A model generated the notes under the pieces. It saw only the letters and a list, made by a program, of their open reading frames with translations. It ran no database searches and was not told the origin of the DNA. From positions 237,228 through 301,227 of the forward strand of contig NZ_LT635546.1 in NCBI RefSeq assembly GCF_900120125.1: a stretch of 64,000 nt of DNA. Direction: 5' to 3'. This DNA is from Gemella massiliensis. Its GTDB lineage: Bacteria; Bacillota; Bacilli; Staphylococcales; Gemellaceae. Shown one piece after another: positions 1-64,000 of this stretch. The first letter of the stretch is position 1, and every line of letters starts with the position of its first letter. The translations under genes were made by a program, and so were the position numbers.

Positions 1-766
1 CCAGCATACTTACTATTTTGTCGTGTTCCTCGTCATTAATATAAGGCTCGTGAGTATTCTTGACTTCTATATTCATTAGCAAAGTGTGACCGCAATATAC
101 TTTTTGCCTAGCAATTTTATTAACCGTATTAAAATGCCAAAATGATTTTTTTAATTCACTATACTTATGAAATTCTAATATTTTTGCTATGTGACTAGTA
201 CTATATCCATCTAGTAATTTTTTGAAAATAAATTCAATACACTCTCTCGTTCTTTCGTCTTTCACCAATTTACCATTTACTTTTTTATAACCAAAAGGCG
301 GGTGATTGATATAGTTACCATTTTTCACCGATTGAATTTTGCCTGCTATCATTCTATCCCGAATAGTGTCACGTTCTAGTTGGGCGAATGTTGATAACAT
401 ACCAACAGTAGCCATTCCTATTGCTTGTGAAGTATCGAAATTTTCGCTAATACTAACTAAGTCAATATTATTCGGTTTAAACAAATCTTCAATCAATAGC
501 ATAGTATCTTTTATTGAGCGTGAAAGTCTGTCTAATTTATAAATTAATACTATATCTATTTTGTCTACATCTAATTTCAATCTGTCAAGTTCTGGACGGT
601 TAAATTTAGCCCCTGAAACTCCAGCGTCGATATAAGTATTAACAATTTTATAATCGTGCAATTTAGCATAAGCCGTTAATTTTTCTATTTGAATATCAAT
701 GGAATTACCATTGTCAGCTTGTTCTTGGGTTGATACACGGGCGTAAATCGCTGCTCTTTTATTCAT
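1..766 (-). CDS. Large serine recombinase (phage integrase), 3' end outside window
   Basis: The minus-strand frame starts at 766 with MNKRAAIYARVSTQEQ and stays open for 255 codons to the window edge. The N-terminal resolvase domain shows the catalytic serine in ARVS and the downstream YKLDRLSRS motif. A recombinase-domain region follows from about residue 150 (NHPPFGYKKVNGK). Large serine integrases run to roughly 450-550 residues, so about half is seen. It would catalyse site-specific integration and excision of the prophage. Its position at the left end, pointing outward to attL, fits the att junction found in comGC at the right end. A ribosome binding site (AAAGGA) precedes the start. Confidence 0.93.
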   Translation of the reverse strand, partial: MNKRAAIYARVSTQEQADNGNSIDIQIEKLTAYAKLHDYKIVNTYIDAGVSGAKFNRPELDRLKLDVDKIDIVLIYKLDRLSRSIKDTMLLIEDLFKPNNIDLVSISENFDTSQAIGMATVGMLSTFAQLERDTIRDRMIAGKIQSVKNGNYINHPPFGYKKVNGKLVKDERTRECIEFIFKKLLDGYSTSHIAKILEFHKYSELKKSFWHFNTVNKIARQKVYCGHTLLMNIEVKNTHEPYINDEEHDKIVSML

Positions 767-875
767 AATACACGTCCTTTCTTGATTATTTTGGTTGTGT
801 ATGGTATACTTAAAATAATCTTGTTTATATAACAATACACAATTATCTCAGGATATTTTAAATAATCCTATTGGT

Positions 876-917
876 AAAAAAACTCTCTTACTCTTGGCGG
901 GGCGGGGGAGTTTTTTT
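876..917. terminator. A/T-flanked hairpin, probable bidirectional terminator
   Basis: A run of seven A plus CTC (876-885) pairs with GAG plus seven T (908-917) around a G-rich loop. It lies between the recombinase promoter region and the leftward fragment at 920-1108, and could end transcription in either direction. Confidence 0.6.
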
Positions 918-919
918 AT

Positions 920-1108
920 TTATGCACCTAGTTGTGTTTTTATTTTTTTCTTTTCTTCAAAATTGATGATTTTTATATTATATTCATCTAGTGCGTCTTT
1001 ATATTCGTCTTTTAAATCATTATACCCATCAGGACTTATAATAATAGATAAGCTTTCGTTTCTTCCTAATAGTTTAAAAAAGAAAAGAGTACCTCTTTTG
1101 AGATACCC
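920..1108 (-). pseudogene. Start-less ORF fragment of unknown function
   Basis: The minus-strand frame is open from 1108 to a stop at 920 and ends with NIKIINFEEKKKIKTQLGA. The composition is protein-like (ISPDGYNDLKDEYKDALDEY), but no ATG, GTG or TTG start is available. The upstream part coincides with a terminator hairpin (1076-1099). I read it as the 3' remnant of a lost phage gene. Family not recognised. Confidence 0.35.
1076..1099 (-). terminator. Terminator of the leftward cargo operon
   Basis: AAAAGAG (1083-1089) and CTCTTTT (1093-1099) form a 7-bp stem, followed on the minus strand by a T-rich tract. It lies downstream of the leftward gene ending at 1204. Confidence 0.6.
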
Positions 1109-1113
1109 TTATA

Positions 1114-1175
1114 TGATATTGATGCTGATGTTTCACAGCTAATAATGATATTGATGTGGGTGTTTCACCACTAAT
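1114..1175. repeat. Tandem imperfect repeat (about 30 bp x 2)
   Basis: Two copies of a TGATATTGATG...TGTTTCAC...CTAAT unit begin at 1114 and 1146. They are enclosed by an 8-bp inverted repeat, TGAGATAC (1099-1106) and GTATCTCA (1187-1194). This lies in the gap after the leftward cargo gene. Function unknown. Confidence 0.5.
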
Positions 1176-1203
1176 TTATATAATTAGTATCTCATTTTTC
1201 TTA

Positions 1204-2016
1204 TTATTTGTCAAATGTAAAGTAGAATTTTTTTATCCTTTCTTCTATAACGTCCATAGATTCATTTGAAATTATAATATTTCCTGCACTTTCAAATTTA
1301 GAAAGAGGAGTTAGTTTTCGTTTATCTATTGTTTGTATCATATTGATACAGGCAAAACTATCTTTATTTTTATATTTTTCATATTTTATAATTCCTTTAT
1401 AATGTTTCCCTTGTGATTCTAGAAATTCTTCTTTACCTTTTTGTAATTTATATAAAGCTTGATTTATTAGTTCTTCAGAATAAAAATTAATTTTTTGCTG
1501 ATTTTCTGGTGTTATAATTCCATTATTCTCTATTAATAATTTTTCTACATAATTTTTGAATTTATTACTGTAATATTCTCTATTTGTATCTAATTCAGAT
1601 AAATACTGTTTTGAATCTACTTTCCACTTAGCAATTAAATTATCTATTTTATTAAGATGATATTGTGAATTTTTTATATAGATATTATCTATGAGGTGTA
1701 ATTTTTGATAGTAGTTCTTATTTTTTGACGAAAGAGGGACTACAGTGATTGTGCTTTTAGTTTCTTTATCGTATTTATCTAATACTATAGCGAAATGATT
1801 ACCACTTATTTCTGCACCTATATTTATTCCAAATTTTACATATACAACAGTTCCTCTTTTAAACTTAGGAAAGTATTTCGGAATACTTCCTTGTGCTTCA
1901 TTATGTAGTTGATTTGCTTTGAATAGTGTTGACTGCGGAAGATATTTGAATTTATATAAATTATATTTCATTATCTTTTGAAATATATTATATACTTCTT
2001 TAAATTTGTCTTTCAT
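1204..2016 (-). CDS. PemK/MazF-like domain protein (phage cargo)
   Basis: This is a 270-residue protein. Residues about 50-105 resemble the PemK/MazF fold, with the hallmark KRGTVVYVKFG, GNHFAIVLDK and STITVVPLSSK strands. MazF-family proteins are typically mRNA interferases of about 110 residues. This one carries long extra N- and C-terminal regions, and no antitoxin gene is adjacent, so it may be a regulator or defence protein rather than a classic toxin. It lies in the leftward lysogeny operon, immediately behind a repressor C-terminal scar (2047-2115). A GGAGG-type site lies just upstream of the ATG. Confidence 0.6.
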   Translation of the reverse strand: MKDKFKEVYNIFQKIMKYNLYKFKYLPQSTLFKANQLHNEAQGSIPKYFPKFKRGTVVYVKFGINIGAEISGNHFAIVLDKYDKETKSTITVVPLSSKNKNYYQKLHLIDNIYIKNSQYHLNKIDNLIAKWKVDSKQYLSELDTNREYYSNKFKNYVEKLLIENNGIITPENQQKINFYSEELINQALYKLQKGKEEFLESQGKHYKGIIKYEKYKNKDSFACINMIQTIDKRKLTPLSKFESAGNIIISNESMDVIEERIKKFYFTFDK

Positions 2017-2046
2017 TGAGTACCTCCTTAAAACTTTCTCTCTCCT

Positions 2047-2115
2047 TTAAAACTTTCTTCTTAGTTCAACTACTTTTCCTACTATCTTTACCGGTAAATT
2101 TTCTATTTCTTCGTT
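2047..2115 (-). pseudogene. Scar: C-terminal end of an S24 phage repressor
   Basis: A 22-codon minus-strand frame ends NLPVKIVGKVVELRRKF, the typical last strand of LexA/CI-type S24 repressors. It has no start and is preceded by the stop of the nuclease gene. Its protein sequence is identical to the end of the second scar at 3189-3320, while the DNA differs at a few synonymous positions. The scar ends TAAAGGAG and so also contributes ribosome-binding-type sequence upstream of the MazF-like gene. Confidence 0.8.
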
Positions 2116-2120
2116 TTAAT

Positions 2121-3176
2121 TTATAAAAACTGTTTAACAACCTCTGTTAATTCATTTTTATATTTGGTTAAATCCATAGGTATGGATATTTCAATTTTTT
2201 CTTTTTTACCATTGTTTAATTCTATATATTTTCGGCTTCTATTCATATATATTCTTACTATCCATTTTCTTATATTATCATCTAATAAAATATTAAAATA
2301 GGATTGATTGTCGCGGTAAAATACTCTATTAACATCAATAGTATCTTTTAACAATACTTTTGCGATAGCGTACGCTTCTAATTCTTCAGGAGTAGTTATA
2401 ATTTCGACATCGTTATTAATATTGTCAATATTTTCTTCGTGTTCATCGTGCTTAGTATTAACAGTAGTATTTAATGCCGCATTTAATTTATTATTTACTT
2501 GTTCATTTATGAAAGTTCTAAATGTTTTTTTAACAATAGGAGTAAACCGTTCAATAACTTGTTTAGTTTTTACACCATCATATATTTCATTTAATAAATA
2601 CTTTACGAACAATTCAGATGGTTCATTCCATTGTTGAGTTAAGTAATCTTTTAAAGAGTTCACATACTTCAACTCGTAAGCTGTTTTAGAAATTTTCGAT
2701 ATTTCGAAATTATCTTTTGTAAACTTGAAGATTTCTATAATATGATTTTCTTTTAATTCTAATAAGTTGAATTGCAAAAATGGTGTGCTATCCATTTTAT
2801 TTTGCTCGTCTAAATCGGTATAAAATCTATATTCAATGCCGTTGGTTAGTATCCCAAATTTTGAAGATGTTGTTACAAAATACCTGAATAATTGTGAGTC
2901 ATGATTATCTAATTTCTCATTAACTGATTTACATTCTATTAGTATAACTGGATCATCTTCATATAAAATCGCGTAATCAACTTTCTCACCTTTTTTAATT
3001 CCTACATCGGCGGTAAATTCCGGGGTGAACTCAAGGGGATTGAATACGTCGTACCCTAATATTTGAAAAAAGGGCATAATCAATGCCGTCTTTGTAGCTT
3101 CTTCAGTATTTATAGTATCTTTTAAATTTTCTATCCTATTAGATAAGCCCTTTAATTGTTCAGTAAATTTTTCCAT
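2121..3176 (-). CDS. Type I restriction endonuclease-like protein (HsdR N-terminal-type nuclease)
   Basis: This 351-residue protein starts MEKFTEQLKGL. Residues about 30-110 carry a PD-(D/E)xK nuclease core: Asp in KVDYAILYEDDP and the ExK pair in VILIECKS. This matches the stand-alone family related to the HsdR N-terminus often found in prophages. No methylase, specificity or helicase domain accompanies it, so it is not a complete type I system. A role in superinfection exclusion is inference. It lies between two repressor C-terminal scars, and the upstream scar provides its AAAGGAG site. Confidence 0.75.
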   Translation of the reverse strand: MEKFTEQLKGLSNRIENLKDTINTEEATKTALIMPFFQILGYDVFNPLEFTPEFTADVGIKKGEKVDYAILYEDDPVILIECKSVNEKLDNHDSQLFRYFVTTSSKFGILTNGIEYRFYTDLDEQNKMDSTPFLQFNLLELKENHIIEIFKFTKDNFEISKISKTAYELKYVNSLKDYLTQQWNEPSELFVKYLLNEIYDGVKTKQVIERFTPIVKKTFRTFINEQVNNKLNAALNTTVNTKHDEHEENIDNINNDVEIITTPEELEAYAIAKVLLKDTIDVNRVFYRDNQSYFNILLDDNIRKWIVRIYMNRSRKYIELNNGKKEKIEISIPMDLTKYKNELTEVVKQFL

Positions 3177-3188
3177 AATATATCTCCT

Positions 3189-3320
3189 TTAAAATTTTCT
3201 TCTTAATTCAACTACTTTACCTACTATCTTTACTGGTAAATTTTCTATTTCTTCATTTGAGTAAAAATAAGTAGGATAACTACTATTATTAGGTATTAGC
3301 ATTATTCCGTTGGTGTTTGC
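3189..3320 (-). pseudogene. Scar: longer C-terminal fragment of an S24 repressor
   Basis: A minus-strand frame of about 43 codons reads NGIMLIPNNSSYPTYFYSN and then NLPVKIVGKVVELRRKF, matching the distal part of the S24 peptidase domain. There is no helix-turn-helix and no start. It directly precedes the nuclease gene at 2121-3176. The resident repressor at 4082-4846 ends differently (IIGRVIKSVTPVQK), so this is not a duplicate of it but the remains of another repressor. Confidence 0.85.
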
Positions 3321-3329
3321 CAAATAATC

Positions 3330-4004
3330 CTAATTAAAATCAATATGTTTTGCTAGCATTCCAGGAACTGTGATTGTCGCTCCGGAAGTAGCTTTATAAC
3401 TTATTTCACCAGCAGATATACCTGAAATAGTTACTTTGTCATCTTCTAACACATTTTTCTTCACGATGGAAGAGTTGTATTCTACTAGAATTATCTTTTT
3501 GTAATTTTCATCAACAGCTAATCTAAGACGAATGCTATCTTCCCCTTTTGAAACTTGAATTACCTTTCCGGAAAATTTAATTTTTTTACCGGAATAAGAG
3601 TTTGGCTCTCTTGATAATTGTTCATAAGTTATTCCTGAATCATAACCTTTTTTCTCTTCTGCTTCTTGTTTTTCTTTTTCTTTTTGTTTTTTCTTTTCTA
3701 ACTCTTCTAATTTTTGTTTAGCTTCATTTTCAGATAATTCTTCATATTTTTTCATTTTTGTTTGATAGGTTGTATAATCACTAAATAGTTTATTTTTTTC
3801 TTTTGTTACTTTTGATCTTTCGGTTTCTACTTTTTTATACTTATTTTCAAAACTTGTCGCTTTGTCATAAAAGTGTGTTGTGGTTACTAATAACCCGAAA
3901 GACGTAACACCTAAAATAACTGTTATGATTATAATTTTATTCTTTTTAACAAAACTTAAATATTTATTTTCTCTTTTTTCTGAATTTTCTTCAACATTAT
4001 TCAT
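3330..4004 (-). CDS. Membrane-anchored coiled-coil protein with C-terminal OB-like domain
   Basis: This 224-residue protein has a basic N-terminus, one transmembrane helix at about residues 23-46 (KIIIITVILGVTSFGLLVT), a charged coiled coil at about 50-120 and a C-terminal beta-rich domain with YSGKKIKFSGKVIQV, as in OB-fold proteins. Similar proteins occur next to phage repressors and are often labelled toxin regulator without functional proof. It is leftward and downstream of the repressor, hence probably expressed in the lysogen. The exact role is unknown. Confidence 0.6.
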   Translation of the reverse strand: MNNVEENSEKRENKYLSFVKKNKIIIITVILGVTSFGLLVTTTHFYDKATSFENKYKKVETERSKVTKEKNKLFSDYTTYQTKMKKYEELSENEAKQKLEELEKKKQKEKEKQEAEEKKGYDSGITYEQLSREPNSYSGKKIKFSGKVIQVSKGEDSIRLRLAVDENYKKIILVEYNSSIVKKNVLEDDKVTISGISAGEISYKATSGATITVPGMLAKHIDFN

Positions 4005-4056
4005 AATATTTCTCCTTTAGTTAATATATTTTTTTTGGCGGTTAAAAACCATATTG

Positions 4057-4076
4057 GATAGCTAAAAATAGCTATC
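4057..4076 (-). terminator. Hairpin after the repressor gene
   Basis: GATAGCTA (4057-4064) and TAGCTATC (4069-4076) form a perfect 8-bp stem just after the repressor stop. The minus-strand downstream T-run is short, so it may be a weak or partial terminator. Confidence 0.45.
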
Positions 4077-4081
4077 TAAAA

Positions 4082-4846
4082 TTATTTTTGAACAGGAGTT
4101 ACTGATTTAATAACTCTGCCTATAATGTTAAAGTAAATATCTTCTAAATCTGTAAGATATAATATTATATCATCATATTTCGGGTTGATTGACCGTAGAA
4201 CGTAACGTGTCCCCTCATTATATACTTTTTTTATAAAACTTTTACCGTCGTAGTCCACTAAATATATTTGACCATTAACACCATCATACCCAGCCGATAT
4301 TAACGCAATATCGCCGTCTAGTAACTTTGGGGACATACTATCACCTGTTATTCTAGTTGCAAAGTCATGATTTGGGACATCATCAGAAGTGTAATATATC
4401 TCGCTTTCTTCACCATAATAACTATATCCCGTTCCTGCTGCTGCTTTTTCAGTAACTAAAATTTCGGTAATATCTTCATTACCAATATTCTCGTTTATAT
4501 TATTTCCAATGCTTTTATTTTGTGAATTTAATAACTCATTCGTATAATTCAAAGTTTTGTTTTGATTTTTACTATTTAATTTAATAACATTATTATTGAT
4601 TTTTTCTAATAATGAATTGTTGCTAGAATTAATATCATCTGTCCAACCCATAAGGTATGCTTCAGGAACGTTAAGTGCCATTGATAGTTTATATATATTA
4701 TTTTGTTTAGGTTTGTTTTTCCCTTTTAAATATGAATGCAATGAAGATTTGCTTATTTTCGAAATATCAGATAATTTTGATAAATTGATATTTCTTATCA
4801 ACATTATTTCTTTTAATCTCTTTTCTATACTAGTTTTATTGTTCAT
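4082..4846 (-). CDS. S24-family phage repressor (CI-like)
   Basis: This 254-residue protein has an N-terminal helix-turn-helix (residues about 8-65, LSDISKISKSSLHSYLKG) and a C-terminal S24 self-cleavage domain. The likely cleavage Ala-Gly lies in EKAAAGTGY, the catalytic serine in ITGDSMSP and the lysine in DGKSFIKKVY. It would maintain lysogeny and be inactivated by RecA-stimulated autocleavage. A strong AAAGGAGGTG site precedes the ATG. It is transcribed from a leftward promoter at 4869-4897 whose -35 overlaps an operator copy, consistent with autoregulation. Confidence 0.92.
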   Translation of the reverse strand: MNNKTSIEKRLKEIMLIRNINLSKLSDISKISKSSLHSYLKGKNKPKQNNIYKLSMALNVPEAYLMGWTDDINSSNNSLLEKINNNVIKLNSKNQNKTLNYTNELLNSQNKSIGNNINENIGNEDITEILVTEKAAAGTGYSYYGEESEIYYTSDDVPNHDFATRITGDSMSPKLLDGDIALISAGYDGVNGQIYLVDYDGKSFIKKVYNEGTRYVLRSINPKYDDIILYLTDLEDIYFNIIGRVIKSVTPVQK

Positions 4847-4868
4847 TTAAAGCACCTCCTTTAGTAAA

Positions 4869-4897
4869 AGTATATCATTTTTGTTCTTAAAACGCAA
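4869..4897 (-). promoter_or_regulatory. Leftward repressor promoter
   Basis: On the minus strand TTGCGT (4892-4897) is separated by 17 bp from TATACT (4869-4874), upstream of the repressor gene. Operator copy 1 (4883-4898) covers its -35 and spacer. Confidence 0.6.
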
Positions 4898-4898
4898 C
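4883..4898. promoter_or_regulatory. Operator copy 1 (lysis-lysogeny switch)
   Basis: GTTCTTAAAACGCAAC matches the GTTC-N8-GAAC pattern of copies 2 and 3, with one change in the right half. It sits over the leftward repressor promoter. Confidence 0.6.
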
Positions 4899-4947
4899 AA
4901 AAAGTTTAAGAAAAAATAGTTTTTTTTCGGAAAAACGAAAAAAACTA

Positions 4948-4977
4948 TTGACAAAAAATAAAAATATATGTTATACT
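4948..4977 (+). promoter_or_regulatory. Rightward early promoter
   Basis: TTGACA (4948-4953) and TATACT (4972-4977) are 18 bp apart and face the Cro-like gene. An imperfect inverted repeat of T8CG and CGA7 (4918-4946) abuts the -35. Operator copy 2 lies just after the -10. Confidence 0.75.
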
Positions 4978-4979
4978 AT

Positions 4980-4995
4980 GTTCGTAAAGAAGAAC
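4980..4995. promoter_or_regulatory. Operator copy 2
   Basis: GTTCGTAAAGAAGAAC lies immediately downstream of the rightward -10. The half-sites GTTC and GAAC are an inverted repeat. It matches copy 3 at 11 of 16 positions or better. Confidence 0.65.
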
Positions 4996-5010
4996 GGAAG
5001 AGGTGGTAAA

Positions 5011-5238
5011 ATGAAAAAAATAAAATTCGACTATAATAAATTGAAAGGTCGGATTAAAGAGAAAAATCTTACACTCAATGAATTCGCTAATAAAGTTAAC
5101 ATAGGGAGAACCGCATTATATTCTAAACTTGAAAGAAATGGAGAATTTACAGAAAGTGAAATGTTTAGAATATGTAACGTCTTAGAAATTCCGTTAAATG
5201 AAGTGAGTGTTTATTTTTTTACAAAATACGTTCGTTAA
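5011..5238 (+). CDS. Cro-like helix-turn-helix protein
   Basis: This 75-residue protein starts MKKIKFDYNKLKGRIKEKN behind AGAGGTGG (5000-5006); the longer upstream frame would begin inside the promoter. The helix-turn-helix spans about residues 20-60 (LNEFANKVNIGRTALYSKL). It is the first gene of the rightward operon and opposes the S24 repressor, the usual place for Cro. An operator copy overlaps its last codons. Confidence 0.8.
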   Translation: MKKIKFDYNKLKGRIKEKNLTLNEFANKVNIGRTALYSKLERNGEFTESEMFRICNVLEIPLNEVSVYFFTKYVR

Positions 5239-5245
5239 ACAGAAC
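5230..5245. promoter_or_regulatory. Operator copy 3
   Basis: GTTCGTTAAACAGAAC overlaps the 3' end of the Cro-like gene. It is the third GTTC-N8-GAAC site in the switch region. Confidence 0.6.
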
Positions 5246-5291
5246 GAAAATTAATTCCATTGTTCAAGGGAAGAAAGGAGATAAGCGAAAT

Positions 5292-5513
5292 ATGAAAGAA
5301 GAAATTTTAAATACGATTAATAGAATATCAAGTCAATATCCTACAGAAATGAAACCAGATTTAGTAGATGGAATAAAAGAAAAAATAGCACCCTTGACAA
5401 ATGAAATTGTATCTTTATTTGAAAAAAAAGAATTAACATTTGAAGAATGCTACGCGGTATTAAACTTTACATATGATGTTCTTAAATATAAATCACAGAA
5501 AGTTAATCTTTAA
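5292..5513 (+). CDS. Hypothetical early phage protein
   Basis: This is a 73-residue acidic and helical protein (MKEEILNTINRISSQYPTEM). A GAAAGGAGATA site lies before the ATG. It follows the Cro-like gene in the early operon. Family not recognised. Confidence 0.6.
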   Translation: MKEEILNTINRISSQYPTEMKPDLVDGIKEKIAPLTNEIVSLFEKKELTFEECYAVLNFTYDVLKYKSQKVNL

Positions 5514-5755
5514 AGTCTACTGAAATAATTTCAAAATTATCTGTTTCATCAACTAATAGAAAATCTAAATTTAACAAATATAAAGATGAGTTTATAAAAC
5601 TGTGGGAAGCGGGATATTATCCAAGAGAAAGTTATTTAAGTGAATGTAAAGGGATAGAGATAAAAGCTTTCGTACATTACCTATCATGGAGAGATTATTT
5701 TCAAGACACAAATTTAATAAAAGAAGTAGAACTATTTAAAGGAGTTTGGCAATGA
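5507..5755 (+). pseudogene. Start-less early ORF, possibly frameshifted continuation
   Basis: An open frame with credible coding character (KFNKYKDEFIKLWEAGYYP, then HYLSWRDYFQD) runs from just before the stop of the preceding gene to TGA at 5753-5755. It has no conventional start. It lies in the -1 frame relative to the preceding gene, so either a start was lost or the two were once one protein. Family not recognised. Confidence 0.4.
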
Positions 5756-5824
5756 AACTAAAAACGAAATATAACTCCCTTATTGCTAAGAGAGTTAAAT
5801 AGATTATTTTAGAAAGGAGTGATT

Positions 5825-6425
5825 TTATGTACGAGGCGTATGCTGCAATTGCCCAGGTTTTAGCTTGTGTTTACGCACTTTTGATGGTAAGCATCTGGAG
5901 TGACTATCTTGATTTTTCATGGCTTTTTGGAAAATATTCAAAAATTCTTTCGCTGAGTTTGGGTACTTTATTATTTTTGATACTTCTTGTGCTTCTAGCA
6001 ACAGTTCGATAATAATATAGTCAAATAGTTCGGATGCGGATTTTAAATGGTTGTAATAAAAATAATCATATTCTTCCCCCAAAAAAAAATGGGATAGAGT
6101 TGGCTGAATGATATTTATATTTTGATACGTAAGAAATTAACTTTGGAGGAATTTTTTCCAAATTATTATTTAAGATTACACTCAAAAAATCAGGTTTTTT
6201 TTGTGAATATCTTGGATGAGCTATTAACCAATGATAATTTAAAAATTCTTCATTTAAAGCAGAGTTTAATTCTCTGAATAACTGTATGTAAAGCTCTTTA
6301 TAAAGTTTCTCATTTTGAGAATGTTTGTATTCTTTATTAATTTTAAGCGTACCAAGCCAATGAGAAATGAAGATTGATAATACCGAAACTATGGACGGAA
6401 TAACCATACTCCAATTTATTTGCAT
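5825..6425 (-). pseudogene. Frameshifted phage membrane protein
   Basis: The minus strand starts at 6425 behind AAAGGAGGTGAATTAT with MQINWSMVIPSIVSVLSIF and reads 119 codons to a stop at 6066. A second frame (GEEYDYFYYNHLKSASELF) continues from the A9 tract at 6078-6086 to 5825. Removing one base from that run joins them into a protein of about 200 residues with one N-terminal transmembrane helix. The break is a homopolymer indel: either a true mutation, phase variation or an assembly error. Distal residues overlap the plus-strand gene at 5827-6012. Confidence 0.55.
5827..6012 (+). CDS. Small hydrophobic phage protein
   Basis: This 61-residue protein has two hydrophobic segments (residues about 5-24 and 38-60). 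It is preceded by GAAAGGAGTGATTTT, a strong ribosome binding site. It overlaps, on the opposite strand, the distal part of a frameshifted membrane-protein gene. Both cannot be fully conserved, and this one has the better translation signal. Function unknown. Confidence 0.45.
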   Translation: MYEAYAAIAQVLACVYALLMVSIWSDYLDFSWLFGKYSKILSLSLGTLLFLILLVLLATVR

Positions 6426-6483
6426 ATAATTCACCTCCTTTGAGGTAATTATAGCATAGAAAATACGAAAGGAGGTGATTAAA

Positions 6484-6633
6484 ATGATTGTGGTGACTGT
6501 AAAGAATTCTGATTTATCGAAATTAGCGATTGATAACTTGAATAAATTTTTTACTAAATTATTTAACAACAAGCCAGAATTGATAGAACAATTACAAAAG
6601 GAGACAAAAGATGAAACTACACAGAGGAACTAA
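6484..6633 (+). CDS. Small early phage protein
   Basis: This 49-residue protein starts MIVVTVKNSDLSKLAIDNL behind an excellent GAAAGGAGGTGATTAAA site. It starts divergently from the frameshifted leftward gene and its 3' end overlaps the next gene. Family not recognised. Confidence 0.55.
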   Translation: MIVVTVKNSDLSKLAIDNLNKFFTKLFNNKPELIEQLQKETKDETTQRN

Positions 6634-6799
6634 CAACGCTGTATATTTATCAATCATAACGACTAGCGTATTCGCATTGATGGCAAGCAATATAGAATGG
6701 GGGACTATTTTAGCAGTATCTCTATTCACTGCAATGGCATGGGCGTATATCTTTGATAAAAGAATTGATAATTTTTTCCCGGAGAGTGACGTTGAATAA
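6611..6799 (+). CDS. Small two-helix membrane protein
   Basis: This 62-residue protein has two hydrophobic helices (residues about 12-28 and 32-48) and a charged C-terminus. An AAAGGAG site precedes it, and it shares its final base with the ATG of the dUTPase gene. Function unknown. Confidence 0.55.
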   Translation: MKLHRGTNNAVYLSIITTSVFALMASNIEWGTILAVSLFTAMAWAYIFDKRIDNFFPESDVE

Positions 6800-7308
6800 T
6801 GAATACTTATGAATTACACGATAAATTAATCGAACTTCAATCGCTGCAATGTGAAGTCGACGCCCATGTTGAAATATGGCGAAGGGAAAATATAACTACA
6901 GCTTTACACGAAGAGTTTCACGAATGGTATAACACGCTTGAATTATTCAAAGATTGGAAAAAGAATAGAGGAAAATCTAAAGAAGTACAATTAGAGGAAT
7001 TAGCCGATTGCTTAGCATTTGCTTTATCGTTGTTAAATGATGATAAGCGAAATTTAAGCCTAATGAGATGTATTTTTATTACAAAAAGAATGGAGAATAA
7101 TTCTCATCAAAAAGGAATGTTAAATGAGATAAGCAAAGGTTATTTGTTCGCTAAAAGAGTAATAAATACAGTATTTGTTCAAGAAAGCGAAATGGCAATT
7201 GAGTTAATTTTAGATATAGCAATGTTATATTATTCGCTTGAAGATCTATTTGAAGCGTACGAGCGAAAATCAAAAATAAATATCCAAAGACAGAAAGAGA
7301 ATTATTAA
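6799..7308 (+). CDS. Dimeric (all-alpha) dUTP diphosphatase
   Basis: This 169-residue all-helical protein carries the MazG-like metal-binding motifs ALHEEFHEWYN (residues about 31-41) and LEELADCLAF (about 71-80) of dimeric phage dUTPases. It would hydrolyse dUTP to dUMP and PPi, preventing uracil incorporation during phage replication. It is translationally coupled to the preceding membrane protein. Confidence 0.82.
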   Translation: MNTYELHDKLIELQSLQCEVDAHVEIWRRENITTALHEEFHEWYNTLELFKDWKKNRGKSKEVQLEELADCLAFALSLLNDDKRNLSLMRCIFITKRMENNSHQKGMLNEISKGYLFAKRVINTVFVQESEMAIELILDIAMLYYSLEDLFEAYERKSKINIQRQKENY

Positions 7309-7387
7309 AAACAGCCCTCTGAGAAAGGACTGTATAAATAACATATTATAAGTTAAAGATAACATATTTAGGAGGAAAAAGCAAGTA

Positions 7388-7771
7388 ATGAGAGATAACG
7401 CTAACTTAAAAACAGCTTACACATTACTTTCTTTTGCAGAAGAAATTTTAGAAGCTGAAAAATGGAATACTAAACATTTAAAAGTTTTAAAAGAAGATTT
7501 AGAAGATTGTATTCAAAGCAAAAGTATAGCTGTTTACGATAAAATCAGAAAATTAAACAAAAATCAAGATATAGTATTAAAACAAATAAAAAAATATGAT
7601 GATGAGTATATTATATCTACATTAGTTAATTTTAGTGAAGAATATGAGTTAGATAAAGATGTAGAAAATAGCTATACTTTACTAAATGAATTAGAGGAAC
7701 TAGAAGTAGTCGAAGAATATATAAAATATTTAAAGGAGAAATTAAATGTTAACAAAAGAGTTTGTAGATAA
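7388..7771 (+). CDS. Hypothetical helical phage protein
   Basis: This 127-residue protein is strongly charged and helical (MRDNANLKTAYTLLSFAEE), with a likely coiled coil. An AGGAGG site lies 11 bases before the ATG, and its end overlaps the next gene by 26 bases. Family not recognised. Confidence 0.6.
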   Translation: MRDNANLKTAYTLLSFAEEILEAEKWNTKHLKVLKEDLEDCIQSKSIAVYDKIRKLNKNQDIVLKQIKKYDDEYIISTLVNFSEEYELDKDVENSYTLLNELEELEVVEEYIKYLKEKLNVNKRVCR

Positions 7772-8174
7772 AGTTAAAGAGTTAGGGTATGAGACAGAAT
7801 TTGAAAATAATATTTCACCAACAATTCGTATTAGTAACGACGGTGGTACCTTAGGAAGAGCATTTTGTATTTTAAATTTAATTGATACTTATAGTTTTAC
7901 TCCTATTAAATTAAAACAAATAATGAGAGAATACGAAGATACTCCAATAGATGAGAGAGAAGAAAAAAACATTACTTTATTTGAAATACCACTATTTAGC
8001 TTAAAAACTAGCGACGGCTATCAACAATATCTTACTTACGATGAAGAAAAAGGGTGTTATTTTGCTAGCAGAGGTCGCTCTACTTTAAAACAATCATTTA
8101 CTATAGCTGAATTAGAAAAAATACCAAGCTATTATAGGGTATTAGCAAAGGAGATAAAAGATGTTAACAACTAA
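7746..8174 (+). CDS. Hypothetical phage protein, paralogue A
   Basis: This 142-residue protein shares with the next gene an N-terminal MLT-K-F---K---GY pattern, the central TPI-LK-I---YEDT-I--R segment, and EIPL followed by a glycine-rich QQY motif. The pair therefore arose by tandem duplication and diverged. It overlaps both neighbours, indicating a tight operon. Function unknown. Confidence 0.65.
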   Translation: MLTKEFVDKVKELGYETEFENNISPTIRISNDGGTLGRAFCILNLIDTYSFTPIKLKQIMREYEDTPIDEREEKNITLFEIPLFSLKTSDGYQQYLTYDEEKGCYFASRGRSTLKQSFTIAELEKIPSYYRVLAKEIKDVNN

Positions 8175-8577
8175 AAAATTTAAAGAAAAAATTAAAGATA
8201 TGGGATATGACATAATTGAAGATGACGGAGCTATGAATATTGTAAAAAAAAATATTATATATGCAATAGCAGGAGTAACGGAGCAATATTCAAACACATT
8301 TCGAAATACTCCTATAGCATTAAAAAAAATAGTTAGATATTATGAAGATACTAGAATCGAAGATAGAACAGGATATTATGAAATACCGTTACCAGGATTA
8401 ACGTTAGGTGGTCAGCAATATATTACTTTCAACAGAATAACAGAACAATTTAAAGCAATGGATAAATTAAGTTTTCACAGCGAAGATTTAGTGCAGTTAT
8501 TCACTAAAGATGAGTTAGAAAGCGACTTTTTTAAAGAAGTGTTAGGTGATTATCTAAAATGGGTGGTGGAAGCTTAA
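8161..8577 (+). CDS. Hypothetical phage protein, paralogue B
   Basis: This 138-residue protein is a diverged copy of the preceding gene (NTPIALKKIVRYYEDTRIED, then YEIPLPGL). An AAAGGAG site lies in the end of paralogue A. It is followed directly by the ERF recombinase gene, suggesting a recombination-module accessory role, which is inference only. Confidence 0.65.
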   Translation: MLTTKKFKEKIKDMGYDIIEDDGAMNIVKKNIIYAIAGVTEQYSNTFRNTPIALKKIVRYYEDTRIEDRTGYYEIPLPGLTLGGQQYITFNRITEQFKAMDKLSFHSEDLVQLFTKDELESDFFKEVLGDYLKWVVEA

Positions 8578-9152
8578 TGAGTGAAGAATTAGATATTTTA
8601 AAAAATAAAGCTAAGTTATATAAAAAATTGCAAAAAGCAAGGCTAAAGTTACAAAATAAAGATTTTAAAAAAAGTGGTTATAACCCATTTCAAAAATTTA
8701 ATTATTTTGAATTGAGTGACTTTTTACCACATATTAATAAGATATTTGATGAAATAGGGTTAGCAGACCACATAAATATTTATAGAGAAAAATCCCAAGC
8801 AGAGCTTATTATTTATGATACTGAAACAGGGCATTCAGAAACGTTTTACAGCCCTATTCAAGAGCAATTAGGCAAACAACAAGATATAGGTGCTATGATA
8901 ACATACGCAAGACGTTATGCGTATAATATAGCGTTAAATATAAGCGAAAATGACGTGTTAGACGCACAAGATATTAAAGCGAAAAGCACGACAAAAATAG
9001 ATAGAGTAAAAATATTACAAATGCTAAATGATAATGCCGAAATAAGCCAAATTAAAGGGTGGTTAAATAATAACAATATTAAAGCAAATAGCTTTGATGA
9101 ATTAACAGATAACCAATTAATGCAAGTATTCAATTTATTTAACCAGAGATAA
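8577..9152 (+). CDS. erf: ERF-family single-strand annealing protein
   Basis: This protein of about 191 residues starts at ATG 8577 (MSEELDILKNKA); the in-frame upstream codons lie inside the previous gene. The ERF signature is clear: GYNPFQKFNYFELSDFLP near residues 35-55 and the GAMITYARRYAYNIAL block near 105-120. It would anneal complementary single strands in phage recombination, together with the SSB encoded next and the RusA resolvase further on. Confidence 0.88.
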   Translation: MSEELDILKNKAKLYKKLQKARLKLQNKDFKKSGYNPFQKFNYFELSDFLPHINKIFDEIGLADHINIYREKSQAELIIYDTETGHSETFYSPIQEQLGKQQDIGAMITYARRYAYNIALNISENDVLDAQDIKAKSTTKIDRVKILQMLNDNAEISQIKGWLNNNNIKANSFDELTDNQLMQVFNLFNQR

Positions 9153-9167
9153 AGGAGATAAGAAATT

Positions 9168-9737
9168 ATGATAAATAACGTAACTTTAACTGGGAGATTA
9201 ACTAAAGTCCCGGAATTAAAATACAGTACTAATAATACAGCATACGTTAACTTTACGTTAGCTGTAAATAGGGCTTTCAAAACCGAAAAAGACACAGACT
9301 TTATAACGTGTAAAGTATTCAACAAGCAGGCTGAAAACCTAGCTAAATTTTGCGGTAAAGGCAGCTTAATAGGTATTATAGGAAGTATTCAGACTGGAAG
9401 TTATCAAAACAAACAAGGCAACACAGTATACACAACAGACGTTATGGTTAACAGTATTCAATTTTTAGAAACAAAGCAACAACGAGAACAACAAGGTCAA
9501 TTTAATCAAGGGTATAATCAGTCATTTAATAACAATGGATATAACCAACAGAACAACTTTAACCAAGGATATAACAATCAAAATAACGTCTATAACAATA
9601 AACAAGCACCTGACGCTTTAGAACACATCAGGCAAAATAACAATACTCAAATGGACTTTGGATTTAATCCAATGATGGGAGTTAATAATACTAACACAGT
9701 ATTTGAAGATATACCAAATCCTTTTGCAGAAGATTAG
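9168..9737 (+). CDS. ssb: Single-stranded DNA-binding protein
   Basis: This 189-residue protein has an OB-fold core at residues 1-110 (MINNVTLTGRLTKVPELKY, then FITCKVFNKQAENLAKF), a low-complexity Gln/Asn/Gly linker and the acidic SSB tip IPNPFAED that recruits partner proteins. It is the phage-encoded SSB of the replication and recombination block. Confidence 0.95.
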   Translation: MINNVTLTGRLTKVPELKYSTNNTAYVNFTLAVNRAFKTEKDTDFITCKVFNKQAENLAKFCGKGSLIGIIGSIQTGSYQNKQGNTVYTTDVMVNSIQFLETKQQREQQGQFNQGYNQSFNNNGYNQQNNFNQGYNNQNNVYNNKQAPDALEHIRQNNNTQMDFGFNPMMGVNNTNTVFEDIPNPFAED

Positions 9738-9740
9738 AAT

Positions 9741-10685
9741 ATGGAAAGAGATATATTCGAACTAAATAGTAAGGTATTAGTAGTCAACTTGGAACTACTA
9801 GAAGTATTAGGGGGGGCAGGGCATTTAAATGAAGCCCTAGTTCTCCAACAAATTGATTATTGGTTAGAGCAAAATAAGAAACAAGATAAGCACTATATAG
9901 ACGGGGAATATTGGGTAAGATATTCAATAACACAATTACATAAATATGATTTCCGCTTATTATTTAGTATAGACACATTAAAAAGAACAATAAAGAATTT
10001 AGAAGAAAATAATTTCCTCATCATTTCAAAAAAAGAAAAGAAAAAATACATCAAAATAAATTATACTAAAATAAATAAATATATTAGCATTAGTGGTGAA
10101 CCTGAAAAGAAACCCGACGAACCTGTGAAGACGTTAATGCAGAACATTGAAAATAGAATAACAGTGCAAAATGCACCGGATGAACAGTGCAAAATGCACC
10201 AAAAAACAGTGCAAAATGCACCGGATGAACAGTGCAAAATGCACCAAAAAACAGTGCAAAATGCACCGTCCATATATAAGAATAATAATAATAAGATTTA
10301 TATAAGATATAAGAACTTTATCAAAGAAATACTAAATAATAAAGATAGTGTTGATAAAGATATATCAAATAATTATACACAATATCTTTTTTGGTTTGAA
10401 GAAATAAAACAAGATGTGAATTTAGTTATATCAAACGTTTTAAATAACAAAACACCTACAAAAGAATTTCGTATAAACGGTGTAAAGGTTGATATATCAA
10501 GCGTAAGAACGACGTTTGAATTAGTGCAAGAAAAAAACGTAGATTATTGTACTGACAAAATCTTAAAATCTAAAAAAATTACTAATTTTGAAAGTTATGT
10601 AATAGCAAGTTTATACAATTCAATCAAATCTAAAGATAATAAAAATTCTGAAAGTTCTTTAGGTTATGATTGGTTAAAAGAATAA
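9741..10685 (+). CDS. Phage replication initiator, winged-helix N-terminus
   Basis: This 314-residue protein has N-terminal residues about 10-115 resembling the winged-helix domain of phage replisome organisers (NEALVLQQIDYWLEQNKK, then YSITQLHKYDFRLLFSIDTL). The central region (about 138-180) is encoded by the iteron array and reads as repeats of VQNAPDEQCKMHQKT. A helical C-terminal domain, ending LGYDWLKE, follows. It probably binds the iterons inside its own gene and recruits a host helicase. No helicase or helicase loader gene of the phage was recognised nearby. Confidence 0.75.
   Translation: MERDIFELNSKVLVVNLELLEVLGGAGHLNEALVLQQIDYWLEQNKKQDKHYIDGEYWVRYSITQLHKYDFRLLFSIDTLKRTIKNLEENNFLIISKKEKKKYIKINYTKINKYISISGEPEKKPDEPVKTLMQNIENRITVQNAPDEQCKMHQKTVQNAPDEQCKMHQKTVQNAPSIYKNNNNKIYIRYKNFIKEILNNKDSVDKDISNNYTQYLFWFEEIKQDVNLVISNVLNNKTPTKEFRINGVKVDISSVRTTFELVQEKNVDYCTDKILKSKKITNFESYVIASLYNSIKSKDNKNSESSLGYDWLKE
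10164..10266. repeat. Five iterons, candidate phage replication origin
   Basis: The 13-bp palindrome GTGCAAAATGCAC occurs five times, starting at 10164, 10187, 10209, 10232 and 10254. Spacing alternates 23 and 22 bp, about two helical turns, so all copies face the same side of the DNA. They lie within the initiator gene, a common place for phage origins. They are followed by an AT-only stretch at 10271-10310 that could melt. Confidence 0.8.
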
Positions 10686-10698
10686 AAAGGAGAATAGA

Positions 10699-11415
10699 AT
10701 GCGAGAAATTATAAAAATAGAATTAAACGAAAATCAAGAGCCGATAGTAAGCGGTAGAATACTACATGAGGTATTGGAAGTTAAGACACCTTATCATAAA
10801 TGGATAGAAAGGATGTTTGAATACGGATTTGAAGAAAATAGAGATTATTTAGTTACGGACATTTTTGTCCACAACTCAAATGGTGGTAGACAAACGATGA
10901 TAGACCACGTTATAAAATTTGATATGGCTAAAGAAATAGCAATGCTGCAAAGAACGGATAAAGGAAAAGAAGTAAGACAGTATTTTATTAAAGTTGAGAA
11001 AGAATTCAACAGCCCTGAAAGGATAATGGCAAGAGCGTTATTAATTGCAGATAAGAAAATTCAAACTTTGGAAACTGCGATAGAAGAACAAAAGCCAAAA
11101 GTTATATTTGCTGACGCTGTTAATTCTAGCCATACATCAATTTTAATTGGCGATTTAGCAAAAATATTAAAACAAAACGGAATTAGTATAGGGCAAAAAA
11201 GACTATTTGCCTGGTTAAGAGAAAAGGGATATTTAATCAAAAGAAAAGGCAATGATTGGAACATGCCTACTCAAAAGAGCATGGAGTTGAAATTATTTGA
11301 GATTAAAGAAAGCACGCATAACAACCCTGACGGCTCTATTAGAATAACTAAAACTCCGAAAGTAACAGGTAAAGGGCAAATATATTTTATTAATAAATTT
11401 GTAAGGGTAATTTAA
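10699..11415 (+). CDS. Phage antirepressor (AntA/AntB plus KilAC domain)
   Basis: This is a 238-residue protein. The N-terminal AntA/AntB domain (residues about 10-95) shows VKTPYHKWIERMFEYGF and MAKEIAMLQRTDKGKEVRQY. The C-terminal KilAC-type DNA-binding domain (about 125-225) shows ILKQNGISIGQKRLFAWL and KGQIYFINKF. It would counter the repressor or act in the SOS-induced switch. An AAAAGGAG site precedes the ATG. Confidence 0.88.
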   Translation: MREIIKIELNENQEPIVSGRILHEVLEVKTPYHKWIERMFEYGFEENRDYLVTDIFVHNSNGGRQTMIDHVIKFDMAKEIAMLQRTDKGKEVRQYFIKVEKEFNSPERIMARALLIADKKIQTLETAIEEQKPKVIFADAVNSSHTSILIGDLAKILKQNGISIGQKRLFAWLREKGYLIKRKGNDWNMPTQKSMELKLFEIKESTHNNPDGSIRITKTPKVTGKGQIYFINKFVRVI

Positions 11416-11416
11416 G

Positions 11417-11860
11417 ATGACTTTTAATTTTTTTACAAAAATAAAAAGCGAAGATTTTCCAAGGACTACAGCACAACAAAAGAAATTTTCGACCAAGACA
11501 AAAAGATTTTACGAAACATCGAAAACTAAACTAGCTAAGGGACAACTTATTAATGCATTATGTGGCAAGCAGCCTAATAAGCAGTTTGACACGCCTATAG
11601 AGCTTACAGTGATTTGGGTATTCCCTAAGGTTAAGCAAGCTAAGAATGGTCAAAGAAAAGGAACTAGACCTGATTTAGATAATTTACAAAAAACATTACA
11701 GGATACTTTAGCTAAATTAGGGTATTACAAAGACGATAGTTTAATTACTGATTTGATAGTTAAAAAACGTTGGCATGATTGTAGCGGTATTTACATCAAA
11801 ATTAGAGAAGTTGAAAAGATTGACAATGAATTTAATGAATTTATCAAGGAGTTTGACTAA
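11417..11860 (+). CDS. rusA: RusA-family Holliday junction resolvase
   Basis: This is a 147-residue protein. The RusA core includes the acidic DNA-junction motif RPDLDNLQKTLQDTL, the second KDDSLITDLIVKKRW block and a final helix. It resolves four-way junctions made during phage recombination. It starts 2 bases after the antirepressor stop and ends overlapping the next ATG. Confidence 0.9.
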   Translation: MTFNFFTKIKSEDFPRTTAQQKKFSTKTKRFYETSKTKLAKGQLINALCGKQPNKQFDTPIELTVIWVFPKVKQAKNGQRKGTRPDLDNLQKTLQDTLAKLGYYKDDSLITDLIVKKRWHDCSGIYIKIREVEKIDNEFNEFIKEFD

Positions 11861-12273
11861 TGGCAGTTTCAAAGAAAAAACACAAGAAAAAGAAAATAAA
11901 AAAGTCTAATGTGTTAAATAATGTTAGTGTGAAAGATTTAAAGAAATTTACTCAAATCAAAGTTAAAGAACAAATACAAAACGAAATAGAACGGAATAAG
12001 ATTAAAGTTTTAGAAGCAACTTACGAGGATATATTTATTAATTTGTTAGGAGTTCCATTATTAGCACTTAGAAATAAAGGCTGGGGTGGTAAAAGGTTAG
12101 GGGAATTTTATCAAGAGATGATAACAATATTTAAAGATTATCACCAAGAGTGGTTAAGTAGTCAAGATATGGCGGAAGTAATATCAAAAGAAACTGGCTT
12201 TGATTTATTGAAAGAAAAGCAAGATTTTATAGAATGGTTAAGAAGTATTGATTTAGGAGGAAATCATGAATAA
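11860..12273 (+). CDS. Hypothetical phage protein with lysine-rich N-terminus
   Basis: This 137-residue protein has an extremely basic start (MAVSKKKHKKKKIKK) followed by a helical domain with INLLGVPLLALRNKGWGGKR. It lies between rusA and a regulator gene, with overlapping ends. Family not recognised. Confidence 0.6.
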   Translation: MAVSKKKHKKKKIKKSNVLNNVSVKDLKKFTQIKVKEQIQNEIERNKIKVLEATYEDIFINLLGVPLLALRNKGWGGKRLGEFYQEMITIFKDYHQEWLSSQDMAEVISKETGFDLLKEKQDFIEWLRSIDLGGNHE

Positions 12274-12505
12274 AGAAAAATTCTCGAATAGACTTAAATA
12301 TTTAAGATTAAATAAAAATGTTAGCCTTAGAAAACTAAGTAAAGAGGTAAGGATACCTCACACAACGCTTAGTGGATATGAAAAAGGTCGTATTCCTGAT
12401 AAAGAAAGACTAATAAAATTAGCAAATTACTTTAATGTTAGTATTGATTTTCTATCGGGAGAAAATGATACCCTAATAAAAACAGACGGCTTAGAAGCCT
12501 TTTAA
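12266..12505 (+). CDS. XRE-family helix-turn-helix regulator
   Basis: This 79-residue protein has a clear helix-turn-helix at residues about 8-62 (VSLRKLSKEVRIPHTTLSGY, then KLANYFNVSIDFLSG). An AGGAGG site precedes the start. Located just before the late-regulator gene, it may modulate late expression. Confidence 0.8.
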   Translation: MNKEKFSNRLKYLRLNKNVSLRKLSKEVRIPHTTLSGYEKGRIPDKERLIKLANYFNVSIDFLSGENDTLIKTDGLEAF

Positions 12506-12550
12506 ATGATTTTAAATTTTAAAGTAAGGAGATTAGGAGATTGTTTAGTG

Positions 12551-12955
12551 ATGAATAATAATAAATTTAATTACACTAAAAATGACGTTGATTATTATTT
12601 AGAAGCTTATTCTAAAATAAAAAGGCAGTTAAATATATATGTTATAGATAAGTTAAGTTCTGATAATGATAATAAATCTACTTTACACGATATTAATACC
12701 AATGAAGCAGTGTTGGTAAATAAATTGTCAGATTATGATTTTGAAAAAGATAGATATGCATTAGATTGTATAGATAAATTAATTGATTCATTAGTTGATG
12801 TAAGAGATAAAAAGATTTTGCAGTTTAGATATAGATATAAATTAACAATAGAAGAAGTGGCAGAAGAAGTATGTTATCACACAAGAACTGTAGAACGCAA
12901 GATACAAAGGTTTAAAGATAGATTGTATAAAATGTTAAATGATAAAAAGGTTTAA
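12551..12955 (+). CDS. ArpU/RinA-type late transcriptional regulator
   Basis: ATG at 12551 (MNNNKFNYTKNDV) sits 10 bases after AGGAGA. The frame extends upstream, but that part lacks a better site. The C-terminal half resembles sigma-70 region 4 (IEEVAEEVCYHTRTVERKI), as in phage ArpU-type activators of packaging and structural genes. It is the last gene before the late region and its candidate promoters at 13004 and 13632. Confidence 0.75.
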   Translation: MNNNKFNYTKNDVDYYLEAYSKIKRQLNIYVIDKLSSDNDNKSTLHDINTNEAVLVNKLSDYDFEKDRYALDCIDKLIDSLVDVRDKKILQFRYRYKLTIEEVAEEVCYHTRTVERKIQRFKDRLYKMLNDKKV

Positions 12956-13003
12956 GTAGAGATACTTAAATCCTTTTATTTTTTAAAAACATTTAAAAAA
13001 GTA

Positions 13004-13032
13004 TTGACATATTGTAATACATGTATTATAAT
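13004..13032 (+). promoter_or_regulatory. Consensus promoter with internal 14-bp palindrome
   Basis: TTGACA (13004-13009) and TATAAT (13027-13032) are 17 bp apart. The spacer and first bases of the -10 form the perfect palindrome TAATACATGTATTA (13015-13028), a likely operator. It drives the small ORFs at 13067 onward. Confidence 0.8.
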
Positions 13033-13066
13033 ATAAGTATAAAGTGAGAAAGGAGGAAAAAGCTAA

Positions 13067-13153
13067 GTGGTAAAAATAAAAAAGCTAATGTTAGAAGAAA
13101 TACACATCACAATTAAACTTTTCTTCATAACAATTAGCTTAAAACTAAAATAG
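13067..13153 (+). CDS. Very small hydrophobic ORF (28 aa)
   Basis: GTG at 13067 follows AGGAGG by 10 bases. The product, ending KLFFITISLKLK, is basic and hydrophobic. It is the first ORF after the strong promoter at 13004. It could be a small membrane-active peptide, but it may only be leader sequence. Confidence 0.4.
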   Translation: MVKIKKLMLEEIHITIKLFFITISLKLK

Positions 13154-13159
13154 GTTTAA

Positions 13160-13177
13160 AGGGAAGTTAACTTCCCT
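13160..13177. repeat. 18-bp perfect palindrome
   Basis: AGGGAAGTTAACTTCCCT, flanked by TAGG and CCTA in inverse order. There is no T-run on either side, so it is more likely an operator or RNA element than a terminator. Confidence 0.6.
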
Positions 13178-13204
13178 ACCTATTACCATTATAGCATAAG
13201 ACTT

Positions 13205-13339
13205 ATGAAAAAGGAATACAAATTAGGAAAAAGAAAACTAGAAATTGAAATAAGAAGAAGCACTAAACAAGAATTTCTAGAAAGTGTGATAGGAACTTGT
13301 ATTGTAGGTTTAGTAATATATTATTTTTTCATTAGATAA
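13205..13339 (+). CDS. Small membrane protein (44 aa)
   Basis: The ORF has a basic N-terminal half (MKKEYKLGKRKLEIEIRR) and a single hydrophobic helix at the end (IVGLVIYYFFI). No convincing ribosome binding site is seen, so the call is tentative. It sits between the palindrome at 13160 and the next gene. Confidence 0.4.
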   Translation: MKKEYKLGKRKLEIEIRRSTKQEFLESVIGTCIVGLVIYYFFIR

Positions 13340-13410
13340 GATTTAAAAAATACAAAATCTAAAAATATAATTTCTAAAAAATTTAAAATTCTAAAGGAGG
13401 AAAAATAAAA

Positions 13411-13599
13411 ATGACAGAAAGAAAAACATCAGAAGCACAATTAAAAGCAAATAAAGCATACTATGAGAATAATAAAGAACACGCTTCTTATTTAAAGAAG
13501 AGGTCTTCTGCACGTAGTTTTGTAAGACACAATGCAACTAAAGAAGACATTGAGGAACTAATAGAGATATTTAATAATGAAAATCCTAACGCTAAATAA
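13411..13599 (+). CDS. Small basic phage protein, possible DNA-binding regulator
   Basis: This 62-residue protein starts MTERKTSEAQLKANKAYYEN behind AGGAGG. The N-terminal SEAQLKANKAYYE pattern recurs in small phage proteins of the late-switch region. No complete ribbon-helix-helix can be seen. Function unknown. Confidence 0.6.
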   Translation: MTERKTSEAQLKANKAYYENNKEHASYLKKRSSARSFVRHNATKEDIEELIEIFNNENPNAK

Positions 13600-13603
13600 A
13601 AAG

Positions 13604-13637
13604 TTGTCGGTTTTGTCGGCTTTGTCTGTGGTATAAT
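13604..13637 (+). promoter_or_regulatory. Three 9-bp direct repeats upstream of a TATAAT, candidate late promoter
   Basis: TTGTCGG begins at 13604 and 13613, with TTGTCTG at 13622, each in a 9-bp period. TATAAT follows at 13632-13637. No repeat lies at proper -35 spacing, so this looks like an activator-dependent promoter for the packaging and head operon. The encoded ArpU-type protein is the natural candidate activator (inference). Confidence 0.5.
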
Positions 13638-13684
13638 AATAGTATCCGAAGAGTATATAATATAATTAAATATGATTTATTGTA

Positions 13685-13715
13685 AAAGAGATGGTAAAAA
13701 CTATCTCTTTTTTAT
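13685..13715 (+). terminator. Terminator between late promoter and HNH gene
   Basis: AAAGAGAT (13685-13692) pairs with ATCTCTTT (13703-13710), followed by T residues. It sits between the candidate late promoter and the HNH gene, so read-through or antitermination would be needed if that promoter drives the late genes. Confidence 0.65.
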
Positions 13716-13759
13716 TTATTCATCGGAAATTAAATCTTTTTTTTGTACGGGGCTTTTAA

Positions 13760-14050
13760 ATGTATAAAACAAAAGAACAAAAGCAAACTTTTTATAAAAG
13801 TAGCAAATGGTTAAACTTAAGACTAAAAGCGTTAAAGAGAGATAATTACGAGTGTCAGCAGTGTAAGAGAATGGGGAAGGTTACTAAAGGACAGAATGTT
13901 CATCATAAGTTAGAAATAGAATTCTATCCCGAGCATGCTTTGGATATTAACAACCTTGAAACATTATGTATTAATTGCCATAATGTTGAACACGGTAGGT
14001 TATTCGGGGGTAATAGTCAAAAGAAGAGGTGGAACGATGAAAAGTGGTGA
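13760..14050 (+). CDS. HNH endonuclease (packaging-associated)
   Basis: This 96-residue protein has zinc-binding pairs CQQC and CINCH and the HNH core VHHKLEIEFYPEHALDINN. In cos-packaging HK97-like phages an HNH protein next to terminase is required for cos cleavage. The order HNH, terS, terL, portal, protease, capsid here is exactly that arrangement. Confidence 0.92.
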   Translation: MYKTKEQKQTFYKSSKWLNLRLKALKRDNYECQQCKRMGKVTKGQNVHHKLEIEFYPEHALDINNLETLCINCHNVEHGRLFGGNSQKKRWNDEKW

Positions 14051-14084
14051 TATGTCAGTAAATAATCTTAGGCAGTCTTTTATA

Positions 14085-14155
14085 AATACCCCCCCTAAAA
14101 AAATTTCGAAAAAAATTTTTTTCTCTGGAGCGGGCAGCTCTCTTTTCTGCAGTTA
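14085..14155. other. Candidate cos region
   Basis: The gap between HNH and terS contains a C7 tract (14089-14095), an A/T inverted stretch around TTTCGAAA (14104-14111) and a GC-rich patch, GGAGCGGGCAGC (14127-14138), striking in AT-rich DNA. Cohesive ends of HNH-encoding cos phages usually map here. Inference from position and composition; exact nicks cannot be read. Confidence 0.45.
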
Positions 14156-14190
14156 GATTGATATTTTTTCATGAGAGGGGGTGAGGGTAT

Positions 14191-14508
14191 ATGACAATAA
14201 AAAAAACAACTGTTAATAAAAATGATTTAAAAAAATATCTTTTAGATAAAATTAATCAACCTGATAATATTCTTGAAATTGAAAAAGTAAATAGATATAT
14301 ACAATTTGTTGACTTAATAGCAAAACTTAAAAAAGATATCAAAAAGCAAGGTGAAACTATTGTAGTTGAAAATGGTAGTCAACGTTATATAAAAACTCAC
14401 CCTGCTATCGCTGAAATTAGTAAATTAAATACTAGTATGCTTGCAATCGAAAGAACATGGAATTTTAAAGTTGATTATGCAGAAGATTTTGATGAAGATC
14501 TTATATGA
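14191..14508 (+). CDS. Terminase small subunit, P27 family
   Basis: This 105-residue protein ends in the P27-type pattern (KTHPAIAEISKLNTSMLAIE, then a short acidic tail). The start at 14191 follows GAGAGGGGGTGAG. It binds DNA and delivers it to the large subunit. Its last bases overlap the start of terL. Confidence 0.85.
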   Translation: MTIKKTTVNKNDLKKYLLDKINQPDNILEIEKVNRYIQFVDLIAKLKKDIKKQGETIVVENGSQRYIKTHPAIAEISKLNTSMLAIERTWNFKVDYAEDFDEDLI

Positions 14509-16139
14509 TTTTAAATAGATATGTAGAGCAGTATATTAGTGATTATCGAAAAGGTAAAATAATACTCAATAAAGAACGTGTGCAATTAATTAATATTTTG
14601 GAAAAATATATATTTCCAAGAGAAGATTTATATTTTAATGATGAATTGATAGAAAATTGTATAAAGTTCGGAGAGAAGTATTACTTTAAATTACAACCAT
14701 TTCAAAAGTTTATAATAGCTTTTGTTTTTTTATTATATAAAAAAAATGACAAAGCATATTATAGACGATTTCTAATCATGATGGGAAGAGGTGGAGGAAA
14801 GAATGGTTTAATTTCTGTATTAACCAATTTTTTAATTAGTTCGCTTCATGGTATTCAAGATTATAATATTTCAATAGTTGCCAATTCAGAAGAACAAGCA
14901 AAAACATCGTTTAATGAAAGTTATAACGCTATTACAAGAAATCAACGAATGAATAAAAGTTTCAAGTGTACTCTTGAACAAATTCAGAATATTAAAACAA
15001 AAAGTATTTTGAAATTTAGAACATCTAATGCAAGTACAAAAGATGGATTAAGAGACGGAGCGGTAGTATACGATGAAATTCATCAATATGAAAATAATGA
15101 TACGGTTAGCGTTTTTTCAAGTGGATTAGGGAAAAAGAAAAACCCACGAGAATTTTTTATTACCACTGACGGATATGTAAGAGATGGCTTCTTAGATAAG
15201 CAAAAAGTAAAAGCAAATAAAATTCTAAGTGGTGAAAGTCCTAACAGTAATATGTTTATTTTCATATGTAAACTTGATGATTATTCAGAAATTGATAACC
15301 CTGATGTTTGGGAAAAAGCTAATCCTATGTTTTGCAATCCTAGGAGTGATTATGCAGATAACCTTTATGATGTGGTATTTGATGAGTATAGAGATTTAGA
15401 AGATGAACCAGACGGAAGAGAAGAATTTATAACAAAACGAATGAATCTCCCTGAAACTGATTTAACCAAAAGCGTTGCTACTGATGAAGAAATTTATGCA
15501 ACTAACAGACCTATTCCAGATGTGAAACATAGAACATGTATAGGTGGTCTTGACTTTGGTTCTATTAGGGACTTTACAGCGGTAGGTTGTTTGTTTAAAG
15601 TTGATGGTAATTACATTTGGAAAACACATTCATTTGCTAGAAAAGAATATCTTGATAAAACTAAATTAAAACCCCCAATAAAAGAATGGGAAAAGCAGGG
15701 ACTTTTAACTATTGTTGATGAACCTTCAATAAATCCACAACATGTAGTTGATTGGTTTGTGGAAATGCGAAAAGAACATGGGTTACAAACTATTGTGGCA
15801 GATAATTACAGGCTTGATTTATTAAGACCTCTTTTAGAAAAACAAGGTTTTGAAGTTATATGCATTAGAAATCCTAAAGCTATTCACCCTCTACTTATTC
15901 CTAGGATAGAAAGTGCTTTTGCAAACCGCCAAGTGATTTGGGGAGATAATCCGCTGATGAGATGGTATACGTTTAATGTTTACGTAAATATAAAAAAAGA
16001 TGGAAATAAAATATACGAGAAAAAAGATGAACACAGAAGAAAAACGGACGGATTTCAAGCTTTTGTGCATGCAATGTATAAAGCTGGAGAATTACTTACA
16101 GATGAAGTTGATTTCTTCTTAAATGATTTAGAATTTTAA
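14505..16139 (+). CDS. Terminase large subunit
   Basis: This 544-residue protein has an N-terminal ATPase with Walker A MMGRGGGKNGL near residue 92 and Walker B AVVYDEIHQY near 187. The C-terminal RNase-H-like nuclease starts at GGLDFGSIRDFTAVG near 346, with later acidic residues around VADNYRLD. It packages DNA into the prohead and cuts it. Full length for the HK97-type family. Confidence 0.95.
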   Translation: MILNRYVEQYISDYRKGKIILNKERVQLINILEKYIFPREDLYFNDELIENCIKFGEKYYFKLQPFQKFIIAFVFLLYKKNDKAYYRRFLIMMGRGGGKNGLISVLTNFLISSLHGIQDYNISIVANSEEQAKTSFNESYNAITRNQRMNKSFKCTLEQIQNIKTKSILKFRTSNASTKDGLRDGAVVYDEIHQYENNDTVSVFSSGLGKKKNPREFFITTDGYVRDGFLDKQKVKANKILSGESPNSNMFIFICKLDDYSEIDNPDVWEKANPMFCNPRSDYADNLYDVVFDEYRDLEDEPDGREEFITKRMNLPETDLTKSVATDEEIYATNRPIPDVKHRTCIGGLDFGSIRDFTAVGCLFKVDGNYIWKTHSFARKEYLDKTKLKPPIKEWEKQGLLTIVDEPSINPQHVVDWFVEMRKEHGLQTIVADNYRLDLLRPLLEKQGFEVICIRNPKAIHPLLIPRIESAFANRQVIWGDNPLMRWYTFNVYVNIKKDGNKIYEKKDEHRRKTDGFQAFVHAMYKAGELLTDEVDFFLNDLEF

Positions 16140-16155
16140 AAAAAGAGGTGAGATT

Positions 16156-17292
16156 TTGGGATTTTTTGGTAAAAAAAAAGAAATCGATATACTCCTGGAT
16201 TTAGATTTAATAGAAACTAGTTATGAAAATGTTCATATGAAAAATATGGCGTTGCACACAAATATAGATCTTATTGCAAGAACAATTTCACAATTAGAAT
16301 TTTTAGTTGTGAAAAATGGAAAATATATCAAAGATAGATTGTATTATAAATTAAATGTTAAACCTAATAAAAATCAAAATTCGTATGAGTTTTGGAAACA
16401 ATTTGTAGAAAATATTTTTTATGAAAATGAATGTTTAATTATTAAAACTGATTCAGATGATTTAGTTATTGCTGACGATTTTTATAGAGAAAAATCAGCA
16501 TTATATGAAGATAAATTTTCTAATGTTCAAATTGATACATTCAGATACGAAAGAGATTTTTATAGTGAAAGTGTTTTGTATTTTCAATATAGTAACCGTC
16601 GTTTACAAAATTTTGTAAATGGATTATATAAAGATTATGGCGAGCTTTTTACAAGAATGGTTGCATTTCAAAAAAGGAAATCTCAAGTAAGAGGAATTAC
16701 TAGGATAGATTCAACAAAATATGATAAGAATAAAAGTCATGAAATACAAGAATATATTAATAAATTGACTAAAACTTTTAGAGATCAAGAATATGCTAAT
16801 GTTCCAATGCAAGACGGTTTTGATTATACAGAAGTTAACAAAAACAATATAAAAACAGAGTCTGTTGATGAGGTGTCAAAAGTAGTAAATAATTTCACCA
16901 ATCATATAGCAAATTGTTTGGGCATTCCTATAGGTCTATTGAGTGGCAACTTAGCAGATGTTGAAAAGCAAACAGATAATTATATGCGATTTTGTATCAA
17001 TCCTTTAATTAAATTTATTATTTCTGAATTTAACGGTAAATTTTTCACAGAAAAAGAAATATTAAACGGAGATGGATTAGAGGCAAACACAACACCTATA
17101 ATGATTTATAACGTATTTAATTCTGCAAGTTCCATTGATAAGTTAATTGCTAGTGGAATGTATACGATTAATGAATTAAGATTAAAATTAGGTGATAAAT
17201 TATCTGATGATGAACTTGCTAATAAACATCACATAACTAAAAACTATCAAACTTTAGGAGGAGGTGAACAAAGTGCCAAAGGAGAAAATTGA
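16156..17292 (+). CDS. Portal protein
   Basis: This 378-residue HK97-type portal starts with TTG at 16156 (GFFGKKKEID) behind AGAGGTGAG. Conserved portions include the central NHIANCLGIPIGLLSG segment and the QTDNYMRFCINPLI helix. It forms the dodecameric DNA entry ring. The 3' end overlaps the protease gene. Confidence 0.9.
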   Translation: MGFFGKKKEIDILLDLDLIETSYENVHMKNMALHTNIDLIARTISQLEFLVVKNGKYIKDRLYYKLNVKPNKNQNSYEFWKQFVENIFYENECLIIKTDSDDLVIADDFYREKSALYEDKFSNVQIDTFRYERDFYSESVLYFQYSNRRLQNFVNGLYKDYGELFTRMVAFQKRKSQVRGITRIDSTKYDKNKSHEIQEYINKLTKTFRDQEYANVPMQDGFDYTEVNKNNIKTESVDEVSKVVNNFTNHIANCLGIPIGLLSGNLADVEKQTDNYMRFCINPLIKFIISEFNGKFFTEKEILNGDGLEANTTPIMIYNVFNSASSIDKLIASGMYTINELRLKLGDKLSDDELANKHHITKNYQTLGGGEQSAKGEN

Positions 17293-17977
17293 TTACTTTT
17301 TTAATTCTGTACAAAAGGATGAAAGAATAGAACTAACAATTAGAGGAGCGATAGGAGAAAGTACATATTTCTATGAAGCGACCTCAGCAAAAGATGTAAA
17401 AGAAGCATTAGAAAACTCTATCGGAGATATTCATATTTTTTTAAACAGTGGTGGAGGAGATGTTTTCCAAGGGATAGAAATTTACAATTATTTAAAAAAT
17501 CTATCTAATAATGTTACTGTTGAAGTAACAGGTACTGCTTGCAGTGCAGCTTCTATAGTTGCAATGGGTGCAAATAAACTGATTATGAATACTGGAACTT
17601 CGCTTATGATTCATGAAGCTTCAACATTTGTATGGGGGAATAAAAATGAACTTAAGAAAACATTAGGGGCTTTAGAAACAATAGATCAATCTATTGTCGA
17701 TATTTATAACGAAAAAACAGGAATTGATAAAGTAGAATTAGAGAACTACCTTTCTAACGAAACATGGATTACGGCAGAAGAAGCAGTTGAACTTGGTTTT
17801 GCAGACGAGAAAAAAGAAAATAGTAAGAGAGATAATATAAAAGAAGATGTAGCAACAAATGTTATCATCAATCAATTGTGTAAAAACGAAGAATTTATAC
17901 AAAAAATTTCTAACTTATTAAATAATGAAAATAAAAAAAATGAAGAAACTTCCAACAACAGTTGTTTCTTTTTATGA
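17273..17977 (+). CDS. ClpP-like head maturation protease
   Basis: GTG at 17273 is placed 5 bases after AGGAGGAGGTGA; an earlier in-frame GTG overlaps that site. The ClpP fold is clear: LNSGGGDVFQGIEIYNYL, nucleophile Ser in ACSAASIVAMGANK and catalytic His in LMIHEAST. It cleaves the scaffold part of capsid protein during prohead maturation. It lies directly before the capsid gene. Confidence 0.92.
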   Translation: MPKEKIDYFFNSVQKDERIELTIRGAIGESTYFYEATSAKDVKEALENSIGDIHIFLNSGGGDVFQGIEIYNYLKNLSNNVTVEVTGTACSAASIVAMGANKLIMNTGTSLMIHEASTFVWGNKNELKKTLGALETIDQSIVDIYNEKTGIDKVELENYLSNETWITAEEAVELGFADEKKENSKRDNIKEDVATNVIINQLCKNEEFIQKISNLLNNENKKNEETSNNSCFFL

Positions 17978-17990
17978 TGGAGGAAAATAA

Positions 17991-19145
17991 ATGACAATAA
18001 AATTTAAAAATTTTGAAGAAAAAAAACGTGCATATGCTAATTCAGTTATTAACAATGAATCAAAAGAAAAGCAAGGCGAAGCATTTGAAGAAATGATGTC
18101 GACAATGGTTGATGAAATCAGGGAAAATATTTTAGCGAATGTAAATACAAAAAATGCTGATAATGTGATTTTAAGTAATAGAGGGCAAGAAGTATTAACA
18201 TCTGAAGAATTAAAATTCTTTAATACAGTAATTGAAGAAGGCGGGTTCAAAGAAAATGATACTCTACCAAAAACAACTCAAGAGCGAGTATTTAAAGATT
18301 TAGTAGAAGACCATCCGCTATTATCTAAATTAGGATTACAAAATTATGGTGCTATTACAGAATTTATTTACGGTATCCCAGAAGGAGCAGCTGTTTGGGG
18401 TGAATTATTTGGAGCAGTTCAAGGCAGCTTAAATGCTAACTTTAGAAAAGAAAAAATCAGTCAATACAAACTTACAGCATTCTTTGCAGTTTCTAATGAT
18501 ATGTTGTCATTGGGACCGGTTTGGGTAGAAACTTATGTAAGAACATTTCTTGTAGAAGCATTAAAAGTAGCTTTAGAAAAAGCATTTATTTTAGGGGACG
18601 GGAAAAACCAACCTATTGGGCTAAATCGTGATTTACTAGCTGCAGTTAATCAAGGAAAATATGCTGAAAAAACATCAGCTGGAACTTTAACATTTAAAGA
18701 TAGCCTAACGATTATTGATGAAATAGCGGGAGTTCATAAAAAACTTGCTAAATACAAACGTTTGAAAAAAGATGGAGTTACCGAAGAAGATGATTTCAAA
18801 GCTAGAAATATTTCTGGTAAAGTAGTTATGTTAATTAATCCGTTTGATTATTATGATATTATGGCAAGAGCGACTACTCAAAACGCGGCTGGTGCATTTA
18901 TTACCGCTTTACCGTTTAATCCAACAATAATTGAATCTATATTCGTTCCAACTGGAAAAGTCATTTTCTTTATTGAAGGTGAATATATGGCGATAACAGG
19001 TGGTAATTTTGGTATTAACAAATTTACCGAAACATTAGCAATGGAAGACGCAACATTATATATTACTAAAATGTATGCTAACGGCAAACCTACAGATAAT
19101 TATGCTGCACAAATCTATGATTTAAATATTACACCACGAGCATAA
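17991..19145 (+). CDS. Major capsid protein, HK97 fold
   Basis: This 384-residue protein has a helical N-terminal delta or scaffold region (about 1-100, rich in Glu/Lys) expected to be removed by the upstream protease. The HK97-type shell domain follows from about residue 100 (TLPKTTQERVFKDLVEDHPL, then LGDGKNQPIGLNRD). It assembles the icosahedral head. Confidence 0.95.
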   Translation: MTIKFKNFEEKKRAYANSVINNESKEKQGEAFEEMMSTMVDEIRENILANVNTKNADNVILSNRGQEVLTSEELKFFNTVIEEGGFKENDTLPKTTQERVFKDLVEDHPLLSKLGLQNYGAITEFIYGIPEGAAVWGELFGAVQGSLNANFRKEKISQYKLTAFFAVSNDMLSLGPVWVETYVRTFLVEALKVALEKAFILGDGKNQPIGLNRDLLAAVNQGKYAEKTSAGTLTFKDSLTIIDEIAGVHKKLAKYKRLKKDGVTEEDDFKARNISGKVVMLINPFDYYDIMARATTQNAAGAFITALPFNPTIIESIFVPTGKVIFFIEGEYMAITGGNFGINKFTETLAMEDATLYITKMYANGKPTDNYAAQIYDLNITPRA

Positions 19146-19158
19146 GGAGGTATAATAA

Positions 19159-19368
19159 ATGGTTAAAGTTAAAATTTTAAATAACTTTTTGAATAAATAC
19201 ACTGATGAAGAATATAAAGCGGGGGCTATTGTAGATTTTTCTAAAGATAGACTTGAAGAAATTGAAAAAAACTTATCGGATCATGATAAAAAATTCGTTC
19301 AAAAAGTAAGAAATATTGACCCAGAAGAAGAAACATCTGAAGAACAACTAGAAGAAGCGGAAGAATAA
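19159..19368 (+). CDS. Hypothetical head-region protein
   Basis: This 69-residue protein has a very acidic C-terminus (PEEETSEEQLEEAEE). A GGAGG site precedes the ATG, and it lies between the capsid and head-tail connector genes. Such small genes are common here, but the role is unknown. Confidence 0.65.
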   Translation: MVKVKILNNFLNKYTDEEYKAGAIVDFSKDRLEEIEKNLSDHDKKFVQKVRNIDPEEETSEEQLEEAEE

Positions 19369-19371
19369 TCT

Positions 19372-19632
19372 ATGAATGATTTATTAAAGAAATTAAAAGA
19401 TAGATTACATATTTTACATGGTGATGAAGATGAGCAACTTAAACAGTTGCTTTCTTCGTCTATTTTTTCATTAAAAATTCAGTGCGGTAATTTTGATGTA
19501 GAAACTAATCTTTTAGCACAAGAACTTGTTTTTGAGAGAGTTAGATATGCCTACAATGATAGTTTAGAATATTTCGATAAGAATTTCAGAACACAGATTA
19601 TTAATCTTGCTTTAACATTAGGGGAAACATAA
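19372..19632 (+). CDS. Head-tail connector (gp6-like)
   Basis: This 86-residue all-alpha protein (MNDLLKKLKDRLHILHGDED, then LAQELVFERVRYAYND) matches the pattern and place of HK97 gp6-like adaptors that dock on the portal. It shares its last base with the following ATG. Confidence 0.8.
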   Translation: MNDLLKKLKDRLHILHGDEDEQLKQLLSSSIFSLKIQCGNFDVETNLLAQELVFERVRYAYNDSLEYFDKNFRTQIINLALTLGET

Positions 19633-20000
19633 TGATAAATTTAGGAAAAAAACAAGAAAAAATTAATCAGACATATAATGATGGAATAGTAAAGTTTGTA
19701 AAGTATGAATTTGAAAAAGATGAATTTAATACTAAACTAACTACTAAAATTGAAAAAGAAATAAAAAGTTTTTGGTTTAGAAAGTTAGGAATAACATCTA
19801 TAGAACAATATCAAGCTCTACAAGTTGATACAGAAGTATCTAGGAGAATAGCTATTCGATTATTTCCAAGAATAGATTATTATATTCTAAGTGATTTATT
19901 TATCGTTATTAAAAATAAAATTTATACTATTTCAAGGGTATATCACAACCATACGAAAAATGAAACTGAATTATCTTTAGTTGAGGTGATTAAAAAATGA
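19632..20000 (+). CDS. Head closure or head-tail adaptor protein
   Basis: This 122-residue protein is beta-rich in the C-terminal half (IKNKIYTISRVYHNHTKNE), consistent with head closure proteins that follow gp6 in siphophages. Assignment rests mainly on order and size. Confidence 0.65.
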   Translation: MINLGKKQEKINQTYNDGIVKFVKYEFEKDEFNTKLTTKIEKEIKSFWFRKLGITSIEQYQALQVDTEVSRRIAIRLFPRIDYYILSDLFIVIKNKIYTISRVYHNHTKNETELSLVEVIKK

Positions 20001-20341
20001 CAACTAAAAAAATGATTTTTAACACTATTCAATCTTTAGGGTTGAACATTCCACTTTCTTATGGATTCAGTGATAATGAGGCATTTCCTAAATTAGTTTA
20101 CTTTCATGTACATACTAATGAAAGTAGGCTTTCTAACCAGAAAAAAATAAAGCGTCATACATATCAATTGAATTTTTATGATTTTAAACCACATGATCTT
20201 GATAATTCTGAAATACTTATAAAACTTCAAGAAACTATAGAAAATACAACATTAAATACAAGTTCTTGGCAAGAGGTGATTGATGTAGATCCAGAAACAA
20301 AGGATACGCAGTTCATGTATTTTATGGAGATTTATTCGTGA
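19997..20341 (+). CDS. Tail terminator or completion-like protein
   Basis: This 114-residue protein (MTTKKMIFNTIQSLGLNIPL, then HTYQLNFYDFKPHD) resembles tail-completion proteins that cap the tail tube. It precedes the gp10-like gene, whereas the usual siphophage order is the reverse. Ends overlap both neighbours by 4 bases. Confidence 0.6.
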   Translation: MTTKKMIFNTIQSLGLNIPLSYGFSDNEAFPKLVYFHVHTNESRLSNQKKIKRHTYQLNFYDFKPHDLDNSEILIKLQETIENTTLNTSSWQEVIDVDPETKDTQFMYFMEIYS

Positions 20342-20763
20342 GTAAAGAATTTGGATTTGATAAAGCTATCACTAGGTTAGAAAAGATAAGAAATAATGCA
20401 AATGGTGTAAATTTAATCATAGAAAAAGAAGCGGAAGAAATAAAAATAGATGCACAAAATATAGCAAAAAGTAAAGGATTAAAAGTAACAGGAAAAGGTA
20501 TTGCAGGTATAACAACCAAACATAACCCTTATGAGAGTATCGTGGGTTGGGCAAGCAGACCAAATTTACATTTATATTTTCATGAAATAGGATTTCATGC
20601 GGGTTTTTCTAAATCATCAGGAAGAGAACGTAGAGGTAAAAGAAAGCGTAAATATAAAAAAGGTACTAGAAAATACATTGCTCCAAAGCCTCATATTCGC
20701 CCTGCTGCAATAAAACACAAAAAAAGTTTTTCTAAAAAAATAAAAGAAAACTTATTAAAGTAA
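20338..20763 (+). CDS. HK97 gp10-like protein
   Basis: This 141-residue protein starts with GTG 20338 (MSKEFGFDKAITRLEKIRNN). The N-terminal helix and central H-NPYESIVGWASRPN strand fit the HK97 gp10 family of tail-completion proteins. A basic segment (ERRGKRKRKYKKGTRKY) and KPHIRPA follow. Roles in the head-tail interface are inferred. Confidence 0.8.
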   Translation: MSKEFGFDKAITRLEKIRNNANGVNLIIEKEAEEIKIDAQNIAKSKGLKVTGKGIAGITTKHNPYESIVGWASRPNLHLYFHEIGFHAGFSKSSGRERRGKRKRKYKKGTRKYIAPKPHIRPAAIKHKKSFSKKIKENLLK

Positions 20764-20775
20764 AGGAGAAATTAA

Positions 20776-21438
20776 ATGGCAGTAACAAAAGAAACAGTAA
20801 CTAAAGCATTATTAACTGGTGTAGGTGCTGGTTATTTACAAAAAGTTAAAACAGAAGCACTTAGTTCAAGTGGTTTAACTTATGAGGAAAAAGTTTTCGA
20901 AGTATATGCTATTGACAAAATAGCATTTAAAGGTCAAACAAAAAATAAAACAGTATATCTTTCTAATGTAAAAGCAAGAGATATTGTTAAATATTCAAGT
21001 GTAGAGATGACGGTTGACATTGGTTGGTTTCCAGATGGCTTTTTAGAAGAAGTAAGTGGAATGGTGAAATTAGCTAATGGAGCGTATGTTCAAGGGGATA
21101 GCCCGAAATATAAACAATTTAGATGGGCATTCCCAGTAACAGATGAAGATGGTCAAGAAATTATATATAATTTCCCAGTTTGCCAAATTGAAAACCCTGA
21201 CTTTAATGCTGAAACTGAAACAGATGAGAAAAAAGAAAATATTACTCAAGTAACCATCAAAGCTTATCCAGTTTCATCAGAAAAACGAAAATCTGTATTT
21301 AGTAAAATTGACTTACGAGAAACGACTAAATACGACAGGGAAAAATTACTTACATTAGGGTTTTACAACGCTGAAACATTAAAAGCATGTTTGAAAGATA
21401 GCGGAACACCTGATGACACAGTAGTACCGGAAGCATAA
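20776..21438 (+). CDS. Major tail protein
   Basis: This 220-residue beta-rich protein (VKARDIVKYSSVEMTVDIGW, then YPVSSEKRKSVFSKID) resembles phi13-type major tail proteins that polymerise into the tail tube. An AAAGGAG site precedes it, and a hairpin at 21443-21467 follows, as often happens after this highly expressed gene. Confidence 0.88.
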   Translation: MAVTKETVTKALLTGVGAGYLQKVKTEALSSSGLTYEEKVFEVYAIDKIAFKGQTKNKTVYLSNVKARDIVKYSSVEMTVDIGWFPDGFLEEVSGMVKLANGAYVQGDSPKYKQFRWAFPVTDEDGQEIIYNFPVCQIENPDFNAETETDEKKENITQVTIKAYPVSSEKRKSVFSKIDLRETTKYDREKLLTLGFYNAETLKACLKDSGTPDDTVVPEA

Positions 21439-21442
21439 TATT

Positions 21443-21467
21443 AAGGGCTAGCAAAGACTAGCCCTTT
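21443..21467 (+). terminator. Hairpin after the major tail gene
   Basis: AAGGGCTAG (21443-21451) pairs perfectly with CTAGCCCTT (21458-21466), followed by only a short T stretch. Likely a partial terminator reducing transcription into the downstream tail genes, or a 3' stabiliser. Confidence 0.6.
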
Positions 21468-21487
21468 TCAAAAAGGAGATTTTAACA

Positions 21488-21928
21488 ATGAGTATTTTTG
21501 TAAAAAATATAAAAACATTTGAAACAAATATTTTAGGTAAACCTATAAATTTAAAAGCTAATTTAGCAGTTTGGATTCATTTAGAAGCTGATTATGGAAT
21601 TAAACAAGGGCAATGGCAAGAAAAGTACGCAGAAGAACCATTCATTAGTAACGCTAAATTTTTAGCTTCAATTTTAAAAGCTAACGGCTATATAACAACT
21701 GTAAATGAAATTTTGGAAAATGTAACTGAATCTGAATTAGAAATTTTTTCTTTGGAATATCAAAAAGCAGTGTATGGAGATATTACCGAAATATTACTTA
21801 CGATGTTAGGGATAACAAGTGATAGTGAATTGGGAAAGAATATTTTAAATACACAGGTAAGCGAGCTCCTAGAAGAGAAAAAAACAGTTCAACTAGTGAG
21901 CAAGAAGAAAAAACACAAGAAGAAATAG
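21488..21928 (+). CDS. Tail assembly chaperone (G-like)
   Basis: This 146-residue protein between major tail and tape measure genes is the equivalent of lambda gpG. It ends in a lysine-rich tail (VSKKKKHKKK) that comes from reading a translationally out-of-frame A-rich stretch. The -1 frame continues to 22113, giving the gpGT form. Confidence 0.85.
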   Translation: MSIFVKNIKTFETNILGKPINLKANLAVWIHLEADYGIKQGQWQEKYAEEPFISNAKFLASILKANGYITTVNEILENVTESELEIFSLEYQKAVYGDITEILLTMLGITSDSELGKNILNTQVSELLEEKKTVQLVSKKKKHKKK

Positions 21929-22113
21929 ATTGGGATGAGTTGTATTATAGATGTAAAACTTGGTTTGGAATGAATTTGGATGAATTTTTATATGAGTATA
22001 ATTTGGATTATATAATATATATGCATAATAAATATATAAATGAAAATTATAATCAAACTGATCAATCTGAATCAGAAGAAGTTATAACAACAAATTTCAG
22101 TAATATACTTTAA
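21885..22113 (+). CDS. T extension of the tail chaperone, by -1 frameshift
   Basis: The -1 frame is open across the end of the G-like gene and continues EEIDWDELYYRCKTWFGMNL to TAA at 22111-22113. It has no start of its own. Candidate slip sites are the A7 run at 21878-21884 and the A6 run at 21908-21913. Such a frameshifted GT protein is general in long-tailed phages and acts with the tape measure. Confidence 0.8.
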
Positions 22114-22124
22114 GGAGGTAAAAG

Positions 22125-25100
22125 ATGGCGGAATACTTGGATAAGATTGGCGTAGTATTAACTGCTGATGGGGTAGGTACTTTTACTTCTGCAATAAAGC
22201 AAGGTGAAAATGCTTTAAAAAGATTACAAGCTGAAACTAAAAGGAATATAGCAGCTTTGGGTAATGGTGGTAGAGCCTACGATTCTTATAAGATTAAAAT
22301 TCAAGGCTTAACATCTCAAATGAATCAGTCCGCAACTAATGTCAATAACTTAAAAAATAAATATGATTCATTAAAACAATCTACGAGCCAAATTCCAAAA
22401 GAAATAGATAAACTATCTAATAGTTTAAAACAAAAACAATCAGTATTAAAAACAAATGGTGCTATCTTACAAAGTCAACGACAACATTTAAAACATCTAG
22501 AAGAGACTTATGGTAAGAATAGTGAAGCTGTTAAAAAATATAAAGAAACTGTGACGGCTAGCGGTAAAGTATACAAAGAAACTGAAAAAGAAGCTAAAAC
22601 TTTAGAAAGTCAAATTAAAGGACTAAATTCGACTTTAAATAGTCAAGAGAAAGAATTAACAACTTTACCTACTAAAATTGCTAATGCTGAAACTAGTTAT
22701 TTTAAATTAAGAAATGCTGTAGAAAGTACACATGCATCATTTAGAAATAGTGGCGGGCGATTAGCTGATGTTGCCAAAAATTTTGAAAATACAGGAACTA
22801 AAGTTCAAAACTTTGGGCAAGGTATGACAAGGGTGGGCGATGGAATAACAAAAGCAACAGCTGGAATATCAGCAGGAATGCTATTAGCTGGTAAGAGTGC
22901 CATTAATTTTGAAAGTGATTTTGCTGGTGTAGTAAAAACAGTAAATGGTACTCCAGAAGAATTAAACAAAATACGTCAAAGTTTACTAGATTTATCAACA
23001 CAGATACCGGTAAGTGCAAATGAATTAGCTAAAATCGGCGAGATTGCAGGACAATTAGGTATTAAAAAAGAAAATATAGTTGATTTTACTAAAACAATAG
23101 CTGACTTAGGAGCAACAACTAATTTAAGCGGAGAAGAAGCAGCAACCTCATTATCTCAATTTATGAACGTAATGGGTACTGCTCAAAATAAAATTCAAAA
23201 CCTTGGATCAACAGTAGTTGCATTAGGAAATAATTTTGCTACTAATGAGCGAGATATTGTTGCTATGTCCCAAAGGCTTTCAGGTATGGGAAAACAAACT
23301 AATATGGCAGAAGCTGATGTATTAGGCTTGGCTGCTGCTATGAGTTCTGTAGGTATTGAAGCCGAAGCAGGTGGTAGTGCCATGACCCAAAGTATGACTA
23401 AAATGCAAAATGCAGTAATGGGTGGCGGTAAAGAATTAAGTGCTTTTGCTAAAGCAGCAGGAGTAAGCACAACTGAATTTGCTAAAGCCTTTAATGATAG
23501 ACCGGTAAAAGCATTAGAACTATTATTATCTGGGCTTAAAAAAGTAAAAGATAATGGCGGAAATGTTAACGAAGTATTAGCTAGCCTAGGAATAACAGGG
23601 ATTCGTGAGGCTGACGCAATCAAACGATTAACAGGAGCCTTGGGTGGCGATAGTGGGCTTGGTAGAGCGTTAGATATTGCTAATAAAGGTTGGGAAGAGA
23701 ACACAGCCCTAACTAATGAGGCTAATATCCGATATCAAACAACAGCTAGTAAGTTGCAAATCGCTAAAAACGAAATTCAAAAGATGGCTATTGAGTTAGG
23801 TTCTCAATTGTTACCTAAACTTGTAGAAGTATTGCAACATTCGAAACCTTTGGTAAAAACAGTAGGTGATATGATGGTATGGTTTAGTAAATTGCCACCA
23901 GCTATACAGGTTGCAGTATTAGGAATGGGACCGTTTTTATCAATTACAGGAAGATTGACGAATGGAATCGGCAGTGGAATTAAGAGTATAAGTAGTCTTA
24001 TAAAATGGATAGGGAAAATAACAACAGGTAAAGCTGTTAAAGATATTGCAAAATTAAGCACCGAAATAGCAGGAGTAGGGACTCAAGCAACAAGAGCAGG
24101 GGGAATGGCTTCGGCTTTTGTAAATCCATATATTGCAGGAGCAGCATTAATAGGAGCAGCATTTGCAGGAATAGGGTATTTAATATATCGGGAAATGACT
24201 AAAGACAGTCGTAATCATGAGGCGGCAGTTGAACAAACAAACGGGAAATATAAAGAGTGGTATGATGAAGTTAGAAAAGGTGCTGAAAGTTCAGGGAATG
24301 CTATTGATAGATTGAAAGGATCGGTTGAGAAAAATACGCAATCTATTGTAGAAGAAACTAAAAAAATAAGAGAAGCTAACACATCTATTATGGAAAACTT
24401 GGATGAAAATTTCAAAAAAGGTGCTTGGTATGAAAAAGACGGAGTGTTTAGAAAAAAACTTAAAGAGAATTTAAGTTTGAGTGATGATGATGTCAATGAG
24501 ATAGAAAGCAAGTTTAAAAATTTTGGAATAATGATAGGCAACTCTTTATCTAATATTCAATCAACTTATTTAGAAAATAAAAAAATAACTTCTGATTATG
24601 CTTTAACTCAAATTAAAGCAATAAATGATGTAGCATTAACTTCTGTTGAAAGTTTTGAAAAACGTAGAAAAGCGGAACAAGACAGATTAAATCAATTAAA
24701 AGCTAATGGGTTAATCGAAGAAGCGGAATACAAAAAACAATCAGAAGTAGTTAAACAAAGTTTTGACGAGCAAATAAAAAATGTAAGAGAAACTCAAAAT
24801 AGAATTAAAGAAATTTTAACAAGAGCAGGTAAGGAGAATAGAAGTTTAACAACTCAAGAAATGGCTGAATTAGAAGCTCTATATAAAAAATTAGGTAAAA
24901 GTGCTACTGAAGCAGCAACTGATAGTAAGACGGCACAAAAGGCAATGCAAGAAGCTTTGGAAGAAACAGCATTAACAGCTAAAATTGCTGCCTTGAAACA
25001 CATCGGATTAATTACTAGCCAAAAAGAAGAGTATATTAAAAACTTAGGATCGATGGAAGAAAAGGTCAAAGAAGTTGATGAGATATTAAAAAATTGGACT

Positions 25101-26282
25101 GCTCATAGTGATATAAAAAGTATAGGAATTAGCTATGAAGATCAAGATTTAATTTTTAATTTTAAAAGCGATTATGAAAGAGCCTTGGCGTTTCCTGATA
25201 TTTTAAAAGCAATTAAAATAGCGGAAGACCAAGGTCGAACTATTAAAATGACAAAAGAAGATCTTGAGTGGTTGGACAAAAAAGGTATTAAGCCGAAAAA
25301 TGTTGAAATAGTTGATAAAGCTAGTTTACCTTTAGATAATATTAATAAAAAAGTAGAGGTATTTAATCAAGTTAGTTTGCCTCCTAAATCAATAATGTTC
25401 AATGACCAAAGTAATGTTATTGATAATGTTTTTTCGAAAATATTAAATTATAACAATACAAATGTAACTGATAAAAATTTAACTGCTACAGATCAAGCTA
25501 GTCAACCTATCAGCAATGCACAAAATAAATTAAATGTATTCAATGGTACTAATCCTGTTGATAAAATATTGAACGCAACTGGGAATACTACATCATTTAC
25601 CCAAGAAGCTACTAATACGTTGAATAACTATAACAATACAAATCCTAGCACTAAAAGTATTATGACCCAAGGGAATACAACACCTTTTACTAATCAGGCG
25701 ACAAGTGCATTGAATAATTATTCAGCAACAAATCCAGGTACTAAACATTTAGAAGCAGAAGATAATGTAAGTTATAAAGCTAATAATGCTAATAATTCTA
25801 TTAGAAGTATCCCTACATTTTGGCGATCAGTAATTAATGTTGCTGCAAGTGGTCCTATATCTTTATTACAAAAATTAGGATTATTCGCTCAAGGTGGAAA
25901 AATTGATTTTTACGCATACGGTGGAAATGTAGATATGTTTGCAAACGGTGGACAAATAGGAACTTCTCAAAATTTACCGCCAAGGTATACCGGTATTGTA
26001 GGGGAGGCTGGCCCAGAATTATTTCAAGTAACAAAACGAGGCGTTAATATAACACCGTTATCAACTCGTGAAAAGATACAAGGGATAAGTGGTAAGTTAT
26101 CAGAATATACTAATAATCAATCGCCTGAAATTAATGTAACTATCAATATAACAGGTAACAACATTAGTAACAAGGAGGATATAAATACATTAGCTTCAGA
26201 AGTCGAAACTAGATTAGTTAGAAAAATGAAAGAATTTAAAAATATGAATTTTGGAGGTGGTAGCAATGTCGTTACATTATAA
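22125..26282 (+). CDS. Tape measure protein
   Basis: This 1385-residue protein starts behind AAGGAGGTAAAAG. It has an N-terminal coiled coil to about residue 200 and a phage minor tail TP901-type core at about 235-560 (NFESDFAGVVKTVNGTPEEL, then LSQFMNVMGTAQNK). Hydrophobic segments lie at about 590-720, more coiled coil follows, and then Asn/Thr-rich repeats (TNPSTKSIMTQGNTTPFT) near 1140-1220. It sets tail length and is ejected with the DNA. Confidence 0.95.
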   Translation: MAEYLDKIGVVLTADGVGTFTSAIKQGENALKRLQAETKRNIAALGNGGRAYDSYKIKIQGLTSQMNQSATNVNNLKNKYDSLKQSTSQIPKEIDKLSNSLKQKQSVLKTNGAILQSQRQHLKHLEETYGKNSEAVKKYKETVTASGKVYKETEKEAKTLESQIKGLNSTLNSQEKELTTLPTKIANAETSYFKLRNAVESTHASFRNSGGRLADVAKNFENTGTKVQNFGQGMTRVGDGITKATAGISAGMLLAGKSAINFESDFAGVVKTVNGTPEELNKIRQSLLDLSTQIPVSANELAKIGEIAGQLGIKKENIVDFTKTIADLGATTNLSGEEAATSLSQFMNVMGTAQNKIQNLGSTVVALGNNFATNERDIVAMSQRLSGMGKQTNMAEADVLGLAAAMSSVGIEAEAGGSAMTQSMTKMQNAVMGGGKELSAFAKAAGVSTTEFAKAFNDRPVKALELLLSGLKKVKDNGGNVNEVLASLGITGIREADAIKRLTGALGGDSGLGRALDIANKGWEENTALTNEANIRYQTTASKLQIAKNEIQKMAIELGSQLLPKLVEVLQHSKPLVKTVGDMMVWFSKLPPAIQVAVLGMGPFLSITGRLTNGIGSGIKSISSLIKWIGKITTGKAVKDIAKLSTEIAGVGTQATRAGGMASAFVNPYIAGAALIGAAFAGIGYLIYREMTKDSRNHEAAVEQTNGKYKEWYDEVRKGAESSGNAIDRLKGSVEKNTQSIVEETKKIREANTSIMENLDENFKKGAWYEKDGVFRKKLKENLSLSDDDVNEIESKFKNFGIMIGNSLSNIQSTYLENKKITSDYALTQIKAINDVALTSVESFEKRRKAEQDRLNQLKANGLIEEAEYKKQSEVVKQSFDEQIKNVRETQNRIKEILTRAGKENRSLTTQEMAELEALYKKLGKSATEAATDSKTAQKAMQEALEETALTAKIAALKHIGLITSQKEEYIKNLGSMEEKVKEVDEILKNWTAHSDIKSIGISYEDQDLIFNFKSDYERALAFPDILKAIKIAEDQGRTIKMTKEDLEWLDKKGIKPKNVEIVDKASLPLDNINKKVEVFNQVSLPPKSIMFNDQSNVIDNVFSKILNYNNTNVTDKNLTATDQASQPISNAQNKLNVFNGTNPVDKILNATGNTTSFTQEATNTLNNYNNTNPSTKSIMTQGNTTPFTNQATSALNNYSATNPGTKHLEAEDNVSYKANNANNSIRSIPTFWRSVINVAASGPISLLQKLGLFAQGGKIDFYAYGGNVDMFANGGQIGTSQNLPPRYTGIVGEAGPELFQVTKRGVNITPLSTREKIQGISGKLSEYTNNQSPEINVTINITGNNISNKEDINTLASEVETRLVRKMKEFKNMNFGGGSNVVTL

Positions 26283-26988
26283 TAAATTAATATTCAAAGA
26301 TAAGTCTACCGCTGATTTTCCTTTTGGTATATATGTAATAGAAAATGATGGAATTAATAAAGGAAAAAGAAAAGATAAAATTTTTACAACTGATGAGATG
26401 TCTGGCGGAGTAGTTAGGAGTTCAACTTCATATGATGTTGTTGAAAAAACTTATAAATTACTTATATACGATGTTAAATTATTCCAATTGAATGAATTAT
26501 TAGTATGGTTAGAGGGGAGCGGTAAATTAACTGCTTCTGATAATCCTAACAGATATTACGAGGTGCTGACAGTATCGGCTATAAAATCTAGGTTAGGAGA
26601 AGTTGATGATTATGAAATTGATGTAACATTTACATGTAACCCCTTTTCTTATAATTTGGAAAAAGATATCAAAACTTATGATAGTAACGGCACTATCCAC
26701 AACGAAACTAGTGTAGTTATGTATCCTAAAATAACAATATATGGATCATCTCATAATCAAACTAGTCTTACTATAGGAAAGCAAGTTGTTAGATTTAAAA
26801 ACCTAATAGAAAAAATAGTTATTGAATGTAAACAAGGTGAACAAAATGTATTTGATAAAGATGGAGATTTATTAAATAGTGTTATGCTAGGATCTTTTTT
26901 TGAAATAGAACCAGGAACACACGGAATAGCCTTAGGTAATGGAATATCAAAGGTAGAAATTGAATGTAGATGGGGGGCGTTTATTTAA
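26266..26988 (+). CDS. Distal tail protein (Dit)
   Basis: ATG 26266 (MSLHYNKLIFKDKSTADFPF) follows GGAGGTGG; the longer frame begins inside the tape measure gene. The sequence matches the phage distal tail family, with the conserved Dit ring N-terminal domain and PKITIYGSSHNQTSLTIG in the galectin-like domain. It is the hub between tail tube and baseplate. The 3' end overlaps the next start. Confidence 0.88.
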   Translation: MSLHYNKLIFKDKSTADFPFGIYVIENDGINKGKRKDKIFTTDEMSGGVVRSSTSYDVVEKTYKLLIYDVKLFQLNELLVWLEGSGKLTASDNPNRYYEVLTVSAIKSRLGEVDDYEIDVTFTCNPFSYNLEKDIKTYDSNGTIHNETSVVMYPKITIYGSSHNQTSLTIGKQVVRFKNLIEKIVIECKQGEQNVFDKDGDLLNSVMLGSFFEIEPGTHGIALGNGISKVEIECRWGAFI

Positions 26989-29900
26989 TGTTATGGTTAT
27001 ATGATAAATTTGAAAAAGATTTTACTTACAACGGAATAGTGTTAAATAATGCCTATGAAGCGGACATTCATTGGGTTTTGAATGTTTCTTATAAATTAAC
27101 ATTTAAATATCCTACTGTAGATAATGATATATACAGTTTCATTCAAAAAGGAATGATTGTTAAAGGTGATGAGTTCGACAGAACTAACACATTTAGAATT
27201 AAGGATATTGATGTTTCAGAGCATGAAAAATGCATAATTGTAACATGTTATCAACAAGCTTATGATTATAACAAACGATTGCTTAACAATTTTAGTAAAT
27301 TAAATGCTAATTGTCAGGCAATTTTAGATGAATGGGCTGTAAGTTTTATATCAAAAGAAAAAGATTTAATTTATTATTCTGATATAAAAAAAATAAATTC
27401 ATATAGCACCTTTAAAGATTATAAAGATAAAGAATTAAAAAATTCGTTTAAGATATTAGGTGAAATAGCCGATACTTATTCAGCGGATATTGATTTACAC
27501 GATAATCAAATAAGTTTATTAAATAAATTAGGTAAAGACACTGAAGAAGTATTAACAACAGCTAAAAATATAAGTGAATTTGTAAATTCTAGTAATGCAG
27601 ATGAAATAATAACTAGAATTCATGCTAGTTCAACTTTTAAAGTCGGAGATAAAGAAGACAAGGATAATTTAAAAGAAAAACATCGTAGAGAAATGGAAGC
27701 ACTAAGAAATTCTCAAAAAGAATATTCTAAAATAAGAAATTCTCAAAAAAGAGCAGAACAAATTCAAGAAGAAATTGATAGGAGATATTCCCAAGAATTG
27801 GCTAAGGCTAATAGATCTGTAAAAAGAAGTGGAACTTCATATAAAAGTTATGAACAAATTGTTAATGAAGTTAATAAAAAATACCAAGAAAGAGAAGCAA
27901 GAGCGAACCAACGAAAGGCTGAAAGTCAGGCAATAGCAGATAGAAAAAAAGCGGAAATTGAAGAATTAAAGAAAAAACAAAAAGATGAAATATCAGCTTT
28001 AGATGATGAAATGTCGATAACTCTTATAGTTGATAGCCCGTTAATAAATGATTATCCATTTATTAACGAAATTTCAATGTCAAATAATGATTTAAGAACA
28101 GCGGAAGAATTGGAAGAATGGGCATTCAAACAATTTGCAGAAAATAATATTGATAAACCTAAGAATTCTATTAAAGTAAGTTATGAGCAATTATCAGAAA
28201 ACATCAATAGAGGTGATACTGTTATCCTTAAGTATCTCAAATATGGCATAGATGAACGCATTAGAATAATTGAAACGCATTACGATCCTATGAATAAAAA
28301 ATGGAAAGAGTTTATCTTAGGTGAAAAAGAAACACACTTAGGATCGGAAATTTCAAGCAGCATGAGTGGAGTAGAAGCCAACACAAAAGCATACTTCGAT
28401 TATATAAGAAATAACTTTGATGAAAAGGTGCAAGAGCAATCGGCTAATGCTAGTAAGTTATTTGATAAAAAAGCTAAAGCAATTGAAAATACTATAGGCG
28501 ATGAGATAGAAAAAAATATAGCAAAATCAGAGGTTATAAAAGAAAAAATTATAAAAACGGTAGAAACTTCTATAGAGCCGTTAAAAAACGACATTCAACG
28601 AGCAACTACTGAATTCAACAAAAACCTAAACGAAACTAAACATCAACTTGAAACATTAAAAACTGATAATCACAATAAAATAATCGAACTTGAAAAAGGA
28701 ATAGCTTCCGCCAAAGAAAAAGGCGAAACTGCATTTAATAAAGTAACAGAGCTAAACGGCGAAGTTACTAGAGAGTTTGAGAAGATAAAAAAAGATACCA
28801 ACGATAGCATTAATGCTGTTAAATCAGAATTTAAAGTAACCGCTGATGGCTTATCAAACAAAATAGTCAAGTTAGAAGATTATGTAAATAAAGACGGTGA
28901 AAGAACTCAAACGATGAAGTCTTGGGTTGAAACTAACACTGTAGAAGCTTTAAAACGAGAAAGAACAGAAGTATTAAAAGTAATTGACGGTAAAGGATAT
29001 GTAACAGCTCAAAATCTTACTAATAAGCTAGAAGAAACAAGCAAGGGTATTACTAGGGAAATATCAAGTGCTATTGATAACATAAGCTATAGTAACCGTA
29101 ACTTACTTTTAAATACGCATTTCCCAGACTCAAATTCAATAGAAAATACAAGTGCTACTTTAAAAATTAATCAAAATGATTATAACGGGCATAATTCTAT
29201 TGAATGGCAAGTGGCAGGGGCAGCTAATTATACATGGAAAGGAATTAACGTTAAAAGTAGCATATCGTCAGTTAAAAAAGGTGATAAGTTAGTAATTAGA
29301 TTACCAATCTATATTTTTAGTGATGTAAATGACGACGCAGGAGTTAAGTTAAGATTAAAAAATCATAAAAATAACTCTACTTTAAAATCTTTTAATTTAT
29401 CCGATAATATGCCAAAAAATCAATGGGTAATTAAAGAGATTAAATTTATAGCAGAAAGCGATTTTGATTTCACGAAGAATAATTTCTTTTTCGTGGCAAT
29501 TGATAAAAATGGGCATTGCAAAATAGCTGAACCTTATCTTGGATATGGAACTGTAATACCTAGTTCGTGGTCTCCAGCTCCTGAAGATAGTACTAACCAA
29601 ATAAACGCATTAAATACTTGGAAGCAAACAGCAACTGAAACGTTAAATAAAGTTGGCAGCATTAATCCTAATGACTTAGTTAAATACTCACAGATGAGAA
29701 TAACTGATGAGGGTATTGATTTTGGCTCTGGTAGACAATTTAACGGTAAATCGTTAGCTAGTATGCTAAGAATAAGTCCTGACAGTATCCAAGCGATAAC
29801 TGATAAATTTATAATTACTCCAAGTAATGAGAATTTGGTTGAAGTTGATAAGCGAAATGAAATTGGATTAGAGCAACGTTCACTATGGCTAACCTCTAAA

Positions 29901-31265
29901 ATTAAAGAAGATAACCTATTAAATAAAAATGAATTTAGAATAATAGGAGAATTTATCTGGCAAGGTAACTTAACTTATGACCTTAACTTTATAATTGAAA
30001 TAAAGAGAAACGGTCAAAATGCAGAATACTTTTTTAAAAAAATTGCTTCAAAAAATTCAACTTATATATCAAGTAAACGAGGAGTTGATTTAAGGGTTAA
30101 CCCTGATATTTCAGATATTGAATATTACAGATTAGGAATATATCAAGAAGGAAATAACAACTTCCACAAAATAGCTTGTAAAAATTTAGAAATTCGCCAA
30201 AAAAGGTCAGCAGAGTTAATTGTTGACGGAACTATAAACTCTAAGCATATATCAACAGGGTCAATAGAAGCTGGGCATATATCCGCCGGATCAATACAAG
30301 CTATTCATATGACGGCTGAAAGCATTGCCGCTGACGCTTTAAAAGTTGATGAAGCAATGATTAATAAATTGTTAGTAAATAATCTATTGGTTAAAGAGTT
30401 GTTTGCCAATAGTGCATTTATCAATAAATTACAAGCCGTTGACATCAGTGCTACTCAAATTACCACTGGGTATTTAAGCGGAGATAGGATATATGGTGGA
30501 ACTATTGAGGGGGTTACAATTACCGGGTCAACACTTACAGGTACTACTAAGATAAAAATAGGTGAGTATGGTTATATGCAACCAGTAGATAGAGGACTCC
30601 AAATTAACACTCCTGCTTCTTATACTGCTAATTATGGAACAGGGGTTCAGATTTTAGGTGATACATGGGATAATTATCCTAAGGGGATATTTATTTACCA
30701 CGACCCAGATTTTTCTGTCGCAGGACAAACGGTTTATCCTAACGTCGATAATACATTGTTGACAGTGCACGGTTATGCTGCAATTTGCAATAAATTTAAT
30801 GGCAATCCTGTACAAGGACACGCTATAATCTCTAATAGATATAAAGACACTCCTGTTAATGGGATTTATAAAATTGCATTTATAGGTTGGGACGGACGTA
30901 GCGGTCAATTATATGTTGATGACGGAACGGGTTCATCAGGAACTTGGTGGTTCACGCCTGACTCTTCATCATCAGATAGAAGATTGAAATTAGGGATTGA
31001 GGATAGTAATTATAACGCAATAGAATTTATTGAAAAATTAAACTTCAAACAATTCGATTGGAAAAGGGATAAATTCGGGTATAAAAAAGACTACACTAAA
31101 TGTGGATTGATTGCTCAGGACATTCAAGCGTTGGATAGCAGCTTAGTATTTTCTCAAGGTGATAAGTTAGCACTAGATGACTTTAGACTTGGTAATATAG
31201 GGCTTAAAGCAATTCAAGAGTTAAATATTAGATTAAAACGATTAGAAGAAAAAATAGGAGCATAA
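26988..31265 (+). CDS. Tail-associated protein with S74 intramolecular chaperone
   Basis: This protein of about 1425 residues starts at ATG 26988 (MLWLYDKFEKDFTYNG). The N-terminal third is the Tal/gp18-type baseplate hub, then comes a long coiled coil (about 220-340 and 460-680) and a carbohydrate-binding-like region near 700-860. Helical GSIEAGHISAGSIQA repeats lie near 1080, and a C-terminal peptidase S74 autocleaving chaperone domain is marked by SSDRRLKLGIED and KCGLIAQDIQAL. It is the probable host receptor-binding protein. Confidence 0.9.
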   Translation: MLWLYDKFEKDFTYNGIVLNNAYEADIHWVLNVSYKLTFKYPTVDNDIYSFIQKGMIVKGDEFDRTNTFRIKDIDVSEHEKCIIVTCYQQAYDYNKRLLNNFSKLNANCQAILDEWAVSFISKEKDLIYYSDIKKINSYSTFKDYKDKELKNSFKILGEIADTYSADIDLHDNQISLLNKLGKDTEEVLTTAKNISEFVNSSNADEIITRIHASSTFKVGDKEDKDNLKEKHRREMEALRNSQKEYSKIRNSQKRAEQIQEEIDRRYSQELAKANRSVKRSGTSYKSYEQIVNEVNKKYQEREARANQRKAESQAIADRKKAEIEELKKKQKDEISALDDEMSITLIVDSPLINDYPFINEISMSNNDLRTAEELEEWAFKQFAENNIDKPKNSIKVSYEQLSENINRGDTVILKYLKYGIDERIRIIETHYDPMNKKWKEFILGEKETHLGSEISSSMSGVEANTKAYFDYIRNNFDEKVQEQSANASKLFDKKAKAIENTIGDEIEKNIAKSEVIKEKIIKTVETSIEPLKNDIQRATTEFNKNLNETKHQLETLKTDNHNKIIELEKGIASAKEKGETAFNKVTELNGEVTREFEKIKKDTNDSINAVKSEFKVTADGLSNKIVKLEDYVNKDGERTQTMKSWVETNTVEALKRERTEVLKVIDGKGYVTAQNLTNKLEETSKGITREISSAIDNISYSNRNLLLNTHFPDSNSIENTSATLKINQNDYNGHNSIEWQVAGAANYTWKGINVKSSISSVKKGDKLVIRLPIYIFSDVNDDAGVKLRLKNHKNNSTLKSFNLSDNMPKNQWVIKEIKFIAESDFDFTKNNFFFVAIDKNGHCKIAEPYLGYGTVIPSSWSPAPEDSTNQINALNTWKQTATETLNKVGSINPNDLVKYSQMRITDEGIDFGSGRQFNGKSLASMLRISPDSIQAITDKFIITPSNENLVEVDKRNEIGLEQRSLWLTSKIKEDNLLNKNEFRIIGEFIWQGNLTYDLNFIIEIKRNGQNAEYFFKKIASKNSTYISSKRGVDLRVNPDISDIEYYRLGIYQEGNNNFHKIACKNLEIRQKRSAELIVDGTINSKHISTGSIEAGHISAGSIQAIHMTAESIAADALKVDEAMINKLLVNNLLVKELFANSAFINKLQAVDISATQITTGYLSGDRIYGGTIEGVTITGSTLTGTTKIKIGEYGYMQPVDRGLQINTPASYTANYGTGVQILGDTWDNYPKGIFIYHDPDFSVAGQTVYPNVDNTLLTVHGYAAICNKFNGNPVQGHAIISNRYKDTPVNGIYKIAFIGWDGRSGQLYVDDGTGSSGTWWFTPDSSSSDRRLKLGIEDSNYNAIEFIEKLNFKQFDWKRDKFGYKKDYTKCGLIAQDIQALDSSLVFSQGDKLALDDFRLGNIGLKAIQELNIRLKRLEEKIGA

Positions 31266-31268
31266 AGA

Positions 31269-31694
31269 ATGGAATTAAAAATTCAGAATAAAGATTTAGA
31301 AATATTATTACAGACGGTATCAAATTTACCAATTAAAAAAATGAAAGCTAATAGAGGGCGTGCTAAGTTTCTTAAAAAGTTACAAGAGAAATTAGAAACT
31401 TATATCGAAGATAGAACCGAACTAGCTAAAATATACGTCGAATATGACAAAGACCAACCTAAAGTTGATAGCGACGGAAATTTAATCTATAAAGATAATG
31501 CTAATGTAGACGAGTTTATCAAAGAGTTAAATGAGTTAAATACTGAAAGAGTAATAATTCAAGGGGGCGAATATTCTGAACGTTACACTGACTTTTTTAA
31601 TGACTTGTTAGAGCTTGAAGTTGAGTTGTCGGCACTCGAAACAATTCTAATTGATGATATTTTAGAACAATTTGAAAAAGGAGATAAAAAGTAA
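31269..31694 (+). CDS. DUF1617-like phage protein
   Basis: This 141-residue protein starts MELKIQNKDLEILLQTVSNL. Its size, position after the tail fibre gene and helical pattern suit DUF1617 proteins of siphophages; function not known. Its stop overlaps the next ATG by one base. Confidence 0.55.
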   Translation: MELKIQNKDLEILLQTVSNLPIKKMKANRGRAKFLKKLQEKLETYIEDRTELAKIYVEYDKDQPKVDSDGNLIYKDNANVDEFIKELNELNTERVIIQGGEYSERYTDFFNDLLELEVELSALETILIDDILEQFEKGDKK

Positions 31695-31942
31695 TGACTT
31701 TAGAAATTAAAAAAACAACCAAATTAGAGGGTAGATTTAAGGTAGAGAATGAAACAGTTAAATTAGTAACTGTAGAAATTAACGATAAAGGAGTATCAGA
31801 AATTTACGAAAGTATGTATAACCAAGAATTGTACAGTAAAAATCGTGTAGAAATGCGTAAGCATGAAAAAGAACTTAGGGAAAAAAGATACGAGATAGAG
31901 GATAAAATTTTAGAGGAATTGGAAAAAACTAAACAGGAGTAA
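31694..31942 (+). CDS. Hypothetical protein before holin
   Basis: This 82-residue charged protein has a helical Glu/Lys-rich C-terminus (REKRYEIEDKILEELEK). It lies between the DUF1617-like and holin genes. Family not recognised. Confidence 0.6.
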   Translation: MTLEIKKTTKLEGRFKVENETVKLVTVEINDKGVSEIYESMYNQELYSKNRVEMRKHEKELREKRYEIEDKILEELEKTKQE

Positions 31943-31947
31943 TTTAA

Positions 31948-32337
31948 ATGGCATTAATAGAATTAAGATTTTCGGATTTAGTAATACATCTTAGGGAATT
32001 CTTTAATATTGCAATTTTATATATTGTTATGGCGTTAATAATATTTGATATTTTATCTGGGATTGCAAAGTCTTGGGTTACTCATGAGGTCAACTCAACA
32101 CTAAGCAGGAAAGGGATTCTTAAACACACAGCTATTATTATGTTTATCATAATATCATTTCCAATTCTAACGGCAATTGGATTTAAATCTGTGGCGACAA
32201 CTATAGTTTTATATCTTATATATAGCTATTTAATTTCAGTTATTGAGAATTTAACAGTATTAGGAGTTCCTTTCCCAAAAGGAATATTAAAAAGACTTAC
32301 TAAATTAAAAGATTTAATAGAAAACAAGGAGGAATAA
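31948..32337 (+). CDS. Holin, TcdE/phage_holin_4 type
   Basis: This 129-residue protein has three to four transmembrane helices and the family motif ALIIFDILSGIAKSWVTHE, followed by STLSRKGILKH. It would form membrane lesions releasing the endolysin. A second small holin-like gene follows directly. Confidence 0.85.
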   Translation: MALIELRFSDLVIHLREFFNIAILYIVMALIIFDILSGIAKSWVTHEVNSTLSRKGILKHTAIIMFIIISFPILTAIGFKSVATTIVLYLIYSYLISVIENLTVLGVPFPKGILKRLTKLKDLIENKEE

Positions 32338-32592
32338 ATGACAGAATTACAACAATTTTTAAGTCCAGCAATAATGGCACTTTGTTTACTGATAGGAAAC
32401 AGCATTAAGACTAGCTTTCCTAAAATACCTAACAATTATATTCCCGCAATATTAGCAGTTATAGGGGCAGTTTTAATTTGCATATTAGAGGGATATTCAG
32501 GACATAATATCGTGACAGGTATTGTTAGCGGATTAAGTGCAACTGGACTACATCAAATTCATAAAGGGATAAGAGAAGTTAAAAATAATTAA
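32338..32592 (+). CDS. Second holin-like membrane protein
   Basis: This 84-residue protein has three hydrophobic segments and a short basic tail. The end SGLSATGLHQIHKGIREV is typical of small phage holins. It may be the true holin or an antiholin partner of the preceding gene. Confidence 0.75.
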   Translation: MTELQQFLSPAIMALCLLIGNSIKTSFPKIPNNYIPAILAVIGAVLICILEGYSGHNIVTGIVSGLSATGLHQIHKGIREVKNN

Positions 32593-32619
32593 CACACTTT
32601 GAACAGTTGTTTATAGTGT

Positions 32620-32648
32620 TTGACAAAAAGTAGAATTTGTATTAAAAT
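32620..32648 (+). promoter_or_regulatory. Strong promoter before structured leader
   Basis: TTGACA (32620-32625), a 17-bp spacer and TAAAAT (32643-32648), located after the holin genes and before a gene-free region of about 240 bases. A separate promoter inside the lysis cassette suggests expression independent of the late operon. Confidence 0.75.
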
Positions 32649-32654
32649 AAATTC

Positions 32655-32889
32655 AGAGATAAAAAGGAAACTATTCACCTCCTTTCAGTCTCGTTTTAAC
32701 GTTAAAATTCGTAGTGATACGAAAGTGTAATAGAAGCACATTACACTGCTTGGCAGAGCTTAAGAACTGTTCCTTGGAGATAAGCCTAAGAAGCACAAAG
32801 AGGAGTTAGTCAACCAACAATTCGACTAATCGTAAGACCTGGTTAGAGTCTTTTCTAATCCGTGCTTAATTTTGTTTTATGGAGAGAAA
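32655..32889 (+). ncRNA. Structured leader or small RNA of unknown class
   Basis: About 235 bases without an ORF between the promoter and the nuclease-like gene. Visible pairings are GTGTAAT/ATTACAC (32725-32746), TTAGTC/GACTAA (near 32806-32828) and GGTTAG/CTAATC (near 32841-32860). A long-range pair links AAGCAC (32791-32796) to GTGCTT (near 32862) and closes a multibranch fold. Local G+C is higher than in neighbouring genes. Not a known riboswitch, T-box or tRNA-like sequence that I can recognise. Confidence 0.5.
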
Positions 32890-33408
32890 ATGGATAATGT
32901 TGATTTAAAAAAATTGTATGATGATTATAAAAAGAAATTTCATAATAATTCTTGTATGATAGAAACGAATTATAAAAAATTAAATGAATTTATAGTCAAA
33001 TTCAATATTTTAGATTTACATCATTTATTTGGAATTCATAAACTTGAAAATATTAACGCTAGCAAAACTAAAGAATTTTTAGAGAAAAATGAATTAGATT
33101 TAAATAAGTATAGAAAATATAAGAACTTTAATGAAGTAGTTAATAGGATCAATAATTATAATTTTATATCGGAAATTTTTATTGATAAAAAATATAATTA
33201 TTGCATATTAGCCAAAGATTTAAATAAAAATACTATGAAATTATCTGTTGTATTTTATAAAGAAAATGAGGATAAATATATAGTATTCGGATTGAGAAAA
33301 ATTTATAAAAATGTTTTTGTACCTACTACATTACATGAAGGTAGAGGACAAGCAATTTATAAAAGTTATAGACAAACTAAAATTAAAAATATTAAGTGGT
33401 TAGACTGA
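32890..33408 (+). CDS. PBECR4-type nuclease-domain protein
   Basis: ATG 32890 follows GGAGAG. The 172-residue product contains YKKLNEFIVKFNILDLHHLF followed by GIHKL near residues 30-55 and HEGRGQAIYKSYR near 160. This resembles the phage-barnase-EndoU-colicin-RelE (PBECR4) RNase-like domain. It sits behind its own promoter and a structured RNA, between holins and endolysin. Toxin, host takeover or defence are all possible; none is shown by sequence alone. Confidence 0.6.
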   Translation: MDNVDLKKLYDDYKKKFHNNSCMIETNYKKLNEFIVKFNILDLHHLFGIHKLENINASKTKEFLEKNELDLNKYRKYKNFNEVVNRINNYNFISEIFIDKKYNYCILAKDLNKNTMKLSVVFYKENEDKYIVFGLRKIYKNVFVPTTLHEGRGQAIYKSYRQTKIKNIKWLD

Positions 33409-33453
33409 GATTATTCTTGGTCTTTTTATTATGAAAAAATGGAGGATAAATAA

Positions 33454-34185
33454 ATGGTTAAAACAATAGATATAGTAAATGAAGCAAAAAGAATAGCAAA
33501 TTTAGGAATAGGGGTAGATCAAGACGGAGCATATGGCACTCAATGTGTCGATTTACCGAATTACTTAAGTGTATTATTCTTTGGTAAAGCATTAAGAGGT
33601 AATGCAATAGATTTATTAAATAGTGCTAAGTCATTGGGTTATACAGTTGAATATAATGTGGTAGGAGATGTCAATTCTAAGCCACGTGCGGGGGCGGTGT
33701 TTGTTATGGATACCACTTATATTGCTGGTCATTCTTACGGGCACACAGGATTAGTAATTGCTGATAGTGACGGGTATACAATGAGTACCATTGAACAAAA
33801 TGTTGATGGTAACGCTGATAGTTTATATGTAGGCGGTCCTGCCCGATATAGAAATCGTGACTTTAGTGGCATTGTTGGGTGGTTCTACTTCCCAGTGAAC
33901 GACACACCGGCTAATAACCCAGCTAATACCGATTTACAAGCATTAGATAAAGCTAGAACATTCAAGGTAACTGTTGATAAGTTAAATGTGCGTTCAGCTC
34001 CATCGTTAGATAGTGAAGTAGTAGCAACTTACGAAAATGGTGAAGAATTTAATTATATGGAATATTGCTATGCTAATGGTTACGAATGGTTATCTTACAT
34101 CTCACACAGTGGAGAAAGACGTTATGTTGCAAGTATGGAGCTTGAAACTGGTAAAGAATATGGTGAATGGAGATATAGAGATTAA
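33454..34185 (+). CDS. Endolysin: CHAP-type hydrolase with SH3 domain
   Basis: This is a 243-residue protein. The N-terminal CHAP-like cysteine peptidase or amidase has catalytic Cys in YGTQCVDLPNYL (near residue 31) and His in HSYGHTGLVIAD (near 94). A linker rich in Asn/Pro/Thr and a bacterial SH3 cell-wall-binding domain (about 165-235, VTVDKLNVRSAPSLDSEV) follow. It lyses the host wall after holin action. It has no choline-binding repeats, unlike the adjacent surface proteins. Confidence 0.9.
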   Translation: MVKTIDIVNEAKRIANLGIGVDQDGAYGTQCVDLPNYLSVLFFGKALRGNAIDLLNSAKSLGYTVEYNVVGDVNSKPRAGAVFVMDTTYIAGHSYGHTGLVIADSDGYTMSTIEQNVDGNADSLYVGGPARYRNRDFSGIVGWFYFPVNDTPANNPANTDLQALDKARTFKVTVDKLNVRSAPSLDSEVVATYENGEEFNYMEYCYANGYEWLSYISHSGERRYVASMELETGKEYGEWRYRD

Positions 34186-34253
34186 TATTCCTTGTCAATT
34201 CCAAAGATATGTAGTATAATGTAATTACTTTATTTTTATTCATTTTTATTCAC

Positions 34254-34286
34254 ACCCCTTATCATTTAGATAGGGGGTATTTTTTA
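34254..34286 (+). terminator. Terminator of the lysis operon
   Basis: ACCCCTTATC (34254-34263) and GATAGGGGGT (34269-34278) pair around ATTTA with a T-rich tail. The right arm begins a stretch duplicated ahead of the second choline-binding gene. Confidence 0.85.
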
Positions 34287-34460
34287 TTTCACTTGATTTA
34301 GTAAGGAAAATATGATACTGTTAATGCGTATAAAATAAAATTTAAGGAGGAAATAAAAATGAATAAAGTAGTTAAGATTACTGCAAAAGTTTTGCTAAGT
34401 ACTGCATTGTTATCATCAATTATAATTCCCGCATCTAACCAAGCAAGAGCTGATTGGAAA
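34270..34460 (+). repeat. Duplicated terminator-promoter-signal-peptide segment, copy 1
   Basis: From the right arm of the terminator through the leader and about the first 30 codons of the choline-binding gene, the sequence is nearly identical to copy 2 at 38141-38330. TTGATT and TACTGT may form a shared weak promoter. TTAAGGAGG precedes both ATGs. Confidence 0.85.
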
Positions 34461-35108
34461 CAAGATGAAAACGGTTGGTGGTATGATGAGGGAAATGGGA
34501 GATATCTTGCTGATGGAAGCTGGTCGATTGGAGGAAAAGCTTATCGTTTTGATAAAAGAGGATATATGGTAACAGGCTGGTATTATGATAATGGTGATAA
34601 GCATGAGAGATTAAAAGGATGGTATTATTATGATCCAGTAAATGGGGATGAAAAAAGAGGTTGGCAAAAGATAGATGGAAAATGGTATTATTTTAATGCT
34701 ATGGCACTTACAGGTTTACGGAATATAGATGAAAAAAAATATTATTTTGATCCAGTAAATGGGGATATGAAAACAGGGTGGATAAAGATTGAAGGGAAGT
34801 GGCACTATTTTGATCCTGAAAATGGTAATGAAAAATCAGGTTGGCAGAATATAGATGGAAAATGGTATTATTTTATTTCTGGAGCATTTACAGGTTTTAA
34901 TTATATAAATGAAAAATTGTATTATTTTGACCCAGTAAACTGTGATATGAAAATAGGATGGACAAAAGTAAATGGAGTTCAATATTATATGGATCCTAAT
35001 GATGGAGGAGCGGTAGCAAGAGATAAAGTCTTGCTTATGAATGGTGTTTATTACACTTTTAATGCGGGTGGTAAACTTATAAAAGTTGAGTTAGCTAATA
35101 AAAATTAG
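34359..35108 (+). CDS. Choline-binding repeat surface protein A
   Basis: This 249-residue protein has a signal peptide (residues 1-31, cleavage likely after NQARA) followed almost entirely by choline-binding repeats with GWYYY, KWYYFN and YYFDPVNGD motifs. There is no catalytic domain, so it would attach to phosphocholine on teichoic acids as a surface coat or adhesin. A phage origin suggests lysogenic conversion. The repeats implying choline-decorated host wall are known from streptococcal relatives. Confidence 0.88.
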   Translation: MNKVVKITAKVLLSTALLSSIIIPASNQARADWKQDENGWWYDEGNGRYLADGSWSIGGKAYRFDKRGYMVTGWYYDNGDKHERLKGWYYYDPVNGDEKRGWQKIDGKWYYFNAMALTGLRNIDEKKYYFDPVNGDMKTGWIKIEGKWHYFDPENGNEKSGWQNIDGKWYYFISGAFTGFNYINEKLYYFDPVNCDMKIGWTKVNGVQYYMDPNDGGAVARDKVLLMNGVYYTFNAGGKLIKVELANKN

Positions 35109-35135
35109 CTAATAAATAACGGGAAGAAATATTTT

Positions 35136-35165
35136 AACCCTTGCAGGAATGCGGGGGTTATTTTT
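35136..35165 (+). terminator. Terminator after choline-binding protein A
   Basis: AACCC plus TTGCA (35136-35145) pairs with TGCGG plus GGGTT (35150-35159), then ATTTTTG. Confidence 0.75.
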
Positions 35166-35257
35166 GTTTGTGAAACAATTATTATGAAACATATTGTTTT
35201 CGTAAAAGTTATGTGGTAATATATAGGTATAAATAAAAAATTTAAGGGGAAAATATC

Positions 35258-35710
35258 ATGAATACCATTAAAGATGTAGCTAAATGGTTTTTATCGAAAG
35301 AGAGTATGACGCATAAAAAGTTACAGAAGCTTTGTTATTATTATGTAGCGTGGAGTTATGCTTTATATAGTAAAGTAGATTTAGTTAATCCGGAATTTGA
35401 AGCATGGGTACATGGTCCAGTTTCGCCGTCAATATATAGTTCTTATTTTACTTATAGATGGAATTTTATTCCACAGTATGAAGATAAAGTAAGTGATTTT
35501 TCGGATGAAGAAACGTACTTATTGGAGAGTGTTTGGCTTACATATGGAGACAAATGTGGTGATGAATTAGAAGCCTTGACACACTCAGAAGCACCATGGA
35601 TAGAAGCAAGAAGTGGGTTAGGTGAATACGAGCGTTCAAATGTTGAAATTTCACCTAAAACAATGGAAAGATATTATCAATCCGTTTATAAGGTTAATCA
35701 AGGTGTCTAA
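35258..35710 (+). CDS. Panacea-domain antitoxin (SocA/DUF4065-like)
   Basis: This 150-residue protein is a Panacea-domain antitoxin: VAKWFLSKESMTHKKLQKLC followed by YYYVAWSYAL, then FEAWVHGPVSPSIY near residue 47. Panacea antitoxins in prophages neutralise diverse toxins, usually encoded next door. Here a partner overlaps its last 8 bases, but is frameshifted. A promoter-like TTTTCG...GGTAATATA region precedes AAGGGG. Confidence 0.85.
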   Translation: MNTIKDVAKWFLSKESMTHKKLQKLCYYYVAWSYALYSKVDLVNPEFEAWVHGPVSPSIYSSYFTYRWNFIPQYEDKVSDFSDEETYLLESVWLTYGDKCGDELEALTHSEAPWIEARSGLGEYERSNVEISPKTMERYYQSVYKVNQGV

Positions 35711-36094
35711 AAAAATTGAAAGATTAACCAATGTAACTGTTGATAAATCATTAACTATGGGTTCAAGATTAGATAGCAAAACCACAAAATTCAAGATAAC
35801 TATTCAGCATAATTTAAATAATAATTTTTCTTTCAATATAATAAATAAGAATAACGGTCATAAGGAGTTTCATAAATTTATTTGTAATACAGTTGGAAAA
35901 AATTATCTATTTCGGAGGTTAACCGATTGTATTTAAGAACTAGAGGGAAAAATAAAATAATAGAAATAGAGGGTGTTGAATTTGAAGAAGTACACTATGG
36001 GCGAGATCAATCTGCTTTTAGAATATTTGGATACCATCATGGAGGAGAGTTTATTTTAACAAGAATAGATACAAACCATAAAAGTCATAAATAG
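35703..36094 (+). pseudogene. Panacea partner (probable toxin), split by a frameshift
   Basis: GTG 35703 overlaps the antitoxin end and reads 77 residues (MSKKIERLTNVTVDKSLTMG) to a stop at 35934. The -1 frame continues LSISEVNRLYLRTRGK to TAG at 36092-36094. The zero-frame heptamer A AAA AAT at 35897-35903 is a classic slippery site. Joined by a -1 slip, it gives about 130 residues of continuous coding character. Either it is inactivated by loss of one A, or it is expressed by frameshifting. Confidence 0.65.
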
Positions 36095-36095
36095 T

Positions 36096-36128
36096 CCTTT
36101 GTCAGAGATGACGGAGGGTTATTTTTTA
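36096..36128 (+). terminator. Terminator of the Panacea operon
   Basis: CCTTTGTCA (36096-36104) and TGACGGAGG (36109-36117) pair, followed by GTTATTTTTTATT. Confidence 0.8.
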
Positions 36129-36190
36129 TTGCCTGAATAACGGAAATTTTTAAATATTTCTATTATTTAGGAATTTTTTTAAAAAAGGGG

Positions 36191-36235
36191 TTGACTTTTT
36201 GTAGCAACTTAATATATAATTATAATTGTAGCGAC
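36191..36235 (+). promoter_or_regulatory. Promoter and operators of RHH gene 1
   Basis: TTGACT (36191-36196) and TATAAT (36215-36220). The decamer TTGTAGC(A/G)AC occurs twice, at 36199 and 36226, overlapping the spacer and start region, as expected for an autoregulated ribbon-helix-helix gene. Confidence 0.6.
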
Positions 36236-36254
36236 AAAAGAAAGGAGAAAAGGT

Positions 36255-36431
36255 ATGGTTGCTAAGAAAATAGGTAGACCCACGGAAAATAAAAAAGATA
36301 CTATGTTAAGAGTGAGAATAGATAGTAATATAGTAATTAAACTTGAAGAAATATCAAAAAAAGAAAATATTTCCAAATCAGAAGTAGTAAGACGTGGTAT
36401 AATCAATCAGTATAATGATATAAAAAAATAG
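36255..36431 (+). CDS. Ribbon-helix-helix regulator 1 (CopG-like)
   Basis: This 58-residue protein starts MVAKKIGRPTENKKDTMLRV behind AAAGGAG. A predicted beta-strand (MLRVRID) and two helices ending SKSEVVRRGIIN match CopG/MetJ-type DNA-binding proteins. No toxin gene accompanies it. Its stop codon lies inside the first hairpin of the downstream element. Confidence 0.75.
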   Translation: MVAKKIGRPTENKKDTMLRVRIDSNIVIKLEEISKKENISKSEVVRRGIINQYNDIKK

Positions 36432-36565
36432 AAGATTGCTAGACTCTCGCAAAGTTACAATCTTCTACCAGAAAGGAATAGTACTCCTAAATTTATTATA
36501 CCATAGGAGTACATTCTTATCAAATTAAAATTTAAGGAGATAAAAATGTATAATTTACAAAAACA
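36429..36565 (+). repeat. Cassette tail copy 1: two hairpins plus start of rha
   Basis: TAGAAGATTG/CAATCTTCTA (36429-36467) forms hairpin 1 and GTACTCCTA/TAGGAGTAC (36481-36512) hairpin 2. Then comes TTAAGGAGATAAAA and a copied beginning of rha (MYNLQ, ATG 36546) that stops after 13 codons inside the next promoter. Close to copy 3 at 37155-37285. Confidence 0.85.
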
Positions 36566-36576
36566 AAATAATACTC

Positions 36577-36616
36577 TTGACTTTTAAGCACGCATAAATT
36601 ATAATTAATATGTGCT
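36577..36616 (+). promoter_or_regulatory. Promoter and operator of RHH gene 2
   Basis: TTGACT (36577-36582), 17 bp, TATAAT (36600-36605). Inverted half-sites AGCAC (36587-36591) and GTGCT (36612-36616) flank the -10. Confidence 0.65.
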
Positions 36617-36640
36617 CATAAAAAGAAAAGAGGTGAAAAA

Positions 36641-36820
36641 ATGGGAGCAAAAGTTGGAAGACCCAAAGTGGATAACCCTATTAATATTCGAACAAGTGTT
36701 AGATTGGATAAAATAACTGATAAGAAATTAATGGAATATTGCCAAAAAAACAATATATCAAAAGGTGAAGCAGTTAGAAAAGGAGTCCACCTACTTTTGG
36801 GACAACAAAAAAAAGATTAG
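36641..36820 (+). CDS. Ribbon-helix-helix regulator 2 (CopG-like)
   Basis: This 59-residue protein starts MGAKVGRPKVDNPINIRTSV. It has the same layout as regulator 1 (GRPK/T, a strand, then EYCQKNNISKGEAVRKGV). A GAGGTGAAAAA site precedes the ATG. Sequence differs enough that it probably binds its own operator. It is the second unit of the cassette array. Confidence 0.75.
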   Translation: MGAKVGRPKVDNPINIRTSVRLDKITDKKLMEYCQKNNISKGEAVRKGVHLLLGQQKKD

Positions 36821-36948
36821 AGATATAGGTTCTGAGGCTACAATCTCTAATCAAACACAAACCGTTATGATTTGATAAATCTATTATATCATATTATAAA
36901 CGGTTAATAAATAAAAAATTTATAATTTACAAAAACAAAATAAAACTC
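36815..36948 (+). repeat. Cassette tail copy 2: diverged hairpins plus start of rha
   Basis: GATTAGAGAT/ATCTCTAATC (36815-36852) and AACCGTT/AACGGTT (36860-36905) reproduce the two-hairpin layout of copies 1 and 3 with different bases. A TATAATTTACAAAAACAAAA stretch equals the early codons of rha, but the ATG has become TTT. Confidence 0.75.
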
Positions 36949-36978
36949 TTGACTTTTAGCATTCAAAAATGCTATAAT
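36949..36978 (+). promoter_or_regulatory. Promoter and operator of RHH gene 3
   Basis: TTGACT (36949-36954) and TATAAT (36973-36978). The dyad TAGCATT (36957) and AATGCTA (36968-36974) lies between them and touches the -10. Confidence 0.65.
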
Positions 36979-37001
36979 GTTTGTTGTTAGGAGGTGAACA
37001 G

Positions 37002-37157
37002 ATGAAAACTCTGACAATAAGGTTAGAAGATGATTTACATAAAAAGCTGAAATTATTAGTAATTGAAAAAGATACTACAATTCAAAATCTAATTGTGGAA
37101 TTAATCAATAGACAAATAATGGAAAGTGATAAAAGTAAATCGACAAATAAAAAATAG
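37002..37157 (+). CDS. Ribbon-helix-helix regulator 3
   Basis: This 51-residue protein starts MKTLTIRLEDDLHKKLKLLV behind GGAGGTGAACAG. A classic RHH strand (TLTIRLED) and helices (TTIQNLIVELIN) are visible. It lacks the GRPK start of regulators 1 and 2, so it comes from a different RHH subgroup. Third unit of the array, immediately before rha. Confidence 0.75.
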   Translation: MKTLTIRLEDDLHKKLKLLVIEKDTTIQNLIVELINRQIMESDKSKSTNKK

Positions 37158-37285
37158 AAGATTGCTCAACCCTGAGAAAGTTACAATCTTCTACCCGATA
37201 GGAATAGTATTCCTAAATTTATTATACCATAGGAGTACATTCTTATCAAATTAAAATTTAAGGAGATAAAAATGTATAATTTACA
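37155..37285 (+). repeat. Cassette tail copy 3: two hairpins leading into intact rha
   Basis: TAGAAGATTG/CAATCTTCTA (37155-37193) and GTATTCCTA/TAGGAGTAC (37207-37238), where one C-G pair of copy 1 is a T-G wobble. The TTAAGGAGATAAAA leader then opens the real rha gene at 37272. Confidence 0.85.
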
Positions 37286-38120
37286 AAATCATAATAAAAA
37301 ATTTACATCGTTAGAATTAGTAAAGCAAATTAATTTTTTTAGAGGAGAATTTCAGAATAAATCAGAACTTGCACATAATGATTTACTAAAGATAATAAGA
37401 GATGAATTTGAAGAAGAAATCTCACTGGGAAAAATTTCCCAGTCAAAATATACTAATTCTCGAGGTAGAGAATACCCAATGTATATATTAACAACATCAC
37501 AAGCTAAGCAAGTGTTAATTCGAGAAAGTAAGCAAGTAAGACGTGCGGTTATTAAATATATTGAGGAACTTGAAGGAAATCTGACTCCCCAACAAAAACG
37601 CCTATACTACAAAAAAGTACCAGTAATGACAGTAGATATGTTAGCAAAAGAATTAAATATATCAACAGTAACTGTAAATAAAATGTTGTATAAATTAGAT
37701 GACGGAAATGTGTTAACCGGAAATGAGTTAAAATATTTTAAAAAAGAAAACAGTTATAAGTCAAGTTGTAGCTTGCTTAGAATAATCTACCATCGTGTGG
37801 CTGATACAATAGCAAGAAATTTAGGTAAGCAATTAAGTGATTATTTTCTGTTTGATTGTGATAAATATAAACTACCCCTTGAGCAAATGCAAATAGCCTT
37901 AAAACAAGCAGACAACCTTGCTAGAATAGGTAAACAAATAAGCAATAAAGAAGATAAGGATTTTGTGTTAATGAAAGCCAGTGAGATATTAGTTAATATC
38001 GGACTATGGGATAATAAAGAAGATACTGATTACGATATAAATAGCCTCGATGGCTGGAACAAGAAATGTAAAATAGGTAATAATTTAGGCTACATAAATA
38101 GGCAGTTAAAATTATTGTAA
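37272..38120 (+). CDS. rha: Rha-family phage regulatory protein
   Basis: This is a 282-residue protein. The N-terminal Rha-type domain (residues 12-100) includes FTSLELVKQINFFRGEF, KSELAHNDLLKIIRDEF and MYILTTSQAKQVLI. A C-terminal domain has a helix-turn-helix-like part (VDMLAKELNISTVTVNKMLY). Rha proteins interfere with superinfecting phage or affect lysogeny. The first codons are duplicated upstream twice. Confidence 0.8.
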   Translation: MYNLQNHNKKFTSLELVKQINFFRGEFQNKSELAHNDLLKIIRDEFEEEISLGKISQSKYTNSRGREYPMYILTTSQAKQVLIRESKQVRRAVIKYIEELEGNLTPQQKRLYYKKVPVMTVDMLAKELNISTVTVNKMLYKLDDGNVLTGNELKYFKKENSYKSSCSLLRIIYHRVADTIARNLGKQLSDYFLFDCDKYKLPLEQMQIALKQADNLARIGKQISNKEDKDFVLMKASEILVNIGLWDNKEDTDYDINSLDGWNKKCKIGNNLGYINRQLKLL

Positions 38121-38126
38121 AGCACT

Positions 38127-38155
38127 CCCCCTATAATTTAGGGGGTATTTTTTAT
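38127..38155 (+). terminator. Terminator after rha
   Basis: CCCCCTA (38127-38133) pairs with TAGGGGG (38139-38145), followed by TATTTTTTATTT. Confidence 0.85.
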
Positions 38156-38330
38156 TTCACTTGATTTAGTAAGGAAAATATGATACTGTTAATGCGTATA
38201 AAATAAAATTTAAGGAGGAAATAAAAATGAATAAAGTAGTTAAGATTACTGCAAAAGTTTTGCTAAGTACTGCATTGTTATCATCAATTATAATTCCCAC
38301 ATCTAACCAAGCGAGAGCTGATTGGAAACA
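38141..38330 (+). repeat. Duplicated terminator-promoter-signal-peptide segment, copy 2
   Basis: Nearly identical to 34270-34460: from the GGGGGTATTTTTTA terminator arm through the leader and signal-peptide codons of the choline-binding gene. Indicates that a gene copy was inserted on the right of the accessory block. Confidence 0.85.
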
Positions 38331-38985
38331 AGATGAAAACGGTTGGTGGTATGATAGGGGAAGTGGACATTATTATAAAGATGGAGTATATGATATTGGA
38401 GGAAAAGCTTATCGTTTTGATAAAAGAGGATATATGGTAACGGGCTGGTATTATGATAATGGTAAGCATGAGAGATTAAAAGGATGGTATTATTATGATC
38501 CAGTAAATGGAGATGAAAAAAGAGGTTGGCAGAATATAGATGGAAAATGGTATTTTTTTAGTTATGGTAATGGCAATGCACTTACAGGTTTACAGTTTAT
38601 AGATGATAAAGAATATTATTTTGATCCTGTAAATGGGGATATGAAAACAGGGTGGATAAAGATTGAAGGGAAGTGGCGCTATTTTGATCCTGAAAGTGGA
38701 GCTCAAACAGAAAAAACTTGGAGATATATAAACGGGAAATGGTATTATTTTGACGCAGTTAATCCAGTTACAGGTTTTTTGTATATAGGTGAAAAAAGAT
38801 ATTATTTTGACCCAGTAAACTGTGATATGAAAATAGGATGGACAAAAGTAGATGGACATCAATATTATATGGATCCTAATGATGGAGGAGCGGTAGCAAC
38901 GAATAAAGTCTTGCTTATGAATGGTGTTTATTACACTTTTGATTGGATTGGCAAACTTATAAAAGTTGAGTTAGCTAATAAATAA
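38227..38985 (+). CDS. Choline-binding repeat surface protein B
   Basis: This 252-residue protein shares with protein A the signal peptide, the first repeats and the C-terminal end, but central repeats differ (FFSYGNGNALTGLQFIDDKE). Again there is no enzymatic domain. The pattern of identical flanks and diverged middle suggests duplication followed by selection or recombination on the exposed repeats. It is the last phage gene before attR. Confidence 0.88.
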   Translation: MNKVVKITAKVLLSTALLSSIIIPTSNQARADWKQDENGWWYDRGSGHYYKDGVYDIGGKAYRFDKRGYMVTGWYYDNGKHERLKGWYYYDPVNGDEKRGWQNIDGKWYFFSYGNGNALTGLQFIDDKEYYFDPVNGDMKTGWIKIEGKWRYFDPESGAQTEKTWRYINGKWYYFDAVNPVTGFLYIGEKRYYFDPVNCDMKIGWTKVDGHQYYMDPNDGGAVATNKVLLMNGVYYTFDWIGKLIKVELANK

Positions 38986-39035
38986 CGAAACTAATTATTT
39001 AATAAAGAATATATCCGCAAGATTTTTAATAAAAT

Positions 39036-39069
39036 AAGAACTAGCTTTTATTTTAAAGTTAGTTCTTTT
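39036..39069. terminator. Bidirectional terminator at the prophage right end
   Basis: AAGAACTAGCTT (39036-39047) and AAGTTAGTTCTT (39056-39067) form a 12-bp stem with one G-T pair, with A-rich sequence before and T-rich after. It can end choline-binding protein B transcription and, on the minus strand, the reading frame ending at 39059. Confidence 0.8.
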
Positions 39070-39151
39070 GTTGTTTTAAAATATATTCTAGTGGCATTCC
39101 TTTGTCAATACCTCTAAATATCCTAAATGCTACTATTACATCTGCGTAGAA
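39059..39151 (-). other. Open minus-strand frame running from the att junction
   Basis: From the comGC junction the minus strand reads ADVIVAFRIFRGIDKGMPL, then EYILKQQKN, and stops at 39059-39061 inside the terminator stem. In the excised circular phage this would be downstream of the recombinase strand. It may be the tail of a gene spanning attP. Short, so chance cannot be excluded. Confidence 0.35.
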
Positions 39152-39152
39152 A
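39140..39152. other. attR: prophage-chromosome junction in comGC
   Basis: Bases from 39149 read GAA ATG TTG ATT, the Glu-Met-Leu-Ile of a ComGC pilin helix. Bases just upstream read TGC GTA instead of the expected hydrophobic prepilin codons, and further upstream the frame is phage sequence. The crossover must lie within a few bases of 39149. The exact core requires attL, which is outside the window. Confidence 0.8.
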
Positions 39153-39430
39153 TGTTGATTGTACTATTTATAATAGCGATATTATTAATATTAATAATAC
39201 CGAACATTACTAAAAATATTGACACAGCAAAAGATAAAAGTTCGCAAGCATATGAAAAAACTGTTCAATCTCAGGTAACGGCATATCAAATAAATGAAAA
39301 AGATAATGATGTAACATTTGAAAAATTGGTAGAAAAACATTATTTAGATGGCCCGGTAGATAAGGCCAGCACCGCACCTAATGGCAAAAAAATTATTATT
39401 TCAAATGGAAAAGCTACATTACAAAACTAA
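39149..39430 (+). pseudogene. comGC: comGC 3' part, 5' end displaced by prophage
   Basis: Residues EMLIVLFIIAILLILIIPNI are the conserved N-terminal pilin helix beginning at Glu5. The prepilin leader and cleavage site are missing. The remainder (about 93 residues) is a normal ComGC body. The ATG at 39152 is the internal Met, without a ribosome binding site. ComGC is the major competence pseudopilin, so this lysogen is expected to be non-transformable by the standard route unless the phage excises. Confidence 0.88.
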
Positions 39431-39848
39431 AGAAGCATATACTTTGGTAGAGATGCTTGCTGTTTTACTAATAGTTAGTATTATAGTAATTATGTTATCT
39501 GTTATTTCAATAGGAGATTATACTAAATATAAGGAAAGGTTAGCGGTGAATGAATTAATCTCCGATATTTATTTTATACAAACATCAAGTTTAAGAGAAG
39601 GTAATTCTCCGTATATTGATTTATTTTCCGGTGATAATGAATATTTAATGTATTATGATAAGCATTCAAGTTGGAAAAAATTATCTCAAAATGGAAAAAT
39701 AGTTGCTAATGGTCCGACGATAAGACTTAGGTATAGAGAGGGGAACTTAATATCAAGAGCTAACACAATAGATGTAAAATTTGAACGCAGTTTGTATCGT
39801 ATTATCGTTCATTTAGATAGTGGGTATATTACGGTAGATGAACTATAA
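39405..39848 (+). CDS. comGD: Minor competence pseudopilin ComGD
   Basis: The frame starts at 39381 or, preferred here, ATG 39405 (MEKLHYKTKEAYTLVEM), just before the comGC stop. The prepilin site is Ala before YTLVEMLAVLLI. About 147 residues, normal for ComGD. Translation is probably coupled to comGC, so integration upstream should also affect it. Confidence 0.85.
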   Translation: MEKLHYKTKEAYTLVEMLAVLLIVSIIVIMLSVISIGDYTKYKERLAVNELISDIYFIQTSSLREGNSPYIDLFSGDNEYLMYYDKHSSWKKLSQNGKIVANGPTIRLRYREGNLISRANTIDVKFERSLYRIIVHLDSGYITVDEL

Positions 39849-40119
39849 AAGTGGTTTTACATTTGTTGAACTGATTATTGCTTTAGCAATTTGTTCCATG
39901 ATATTCGGTTTTCTTATACCTAATTTAGTTCGTCAATATTCAACTATTGCAATGATAGAAAAACAACTTGAGATGAAAGAAATTCTTTATGAAGAAATTA
40001 GTAATCATTATAATGAAAAAAATTTCAGTGTTAGAAGAGAAAACTATGAAATAGTAGTTAGTCTTGAAAAGGCGGAAATAGTGGATATAAATACTAATGA
40101 AAAGGTCAGTTATGAGTAA
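39838..40119 (+). CDS. comGE: Minor competence pseudopilin ComGE
   Basis: This 93-residue protein starts MNYKSGFTFVELIIALAICS with the prepilin peptidase site SG/FTFVE. It overlaps the end of comGD by 11 bases and comGF at its 3' end. Part of the pseudopilus minor tip complex. Confidence 0.85.
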   Translation: MNYKSGFTFVELIIALAICSMIFGFLIPNLVRQYSTIAMIEKQLEMKEILYEEISNHYNEKNFSVRRENYEIVVSLEKAEIVDINTNEKVSYE

Positions 40120-40602
40120 AAGCAAAAAAGAGGGTTTTACACTATTAGAACTTACCATATCGTTATTTCTTTTGATTATAGTTACACTTTTGTTGATGCT
40201 TATACTTCAGACAACATTGAAAACTTCTAAAAATTTTTTAGATTTTACAAATTATGAATATGCTTTAGCACATAAAAAAATCTTTCAAATTTATAATTCC
40301 AGCGAAAAACTTGAGAGGGAAAGTAATTACATTATAATGAAAAATAAAGAAAAAAAGAAGAAGTAAGGTTAGTATTTCAAGGAAATAAAATTTATATGGA
40401 AAAACAAAAAAATACAAACTCTTATGCAGGATATATCCTTCTTCTTCAAAAATTAAAAGGTTACTCAATAGAGCAAAGTGACGACAGAATAAAAATTACC
40501 ATCATTGATAGAGAAAATAAAAAGAGAATACTTTACCTTATGCTAAAAAATCAAAAAGATAATGATAAAGATGAAAAAAAAGAGGATGACGAAATTGAAT
40601 AA
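40112..40602 (+). CDS. comGF: Minor competence pseudopilin ComGF, interrupted by a -1 frameshift
   Basis: ATG 40112 (MSKSKKEGFTLLELTISLFL) or 40097. The frame stops at 40364-40366 (TAA), but the -1 frame continues EEVRLVFQGNKIYMEKQK to 40602, completing a ComGF of about 160 residues. The zero-frame heptamer A AAA AAG (40351-40357) lies precisely where the frame changes. Programmed frameshifting, a real mutation or a missing A in the sequence are the alternatives. An A8 tract would restore the frame. Confidence 0.75.
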
Positions 40603-40786
40603 GAAAAATCTTAAAAATGGTAGTGCAGTTATAACTTCACTTTTAGTAATGCTTTTTGTTATTGTTGTTATGTTTAGCATAATTGGAATTTATATAAACA
40701 AGATGTATAGTATAAAAAATCTAAATGATTATTATGATAAAAAAATAGTAGAACAGTTAACTAAAAATATTAGTAATAAAGAATAA
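40562..40786 (+). CDS. comGG: ComGG-like competence protein
   Basis: This product of up to 74 residues has one transmembrane helix (SAVITSLLVMLFVIVVMFSI) and a short periplasm-facing tail. Start is uncertain: ATG 40562, 40571, 40586 or TTG 40595. It overlaps comGF and is the last gene before a terminator, exactly where ComGG lies. Sequence is poorly conserved in this family. Confidence 0.7.
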   Translation: MIKMKKKRMTKLNKKNLKNGSAVITSLLVMLFVIVVMFSIIGIYINKMYSIKNLNDYYDKKIVEQLTKNISNKE

Positions 40787-40793
40787 TTATATG

Positions 40794-40832
40794 AGATGGG
40801 AAAAGTTAAACTTCTGACGTTCCCATCTTTTT
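40794..40832 (+). terminator. Terminator of the comG operon
   Basis: AGATGGGAA (40794-40802) pairs with TTCCCATCT (40820-40828) and a T-run follows. Confidence 0.85.
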
Positions 40833-40929
40833 ACTTTCTATAACCAATATAAATGTTGCGTTGTTTTGGTAAATAGTTTAAAATATTAGTATGAAATTTA
40901 AAAACAAATAATTTATTAAGGAGATAAAA

Positions 40930-41187
40930 ATGAGTAAAAAAACAATATTAACTTTCGCTGTTGCAGGCTTAGGTGCGGTAGCATTATCTACATTAATTTC
41001 AAAAAAAGAAAGATTTAGTAAAGAAGAAAAAGAAACTATTGATAAATACAAAGAATATTTAGAGGAGAAAGACTACATTGTAGTTGATAAGAAAAATTAT
41101 AAAAAACAAGTAGGAAATATTTTGTCATTGTCATCATTACCTTTATATTATAAAGCTGCTAAAAAAGTAGCTAAATTTGTGTTATAA
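40930..41187 (+). CDS. Small membrane-associated protein
   Basis: This 85-residue protein has an N-terminal hydrophobic segment (ILTFAVAGLGAVALSTLI) and a charged C-terminal part. An AAGGAGAT site precedes it. It ends one base before the YihY-family start and may be co-translated with it. Family not recognised. Confidence 0.65.
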   Translation: MSKKTILTFAVAGLGAVALSTLISKKERFSKEEKETIDKYKEYLEEKDYIVVDKKNYKKQVGNILSLSSLPLYYKAAKKVAKFVL

Positions 41188-41188
41188 A

Positions 41189-42097
41189 ATGTTCATACCG
41201 GAGAAAAATTATTCCTTTTATGAGGAAAATCCTAAGGGAAAGTTAACTTTTAAAAAATTTGTAAAAGAGATGTATTATAGAATAATGTACGATGAAATAT
41301 CAATTCTATCATCAAATTTGAGTTATTATTTCATTCTTTCGTTGTTCCCTATGCTTTTAGTCGCATTAGCGCTAACTCCATACTTCAAAATAGATCAACA
41401 GTTTTTATTAGAAAAAATACAAACCTTTGCTCCAGGAGATTTAGGAAATTATTTATTTAGCATAATCAGTGAAGTATTAAATAATAAAAGTAACAACACA
41501 ATTCTAACATTTGGTATTATTTTTACTTTATGGTCTGCTTCTAACGGAATTTATGGTATTATTATAGCATTTAATAATGCTTTCAGAGTGAGAGATGAAC
41601 GTGTTTGGATTGTTACCAAAATTATTAGTATAATATTTACAATATTATTTTTAGTAGGAATGTTTTTAGTATTAACTCTTGTTGTTTTTGGGAAACAATT
41701 AACATGGTTATTATTCCATAAGCTACATTTTGATGAGGGTTTTTCTAATTTATGGACATATCTTACATACAGCTTTCCTATGCTATTTACGTTTATAGTA
41801 TTTGTGTTTATATATATATTAGGACCTAATGTTAAGGTAAGAGTTATTAGTATATTCCCCGGAGCAATATTCTCAACTATATCTTGGACACTGGTTAGTA
41901 GATTGTTCGGTTATTACATTGATCATTTTTCCAGTTATATAAAAACATATGGTACCATTGGTGGACTAATGGCATTTATTCTTTGGCTTTATATAACGGG
42001 ATATATATTAATACTTGGTGCAGAGATAAATGCAATATTACATAATTATAAGGTAGAACATCGAGTTTTTGAAGAAACTCACACGAAAGCTAAATAA
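41189..42097 (+). CDS. YihY/BrkB-family inner membrane protein
   Basis: This protein of about 302 residues starts at ATG 41189 (MFIPEKNYSFYEENPKGK), one base after the previous stop. It has six hydrophobic helices and the family motif SNLSYYFILSLFPMLLVALA near residue 40, with NVKVRVISIFPGAIFSTISW near 220. Function in the family is unsettled; it was once called RNase BN. A rather isolated gene pair. Confidence 0.88.
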   Translation: MFIPEKNYSFYEENPKGKLTFKKFVKEMYYRIMYDEISILSSNLSYYFILSLFPMLLVALALTPYFKIDQQFLLEKIQTFAPGDLGNYLFSIISEVLNNKSNNTILTFGIIFTLWSASNGIYGIIIAFNNAFRVRDERVWIVTKIISIIFTILFLVGMFLVLTLVVFGKQLTWLLFHKLHFDEGFSNLWTYLTYSFPMLFTFIVFVFIYILGPNVKVRVISIFPGAIFSTISWTLVSRLFGYYIDHFSSYIKTYGTIGGLMAFILWLYITGYILILGAEINAILHNYKVEHRVFEETHTKAK

Positions 42098-42250
42098 AAT
42101 ATAATAGTATATTTTAAAAAAATAATTATATCTTATAGTGTACAAAGAATATTTTTAAGAAAAATTAACGAAATTTTCAAAAAAATGTTTACTTTTATTT
42201 TATTCTATATTATTATAGTGTAATAATAATTTAAAAATAGGAGGATGTGT

Positions 42251-43297
42251 ATGCAAAAACAACGTGTGAAAGATTTTCTTAATATTATTTTAAATGGAAC
42301 AGCACTTGGGATAGTTGTGGGTTTAATACCTAATGCGGTATTGAGTACACTGTTTAAGTATTTAGGAGCACATTTTGCACCGAATGTGTTTACAACATTA
42401 ACACAAGCAATGTATTTATTCCAATTTGGAGTTCCGGTATTGGTTGGAATGATTATCGGGCAAATGTTAAACTTTAAAGCAATAGAGTCAGCGGTATTGG
42501 GATCAACTGTTTTAGCAGCCAGCGGTTCATTAACTTTTAATGCTACGGCAAAGGCATGGACAGGTGTGCCGATGGGTGATTTATTTAATGTTATGTTAAT
42601 TGCTGCGATCGGTGCATTGATTATTAAGTTAGTAAAAGATAAATTTGGTACATTGACAATTATTTTACTACCAATAGTAGGAGGATTAGTTGCCGCTTTT
42701 GGATTAGTTACATTACCATATATGAAAAGTCTAACAAATTTTCTAGCGACTATTGTTTTTAAATTTACAACTTTGCAACCTGTATTAATGTGTATATTGA
42801 TTGCGATGGCGTTTTCATTTATGATTGTTACTCCGGTTTCAACTGTTGCTATGGGAATTATTTTATTTTCTAATGAAAACTTTATCGGTGCGGGAGCGGC
42901 GACACTTGGTGTATTATCTGCAGCAGCCGTTCTTTCAATCGGGACATTTAGAGCCAAAAATAAAGGTGTCAGTCTTGCAATTATTTTAGGAGCAATAAAA
43001 TTAATGATGCCGAACTGTGCAAGGAAGCCACAATTATTTTTAACTATATTGACTACCTCCGCTATTACCGGCTTGGCAGGATATTTACTTAATATTTTAG
43101 GAAATAAAGATAGTGCAGGATTTGGTATTATCGGGTTAATTGGACCTACAAAAGCCAGTGAATTAGGGAGTACATTATTAGGGGTTATTTTAGCGTTTTT
43201 TGTAATTCCGTTTACAGTCGCATTTATAGCAGATAGATTATATTCAGATGTACTAAAATTATATAAAACTGATGCGTATAAAACAGATAATTTATAA
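42251..43297 (+). CDS. PTS EIIC-like membrane transporter
   Basis: ATG 42251 (MQKQRVKDFLNIILNGTALG) is placed 6 bases after TAGGAGG. The in-frame ATG 42245 is too close to that site. 348 residues with about ten hydrophobic segments and Gly-rich turns (TPVSTVAMGIILFSNENFIG), as in the PfoR-related EIIC family. No EIIA or EIIB neighbours. Substrate unknown. Confidence 0.75.
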   Translation: MQKQRVKDFLNIILNGTALGIVVGLIPNAVLSTLFKYLGAHFAPNVFTTLTQAMYLFQFGVPVLVGMIIGQMLNFKAIESAVLGSTVLAASGSLTFNATAKAWTGVPMGDLFNVMLIAAIGALIIKLVKDKFGTLTIILLPIVGGLVAAFGLVTLPYMKSLTNFLATIVFKFTTLQPVLMCILIAMAFSFMIVTPVSTVAMGIILFSNENFIGAGAATLGVLSAAAVLSIGTFRAKNKGVSLAIILGAIKLMMPNCARKPQLFLTILTTSAITGLAGYLLNILGNKDSAGFGIIGLIGPTKASELGSTLLGVILAFFVIPFTVAFIADRLYSDVLKLYKTDAYKTDNL

Positions 43298-43410
43298 TGA
43301 CTTATGACCTATAAGTTAAAAATTTAATAGAATTACTTATTGATAGTTGAACACAACGGCTATTGAGTAAAAATTAGCTTTAAAGAACTTTTTCAAATTT
43401 AATGAATTAT

Positions 43411-43474
43411 GAGGGGGTGACTTAACAAAAATGATTTTTAATGAAATCATGATTTTTGAGTCGCTCCTCTTTTT
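43411..43474 (+). terminator. Long imperfect terminator hairpin
   Basis: GAGGGGGTGACT...CAAAAATGATTT pairs with AAATCATGATTTTTG...AGTCGCTCCTC, followed by TTTTTA. It ends the EIIC-like gene. Confidence 0.8.
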
Positions 43475-43509
43475 ACTAATTTTTCCACATTCTTAAACGT
43501 TTACAAAAG

Positions 43510-43538
43510 TTGACAAAACAGGAAGATAAAGTTAGAAT
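43510..43538 (+). promoter_or_regulatory. Promoter for the ketopantoate-reductase-like gene
   Basis: TTGACA (43510-43515), 17 bp, TAGAAT (43533-43538). The AAACGTTTAC sequence just upstream (near 43494-43503) resembles part of a catabolite-response site, but is too short to call. Confidence 0.6.
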
Positions 43539-43578
43539 TATAGAAAATAATAAATTATTAAGTAGAGGAGATATGGCT

Positions 43579-44511
43579 ATGAAAATTTTATTTGCGGGTG
43601 CAGGGGCACTGGGAACAAGATTTGGATATATGTTATTTAAAAATGGAGAAGATGTTACATTTATTGATTCTTGGCAAGAACATATTGATACTATTAAAAA
43701 ACATGGATTAAAAGTAATAATTGATGATAAAGAATTAGGTAACTGTGATATACCGATTTATAAACCGGAAGAAGCGAAGGGGAAATATGACGTTGTATTT
43801 GTTGCTACAAAATCTATGCAGTTGAAAAGTATGTTAAATAAGGTTAAACATTTAATACATGAAGATACAAAAATAATTTGTATATTAAATGGATTAGGGC
43901 ATGTAGATACTTTAAAAGAATTTGTAAAAGAAGAAAATATTCTTATCGGTGTTACCGTCTGGACAAGCGGGTTAGGAGGACCGGGTATATTAAAAGCGTA
44001 TGGAACCGGAAAAACAGAAATTAAGCAAGTGAAAGAAGATAATTTAGATAAGACGTTGAAACTAATTGAAAAATTAAATGAATCCGGATTGAATATGAAT
44101 TATTCAGCAGATACATATCAATCTATTTGGCATAAAGCAGGGTTGAATTGTGTTTTGAATACATATTGTACTTTAATAGATTGCAATATTAATGAATATG
44201 GAAGTTACGAAAAGCATTTAGATTTAACGAGAGCGGTATTAAATGAGGTAACTGCAGTTGGGCGTGCAGAAGGAATAAATGTAAATCAAGAAGTTATTGA
44301 GAAAAATATAGAGAATTGTTTTGATCCTCGAACAGCAGGGCTTCATTATCCATCATTATATCAAGATATGAAGAATGGGAGATTAACTGAAATTGATTAT
44401 TTAAATGGTGCAATTTCTAAACTTGGTAAAAAACATAATATTCCTACACCGGTATGTGATGTTATAACACTTATGATTCATTCAAAAGAGCATATCGGAG
44501 GAAATAAATAA
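43579..44511 (+). CDS. panE: 2-dehydropantoate 2-reductase family oxidoreductase
   Basis: This protein of about 310 residues starts at ATG 43579 (MKILFAGAGALGTRFGYML), 8 bases after GAGGAG. An upstream in-frame extension would begin inside the promoter. It has an N-terminal NAD(P)-binding GAGALG loop, the conserved VFVATKSMQL region and a C-terminal helical domain with SIWHKAGLNCVLNTYCTL. Expected reaction: NADPH-dependent reduction of 2-dehydropantoate. The neighbourhood contains no pantothenate genes, so related 2-oxoacid substrates remain possible. Confidence 0.78.
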   Translation: MKILFAGAGALGTRFGYMLFKNGEDVTFIDSWQEHIDTIKKHGLKVIIDDKELGNCDIPIYKPEEAKGKYDVVFVATKSMQLKSMLNKVKHLIHEDTKIICILNGLGHVDTLKEFVKEENILIGVTVWTSGLGGPGILKAYGTGKTEIKQVKEDNLDKTLKLIEKLNESGLNMNYSADTYQSIWHKAGLNCVLNTYCTLIDCNINEYGSYEKHLDLTRAVLNEVTAVGRAEGINVNQEVIEKNIENCFDPRTAGLHYPSLYQDMKNGRLTEIDYLNGAISKLGKKHNIPTPVCDVITLMIHSKEHIGGNK

Positions 44512-44650
44512 GATTTCTATAAATATTAGTATAAATAAGAAAATTTTATTTTATTAATCTATAAAATTTTGAATATAAAATAATTATATAAAATTGTTTT
44601 AACAAAGGGGTTAGCTAAGGTCACTGAAATAGAAATTGTCAATGTTTTAC

Positions 44651-44679
44651 TTGTATTTTTTTTACAAAAAAGGTATAAT
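44651..44679 (+). promoter_or_regulatory. Promoter of asp23
   Basis: TTGTAT (44651-44656), 17 bp, TATAAT (44674-44679), ahead of a leader with AGGAGGAAA before the start. Confidence 0.6.
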
Positions 44680-44725
44680 AACTCTTATGTTTCAATTTGT
44701 CTATTTTTGATAGGAGGAAAAGAAT

Positions 44726-45085
44726 ATGTCAATAGAAATTAATAATGAATTGGGAGCTGTATCGATTAGCGATGATGTTGTTTCATCAGTAGCAGGTGGG
44801 ACAGCTGTGAGTTGTTACGGTATTATTGGTATGGCTAGTAAAAACCAAGTAAAAGATGGAATTATTGAAATTTTAGGAAAAGAAAACTATTCAAAAGGAA
44901 TAGTGGTAAAAAGAGAAGATGAAAAATTAGTAATCGACTTATATATTATTGTAATGTATGGAACAAAAATTTCAGAAATAGCAAGTAATGTTCAATCATC
45001 AGTAAAATACCAAATAGAAAAAACACTAGGTGTCAAAGTAGATTCAGTAAATATCTATATTCAAGGCATTAAGGTTAATAAATAG
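44726..45085 (+). CDS. Asp23/Gls24 (YloU-like) envelope stress protein
   Basis: This 119-residue protein of the Asp23/Gls24 family has SISDDVVSSVAGGTAVSCYG near residue 15 and KYQIEKTLGVKVDSVNIYIQ near the end. The pairing with a DhaL-domain protein directly downstream is the widely conserved yloU-yloV arrangement of Bacillota. Confidence 0.9.
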   Translation: MSIEINNELGAVSISDDVVSSVAGGTAVSCYGIIGMASKNQVKDGIIEILGKENYSKGIVVKREDEKLVIDLYIIVMYGTKISEIASNVQSSVKYQIEKTLGVKVDSVNIYIQGIKVNK

Positions 45086-45096
45086 GAGGATTAACA

Positions 45097-46743
45097 GTGG
45101 AAAAAATCAATGGTCTTATTTTTGCTAAAATGATTGATTTGGGTTCAAGAAATTTGGCAAAAAATGCGGAAAGAATTAATTCATTAAATGTATTTCCGGT
45201 ACCGGATGGAGATACAGGAACCAATATGAATCTTTCTATGTCATCGGGAGCAAAAGAAACGGCTTCTAATGTTGTGGAAAATATTGGAGAACTTGGAAAA
45301 TCTTTTTCAAAGGGCTTACTAATGGGGGCTCGTGGTAATTCCGGTGTTATTCTTTCTCAATTATTTAGAGGTATGTCACAATATATTGCAGATAAGGCTG
45401 AGATTGATGCTAAAGAATTTGCTAATGCCATTCAAAATGGAGTAAGTATTGCATATAAAGCAATTATTAAACCGGTGGAAGGTACTATTTTAACAGTTGC
45501 ACGTGAGGCGGCTGCGGTAGGAATGAAGACTGCAGAATCAACAGATTCAGTAATAGAAGTAATGGAAGCAATTTATAAAGAGGCTCAAGAATCATTAAAA
45601 AGAACACCGGAGTTATTACCGATATTAAAAGAAGTTGGTGTTGTAGACTCAGGCGGACAAGGTCTTGTTTGTGTATATCAAGGCTTTGTTGCAGCCTTAA
45701 AGAACGAAGAAATTGACGGACTTGATGAAGTTGAAATAAATATTGTTGATATGCAATTTGAAGATAATCATGATATGGACTTTATGAGTCCTGAAGATAT
45801 TGTATATGGTTTTTGCACAGAATTTACAGTGCGTCTTGATAAGAACAAAAAAGAATTTAATGAAGAAAAATTTAGAGAAGATATGAGCAAGTTTGGTGAT
45901 TCATTACTTGTAATTTCGGACAATGAATATGTTAAAATTCATGTTCATACAGAAACTCCCGGTGATGTGTTTAATTATGGTCAACAGTATGGTGAATTAA
46001 TCAAAATTAAATCAGATAATATGCGTGAACAACACAGAGAGGTGTTAAGAAAACAAGAAGAGAAACAAGAAACACCTAAGGAAAGAAAAAATCAAGCGAT
46101 GATTTCTGTTTCCATGGGAGCGGGATTAAGTAAAGTGTTATCTTCTATGGGCGTTGATTATATTGTAGAAGGTGGGCAAACAATGAACCCGTCTACTGAG
46201 GATATTATGAAAGCCATAAGAGAAGTAAATGCGGATAATATTTATATCTTCCCTAATAATAAGAATATTCAGTTAGCTGCTAAACAAGCGGCTGAATTGG
46301 CGGAAGAAAATGTCTTTGTAATTGAAAGTAAAACCGCCCCACAAGGTGTAGCTGCTGTAATGGCATTTAATTCGGTATTATCACCGGAGGAAAATTATGC
46401 AAATATGCAAAATGTTTTAACAACTGTAAAAACTTTAGAAGTAACTTATGCTGTTAGAGATACAAATATAGAAGGTATAGAAATTAAAAAAGGCGAATAT
46501 ATGGGTATTAAAAATGGTAAAATTGTTGTTTCAGATTTGTCATTAAATGCAGCATTAGCAAAACTATTGGAGATGTCAATTGATGAAGATAGCGAGATAG
46601 TAACACTATACTTAGGAGAAGAAAGTACGGAAGAATGTACGGATTTCTTAGAACAACTTCTCGAAGAAAAATATCCTGATGTTGAGATAGAATTAGTTGA
46701 ATCCGGTCAACCGGTATATCCATATATTATCGGTGTTGAATAG
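45097..46743 (+). CDS. fakA: DhaL-domain fatty acid kinase (FakA/YloV)
   Basis: This 548-residue protein starts with GTG 45097 behind AGGAGG. The N-terminal DhaL kinase domain has the Mg-ATP motif NVFPVPDGDTGTNMN (residues about 30-44) and GARGNSGVILSQL. The C-terminal DegV-binding type domain includes PNNKNIQLAAKQAAELAEE. With a FakB partner, encoded elsewhere, it phosphorylates fatty acids in the membrane pathway. Twelve bases after asp23, one operon. Confidence 0.9.
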   Translation: MEKINGLIFAKMIDLGSRNLAKNAERINSLNVFPVPDGDTGTNMNLSMSSGAKETASNVVENIGELGKSFSKGLLMGARGNSGVILSQLFRGMSQYIADKAEIDAKEFANAIQNGVSIAYKAIIKPVEGTILTVAREAAAVGMKTAESTDSVIEVMEAIYKEAQESLKRTPELLPILKEVGVVDSGGQGLVCVYQGFVAALKNEEIDGLDEVEINIVDMQFEDNHDMDFMSPEDIVYGFCTEFTVRLDKNKKEFNEEKFREDMSKFGDSLLVISDNEYVKIHVHTETPGDVFNYGQQYGELIKIKSDNMREQHREVLRKQEEKQETPKERKNQAMISVSMGAGLSKVLSSMGVDYIVEGGQTMNPSTEDIMKAIREVNADNIYIFPNNKNIQLAAKQAAELAEENVFVIESKTAPQGVAAVMAFNSVLSPEENYANMQNVLTTVKTLEVTYAVRDTNIEGIEIKKGEYMGIKNGKIVVSDLSLNAALAKLLEMSIDEDSEIVTLYLGEESTEECTDFLEQLLEEKYPDVEIELVESGQPVYPYIIGVE

Positions 46744-46748
46744 AAATA

Positions 46749-46786
46749 AAAAGTAGCATATATCTAAATCAGGTTATGCTACTTTT
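46749..46786 (+). terminator. Terminator of asp23-fakA
   Basis: AAAAGTAGCATA (46749-46760) and TATGCTACTTTT (46775-46786) form a perfect 12-bp stem. Confidence 0.85.
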
Positions 46787-46835
46787 AAAGTTAGTCGTAT
46801 ATAATAAAACAAAAATAGTATGAAAGGATGTTTTT

Positions 46836-47369
46836 ATGGTTGATATAATAGTAGGGTTATTATTAGTAGCTGGACTTTATATGGGATATAAGCGTGGTCT
46901 TATTGTTCAACTATTTTATTTAGGGACTATAGTAATAGGGTATATTGTTTCAATGTTTTTTAGCCCCCGTTTAGCATTTTTATTTACAGATCTAATTCCT
47001 ATACCAACAGATGTTACTCAAGGGCTGGAAGGTGTATATAAAGGATTAAATATACCGTCAGCATACTACAGAATAGTTTCATTTATTGTGATATTTATAT
47101 TAATTAAAATAATTATACAAATATTGGCTTCGATTTTAGGGGTAATAAGAAAATTACCTTTAATCAAAACAACAGATAGATTATTAGGAGCAATATTGGG
47201 ATTTTTAGAAATTTATTTGGTAGTTTTCTTAATATTATATCTTGTAACTGTTTTACCGACACCGGAATGGAAAACAGCAATATTTACAAATTCAACATTA
47301 CCTGAATATATATTAGAAAATACACCAATATTATCAAAAAGTTTAATTAGTTTATTCTTTAACAAATAA
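46836..47369 (+). CDS. CvpA-family membrane protein
   Basis: This 177-residue protein has four hydrophobic helices and the CvpA pattern (GLLLVAGLYMGYKRGLIVQL at residue about 7). Precedes mutS2, as often in Bacillota, although here 500 bases separate them. Family function is poorly defined. Confidence 0.85.
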   Translation: MVDIIVGLLLVAGLYMGYKRGLIVQLFYLGTIVIGYIVSMFFSPRLAFLFTDLIPIPTDVTQGLEGVYKGLNIPSAYYRIVSFIVIFILIKIIIQILASILGVIRKLPLIKTTDRLLGAILGFLEIYLVVFLILYLVTVLPTPEWKTAIFTNSTLPEYILENTPILSKSLISLFFNK

Positions 47370-47379
47370 TATTAAAACG

Positions 47380-47409
47380 GCAATAATCATAAATGGTTAT
47401 TGCTTTTTT
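47380..47409 (+). terminator. Terminator after cvpA
   Basis: GCAATAATCAT (47380-47390) and ATGGTTATTGC (47393-47403) pair, followed by six T. Confidence 0.85.
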
Positions 47410-47728
47410 AATATAAAATATATAAAACAGTAAAAAGTATGATATAATATTTTTATTGAATTATTGGGGAAAATGTGATGATGGAACTTTCTAAAACATT
47501 ACTTCAAGATAAAGTATAGGGATAGTTGAAAATAGTTACTTGTTGGTTTAAAGTGTTTAGAAAGAATTTATACTAAATATTTTTAATGAAATACATTATT
47601 TCAAAAATATTTACAGAAACTACATCTTAAAATAATAATATTTAAGTGAAAAGGTAACAACTTTAAATTTTATGGAATAGAAATATTATAGATTTTTTTA
47701 AAAAAAGGGAGGTATATAAAAATTTCAG

Positions 47729-47803
47729 ATGGAAAGATTCAAAATAGAAATAAAAGAAGTAAGTGTTAGAGAAATTGATGTGATTGCGGATAATACAGTA
47801 TAA
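47729..47803 (+). pseudogene. Short remnant resembling a DpnD/PcfM-type protein start
   Basis: A 24-residue ORF (FKIEIKEVSVREIDVIADN after Met-Glu-Arg) ends at TAA 47801-47803. The KIEIKEV pattern is like the start of DpnD/PcfM proteins. A GGGAGG site is 14 bases upstream. The remaining gap 47410-47875 shows only short AT-rich ORFs, so this is probably decayed mobile DNA. Confidence 0.35.
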
Positions 47804-47891
47804 AAATGAAAATATAGTGTTAGAGAGTTAAGATTATATCTATACAGAATTTATTGTTAATAGTACGAAATGTTAAGGAGTGTGTAGTAAT

Positions 47892-50231
47892 TTGAATAAG
47901 AACACAAAACGCAAACTAAACTTGGATTTAGTATTGCAAGATATTGATAAATACTGTTATTCAGAAATGTCATTAGAAAAAATACAGCAATTAGAATATA
48001 TATCAGATTATAACAAGTTAGTAGAAGTTCATAAAGAGAACGAAGAGGCTTATGATTTGTTACGTAAGTATCCTAACGAATTCAGATTGAAAATTTATAA
48101 TTATACGAACAGTATAAAAAAAGCAAAGATTGACAGTATTTTATCGGAAAAAGAATTATTTTATATATTAAGAAATATAATAGTGTATGATAGATTTACT
48201 AAACGTTTTCTATTTATCAAAGAACAAGAACGTAAACAATATGGTAGTTTAATGAAATACATAGAAAAAATGGATAATTTTGAAGATACTGAACGTTATT
48301 TAGATCGAATAATTGATGAAGACGGTTATATAAAACCTGACGCCTCATTGGAGTTGAAAAATATTAAAGTTAACATAATGCGCTTAAAAAATAAAAGTGA
48401 TCAAGTGTTGAAAAATATTATTCGTTCTAATGGAAAAAAACTTACAGAAGCTATTGTAACAAAACGTAATGATAGGGATGTTATTTTAGTAAAACCGGAG
48501 CATAAAAACGACTTTGGCGGTATTATTCACGATGAATCTGCATCGGGAAATACTTTTTACGTAGAACCTCGTGAAAATGTAGAAATTAATAATGAAATAG
48601 GAATTTTGCATCGAAAGGAAAAAGAAGAGATACTACGTATTTTAAAAGAAGCGACTGAAATAATTAAATCAAGAGCAAATGAATTAACTAATTCATTATG
48701 GAATTTTTCACAAGTTGAATTTATTTTTTCAAAAATGAATTTTTGTGTTAAAAAAGGATTTAACAAACAAAATATTGTAAAGAATCAAGAAATAATTTTA
48801 AAAAAAGCGTATAACCCATTAATAGACGCTAATAATGTGGTGAAAAATGATGTAATAATGGATAATAGCGGGAACTCACTAATAATTACCGGACCAAATA
48901 CCGGAGGGAAAACGGTAATCTTAAAAACGGTAGGTTTATGTATTTACTTATCACATTTAGGTTTTTATATTCCGGCTTTAGAAGAATCAACTGTTGGTTT
49001 TTTTGAACATTTATTTGTTGATATTGGAGATGAGCAATCTATAGAAAATAATTTATCAACATTTTCTTCGCATATGACTAATATTATTAGCATACTGGAA
49101 AACACAAACAGTAAAACAGTGGTGCTTCTTGATGAATTATGTTCAGGAACAGATCCCAGTGAGGGTGCCGTTTTATCCATTGCATTACTAGATAAATTTA
49201 AAACATTAAGAGCAACCTTGTTATGTACGACACACTATCCGGAAATAAAAAATTATTGTTTTGAGTCAGAATATTATAAAAATTCATCTATGGAATTTGA
49301 TTTTGAAAAACTAAAACCGACATATAGATTTATTATCGGATTACCGGGGAAATCAAACGCTATTAATATTTCTGCTAAGCTGGGTTTAGATACGAAAGTG
49401 ATAGAGAAAGCGACAACTTTATTGGAAGAAAATACAAAAGAAAATAATTTATTTATTGATAAACTTTCAGAAAGCATAAGAGAATATGATTATAAGTTAG
49501 AATATATTAATAAAACTGTCAAAGAAATAGATGAAATAAAGAATATACTTAGTGAAAATTTAGAGAAATATAATGAATATAAGGAAAGTTTATATAATGA
49601 ATTAAGTATTGAATTAAACAAAGAAATTGATAAGAAAAAAGAAAAGATTCTTGAAATTTATAAACAGTTTAAAGATAATACTGATATAAGGCAACATGAA
49701 GTAAATGATGTATTGCATAATATGGACGATTCTAAAAACAATATTAAACTTCAAAAACAATTGGTAGATAAACCGCAGTTTAATAATAGTGAAATTCAGG
49801 TAGGAGATGACGTGCTTGTTCTTGGTTATAATCAACGTGCCACTGTTCTTGGAATAAATGGTAATATTTTACAAATTAAAATGGGATCAATGAAACTTAA
49901 TATTAAGAGAAAAGAAGTCAGAAAAATTGATAGTGAACCGGAGGAAGTAAGACGATATGTCAGTACAAGTAATGTTAGTTCGAAAAAAGTCGGTATAGAG
50001 ATTAATGTTATTGGGAAAAATACCGAAGAGGCTATACGTGAAATTGAAGATTATATGGATAAAGTTATACTTCAAGGATATGATACTTTTACGATTATCC
50101 ATGGATTAGGTTCCGGTATTCTTAGAAAAAATATAGCAGAATATTTAAAAAATAATCGATATGTAGAAAGTTTTAGAAGCGGCGGACAAAACGAGGGCGG
50201 TTTGGGTGCAACTATCGTAGACATGAAATAA
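47892..50231 (+). CDS. mutS2: Endonuclease MutS2
   Basis: Start TTG 47892 (MNKNTKRKLNLDLVLQDID), 11 bases after AAGGAG; an in-frame GTG at 47880 overlaps that site. About 779 residues. ATPase with Walker A ITGPNTGGKTVILK near 330 and DELCSGTDPSEGA near 410, coiled coil, KOW-like VGDDVLVLGYNQRATVLG near 640 and a C-terminal Smr domain with IIHGLGSGILRKNI. It acts on recombination intermediates and collided ribosomes. Confidence 0.95.
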   Translation: MNKNTKRKLNLDLVLQDIDKYCYSEMSLEKIQQLEYISDYNKLVEVHKENEEAYDLLRKYPNEFRLKIYNYTNSIKKAKIDSILSEKELFYILRNIIVYDRFTKRFLFIKEQERKQYGSLMKYIEKMDNFEDTERYLDRIIDEDGYIKPDASLELKNIKVNIMRLKNKSDQVLKNIIRSNGKKLTEAIVTKRNDRDVILVKPEHKNDFGGIIHDESASGNTFYVEPRENVEINNEIGILHRKEKEEILRILKEATEIIKSRANELTNSLWNFSQVEFIFSKMNFCVKKGFNKQNIVKNQEIILKKAYNPLIDANNVVKNDVIMDNSGNSLIITGPNTGGKTVILKTVGLCIYLSHLGFYIPALEESTVGFFEHLFVDIGDEQSIENNLSTFSSHMTNIISILENTNSKTVVLLDELCSGTDPSEGAVLSIALLDKFKTLRATLLCTTHYPEIKNYCFESEYYKNSSMEFDFEKLKPTYRFIIGLPGKSNAINISAKLGLDTKVIEKATTLLEENTKENNLFIDKLSESIREYDYKLEYINKTVKEIDEIKNILSENLEKYNEYKESLYNELSIELNKEIDKKKEKILEIYKQFKDNTDIRQHEVNDVLHNMDDSKNNIKLQKQLVDKPQFNNSEIQVGDDVLVLGYNQRATVLGINGNILQIKMGSMKLNIKRKEVRKIDSEPEEVRRYVSTSNVSSKKVGIEINVIGKNTEEAIREIEDYMDKVILQGYDTFTIIHGLGSGILRKNIAEYLKNNRYVESFRSGGQNEGGLGATIVDMK

Positions 50232-50241
50232 ATACAATATT

Positions 50242-50291
50242 GAAGAAAATAGTGAGATATACAGTAAATCGTATATTTTACTATTTTCTTT
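50242..50291 (+). terminator. Terminator after mutS2
   Basis: GAAGAAAATAGTGAGATATAC (50242-50262, with mismatches) pairs with GTATATTTTACTATTTTCTT (50271-50290). Confidence 0.75.
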
Positions 50292-50300
50292 AATAAACCA

Positions 50301-50329
50301 TTGACATTGATAATGATTATTGATATTAT
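50301..50329 (+). promoter_or_regulatory. Promoter with Fur-box-like operator for the ECF operon
   Basis: TTGACA (50301-50306), 17 bp, TATTAT (50324-50329). The spacer contains TGATAATGATTATTG (50308-50322), matching the 7-1-7 Fur box (TGATAAT-N-ATTATCA) at 13 of 15 positions. A repressor bound here would block the promoter in iron-replete cells. Confidence 0.7.
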
Positions 50330-50368
50330 ATATTTAATTAGATTGCAGTATTAGGAAAGGAGGATGTT

Positions 50369-51058
50369 ATGACAAAATTAAATCCATTAACGCTTGTTAT
50401 TTTAAATTTAATATTTCCGGTTATTATATTTCTAGGAAAGGGTTTACTTTACGAAGGAATCTGTTTAGGACTTGCAGTATTTGTTTTACTTATTTATCGC
50501 CGCTATAAACAAGCTTTAAAATTTTTAATTGCTTATATTATATTTTCTGTGTTAGCATATCTTATTGCTATTAGTAATATGGCATTACTTGCTAATTTGT
50601 TCGGAACGCTGGTTTATATTTTCCTGCGAATGATTCCGGTAGCAATGATTTCTTATATTTTAGTTAGTGCCGTTAAAAGTAATGAATTATTATCATCGTT
50701 TGAACAAATTCGTCTTCCTAAAAAATTAATGTTGAGTGTTACCGTTACGCTTAGATTTTTTCCAACATATAAAACAGAAATAAAGATGATAAGGGAGTCA
50801 TTGAAAATGAGAAATATTATTCTTACACCTAAAGAACCTCTCAAATATTTAGAATATTGGATAGTTCCGGTTCTCATGAGAATGAATTTAATTGCAGAGG
50901 AAATGACGGCAACGGCGATGACTAAAGGGGTCGAGTCACCGTATAAAAGAACATCATTTTATAATGTTAAAATGAGGACATTTGACTATATATTTTTAGT
51001 TATTATTCTTTTAATATTTATATTTTTATTAGGAGGAGCGAACAGTGTTAGAATTTAA
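50369..51058 (+). CDS. ECF transporter T component (EcfT/CbiQ-like)
   Basis: This 229-residue protein starts behind AAAGGAGG. Five to six hydrophobic helices and coupling helix sequences (LRFFPTYKTEIKMIRESLKM, then EEMTATAMTKGVESP) fit CbiQ-type transmembrane couplers. It links the ATPase subunit to the substrate-binding S component encoded third in the operon. Its end overlaps the ATPase start. Confidence 0.85.
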   Translation: MTKLNPLTLVILNLIFPVIIFLGKGLLYEGICLGLAVFVLLIYRRYKQALKFLIAYIIFSVLAYLIAISNMALLANLFGTLVYIFLRMIPVAMISYILVSAVKSNELLSSFEQIRLPKKLMLSVTVTLRFFPTYKTEIKMIRESLKMRNIILTPKEPLKYLEYWIVPVLMRMNLIAEEMTATAMTKGVESPYKRTSFYNVKMRTFDYIFLVIILLIFIFLLGGANSVRI

Positions 51059-52448
51059 TGATGTTTCATTCACTTATAAGAACTCTAAGGAAAAAGTATT
51101 GAAGAATGTAAGTTTTTTTGTAGAACAGGGTGAATGTGTTTTATTAACCGGAGTATCCGGAAGTGGGAAATCGACTGTGGTTCATCTAATAAATGGGCTT
51201 ATTCCAACTTTATATGAAGGCGAAGTAACCGGTGAAATATTATTTAATAAAGAAAATATAAGTGAAAAAAAATCTTTTGATATAGCAAAAGAAATTGGTT
51301 ATGTCAGCCAAGATCCTAGAGGACATTTTTTTACAACAAATACAACAAGTGAGTTGGTGTTTGCTATGGAAAATTATGGGATGACTTTGGAAAAAATGCA
51401 CGAAAGATACGAAGAAATAAAAGAATTATTAGAATTGGATAGTATACTTGATAAAAATATTTTTTATATTTCAAGTGGAGAACGCCAAAAAATTGCGATA
51501 GGTTGTAGCCTGTGTTTAGAACCTAAAATGATAATTTTGGACGAACCGTCTTCTAATCTGGATTTCTATACAACTAAGAAACTGACATCTTTAATACAAA
51601 AGTTAAAGATAGCAGGATATACGATAATTATAGCTGAACATAGAGTTCATTACTTAAAAGATTTAGTAGATAAAGTTTTACTGGTGAATGAAGGAAAAGT
51701 ATCTGAAAAAAAAATTTACGATTTAGTAAACAATAAGGAGATACCACTCCGAAGCCTTGATGTGTTTAATTTAGGAATTTATAATAAAAAAGAAGTTACT
51801 TCATCTGAGTTGATAGCTAAGATGAAAGATATAAATTATAAAAATATTTTAAATAATATAAACTTGGAAATATTTAAAGGAGATATTATAGGTTTAATCG
51901 GAAAAAACGGGGTAGGAAAAACAACATTGCTAAGATTGTTCACGAAGATAATAACTTCAGACAGTGGAGAAATAATAAAAGATTCTAATCCGTTTCTAGT
52001 TATGCAGGATATGGATTATCAGTTTTTTACAGAATCTGTTGAAAGTGAGATAAAGTTTGGTAATGACGGAGCTGAAATACAAAGAATTGATACATTATTA
52101 AATAGTTTATCTCTTGATAAATTAAAAGAAAAAATTCCATTTGAACTTTCAGGAGGGCAAAAACAAAGATTACTTATTGCAATAGCTGCGTTGTCTAATG
52201 TTGATCTTTTAATGTTTGATGAGCCGACTAGCGGTTTGGATTTTGTAAATATGAATAAGGTAAGCGAAATATTAAAAGGAATATCTAAGAACAGTTCTTT
52301 AATAATTGCCACTCACGATGTCGAATTCTTGTATAGAACTTGTAATAGAGTAGTATATATTGAAGAGGGGAAAATAAATAAAGATTTTTATTTAACGGAA
52401 GAAAATAAAGAAATTGTAAAAGATATATTTTTAAATATGAAAGGATAG
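51045..52448 (+). CDS. ECF transporter duplicated ATPase (two ABC domains)
   Basis: This 467-residue GTG-start protein (VLEFNDVSFTYKNSKEKVL) has two nucleotide-binding domains in one chain. Domain 1: Walker A LTGVSGSGKSTVV, signature ISSGERQ, Walker B MIILDEPSS. Domain 2: Walker A LIGKNGVGKTTLL, signature [19 protein letters not shown]. It powers substrate import with the adjacent T and S components. The first signature deviates from LSGGE. Confidence 0.92.
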   Translation: MLEFNDVSFTYKNSKEKVLKNVSFFVEQGECVLLTGVSGSGKSTVVHLINGLIPTLYEGEVTGEILFNKENISEKKSFDIAKEIGYVSQDPRGHFFTTNTTSELVFAMENYGMTLEKMHERYEEIKELLELDSILDKNIFYISSGERQKIAIGCSLCLEPKMIILDEPSSNLDFYTTKKLTSLIQKLKIAGYTIIIAEHRVHYLKDLVDKVLLVNEGKVSEKKIYDLVNNKEIPLRSLDVFNLGIYNKKEVTSSELIAKMKDINYKNILNNINLEIFKGDIIGLIGKNGVGKTTLLRLFTKIITSDSGEIIKDSNPFLVMQDMDYQFFTESVESEIKFGNDGAEIQRIDTLLNSLSLDKLKEKIPFELSGGQKQRLLIAIAALSNVDLLMFDEPTSGLDFVNMNKVSEILKGISKNSSLIIATHDVEFLYRTCNRVVYIEEGKINKDFYLTEENKEIVKDIFLNMKG

Positions 52449-52460
52449 GTGAAAATAAAA

Positions 52461-53045
52461 ATGAAATTAAAAACAAAAGATTATATATTTTTGGGAATGA
52501 CTACAGTTTTATCAATAGTTGTATATGTAATTGCAATGATGATATCTAGTATGTTTGGAGCGTTTGGACATAGTGTATCACCGGGAGTGTGGGGGCTTTT
52601 AGCCGGAACAATTTTTGTTTATCTTTGTTATAATTATAACAAATTCGGAATATTTACGGTATTTATTATTATACACATGATTATCTTCTCTTTAATGGGG
52701 GGAGCTTATATTCCTTGGCTTATTTCGTCAATATCAGCGGCATTTTTAGCAGATGTTATTTTAAAAGTAATGGGACATGCTAATGTAATTGCCCAATGTT
52801 TGGCACTTAGTCTTATAAATATAGGATTTGCTTGTGGTGCATGGATTCCTATTATATTTTTTGCCGATTCATATAAAAGTGATTGGGTAAAACGAGGGCA
52901 AACTGCTGAAGCTATGGATGCAAGTATAAAATACGGTTCAGGACACTGGATGATTATAGGAGCAGTTGTTATTATAGCTTTAAGTAGTTTGGGTGTACTA
53001 ATAGGACGAAAAATTTTGAAAAAATATCAAAAAAATCAAAAATAA
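52461..53045 (+). CDS. ECF transporter S component (MptD/Trep_Strep type)
   Basis: ATG 52461 (MKLKTKDYIFLGMTTVLSIV) is preferred over GTG 52449, with AGGTGA in between as ribosome binding site. About 194 residues with six hydrophobic helices and SSMFGAFGHSVSPGVWGLLA near the start, as in the MptD-like S family. The Fur-like operator upstream suggests an iron-related substrate such as haem or a siderophore (inference). Confidence 0.8.
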   Translation: MKLKTKDYIFLGMTTVLSIVVYVIAMMISSMFGAFGHSVSPGVWGLLAGTIFVYLCYNYNKFGIFTVFIIIHMIIFSLMGGAYIPWLISSISAAFLADVILKVMGHANVIAQCLALSLINIGFACGAWIPIIFFADSYKSDWVKRGQTAEAMDASIKYGSGHWMIIGAVVIIALSSLGVLIGRKILKKYQKNQK

Positions 53046-53048
53046 TAC

Positions 53049-53077
53049 TTGACAATTATTTTTTTAGGGTGTAAAAT
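53049..53077 (+). promoter_or_regulatory. Promoter of the amino-acid ABC operon
   Basis: TTGACA (53049-53054), 17 bp, TAAAAT (53072-53077), directly upstream of the T-box leader. Confidence 0.8.
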
Positions 53078-53089
53078 GATTATCAAATA

Positions 53090-53319
53090 AAACAAAGCCT
53101 TGGAAAAGAATAGTAATTTAGTAAGAAATTTTTAGCGAGTTAACGTTGGTGAAAGGTTAGCAATTACTCTGAATGAACGTACTTTTTTGGTGATTATGAA
53201 AATAATTGGTTACTCTGCCTTAAAGAGTTCGAGTGGGTATATTAAATACCAAAAAAAGTGGCAACGCGGAATTTGATTCGTCTTTTTACAATTTACATAA
53301 ATTGTAAAAAGACTTTTTT
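53090..53319 (+). promoter_or_regulatory. T-box riboswitch with probable arginine specifier
   Basis: Stem I features: AGTA (53112-53115), AGCGAG (53134-53139) and GGTTGGTG-like apical bases. The lower stem pairs GGAAAAG with CTTTTTT. The specifier position just before that 3' strand is CGT (53178-53180) followed by A, reading arginine. The T-box core TGGCAACGCG (53259-53268) and a terminator (53280-53313) follow. Uncharged tRNA would favour read-through to the transporter. Confidence 0.75.
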
Positions 53320-53339
53320 ATTTAGCTTGCACATAAGTT

Positions 53340-53449
53340 TATATAATACCATGGATTATATAAACGGGTGATTAATATATCAAAAAGAGTGGCACCGCGT
53401 AAATTCGTCTCTTTGTGATTAGATAAAACTAATTGCAAAGAGATTTTTT
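53340..53449 (+). promoter_or_regulatory. Second antiterminator/terminator unit lacking a Stem I
   Basis: TGGCACCGCG (53390-53399) is a perfect T-box core, followed by terminator TCTCTTTG/CAAAGAGA (53408-53443) and T6. Only about 70 bases separate it from the first terminator, too short for a complete Stem I with specifier. It may act with the first Stem I or be a degenerate tandem copy. Confidence 0.7.
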
Positions 53450-53493
53450 AATTACTAATTACAACTTTTTCAAAAAATATTTAAGGAGATAAG

Positions 53494-54318
53494 ATGATGA
53501 AAAAATTATTATTATTTATAACAGCACTAATGACAATAATCACGTTAACAGCGTGTTCAAAAAGTAATTCAAAAACAAAAGTAACAGAAATAAAAGACAA
53601 AGGGAAAATAGTTCTCGGTGTATCACCGGATTATCCGCCTTATGAATTTTTAACAACAGAAAATGGTCAGAAAAAGGTTGTAGGTGCGGACATCTATTTA
53701 GCTCAAGAAGTTGCTAAAAAATTAGGAGTTGAAGTAGAAATTCAAGAGATGGCTTTTGATTCGTTAATTGCAGCTCTTAATGCAAATAAAGTGGATATGG
53801 TTATTTCGGGTGTTAATCCAACAGATGAAAGAAAAAAAGCGGTTGACTTTTCCGATATTTATTATACAAGTAAAGGAATATTTGTTGTAAATAAAGATAG
53901 TGAAGAAATAAAATCTAGTGATGATTTAAAAAATAAAAAAGTTGGAGTTCAAAAAGGGTCAACTTATGAAACTTATGTTAAAGAACAATTAAAACTTGAT
54001 GATAAAAATATTCAAGCATTAACAGATGTTCCAAGCTTACTACAAGATTTAAAAAATAAAAAAATTGATGTGGTTTTAATACCGGACGATGTAGCAAAAA
54101 TTGCGATGAATAAATATAGTGATATTAAAATCAGTACATTTGCAGCGGAAAACGATCCGGAAGCAACCGGTATGGCAATAGCTTTTAAAAAAGGAAATGA
54201 TAACAGTAATAAAGAATTATTAGAACAGGTAAATGCAGTTATAAAAGAAATACAGGCTAAAAAACTATTTGAGCAGGAGCTTGATAAATATGCGAAAATA
54301 GCTGCTAAAAGCGAATAG
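53494..54318 (+). CDS. Amino-acid ABC transporter substrate-binding lipoprotein
   Basis: This 274-residue protein has a signal peptide and lipobox LTAC (Cys near residue 21). Mature domain: GKIVLGVSPDYPPYEFL, ADIYLAQEVAKKLGVEVEIQ and DMVISGVNPTDERKKAVDFS, as in family 3 periplasmic binding proteins. The arginine-type T-box upstream suggests a basic amino acid, most likely arginine. Confidence 0.9.
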   Translation: MMKKLLLFITALMTIITLTACSKSNSKTKVTEIKDKGKIVLGVSPDYPPYEFLTTENGQKKVVGADIYLAQEVAKKLGVEVEIQEMAFDSLIAALNANKVDMVISGVNPTDERKKAVDFSDIYYTSKGIFVVNKDSEEIKSSDDLKNKKVGVQKGSTYETYVKEQLKLDDKNIQALTDVPSLLQDLKNKKIDVVLIPDDVAKIAMNKYSDIKISTFAAENDPEATGMAIAFKKGNDNSNKELLEQVNAVIKEIQAKKLFEQELDKYAKIAAKSE

Positions 54319-54336
54319 AAAGAGGTAAAAAGATAA

Positions 54337-54978
54337 ATGTTTGATTTTCTCCCAAATTACTACACAACATATTTAGAGGCAACGGTAACAACATTAAAAG
54401 TTTCACTTATTGCATTATTAATAGGGTTAATACTAGGAGTTTTAGTTTGCTTAGCTAAAATAAGTACAATAAAGATATTAAATATTTTGGCCGGCATTTA
54501 TGTAGAGGTTATTAGAAATACGCCGATACTGGTGCAAATTATGATTATTTATTTTGCACTACCGGAAGTTGGGGTGTCATTTACACCGTTTATGTCAGCA
54601 ATTATTGCCCTATCAATTAATTCGGGAGCGTATGTTAGTGAAATATTCCGTTCAGGGATAGTTGCTATTGATAAAGGACAAATGGAAGCCGGACGTTCTC
54701 TGGGGTTAAGTTACTTTCAAACGATGAAACTTATCATTTTGCCGCAAGCATTTAAAAATAGTTTGCCGGCACTTGGGAATGAATTTATTTCTCTTGTTAA
54801 AGAATCGTCAATAGTATATTTTGTTGGTGTAGCTGATATAATGTTTACGGCTAACACTGTAAAAAATGCAACTTACCAAACGTTTGGACCGTATTTAGTG
54901 GCTGCGGCAATATATTTTATAATTACTTCAGTGCTATCACTATTGGTAAAACGTTTGGAAAAAAAATTAGCAAAGTAG
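54337..54978 (+). CDS. Amino-acid ABC transporter permease
   Basis: This 213-residue protein has five hydrophobic helices and the His/Glu/Gln permease EAA motif (EAGRSLGLSYFQTMKLIILP) near residue 115. It forms the membrane channel for the preceding binding protein. Spacing of 18 bases and direct abutment with the ATPase gene indicate one operon. Confidence 0.93.
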   Translation: MFDFLPNYYTTYLEATVTTLKVSLIALLIGLILGVLVCLAKISTIKILNILAGIYVEVIRNTPILVQIMIIYFALPEVGVSFTPFMSAIIALSINSGAYVSEIFRSGIVAIDKGQMEAGRSLGLSYFQTMKLIILPQAFKNSLPALGNEFISLVKESSIVYFVGVADIMFTANTVKNATYQTFGPYLVAAAIYFIITSVLSLLVKRLEKKLAK

Positions 54979-55707
54979 GTGAATAAATTGTTGTTGGAAA
55001 TAAGAAACTTACATAAAAAATTTGGTAAAGAAGAAGTTTTAAAAGGTGTAAATATTAATGTGGAAAAAGGGGAGAAAATTGTAATATTAGGTTCAAGCGG
55101 TAGTGGGAAAAGTACGGCACTTCGTTGTATAAATTTATTAGAGAAACCTTCAGCAGGGGAAATAAAGTTTAACGGTAAAGATATTACAAAACAAAATATT
55201 AATGAATATAGAAAAAAAGTGGGAATGGTATTTCAAAATTTTAATTTATTTCCCAATATGAACGTATTAGAAAATATAATACTTGCTCCAAAAACTTTTG
55301 GTATAGATAAAAAAGAAAACCTTGAAAAAAAGGCATTGGAATTATTAAACAGGGTAGGTTTAAAAGATAAAAAATCCGCTTATCCAAACAGTTTGTCAGG
55401 TGGGCAAAAGCAACGTGTGGCAATAGCACGTGCTTTGGCAAATTCTCCGGAAGTTTTGTTGTTTGACGAACCGACAAGTGCATTAGATCCGGAGATGGTT
55501 AAAGAAGTTCTTGATGTTATTAAAGAATTATCTGAAGATGGATTAACAATGGTAATTGTTACTCATGAAATGAATTTTGCAAAAGAGGTAGCCGATAAAA
55601 TAATTTTCATGGATAATGGGATAGCTCTTGAAGAAGGAACACCATCAGAAATTTTTGATAATCCTAAACAAGACAGAACAAAAGAATTTTTCTCAAAAAT
55701 ATTATAA
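54979..55707 (+). CDS. Amino-acid ABC transporter ATP-binding protein
   Basis: This protein of up to 242 residues has Walker [15 protein letters not shown]-loop [16 protein letters not shown], signature [15 protein letters not shown] and Walker [16 protein letters not shown]. Start uncertain: GTG 54979 abuts the permease stop, whereas TTG 54988 or 54991 is better placed after AGGTGA. Closest to GlnQ/ArtM-type polar amino-acid importers. Confidence 0.93.
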
Positions 55708-55727
55708 AATTAAATAGTGTGCAAAGT

Positions 55728-55768
55728 AGCTGATTTATTGTTAAAAATATTTTAATAATAAATCAGCT
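55728..55768 (+). terminator. Terminator of the ABC operon
   Basis: AGCTGATTTATT (55728-55739) and AATAAATCAGCT (55757-55768) pair, with a short T-rich tail. Confidence 0.75.
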
Positions 55769-55912
55769 TAATTTTATGTATAAATATATTTTAGAAGTTC
55801 TTATATAAGTTATATATATGGCTTTTTGTTGCTGATAAAAAATATTTTATCCCTATATGTTATTATTAAATTATGATATAATAAGATAGTCAAATTAATA
55901 TAGGAGGTTTAT

Positions 55913-57577
55913 ATGTTTCAGGCATTATATAGAAAGTACAGACCGCAAAACTTTGATGACATAGTAGGTCAAAATCACATTGTTTCTGTTTTGAAAAATG
56001 CAATAGAAAAAAACCAAATTAGTCATGCCTATTTATTTTATGGACCACGTGGAACCGGCAAAACATCCATTGCTAAAATTTTTGCCAACGTTGTTAATAA
56101 AAATGATATTTATCAAAAAGAAAATGTTGATATAATTGAAATAGATGCAGCAAGTAATAACGGTGTCGATGAGATTCGTGATATAAAAGAAGCTATAAAA
56201 TTTTTACCGTCAGAAGGGAAATATAAAATATATATTGTAGACGAGGTTCATATGTTAACAACGGCAGCATTTAATGCTTTGTTAAAAACACTGGAAGAGC
56301 CACCCGCACACGTTATATTTATTTTAGCAACAACAGAAATTCATAAGATACCTGCAACAATCCTTTCACGTTGTCAACGTTTCGAGTTTAAAAATTTAAC
56401 AACAAATCAGTTAAAAGATAGATTAATTCATATTGCTAATCAAGAAAATCTTGATATTGAAGATGAAGCGATAACTAAAATTTCTAACTTAGCTAAAGGT
56501 GGTTTGCGAGATGCAATTAGTATTTTAGATCAAGTGTCTAACTATGCTGATAAAATAACATTAAAAAATATATTAGATGTAACCTCGTCACTTAGTGAGG
56601 AAACTATTCTCGAATTTTATAAATTACTTCTTAGTGGTGATGTAACTAAATCTTTATTGATGTATAATGATTTTTTAAATCAAGCTAAAGATACCAAATT
56701 AATATTAAATGATTTAATAAATATTACGAGAGATGTTATTGTATATAAAAATTTAAAAAATACTGATTACACAGGATATGATGTTAATATAATATCAAAA
56801 GAAATTGAAACAGTTCCGTTTGATTATTTTTATAGAATAATTCAAATATTGTCAGAAACTGAACAATTTATTAGATTTTCGACAGAACATGTTAGTTATA
56901 TGCAAATTTGTATTGTAAAAATTTGTTCAAAAGAAATTTTTTCAACTGATAGTAATTTTAATCCATCTCAAAATGTTTCAACAATTGAGATAACAAATTT
57001 AGAAAATAGAGTTAAACAGTTGGAAGACAAACTACTAAATATAACTTTTAATAAAACTGAAAATAACGTGTTAGTAGAAGATAAGGAAATTTTACAAGAT
57101 AATACTACTTTACAAGACGCCTCGCCAAAAGAAGTAATAATAAAAGATAAGATAAAGATTAAGAAATTATTAGCTGATTCTAATGATAATTTTACCAGTT
57201 ATGCAGCTAATGTATTTAATAAAATTATGGATGAAAATTTAAGTACAAATAATTTTCAAGTTGTGGAAATGCGAAAAATATTCAAATCAAGCACGCTTAT
57301 TGCATCTTCTAAAACAGGTGGATTACTTGTGTTTAATGAAGTTGATAGTATGATTAGACTGACCCAAAGTACAAAATATAAAAAATATTTAGAAGAGTTA
57401 TTTAAACATTACATTGGAGTGGAATATACAATATATGCTCTTCAAGCGAATCAATATCAAAGTTTAAAAAATGAGGATAATATTATAGAACAAAAGTCAG
57501 TAGAAGTAAAATTAGAAAATATAGAAAAAACTTCAAAAATAGAGGAATTGTTTTCAGATATTATTATAGAAAAATAA
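55913..57577 (+). CDS. dnaX: DNA polymerase III subunit gamma/tau
   Basis: This 554-residue protein starts MFQALYRKYRPQNFDDIVGQ behind AGGAGG. Walker A YGPRGTGKTSIAK, IIEIDAASNNGVDEIRDI, VDEVHML and the SRC sensor region are present. Between FANVVN and DIIEID there are only about 10 residues and no cysteines, so the usual four-Cys zinc module is missing. The C-terminal tau-like part is diverged. Clamp-loader ATPase, followed by ybaB and recR as in most Bacillota. Confidence 0.95.
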   Translation: MFQALYRKYRPQNFDDIVGQNHIVSVLKNAIEKNQISHAYLFYGPRGTGKTSIAKIFANVVNKNDIYQKENVDIIEIDAASNNGVDEIRDIKEAIKFLPSEGKYKIYIVDEVHMLTTAAFNALLKTLEEPPAHVIFILATTEIHKIPATILSRCQRFEFKNLTTNQLKDRLIHIANQENLDIEDEAITKISNLAKGGLRDAISILDQVSNYADKITLKNILDVTSSLSEETILEFYKLLLSGDVTKSLLMYNDFLNQAKDTKLILNDLINITRDVIVYKNLKNTDYTGYDVNIISKEIETVPFDYFYRIIQILSETEQFIRFSTEHVSYMQICIVKICSKEIFSTDSNFNPSQNVSTIEITNLENRVKQLEDKLLNITFNKTENNVLVEDKEILQDNTTLQDASPKEVIIKDKIKIKKLLADSNDNFTSYAANVFNKIMDENLSTNNFQVVEMRKIFKSSTLIASSKTGGLLVFNEVDSMIRLTQSTKYKKYLEELFKHYIGVEYTIYALQANQYQSLKNEDNIIEQKSVEVKLENIEKTSKIEELFSDIIIEK

Positions 57578-57623
57578 ACGTTATAGAAAATAAAATTAAA
57601 TATTTTTAAAAAACTGAAAAATA

Positions 57624-57652
57624 TTGACAAGTTAGCTGATTTTAAATAAAAT
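57624..57652 (+). promoter_or_regulatory. Promoter ahead of ybaB
   Basis: TTGACA (57624-57629), 17 bp, TAAAAT (57647-57652). Suggests ybaB-recR can be transcribed independently of dnaX. Confidence 0.7.
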
Positions 57653-57682
57653 TATATTATATTAATATTAGGAGGAAATAAT

Positions 57683-58000
57683 ATGCGTGGAATGGGAAAT
57701 ATGCAACAGATGATGCGTAAAATGCAAAAAATGCAAAAAGATATGTTAGCAGCCCAAGAGGGATTAAAGGAGCAAACTGTAGAAGGGACAGTATCAGGTG
57801 GAATGATAACAGTCACAGCTAACGGTGACGGTAAAATTTTGGATATAAAAATAAGAGAAGAGGTAGTAGATCCGGAAGATATTGAAATGTTGCAAGATTT
57901 AGTGTTAACAGCGGTAAATGATGCATTGGAAAAATCTACACAATTAAAAGAAGAAACGCTAGGCAAATTTACTAACGGCTTAAATATTCCGGGTTTATAG
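57683..58000 (+). CDS. YbaB/EbfC nucleoid-associated protein
   Basis: This 105-residue protein begins [20 protein letters not shown] with the family pattern [20 protein letters not shown] and [16 protein letters not shown]-binding homodimer, coupled to recR 5 bases downstream. Confidence 0.93.
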
Positions 58001-58004
58001 TCTA

Positions 58005-58601
58005 ATGCAATATCCAAAACCAATATTAGACTTAATAGATAGTTATGCAATGCTACCGGGAATTGGTAGAAAAACAGCTGTAAGGCTTGCTTTTCACACA
58101 TTAAAAATGCATGATGATGATATAGAGAATTTTTCAAAATCTCTTGTAAATCTTAAAAAAAATTTAACAAACTGTGAAATTTGTCATAGGCTTAGTGAAA
58201 CAAAAGTGTGTGATATTTGTTGTGATAAATCAAGAGATGAATCAATAATTTGTGTAGTAGCTACAGATAACGATTTGGTGGCTATGGAAAATATGCAACA
58301 ATACAAGGGATTATATCATGTTTTAGATGGTCTTATATCTCCTATGGATGGAATAGGGCCTATGGATATTAATATTAAATCGTTGTTTGAAAGAGCAAAA
58401 AATCCGGCGGTAAAAGAAATAATTTTAGCGACAAACTCATCACCTGAAGGGGAAGGGACAGCTAGTTTTATTTCACGTTATTTAAAAAATACAGGTATAA
58501 AAGTTACAAGACTAGCTCAAGGAATTTCCTTTGGAAGCGATATTGAGTATGTTGATGAAGTTACTTTATCGAGAGCAATTTCAGGAAGAATAGAATTATA
58601 A
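58005..58601 (+). CDS. recR: Recombination mediator RecR
   Basis: This is a 198-residue protein. Helix-hairpin-helix at the N-terminus ([18 protein letters not shown]), the four-Cys zinc finger ([17 protein letters not shown]) and Toprim domain ([16 protein letters not shown]), with [15 protein letters not shown]. It loads recombination proteins at gaps with RecO and RecF. Confidence 0.96.
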
Positions 58602-58617
58602 TTTAGGAGGATATTGT

Positions 58618-60594
58618 ATGTCACAACAATCAATCAACGCAATAAAAGTATTAGGGGTTGATGCAATTAATAAAGCTAAATCGGGGCATCCCGGCATTGT
58701 AATGGGTGCTGCACCGATGGCGTATTCATTATTTTCTAAACATTTGAAAGTAAATCCCGCTGTGCCGGGATGGATCAACAGAGATAGATTTGTTTTATCG
58801 GCAGGACACGGATCAATGTTGTTATACGCATTATTACATCTTTCAGGTTTTGAAGATGTAAGTATAAAAGAGATAAAAAATTTCCGTCAGTGGAATTCAA
58901 AAACTCCGGGGCATCCGGAATTTGGTCATACTAAAGGAGTTGACGCTACAACCGGTCCGCTAGGGCAAGGGATTTCTACTGCTGTTGGTATGGCGCTGGC
59001 TGAGCGTTACTTGGCAGCTAAATACAATAAAGAGGGTTTTGACATTTTTGACCATTATACTTATGTAATTTGTGGTGATGGTGATATTATGGAAGGTGTC
59101 GCATCAGAAGCATCAAGTTTTGCTGCAGTACAAAAATTAAATAAATTAGTGGTTCTTTATGATTCAAATGATATTTGTTTAGATGGAGAAACTAAAGACG
59201 CATTTTCTGAAAATGTTCGTGCCAGATATGAATCTTATGGTTGGAATACGCTATTGGTAGAAAATGGTGAAGATATTGTGGCGATAAGTAACGCCATTGA
59301 AAAGGCAAAACAATCAGATAAACCGACTTTGATTGAGGTAAAAACCGTAATCGGTGCCGGAGCTCCTAATAAACAAGGAACAAACGGTGTCCACGGTGCA
59401 CCGTTAGGTGAAGAAGAAACAACATTATTTAGAAAAAAAATTGATTGGAACTATGCTCCTTTTGAAATTCCGGAAGAAGTATATGAAGATTTTAAAGTTA
59501 ATGTTGCAAATCGTGGAAAAACTGCGAATAACGAATGGGAAAAATTATATAATGAATACAAGGAAAAATTCCCGGAATTAGCAGCCGAATTAGAAGAGGT
59601 ATTATCAAGAAAAGATATTAAACATCTTTCTAAAGAAAGTTTTAGTTTTAAAAATGTAGGCGAAGCTCAAGCTACTCGTAATTCATCACAAGATGCAATT
59701 AATAGTATAGCTGCTGTGCTTCCGACATTTTTCGGAGGATCAGCCGATCTTTCTCACTCTAATATGACATTTATTAAAGAGGAAAAATTGCAAGATAATA
59801 CTAATAGAACAGCACGTAATATTCAATTTGGTGTACGCGAATTTGCAATGGCTACAGTTCTTAATGGTTTAACATTACATGGCGGAGTGCGTGTTTTTGG
59901 CGGTACATTCTTTGTATTTTCAGATTATTTAAAAGCAGCATTACGTTTATCTGCTCTTCAAAATTTACCTGTTACATATGTATTTACTCATGATAGTATA
60001 GCAGTTGGCGAAGATGGTCCGACACATGAGCCTATTGAACATCTGTCATCATTAAGAACGATTCCGAATTCTTATGTGTTTAGACCTGCAGATGCTGTTG
60101 AAACACAAGCAGCATGGTATTTATCGCAAAAAGCAAATACAAAACCGACATCATTAGTATTAACACGTCAAGGTTTGCCGGTGTTAGAAAATACCTCATT
60201 TGAAAAAGTAGAAAAAGGTGCTTATGTTGTTTATGAAACTTCGAATAACTTTGATACTATTATAATCGCAACTGGTTCAGAAGTAGCGCTTGCAATTGAA
60301 GTAGCGAAAACACTGGAAAAAGATGGAGTAAAATTACGTGTTATAAGTATGCCGTCAATGGAATTATTTGAAGAACAATCAAAAGAATATAAAGAAAGTT
60401 TATTACCATTTAATGTAAGAAGACGAATATCTTTAGAGATGGGTAGTACAGCTTTGTGGTATAAATATGTAGGATTGGATGGGCTTGCTATCGGAATTGA
60501 TAAATTTGGTGCTTCTGCTCCGGCAAATAAAGTAATTGAAGAATATGGCTTTACAGTGGAAAAAGTGGTAGATAGAATAAAAAATGAGTTATAG
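58618..60594 (+). CDS. tkt: Transketolase
   Basis: This 658-residue protein is typical length. N-terminal thiamine-diphosphate region with HPGIVMGAAPMAYSLF, GPLGQGISTAVGMALAE and the GDGDIMEGVASEA motif. Pyrimidine domain and C-terminal domain follow (VFTHDSIAVGEDGPTHEPIE near 458). It transfers two-carbon units in the pentose phosphate pathway. AGGAGG before the ATG; its end overlaps the S1-domain gene. Confidence 0.96.
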   Translation: MSQQSINAIKVLGVDAINKAKSGHPGIVMGAAPMAYSLFSKHLKVNPAVPGWINRDRFVLSAGHGSMLLYALLHLSGFEDVSIKEIKNFRQWNSKTPGHPEFGHTKGVDATTGPLGQGISTAVGMALAERYLAAKYNKEGFDIFDHYTYVICGDGDIMEGVASEASSFAAVQKLNKLVVLYDSNDICLDGETKDAFSENVRARYESYGWNTLLVENGEDIVAISNAIEKAKQSDKPTLIEVKTVIGAGAPNKQGTNGVHGAPLGEEETTLFRKKIDWNYAPFEIPEEVYEDFKVNVANRGKTANNEWEKLYNEYKEKFPELAAELEEVLSRKDIKHLSKESFSFKNVGEAQATRNSSQDAINSIAAVLPTFFGGSADLSHSNMTFIKEEKLQDNTNRTARNIQFGVREFAMATVLNGLTLHGGVRVFGGTFFVFSDYLKAALRLSALQNLPVTYVFTHDSIAVGEDGPTHEPIEHLSSLRTIPNSYVFRPADAVETQAAWYLSQKANTKPTSLVLTRQGLPVLENTSFEKVEKGAYVVYETSNNFDTIIIATGSEVALAIEVAKTLEKDGVKLRVISMPSMELFEEQSKEYKESLLPFNVRRRISLEMGSTALWYKYVGLDGLAIGIDKFGASAPANKVIEEYGFTVEKVVDRIKNEL

Positions 60595-60955
60595 AGAAAT
60601 ACAACAAGGAGATATAATAAAAGTAAAGGTTACAGCAGTGAAACCTTATGGCGCTTTTTTTGAAACCAAAAACGGTCAAGCCGGATTAATTCATATCTCA
60701 GAAATTACCAACTGTTTTATTTTTGATATTGGAAGTTATTTAAAAGTTGGAGAAGTTTTAGATGTAAAAGTTTTATCAATAAAAGATAATAAGATAAATG
60801 CTACTCTAAATTTTAAACAAAAAACTCAGAACAACAATAAAAAAGAAATTAATAGTTTAGATACACTTAATTTTGTTTATGGTTTCAGCACTCTTAAACA
60901 AAATATGAAACTTTGGAAAAAAAAGGCTATTATGGAAATTAGAAATTCAAAATAA
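60584..60955 (+). CDS. S1 RNA-binding domain protein (CvfD/GSP13-like)
   Basis: This 123-residue protein has one S1 domain at residues about 5-75 (GDIIKVKVTAVKPYGAFFET, then AGLIHISEITN). Resembles general stress protein 13/CvfD, a ribosome-associated regulator. Its final codons lie inside the 25-bp target duplication of the IS, so the gene end is intact after insertion. Confidence 0.85.
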   Translation: MSYREIQQGDIIKVKVTAVKPYGAFFETKNGQAGLIHISEITNCFIFDIGSYLKVGEVLDVKVLSIKDNKINATLNFKQKTQNNNKKEINSLDTLNFVYGFSTLKQNMKLWKKKAIMEIRNSK

Positions 60956-60956
60956 A
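60932..60956. repeat. Target-site duplication, left copy
   Basis: 25 bp beginning ATGGAAATTAGAAATTC, identical to 62290-62314. It includes the last codons and stop of the S1-domain gene. Confidence 0.9.
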
Positions 60957-61017
60957 TGTATATTTGTAAATGATGTGAAACAAAAAAAGTAAAAAATAAA
61001 TACCAGATATAATAGAA

Positions 61018-61043
61018 TTACATAGAAGCTAGCTTCTATGTAA
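61018..61043. repeat. 26-bp perfect palindrome inside the IS
   Basis: TTACATAGAAGCT followed by AGCTTCTATGTAA, without a spacer. It lies between the left terminal repeat and the large hairpin. Confidence 0.8.
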
Positions 61044-61088
61044 ACCGTATGAAGCCCCCGACGTAAAATACATTATTTTATTAGATTT

Positions 61089-61219
61089 GCCAGCTTTAAT
61101 TCCTTAGAGAACATTTCAGATTTCTAAAACTTATTTGTCAAGGATTTGAAAAAGGCGTAGCCCTTGTCCTTGACAAATAAGTTGTGAAATCTATTATCTA
61201 ACAAGGAATTAAAGCCGGC
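61089..61219. repeat. 131-bp hairpin structure at the 3' end of the transposase gene
   Basis: Outer arms GCCAGCTTTAATTCCTT (61089-61105) and AAGGAATTAAAGCCGGC (61203-61219). Inner arms AACTTATTTGTCAAGGA (61128-61144) and TCCTTGACAAATAAGTT (61167-61183) are perfectly complementary over 17 bp. It overlaps the last codons of the transposase. Could be a strong terminator or protect the IS from outside transcription. Confidence 0.85.
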
Positions 61220-62192
61220 ATATTTTTATAGACTCTTTCCGTAGCTCTTTTCTTTTTTCAACAGGAGAAAGCCAATTTAAAGTCTGCATAGGAAGACGGT
61301 TAGAGCGATATAGATACTTTTTCATCTGAGATACAAGATCATCATACGAAAAGAAAGATAAATGCCTGTAAAAACGTTCATTATCATTTCTATGACTACG
61401 TTCAACCTTACCGTTATGTCTAGGAGTTCTAGGTCTAATAAGTTGATGTTTAATGCCAAGATTATTACACAATACATCAAAAGGGTGTATTCGTTTAGTA
61501 TCTTTAAAATGCGTAAATTCAAAACCATTATCAGTTTGAATTATCTTAGGTTTATACCCAAAATAATCAATAGCCATTTTAACAAATTGAACAGTAGAGT
61601 ATGATGATTGTTCTTTAAAAGGGAAAATAAATCTTTCCCTAGTAGCTTCATCAATGATAGTATATTGATAAAATTTATCAGGAATTTCTCCTACATAACA
61701 ACGTTTAGGAACATATTTCACATCAAGTTGCCATTTTTTACCAATTTCAGTAGGTGTATTATAGGGTTTAGGTTTATAAGGAATTACTTTTTTCTTAGTA
61801 TCTTTATAAAAACCTAATTTTCTAAGCACTCTAAATAAAGAACAAGGATGTCTTTTATAACCTTTGTTGAATTTAAGTTTAGCATATAATTCAATCATAG
61901 AAATATTAGGATTACGTTTAATAAGATTTTTAATCCAAGACAATTCTTCAACTGTATGGGCGTTAGGGTGAATGGAATGAGGTCTATGAGACTTATCTAT
62001 AAGAGACTCTTTAGTACCGTCATATTTTTTATTCCAACGCAAAAGAGAGGCTTTTGATATTTTATAGCGCCTACAAACAAAACGAATAGAGTTACCGTTT
62101 CTATAAGTTTTAACTGCAGCTATTCTTGTTTGTAAAGTATGAGGTATATATCGTTGTGTTTTTTCTATATTTTCTGTTATAATAGTTTTCAT
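61209..62192 (-). CDS. DDE transposase with integrase core
   Basis: Start ATG 62192 (MKTIITENIEKTQRYIPH) is preceded by AAAGGA. A longer start at 62231 would overlap a TATAAT at 62230-62235. 327 residues: two helix-turn-helix segments at residues about 15-85 (IRFVCRRYKISKASLLRWNK), then the integrase core with Asp in WQLDVKYVP, Asp in IIQTDNGFEF and Glu in HNGKVERSHRND. It appears full-length and intact. Confidence 0.92.
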   Translation of the reverse strand: MKTIITENIEKTQRYIPHTLQTRIAAVKTYRNGNSIRFVCRRYKISKASLLRWNKKYDGTKESLIDKSHRPHSIHPNAHTVEELSWIKNLIKRNPNISMIELYAKLKFNKGYKRHPCSLFRVLRKLGFYKDTKKKVIPYKPKPYNTPTEIGKKWQLDVKYVPKRCYVGEIPDKFYQYTIIDEATRERFIFPFKEQSSYSTVQFVKMAIDYFGYKPKIIQTDNGFEFTHFKDTKRIHPFDVLCNNLGIKHQLIRPRTPRHNGKVERSHRNDNERFYRHLSFFSYDDLVSQMKKYLYRSNRLPMQTLNWLSPVEKRKELRKESIKICRL

Positions 62193-62289
62193 AAGAGTAA
62201 ATTCCTTTTTTTGATTTGTAGGTAACTTCATTATACAGGATTTACTCTTCTTTTTTTATTATATGTCTCACATCTATTGTAACACTACA

Positions 62290-62314
62290 ATGGAAATTAG
62301 AAATTCAAAATAAA
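62290..62314. repeat. Target-site duplication, right copy
   Basis: Identical to 60932-60956. Followed immediately by the alaS promoter. Confidence 0.9.
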
Positions 62315-62318
62315 CCTA

Positions 62319-62347
62319 TTGACAAATATTTGATAACTGTTTATAAT
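62319..62347 (+). promoter_or_regulatory. alaS promoter
   Basis: TTGACA (62319-62324), 17 bp, TATAAT (62342-62347), 5 bases beyond the IS duplication, so the insertion did not damage it. Confidence 0.9.
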
Positions 62348-62354
62348 GATAGTT

Positions 62355-62571
62355 AAATACAATGATGAAGTGTAGGAATTAAAAGTAATTCACATTATCC
62401 TAAGAGAAAACCTGTCGGTGAAAAAGGTTTATAATGTACTTTTATGCTACCTATTTAACAGCTTCATGGCATTAAAGCCGTTATAAAAACTATGAGGAGT
62501 TTTATACTCGAAGTAGGGTGGTAACACGATTATAGTCGTCCCTTGTGTAATTTTACACAAGGGACATTTTT
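62355..62571 (+). promoter_or_regulatory. Alanine T-box riboswitch
   Basis: Stem I with apical GTCGGTG-type bases. Specifier GCT (62446-62448) followed by A codes alanine. T-box sequence TGGTAACACGA begins at 62519 and terminator arms are GTCCCTTGTGTAA (62538-62550) and TTACACAAGGGAC (62553-62565). It controls alaS by sensing uncharged alanyl-tRNA. Confidence 0.9.
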
Positions 62572-62607
62572 TAGTTGTTATTTTACAATATCGAAAGGAG
62601 AACAGCA

Positions 62608-64000
62608 ATGAAACAACTGACATCATCACAAACAAGAAGAATGTTTTTAGATTTTTTCGTAGAAAAAAATCATAAAATAGAACCGAGTGCTTCACTCGTA
62701 CCGATAGATGACCCGTCTTTATTATGGATTAACTCAGGTGTAGCGACATTGAAAAAATATTTTGATGGACGAGAAATTCCGGAAAATCCAAAAATAGTAA
62801 ATTCACAAAAATCTATTAGAACTAACGATATTGAAAATGTTGGTAAAACAGCACGACATCATACATTTTTTGAAATGTTGGGAAATTTTTCAATTGGTGA
62901 TTATTTTAAAAAAGAAGCCATTGAATGGGCGTGGGAGTTTTTAACAGCTGAAAAATGGTTAGCACTCGAAAAAAAAAAATTATCTGTAACTATTCATCCG
63001 GAAGATATGGAAGCATATGATATTTGGAAAAACGATATCGGTTTACCGGAAGAACGAATTATTCGTATTGAAGGAAATTTCTGGGATATCGGAGAAGGTC
63101 CGTCCGGACCGAATACAGAGATTTTTTATGATCGAGGAGAAGATATTGATACAACATCACCAAAAGAAGAGATGTATCCCGGTGGAGAAAATGAACGTTA
63201 TCTTGAAGTTTGGAATGTAGTATTTAGCCAATACAATCACAATGCCGATGGTACGTATACAGAATTGCCGGCAAAAAATATTGATACCGGTATGGGATTG
63301 GAACGTATAGTTTCAGTATTGCAAGATGTACCAACTAACTTTGATACGGATTTATTTATGCCAATTATGCGTGAGATAGAAAAACTATCAGGTATTAAAT
63401 ATGGTGCATCCGTTGAACAAGATGTTGCATTTAAGGTGATTGCCGATCATATTAGAACAGTGGTGTTTGCAATAGCTGATGGTGCGTTGCCGTCGAATGA
63501 AGGACGTGGTTATATATTAAGACGACTGCTACGTCGTGCGGTTCGTTATGCAAAAGTTTTAGAATTGAATACCTCATTTATGTATAAGTTAACTGACGTT
63601 GTTGCAGATATTATGGTCGATTATTATCCAAATGTTAAAGAATCAGCTGATTTTGTAAAAGATGTGATATTAAAAGAAGAAGATCGTTTCCATGAAACAT
63701 TAAATGAAGGAGAAGCAATCTTAGAAACAATTGTAGAAGAAGTAAAAAATACGACGAAAATTATTTCAGGAAAAGATGCGTTTAAATTGTATGATACATT
63801 TGGATTTCCTATTGAATTAACACAAGAATATGCAGAAGAGTACGGCTTAACTGTAGATTTAGATGGTTTCAATGAAGAAATGGAAAAACAGAAAGAACGC
63901 GCTCGTTCATCTCGTCAAGATGATTCTTCAATGCAGGTTCAAACTGATCTATACAATAAAATTATTGGAGATAGTGAATTTATCGGTTATACACAATTAG
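62608..64000 (+). CDS. alaS: Alanine-tRNA ligase, 3' end outside window
   Basis: ATG 62608 follows AAAGGAG. About 464 codons are visible: class II core with [60 protein letters not shown] and [16 protein letters not shown]. Editing and C-Ala domains would follow outside the window. It charges tRNA-Ala and is regulated by the T-box just upstream. Confidence 0.97.

Follow-up and report, generated by a model that had tools for sequence, protein, structure and literature searches.

A prophage integrated at the pilin motif codons of comGC in Gemella massiliensis

The split comGC gene and its prophage

The stretch of DNA analysed here (the window) comprises 64,000 nucleotides, C7:237228-301227, of the Gemella massiliensis genome (1.80 Mb, 99.99% complete, a draft of 7 contigs). 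The features at the comG locus are as follows.

1..766, minus strand: N-terminal half of a large serine integrase, 470 aa from ATG; the gene extends to about -646, left of the window
1..39148, no strand: prophage body; the whole prophage is C7:236561-276376, 39,815 bp, its left end 667 bp outside the window
39036..39067, plus strand: intrinsic terminator with a 13-bp stem and T tail, just inside the prophage right end and upstream of the comGC remnant
39124..39174, no strand: attR, phage attP left arm TACTATTACATCTGCGTA and host comGC GAAATGTTGATTG, with the putative crossover GA at 39149-39150
39149..39430, plus strand: comGC 3' fragment, with no leader peptide; the frame restarts at Glu-Met within the pseudopilin motif
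39381..39848, plus strand: comGD, N-methylation motif (E 2.8e-4, falling slightly short of the Pfam cut-off)
39838..40119, plus strand: comGE, N_methyl (PF07963, 7.7e-7)
40097..40366, plus strand: comGF, with an early stop caused by a frameshift in a poly-A run (about 40345-40355); reading continues in another frame to about 40601
40562..40786, plus strand: comGG, an ORF recognised by position and by similarity to other Gemella operons

The comGC frame (EMLIVLFIIAILLILIIPN...) opens at 39149 with GAA ATG (Glu-Met) and has its stop at 39428-39430. The bases before 39149 are, in order, a prophage gene, the intrinsic terminator (one found at 39036-39067 against 0.2 in shuffles) and the attP left arm, and the junction of phage DNA and comGC falls inside the pseudopilin motif, between FTLI and EM. 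The original prediction that the frame resumes at the conserved Glu-Met with phage DNA before it was therefore correct, the prophage reaching up to 39148. It had drawn the feature from 39059 to 39430; the end is that of comGC, but the start lies in phage DNA at the terminator, comGC beginning only at 39149.

Reading of the left flank had been proposed as a check, and comGA, comGB, the comGC 5' end and attL were all present there. The 20 kb left of the window (L002) contain a ThiF-family gene, comGA (T2SSE, 2e-73), comGB (T2SSF, 1e-23), a comGC stub and the leftward integrase gene. The stub consists of 24 codons, MNKLLILKNRLKKKEGFTLIETLM followed by a stop, in which the leader and cleavage motif run into phage DNA at the Glu codon. 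Joining of the host flanks gave one open frame of 113 residues (MNKLLILKNRLKKKEGFTLIEMLIVLF... / MNKLLILKNRLKKKEGFTLIEMLIVLFIIAILLILIIPN...). The junction is not a product of chance, because ComGC is conserved in eight other Gemella genomes (89-99% identity over about 92 residues of the 3' part) and the rebuilt protein resembles intact Gemella ComGC across the join. In seven other Gemella genomes, which served as the phage-free comparison, comGC is whole and the site is empty.

With the rebuilt full-length ComGC as query, no second comGC was found in the same genome. The ComGC pieces there were the two halves only, at C7:236501 and C7:276361, and the other matches were weak, to other pseudopilins and the like. 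An intact copy elsewhere was one of two findings named beforehand as fatal to the prediction, the other being a left flank without comGA, comGB and the comGC 5' end; neither applies, and a gene otherwise present in single copy has been removed by the insertion. The two junctions, the split gene, the lack of a second comGC and the empty site in relatives establish that a prophage is integrated in comGC at the pilin motif codons.

The prophage looks complete, because a full set of phage modules is present. A DnaD-like loader and tail genes are encoded in addition to the following, which were assigned with PHROGs except for the endolysin.

4085-4846: CI repressor
9168: SSB
10699-11412: antirepressor
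11417: RusA
14191: TerS
14505: TerL
16156: portal
17264: head protease
17991: capsid
22125: tape measure
26251: Dit
31948 and 32338: two holins
33454: CHAP endolysin

No near DNA relative was found among phage records with 12 kb of the prophage tested. Cargo-type genes lie near the prophage ends. A PemK/MazF-domain protein and an HSDR_N-type endonuclease are encoded at 1204-3176, between integrase and repressor, a region that often holds superinfection-exclusion genes. Two related secreted choline-binding-repeat proteins at the right end (34359-35108 and 38227-38985) are likely lysogenic-conversion cargo; their genes were about 87-89% alike at the DNA level in cross-comparisons with related prophages. 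The cargo region also encodes a SocA/Panacea-domain protein (35258-35710), a possible antitoxin. An Rfam Bacilli-1 RNA (RF02931, 78 bits) is located at 32707-32771, between holin and endolysin.

Attachment sites, integrase and other lysogens

The attL sequence is TTTTACTCTTATAGAAACGCTTATGTAG and attR is TACTATTACATCTGCGTAGAAATGTTGATTG. No long direct-repeat att core was detected, TAGAAA alone being common to both, as is expected for serine integrases. The deduced attP has strong dyad symmetry, with 13 of 17 positions paired and the best centre at GA; 47 of 20,000 shuffled sequences reached the same score. Large serine integrases rely on an asymmetric central dinucleotide, which is GG in A118 (PMC3556126). 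Crossover most likely took place at the GA that opens the Glu codon: the attP dyad centres on this dinucleotide, and in Gemella bergeri, whose attR reads GCGTGGATATG, no other pair of adjacent bases near the core is present in both attL and attR. The G. bergeri attR has GAT (Asp) instead of GAA at the crossover codon, which counts against this model; the simplest guess is a later mutation. Apart from this Glu to Asp change, the comGC 3' parts of the G. massiliensis and G. bergeri lysogens have no non-synonymous difference.

A leftward serine recombinase had been predicted at the other prophage end, and the 470-aa integrase was found there. The whole gene (C7:236581-237993, equivalent to L002:18282-19694, minus strand) ends about 20 bp from the attL junction, the same arrangement of serine recombinase and att junction as in comGC/comYC prophages. 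The protein has Resolvase (PF00239, 1e-37), Recombinase (PF07508, 9e-11) and zinc ribbon (PF13408, 5e-6) domains, and it is 31-33% identical to the TP901-1 and pneumococcal comYC-type integrases. A tree was built from 11 integrases, in which IPP46 of strain 670 was taken as a comYC phage by assumption and not from its junction. The Gemella integrase grouped with that of G004 (Gemella), which lies in a 5'-nucleotidase gene, and with P954-type integrases of Staphylococcus, outside the TP901-1/IPP46 clade. A single clade of comGC-targeting integrases was rejected in an AU test on the 11 sequences (p-AU 0.001). The low identity and the position outside the known comGC-integrase clade, in both the tree and the AU test, suggest that the Gemella integrase probably came to target the comGC site independently. 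In another Gemella genome (L046:6330-8274), a sister serine integrase, 51-52% identical, adjoins the broken end of a gene for a secreted 5'-nucleotidase, and this group of integrases therefore changes targets.

The same comGC site is used in three genomes: G. massiliensis, G. bergeri ATCC 700627 and the one represented by IMG/VR provirus 2687453343. G. bergeri ATCC 700627 (L003, L011) has the same attL core, an almost identical attR and a related prophage. In the IMG/VR provirus (40,516 bp), attR and comGC are identical to the window (276/276 bases), but its integrase gene has 19 differences in 1413 sites and mosaicism is seen elsewhere, which suggests separate integrations. Synonymous divergence between the window strain and G. 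bergeri was 0.06 for the integrase and about 0.13-0.18 for host genes. Together with the comparison of lysogens and the purifying selection on comG described below, this lower divergence agrees with repeated integration in recent times, into a gene that had been useful up to that point, rather than with a single old event. It is not proof, because prophages can also recombine in place. When ComGB was used as bait for further comGC prophages, none was found among viral contigs, and the matches among phage records were nine from Listeria, Enterococcus and Staphylococcus, each 2-16 kb long and lacking annotation. No earlier paper on a comGC prophage in Gemella was found in the open-licence literature.

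The remainder of the comG operon and host competence genes

Between G. massiliensis and G. bergeri, dN/dS was 0.03-0.23 for most comG genes (0.16 for comGD) and 0.43 for comGG, indicating purifying selection. The true start of comGG may lie a few codons downstream of the ORF start. In eight other Gemella genomes compared, comGF reads past the frameshift point in one frame. If it is not a sequencing error, the comGF frameshift is a second lesion of the operon, as expected after competence loss. Because of it, excision alone might not restore competence in this strain, and competence may already have been lost for another reason. Genes for ComEC, the A24 prepilin peptidase and DprA are all open in the same genome; ComK had no match there.

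A study of 2020 concluded from similarity to B. subtilis and pneumococcus that the competence gene set of Gemella is not complete (PMC7136413), and no report of natural transformation in Gemella was found in the literature. Contrary to that study, the presence of a complete comGA-GG operon, syntenic and under purifying selection, and of phages that target it argues that Gemella possesses a competence machinery.

Proposed mechanism and comparison with known systems

We are confident of the following reading: the serine integrase of a temperate phage inserted the phage at the Ile-Glu codons of comGC, the lysogen would lose its competence pilus, the phage would thereby be protected, and excision would restore comGC. 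The large serine integrase of a temperate Gemella siphophage would recombine attP with attB inside comGC, at the codons of the conserved Ile-Glu of the pseudopilin N-terminus and most likely with crossover at GA of the Glu codon. Integration leaves a dead-end peptide of 24 codons with only the prepilin leader and cleavage motif. A terminator and 40 kb of phage DNA lie between the comGC 3' part with comGD-GG and the promoter, start codon and leader of comG, so that the lysogen would make no competence pilus and take up no DNA. Competence loss would in turn shield the prophage from replacement by transformation ('chromosomal curing'), a protection that has been argued for pneumococcal comYC phages (PMC4774983) and placed in an arms race (PMC12637031). 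By analogy, the Gemella lysogen would not transform and its phage would benefit. The prophage is presumably able to excise, and precise excision would restore comGC.

It is possible, though rather unlikely, that the site was chosen solely as a well conserved DNA target and that competence loss is an unselected side effect. FTLIEM is among the most conserved stretches of comGC, and the closest sister integrase, at 51-52% identity, is located in a gene for a surface 5'-nucleotidase, which is unrelated to competence. Against this, at least two integrase clades reach the same codons of comGC, and unrelated elements disrupt other competence genes, namely comK, comFA and comM (PMC4774983). A reversible switch, with a prophage that toggles competence by excising while the cell survives (active lysogeny, as for Listeria comK), appears very improbable. 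In its favour, a serine integrase that excised the prophage would restore the comGC sequence precisely, and the purifying selection that still acts on comGC and comGD-GG would be expected of a gene that is often intact. However, this selection would be equally explained by recent, repeated integration (synonymous divergence of 0.06 for the integrase against 0.13-0.18 for the host), the two lysogens with identical comGC carry different phages, and with the comGF frameshift excision would not yield a working operon in this strain. Misjoining of a phage contig to comG, conceivable in a draft of 7 contigs, can practically be dismissed, as both junctions are contained in a single contig of 714 kb and are seen again in records of other genomes.

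For a broader proposal we judge the chances even: that integrases of at least two clades each adopted the comGC Glu codon, that pilus disabling is a repeatedly selected phage strategy in Gemella and streptococci, and that Gemella is transformable. If such repeated selection is true, Gemella would be naturally transformable, against the published view. The findings extend to Gemella a conflict between phage and transformation documented mainly in streptococci and lactococci, and suggest that the same pilin codons were reached by integrases of different ancestry. They imply a DNA-uptake pilus that works in Gemella now or did so recently, and this has a bearing on the route by which this opportunist acquired genes horizontally. 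The predicted attP/attB pair might serve as a new serine-integrase tool.

The original prediction had compared the locus with the Listeria phage in comK. The analogy is valid in that A118 is also a serine-integrase prophage within a competence gene (PMC3556126). A118 differs in that it is found in another gene and its integrase is 34% identical to that of Gemella; a ComK match was not found in the Gemella genome. Closer precedents are TP901-1 and pneumococcal phages, which integrate in comGC itself, at the same codons (PMC7693887, PMC7600539, PMC8637289, PMC4774983, PMC10383233), and attL, attR and the rebuilt gene place the Gemella insertion at the FTL(I/V)-E-M codons in the manner of TP901-1 and PPH100.

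Lactococcus TP901-1 resembles the Gemella prophage in its large serine integrase, the leftward int at the prophage end and the insertion at the FTLIE codons of comGC. Its 13-bp attB, TCAATCAAGGTAA (= TTACCTTGATTGA), lies in comGC, and the other strand codes for F-T-L-I-E (PMC7693887); the ends of the TP901-1 record, TTACCTTA and ATTGA, agree with insertion at these codons. It differs in its host family and in its integrase, which is 33% identical to that of Gemella and belongs to another supported clade.

The comYC/comGC prophages of S. pneumoniae (PPH100 with Int2b, IPP46 and PhiBM6001.3) are inserted at the same Val/Ile-Glu codons. The PPH100 attB core is ACCAACATCTCCACCAA, read on the other strand as TTGGTGGAGATGTTGGT, that is L-V-E-M-L-V (PMC8637289). 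The integrase of IPP46, assumed to be the comYC phage of strain 670, shares 31% identity with that of Gemella, and the crossover reported for the pneumococcal phages is GG, whereas GA is predicted for the Gemella phage. Pneumococcal lysogens with a phage in comGC, which encodes the major competence pilin, do not transform (PMC7600539). Excision restores comGC in pneumococcus (PMC10383233); in BM6001, about 3% of the cells had comGC restored by excision, but transformants were not obtained (PMC10383233). In related systems, attP and attB are joined by the serine integrase, and excision additionally requires a directionality factor from the phage (PMC3783163). Prophages in comYC are known from S. 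pneumoniae, S. mutans, S. parauberis and L. lactis, and their integrases all resemble SP670_2190 (PMC4774983). The phenomenon is known already; what is new here is the host genus and the distantly related integrase.
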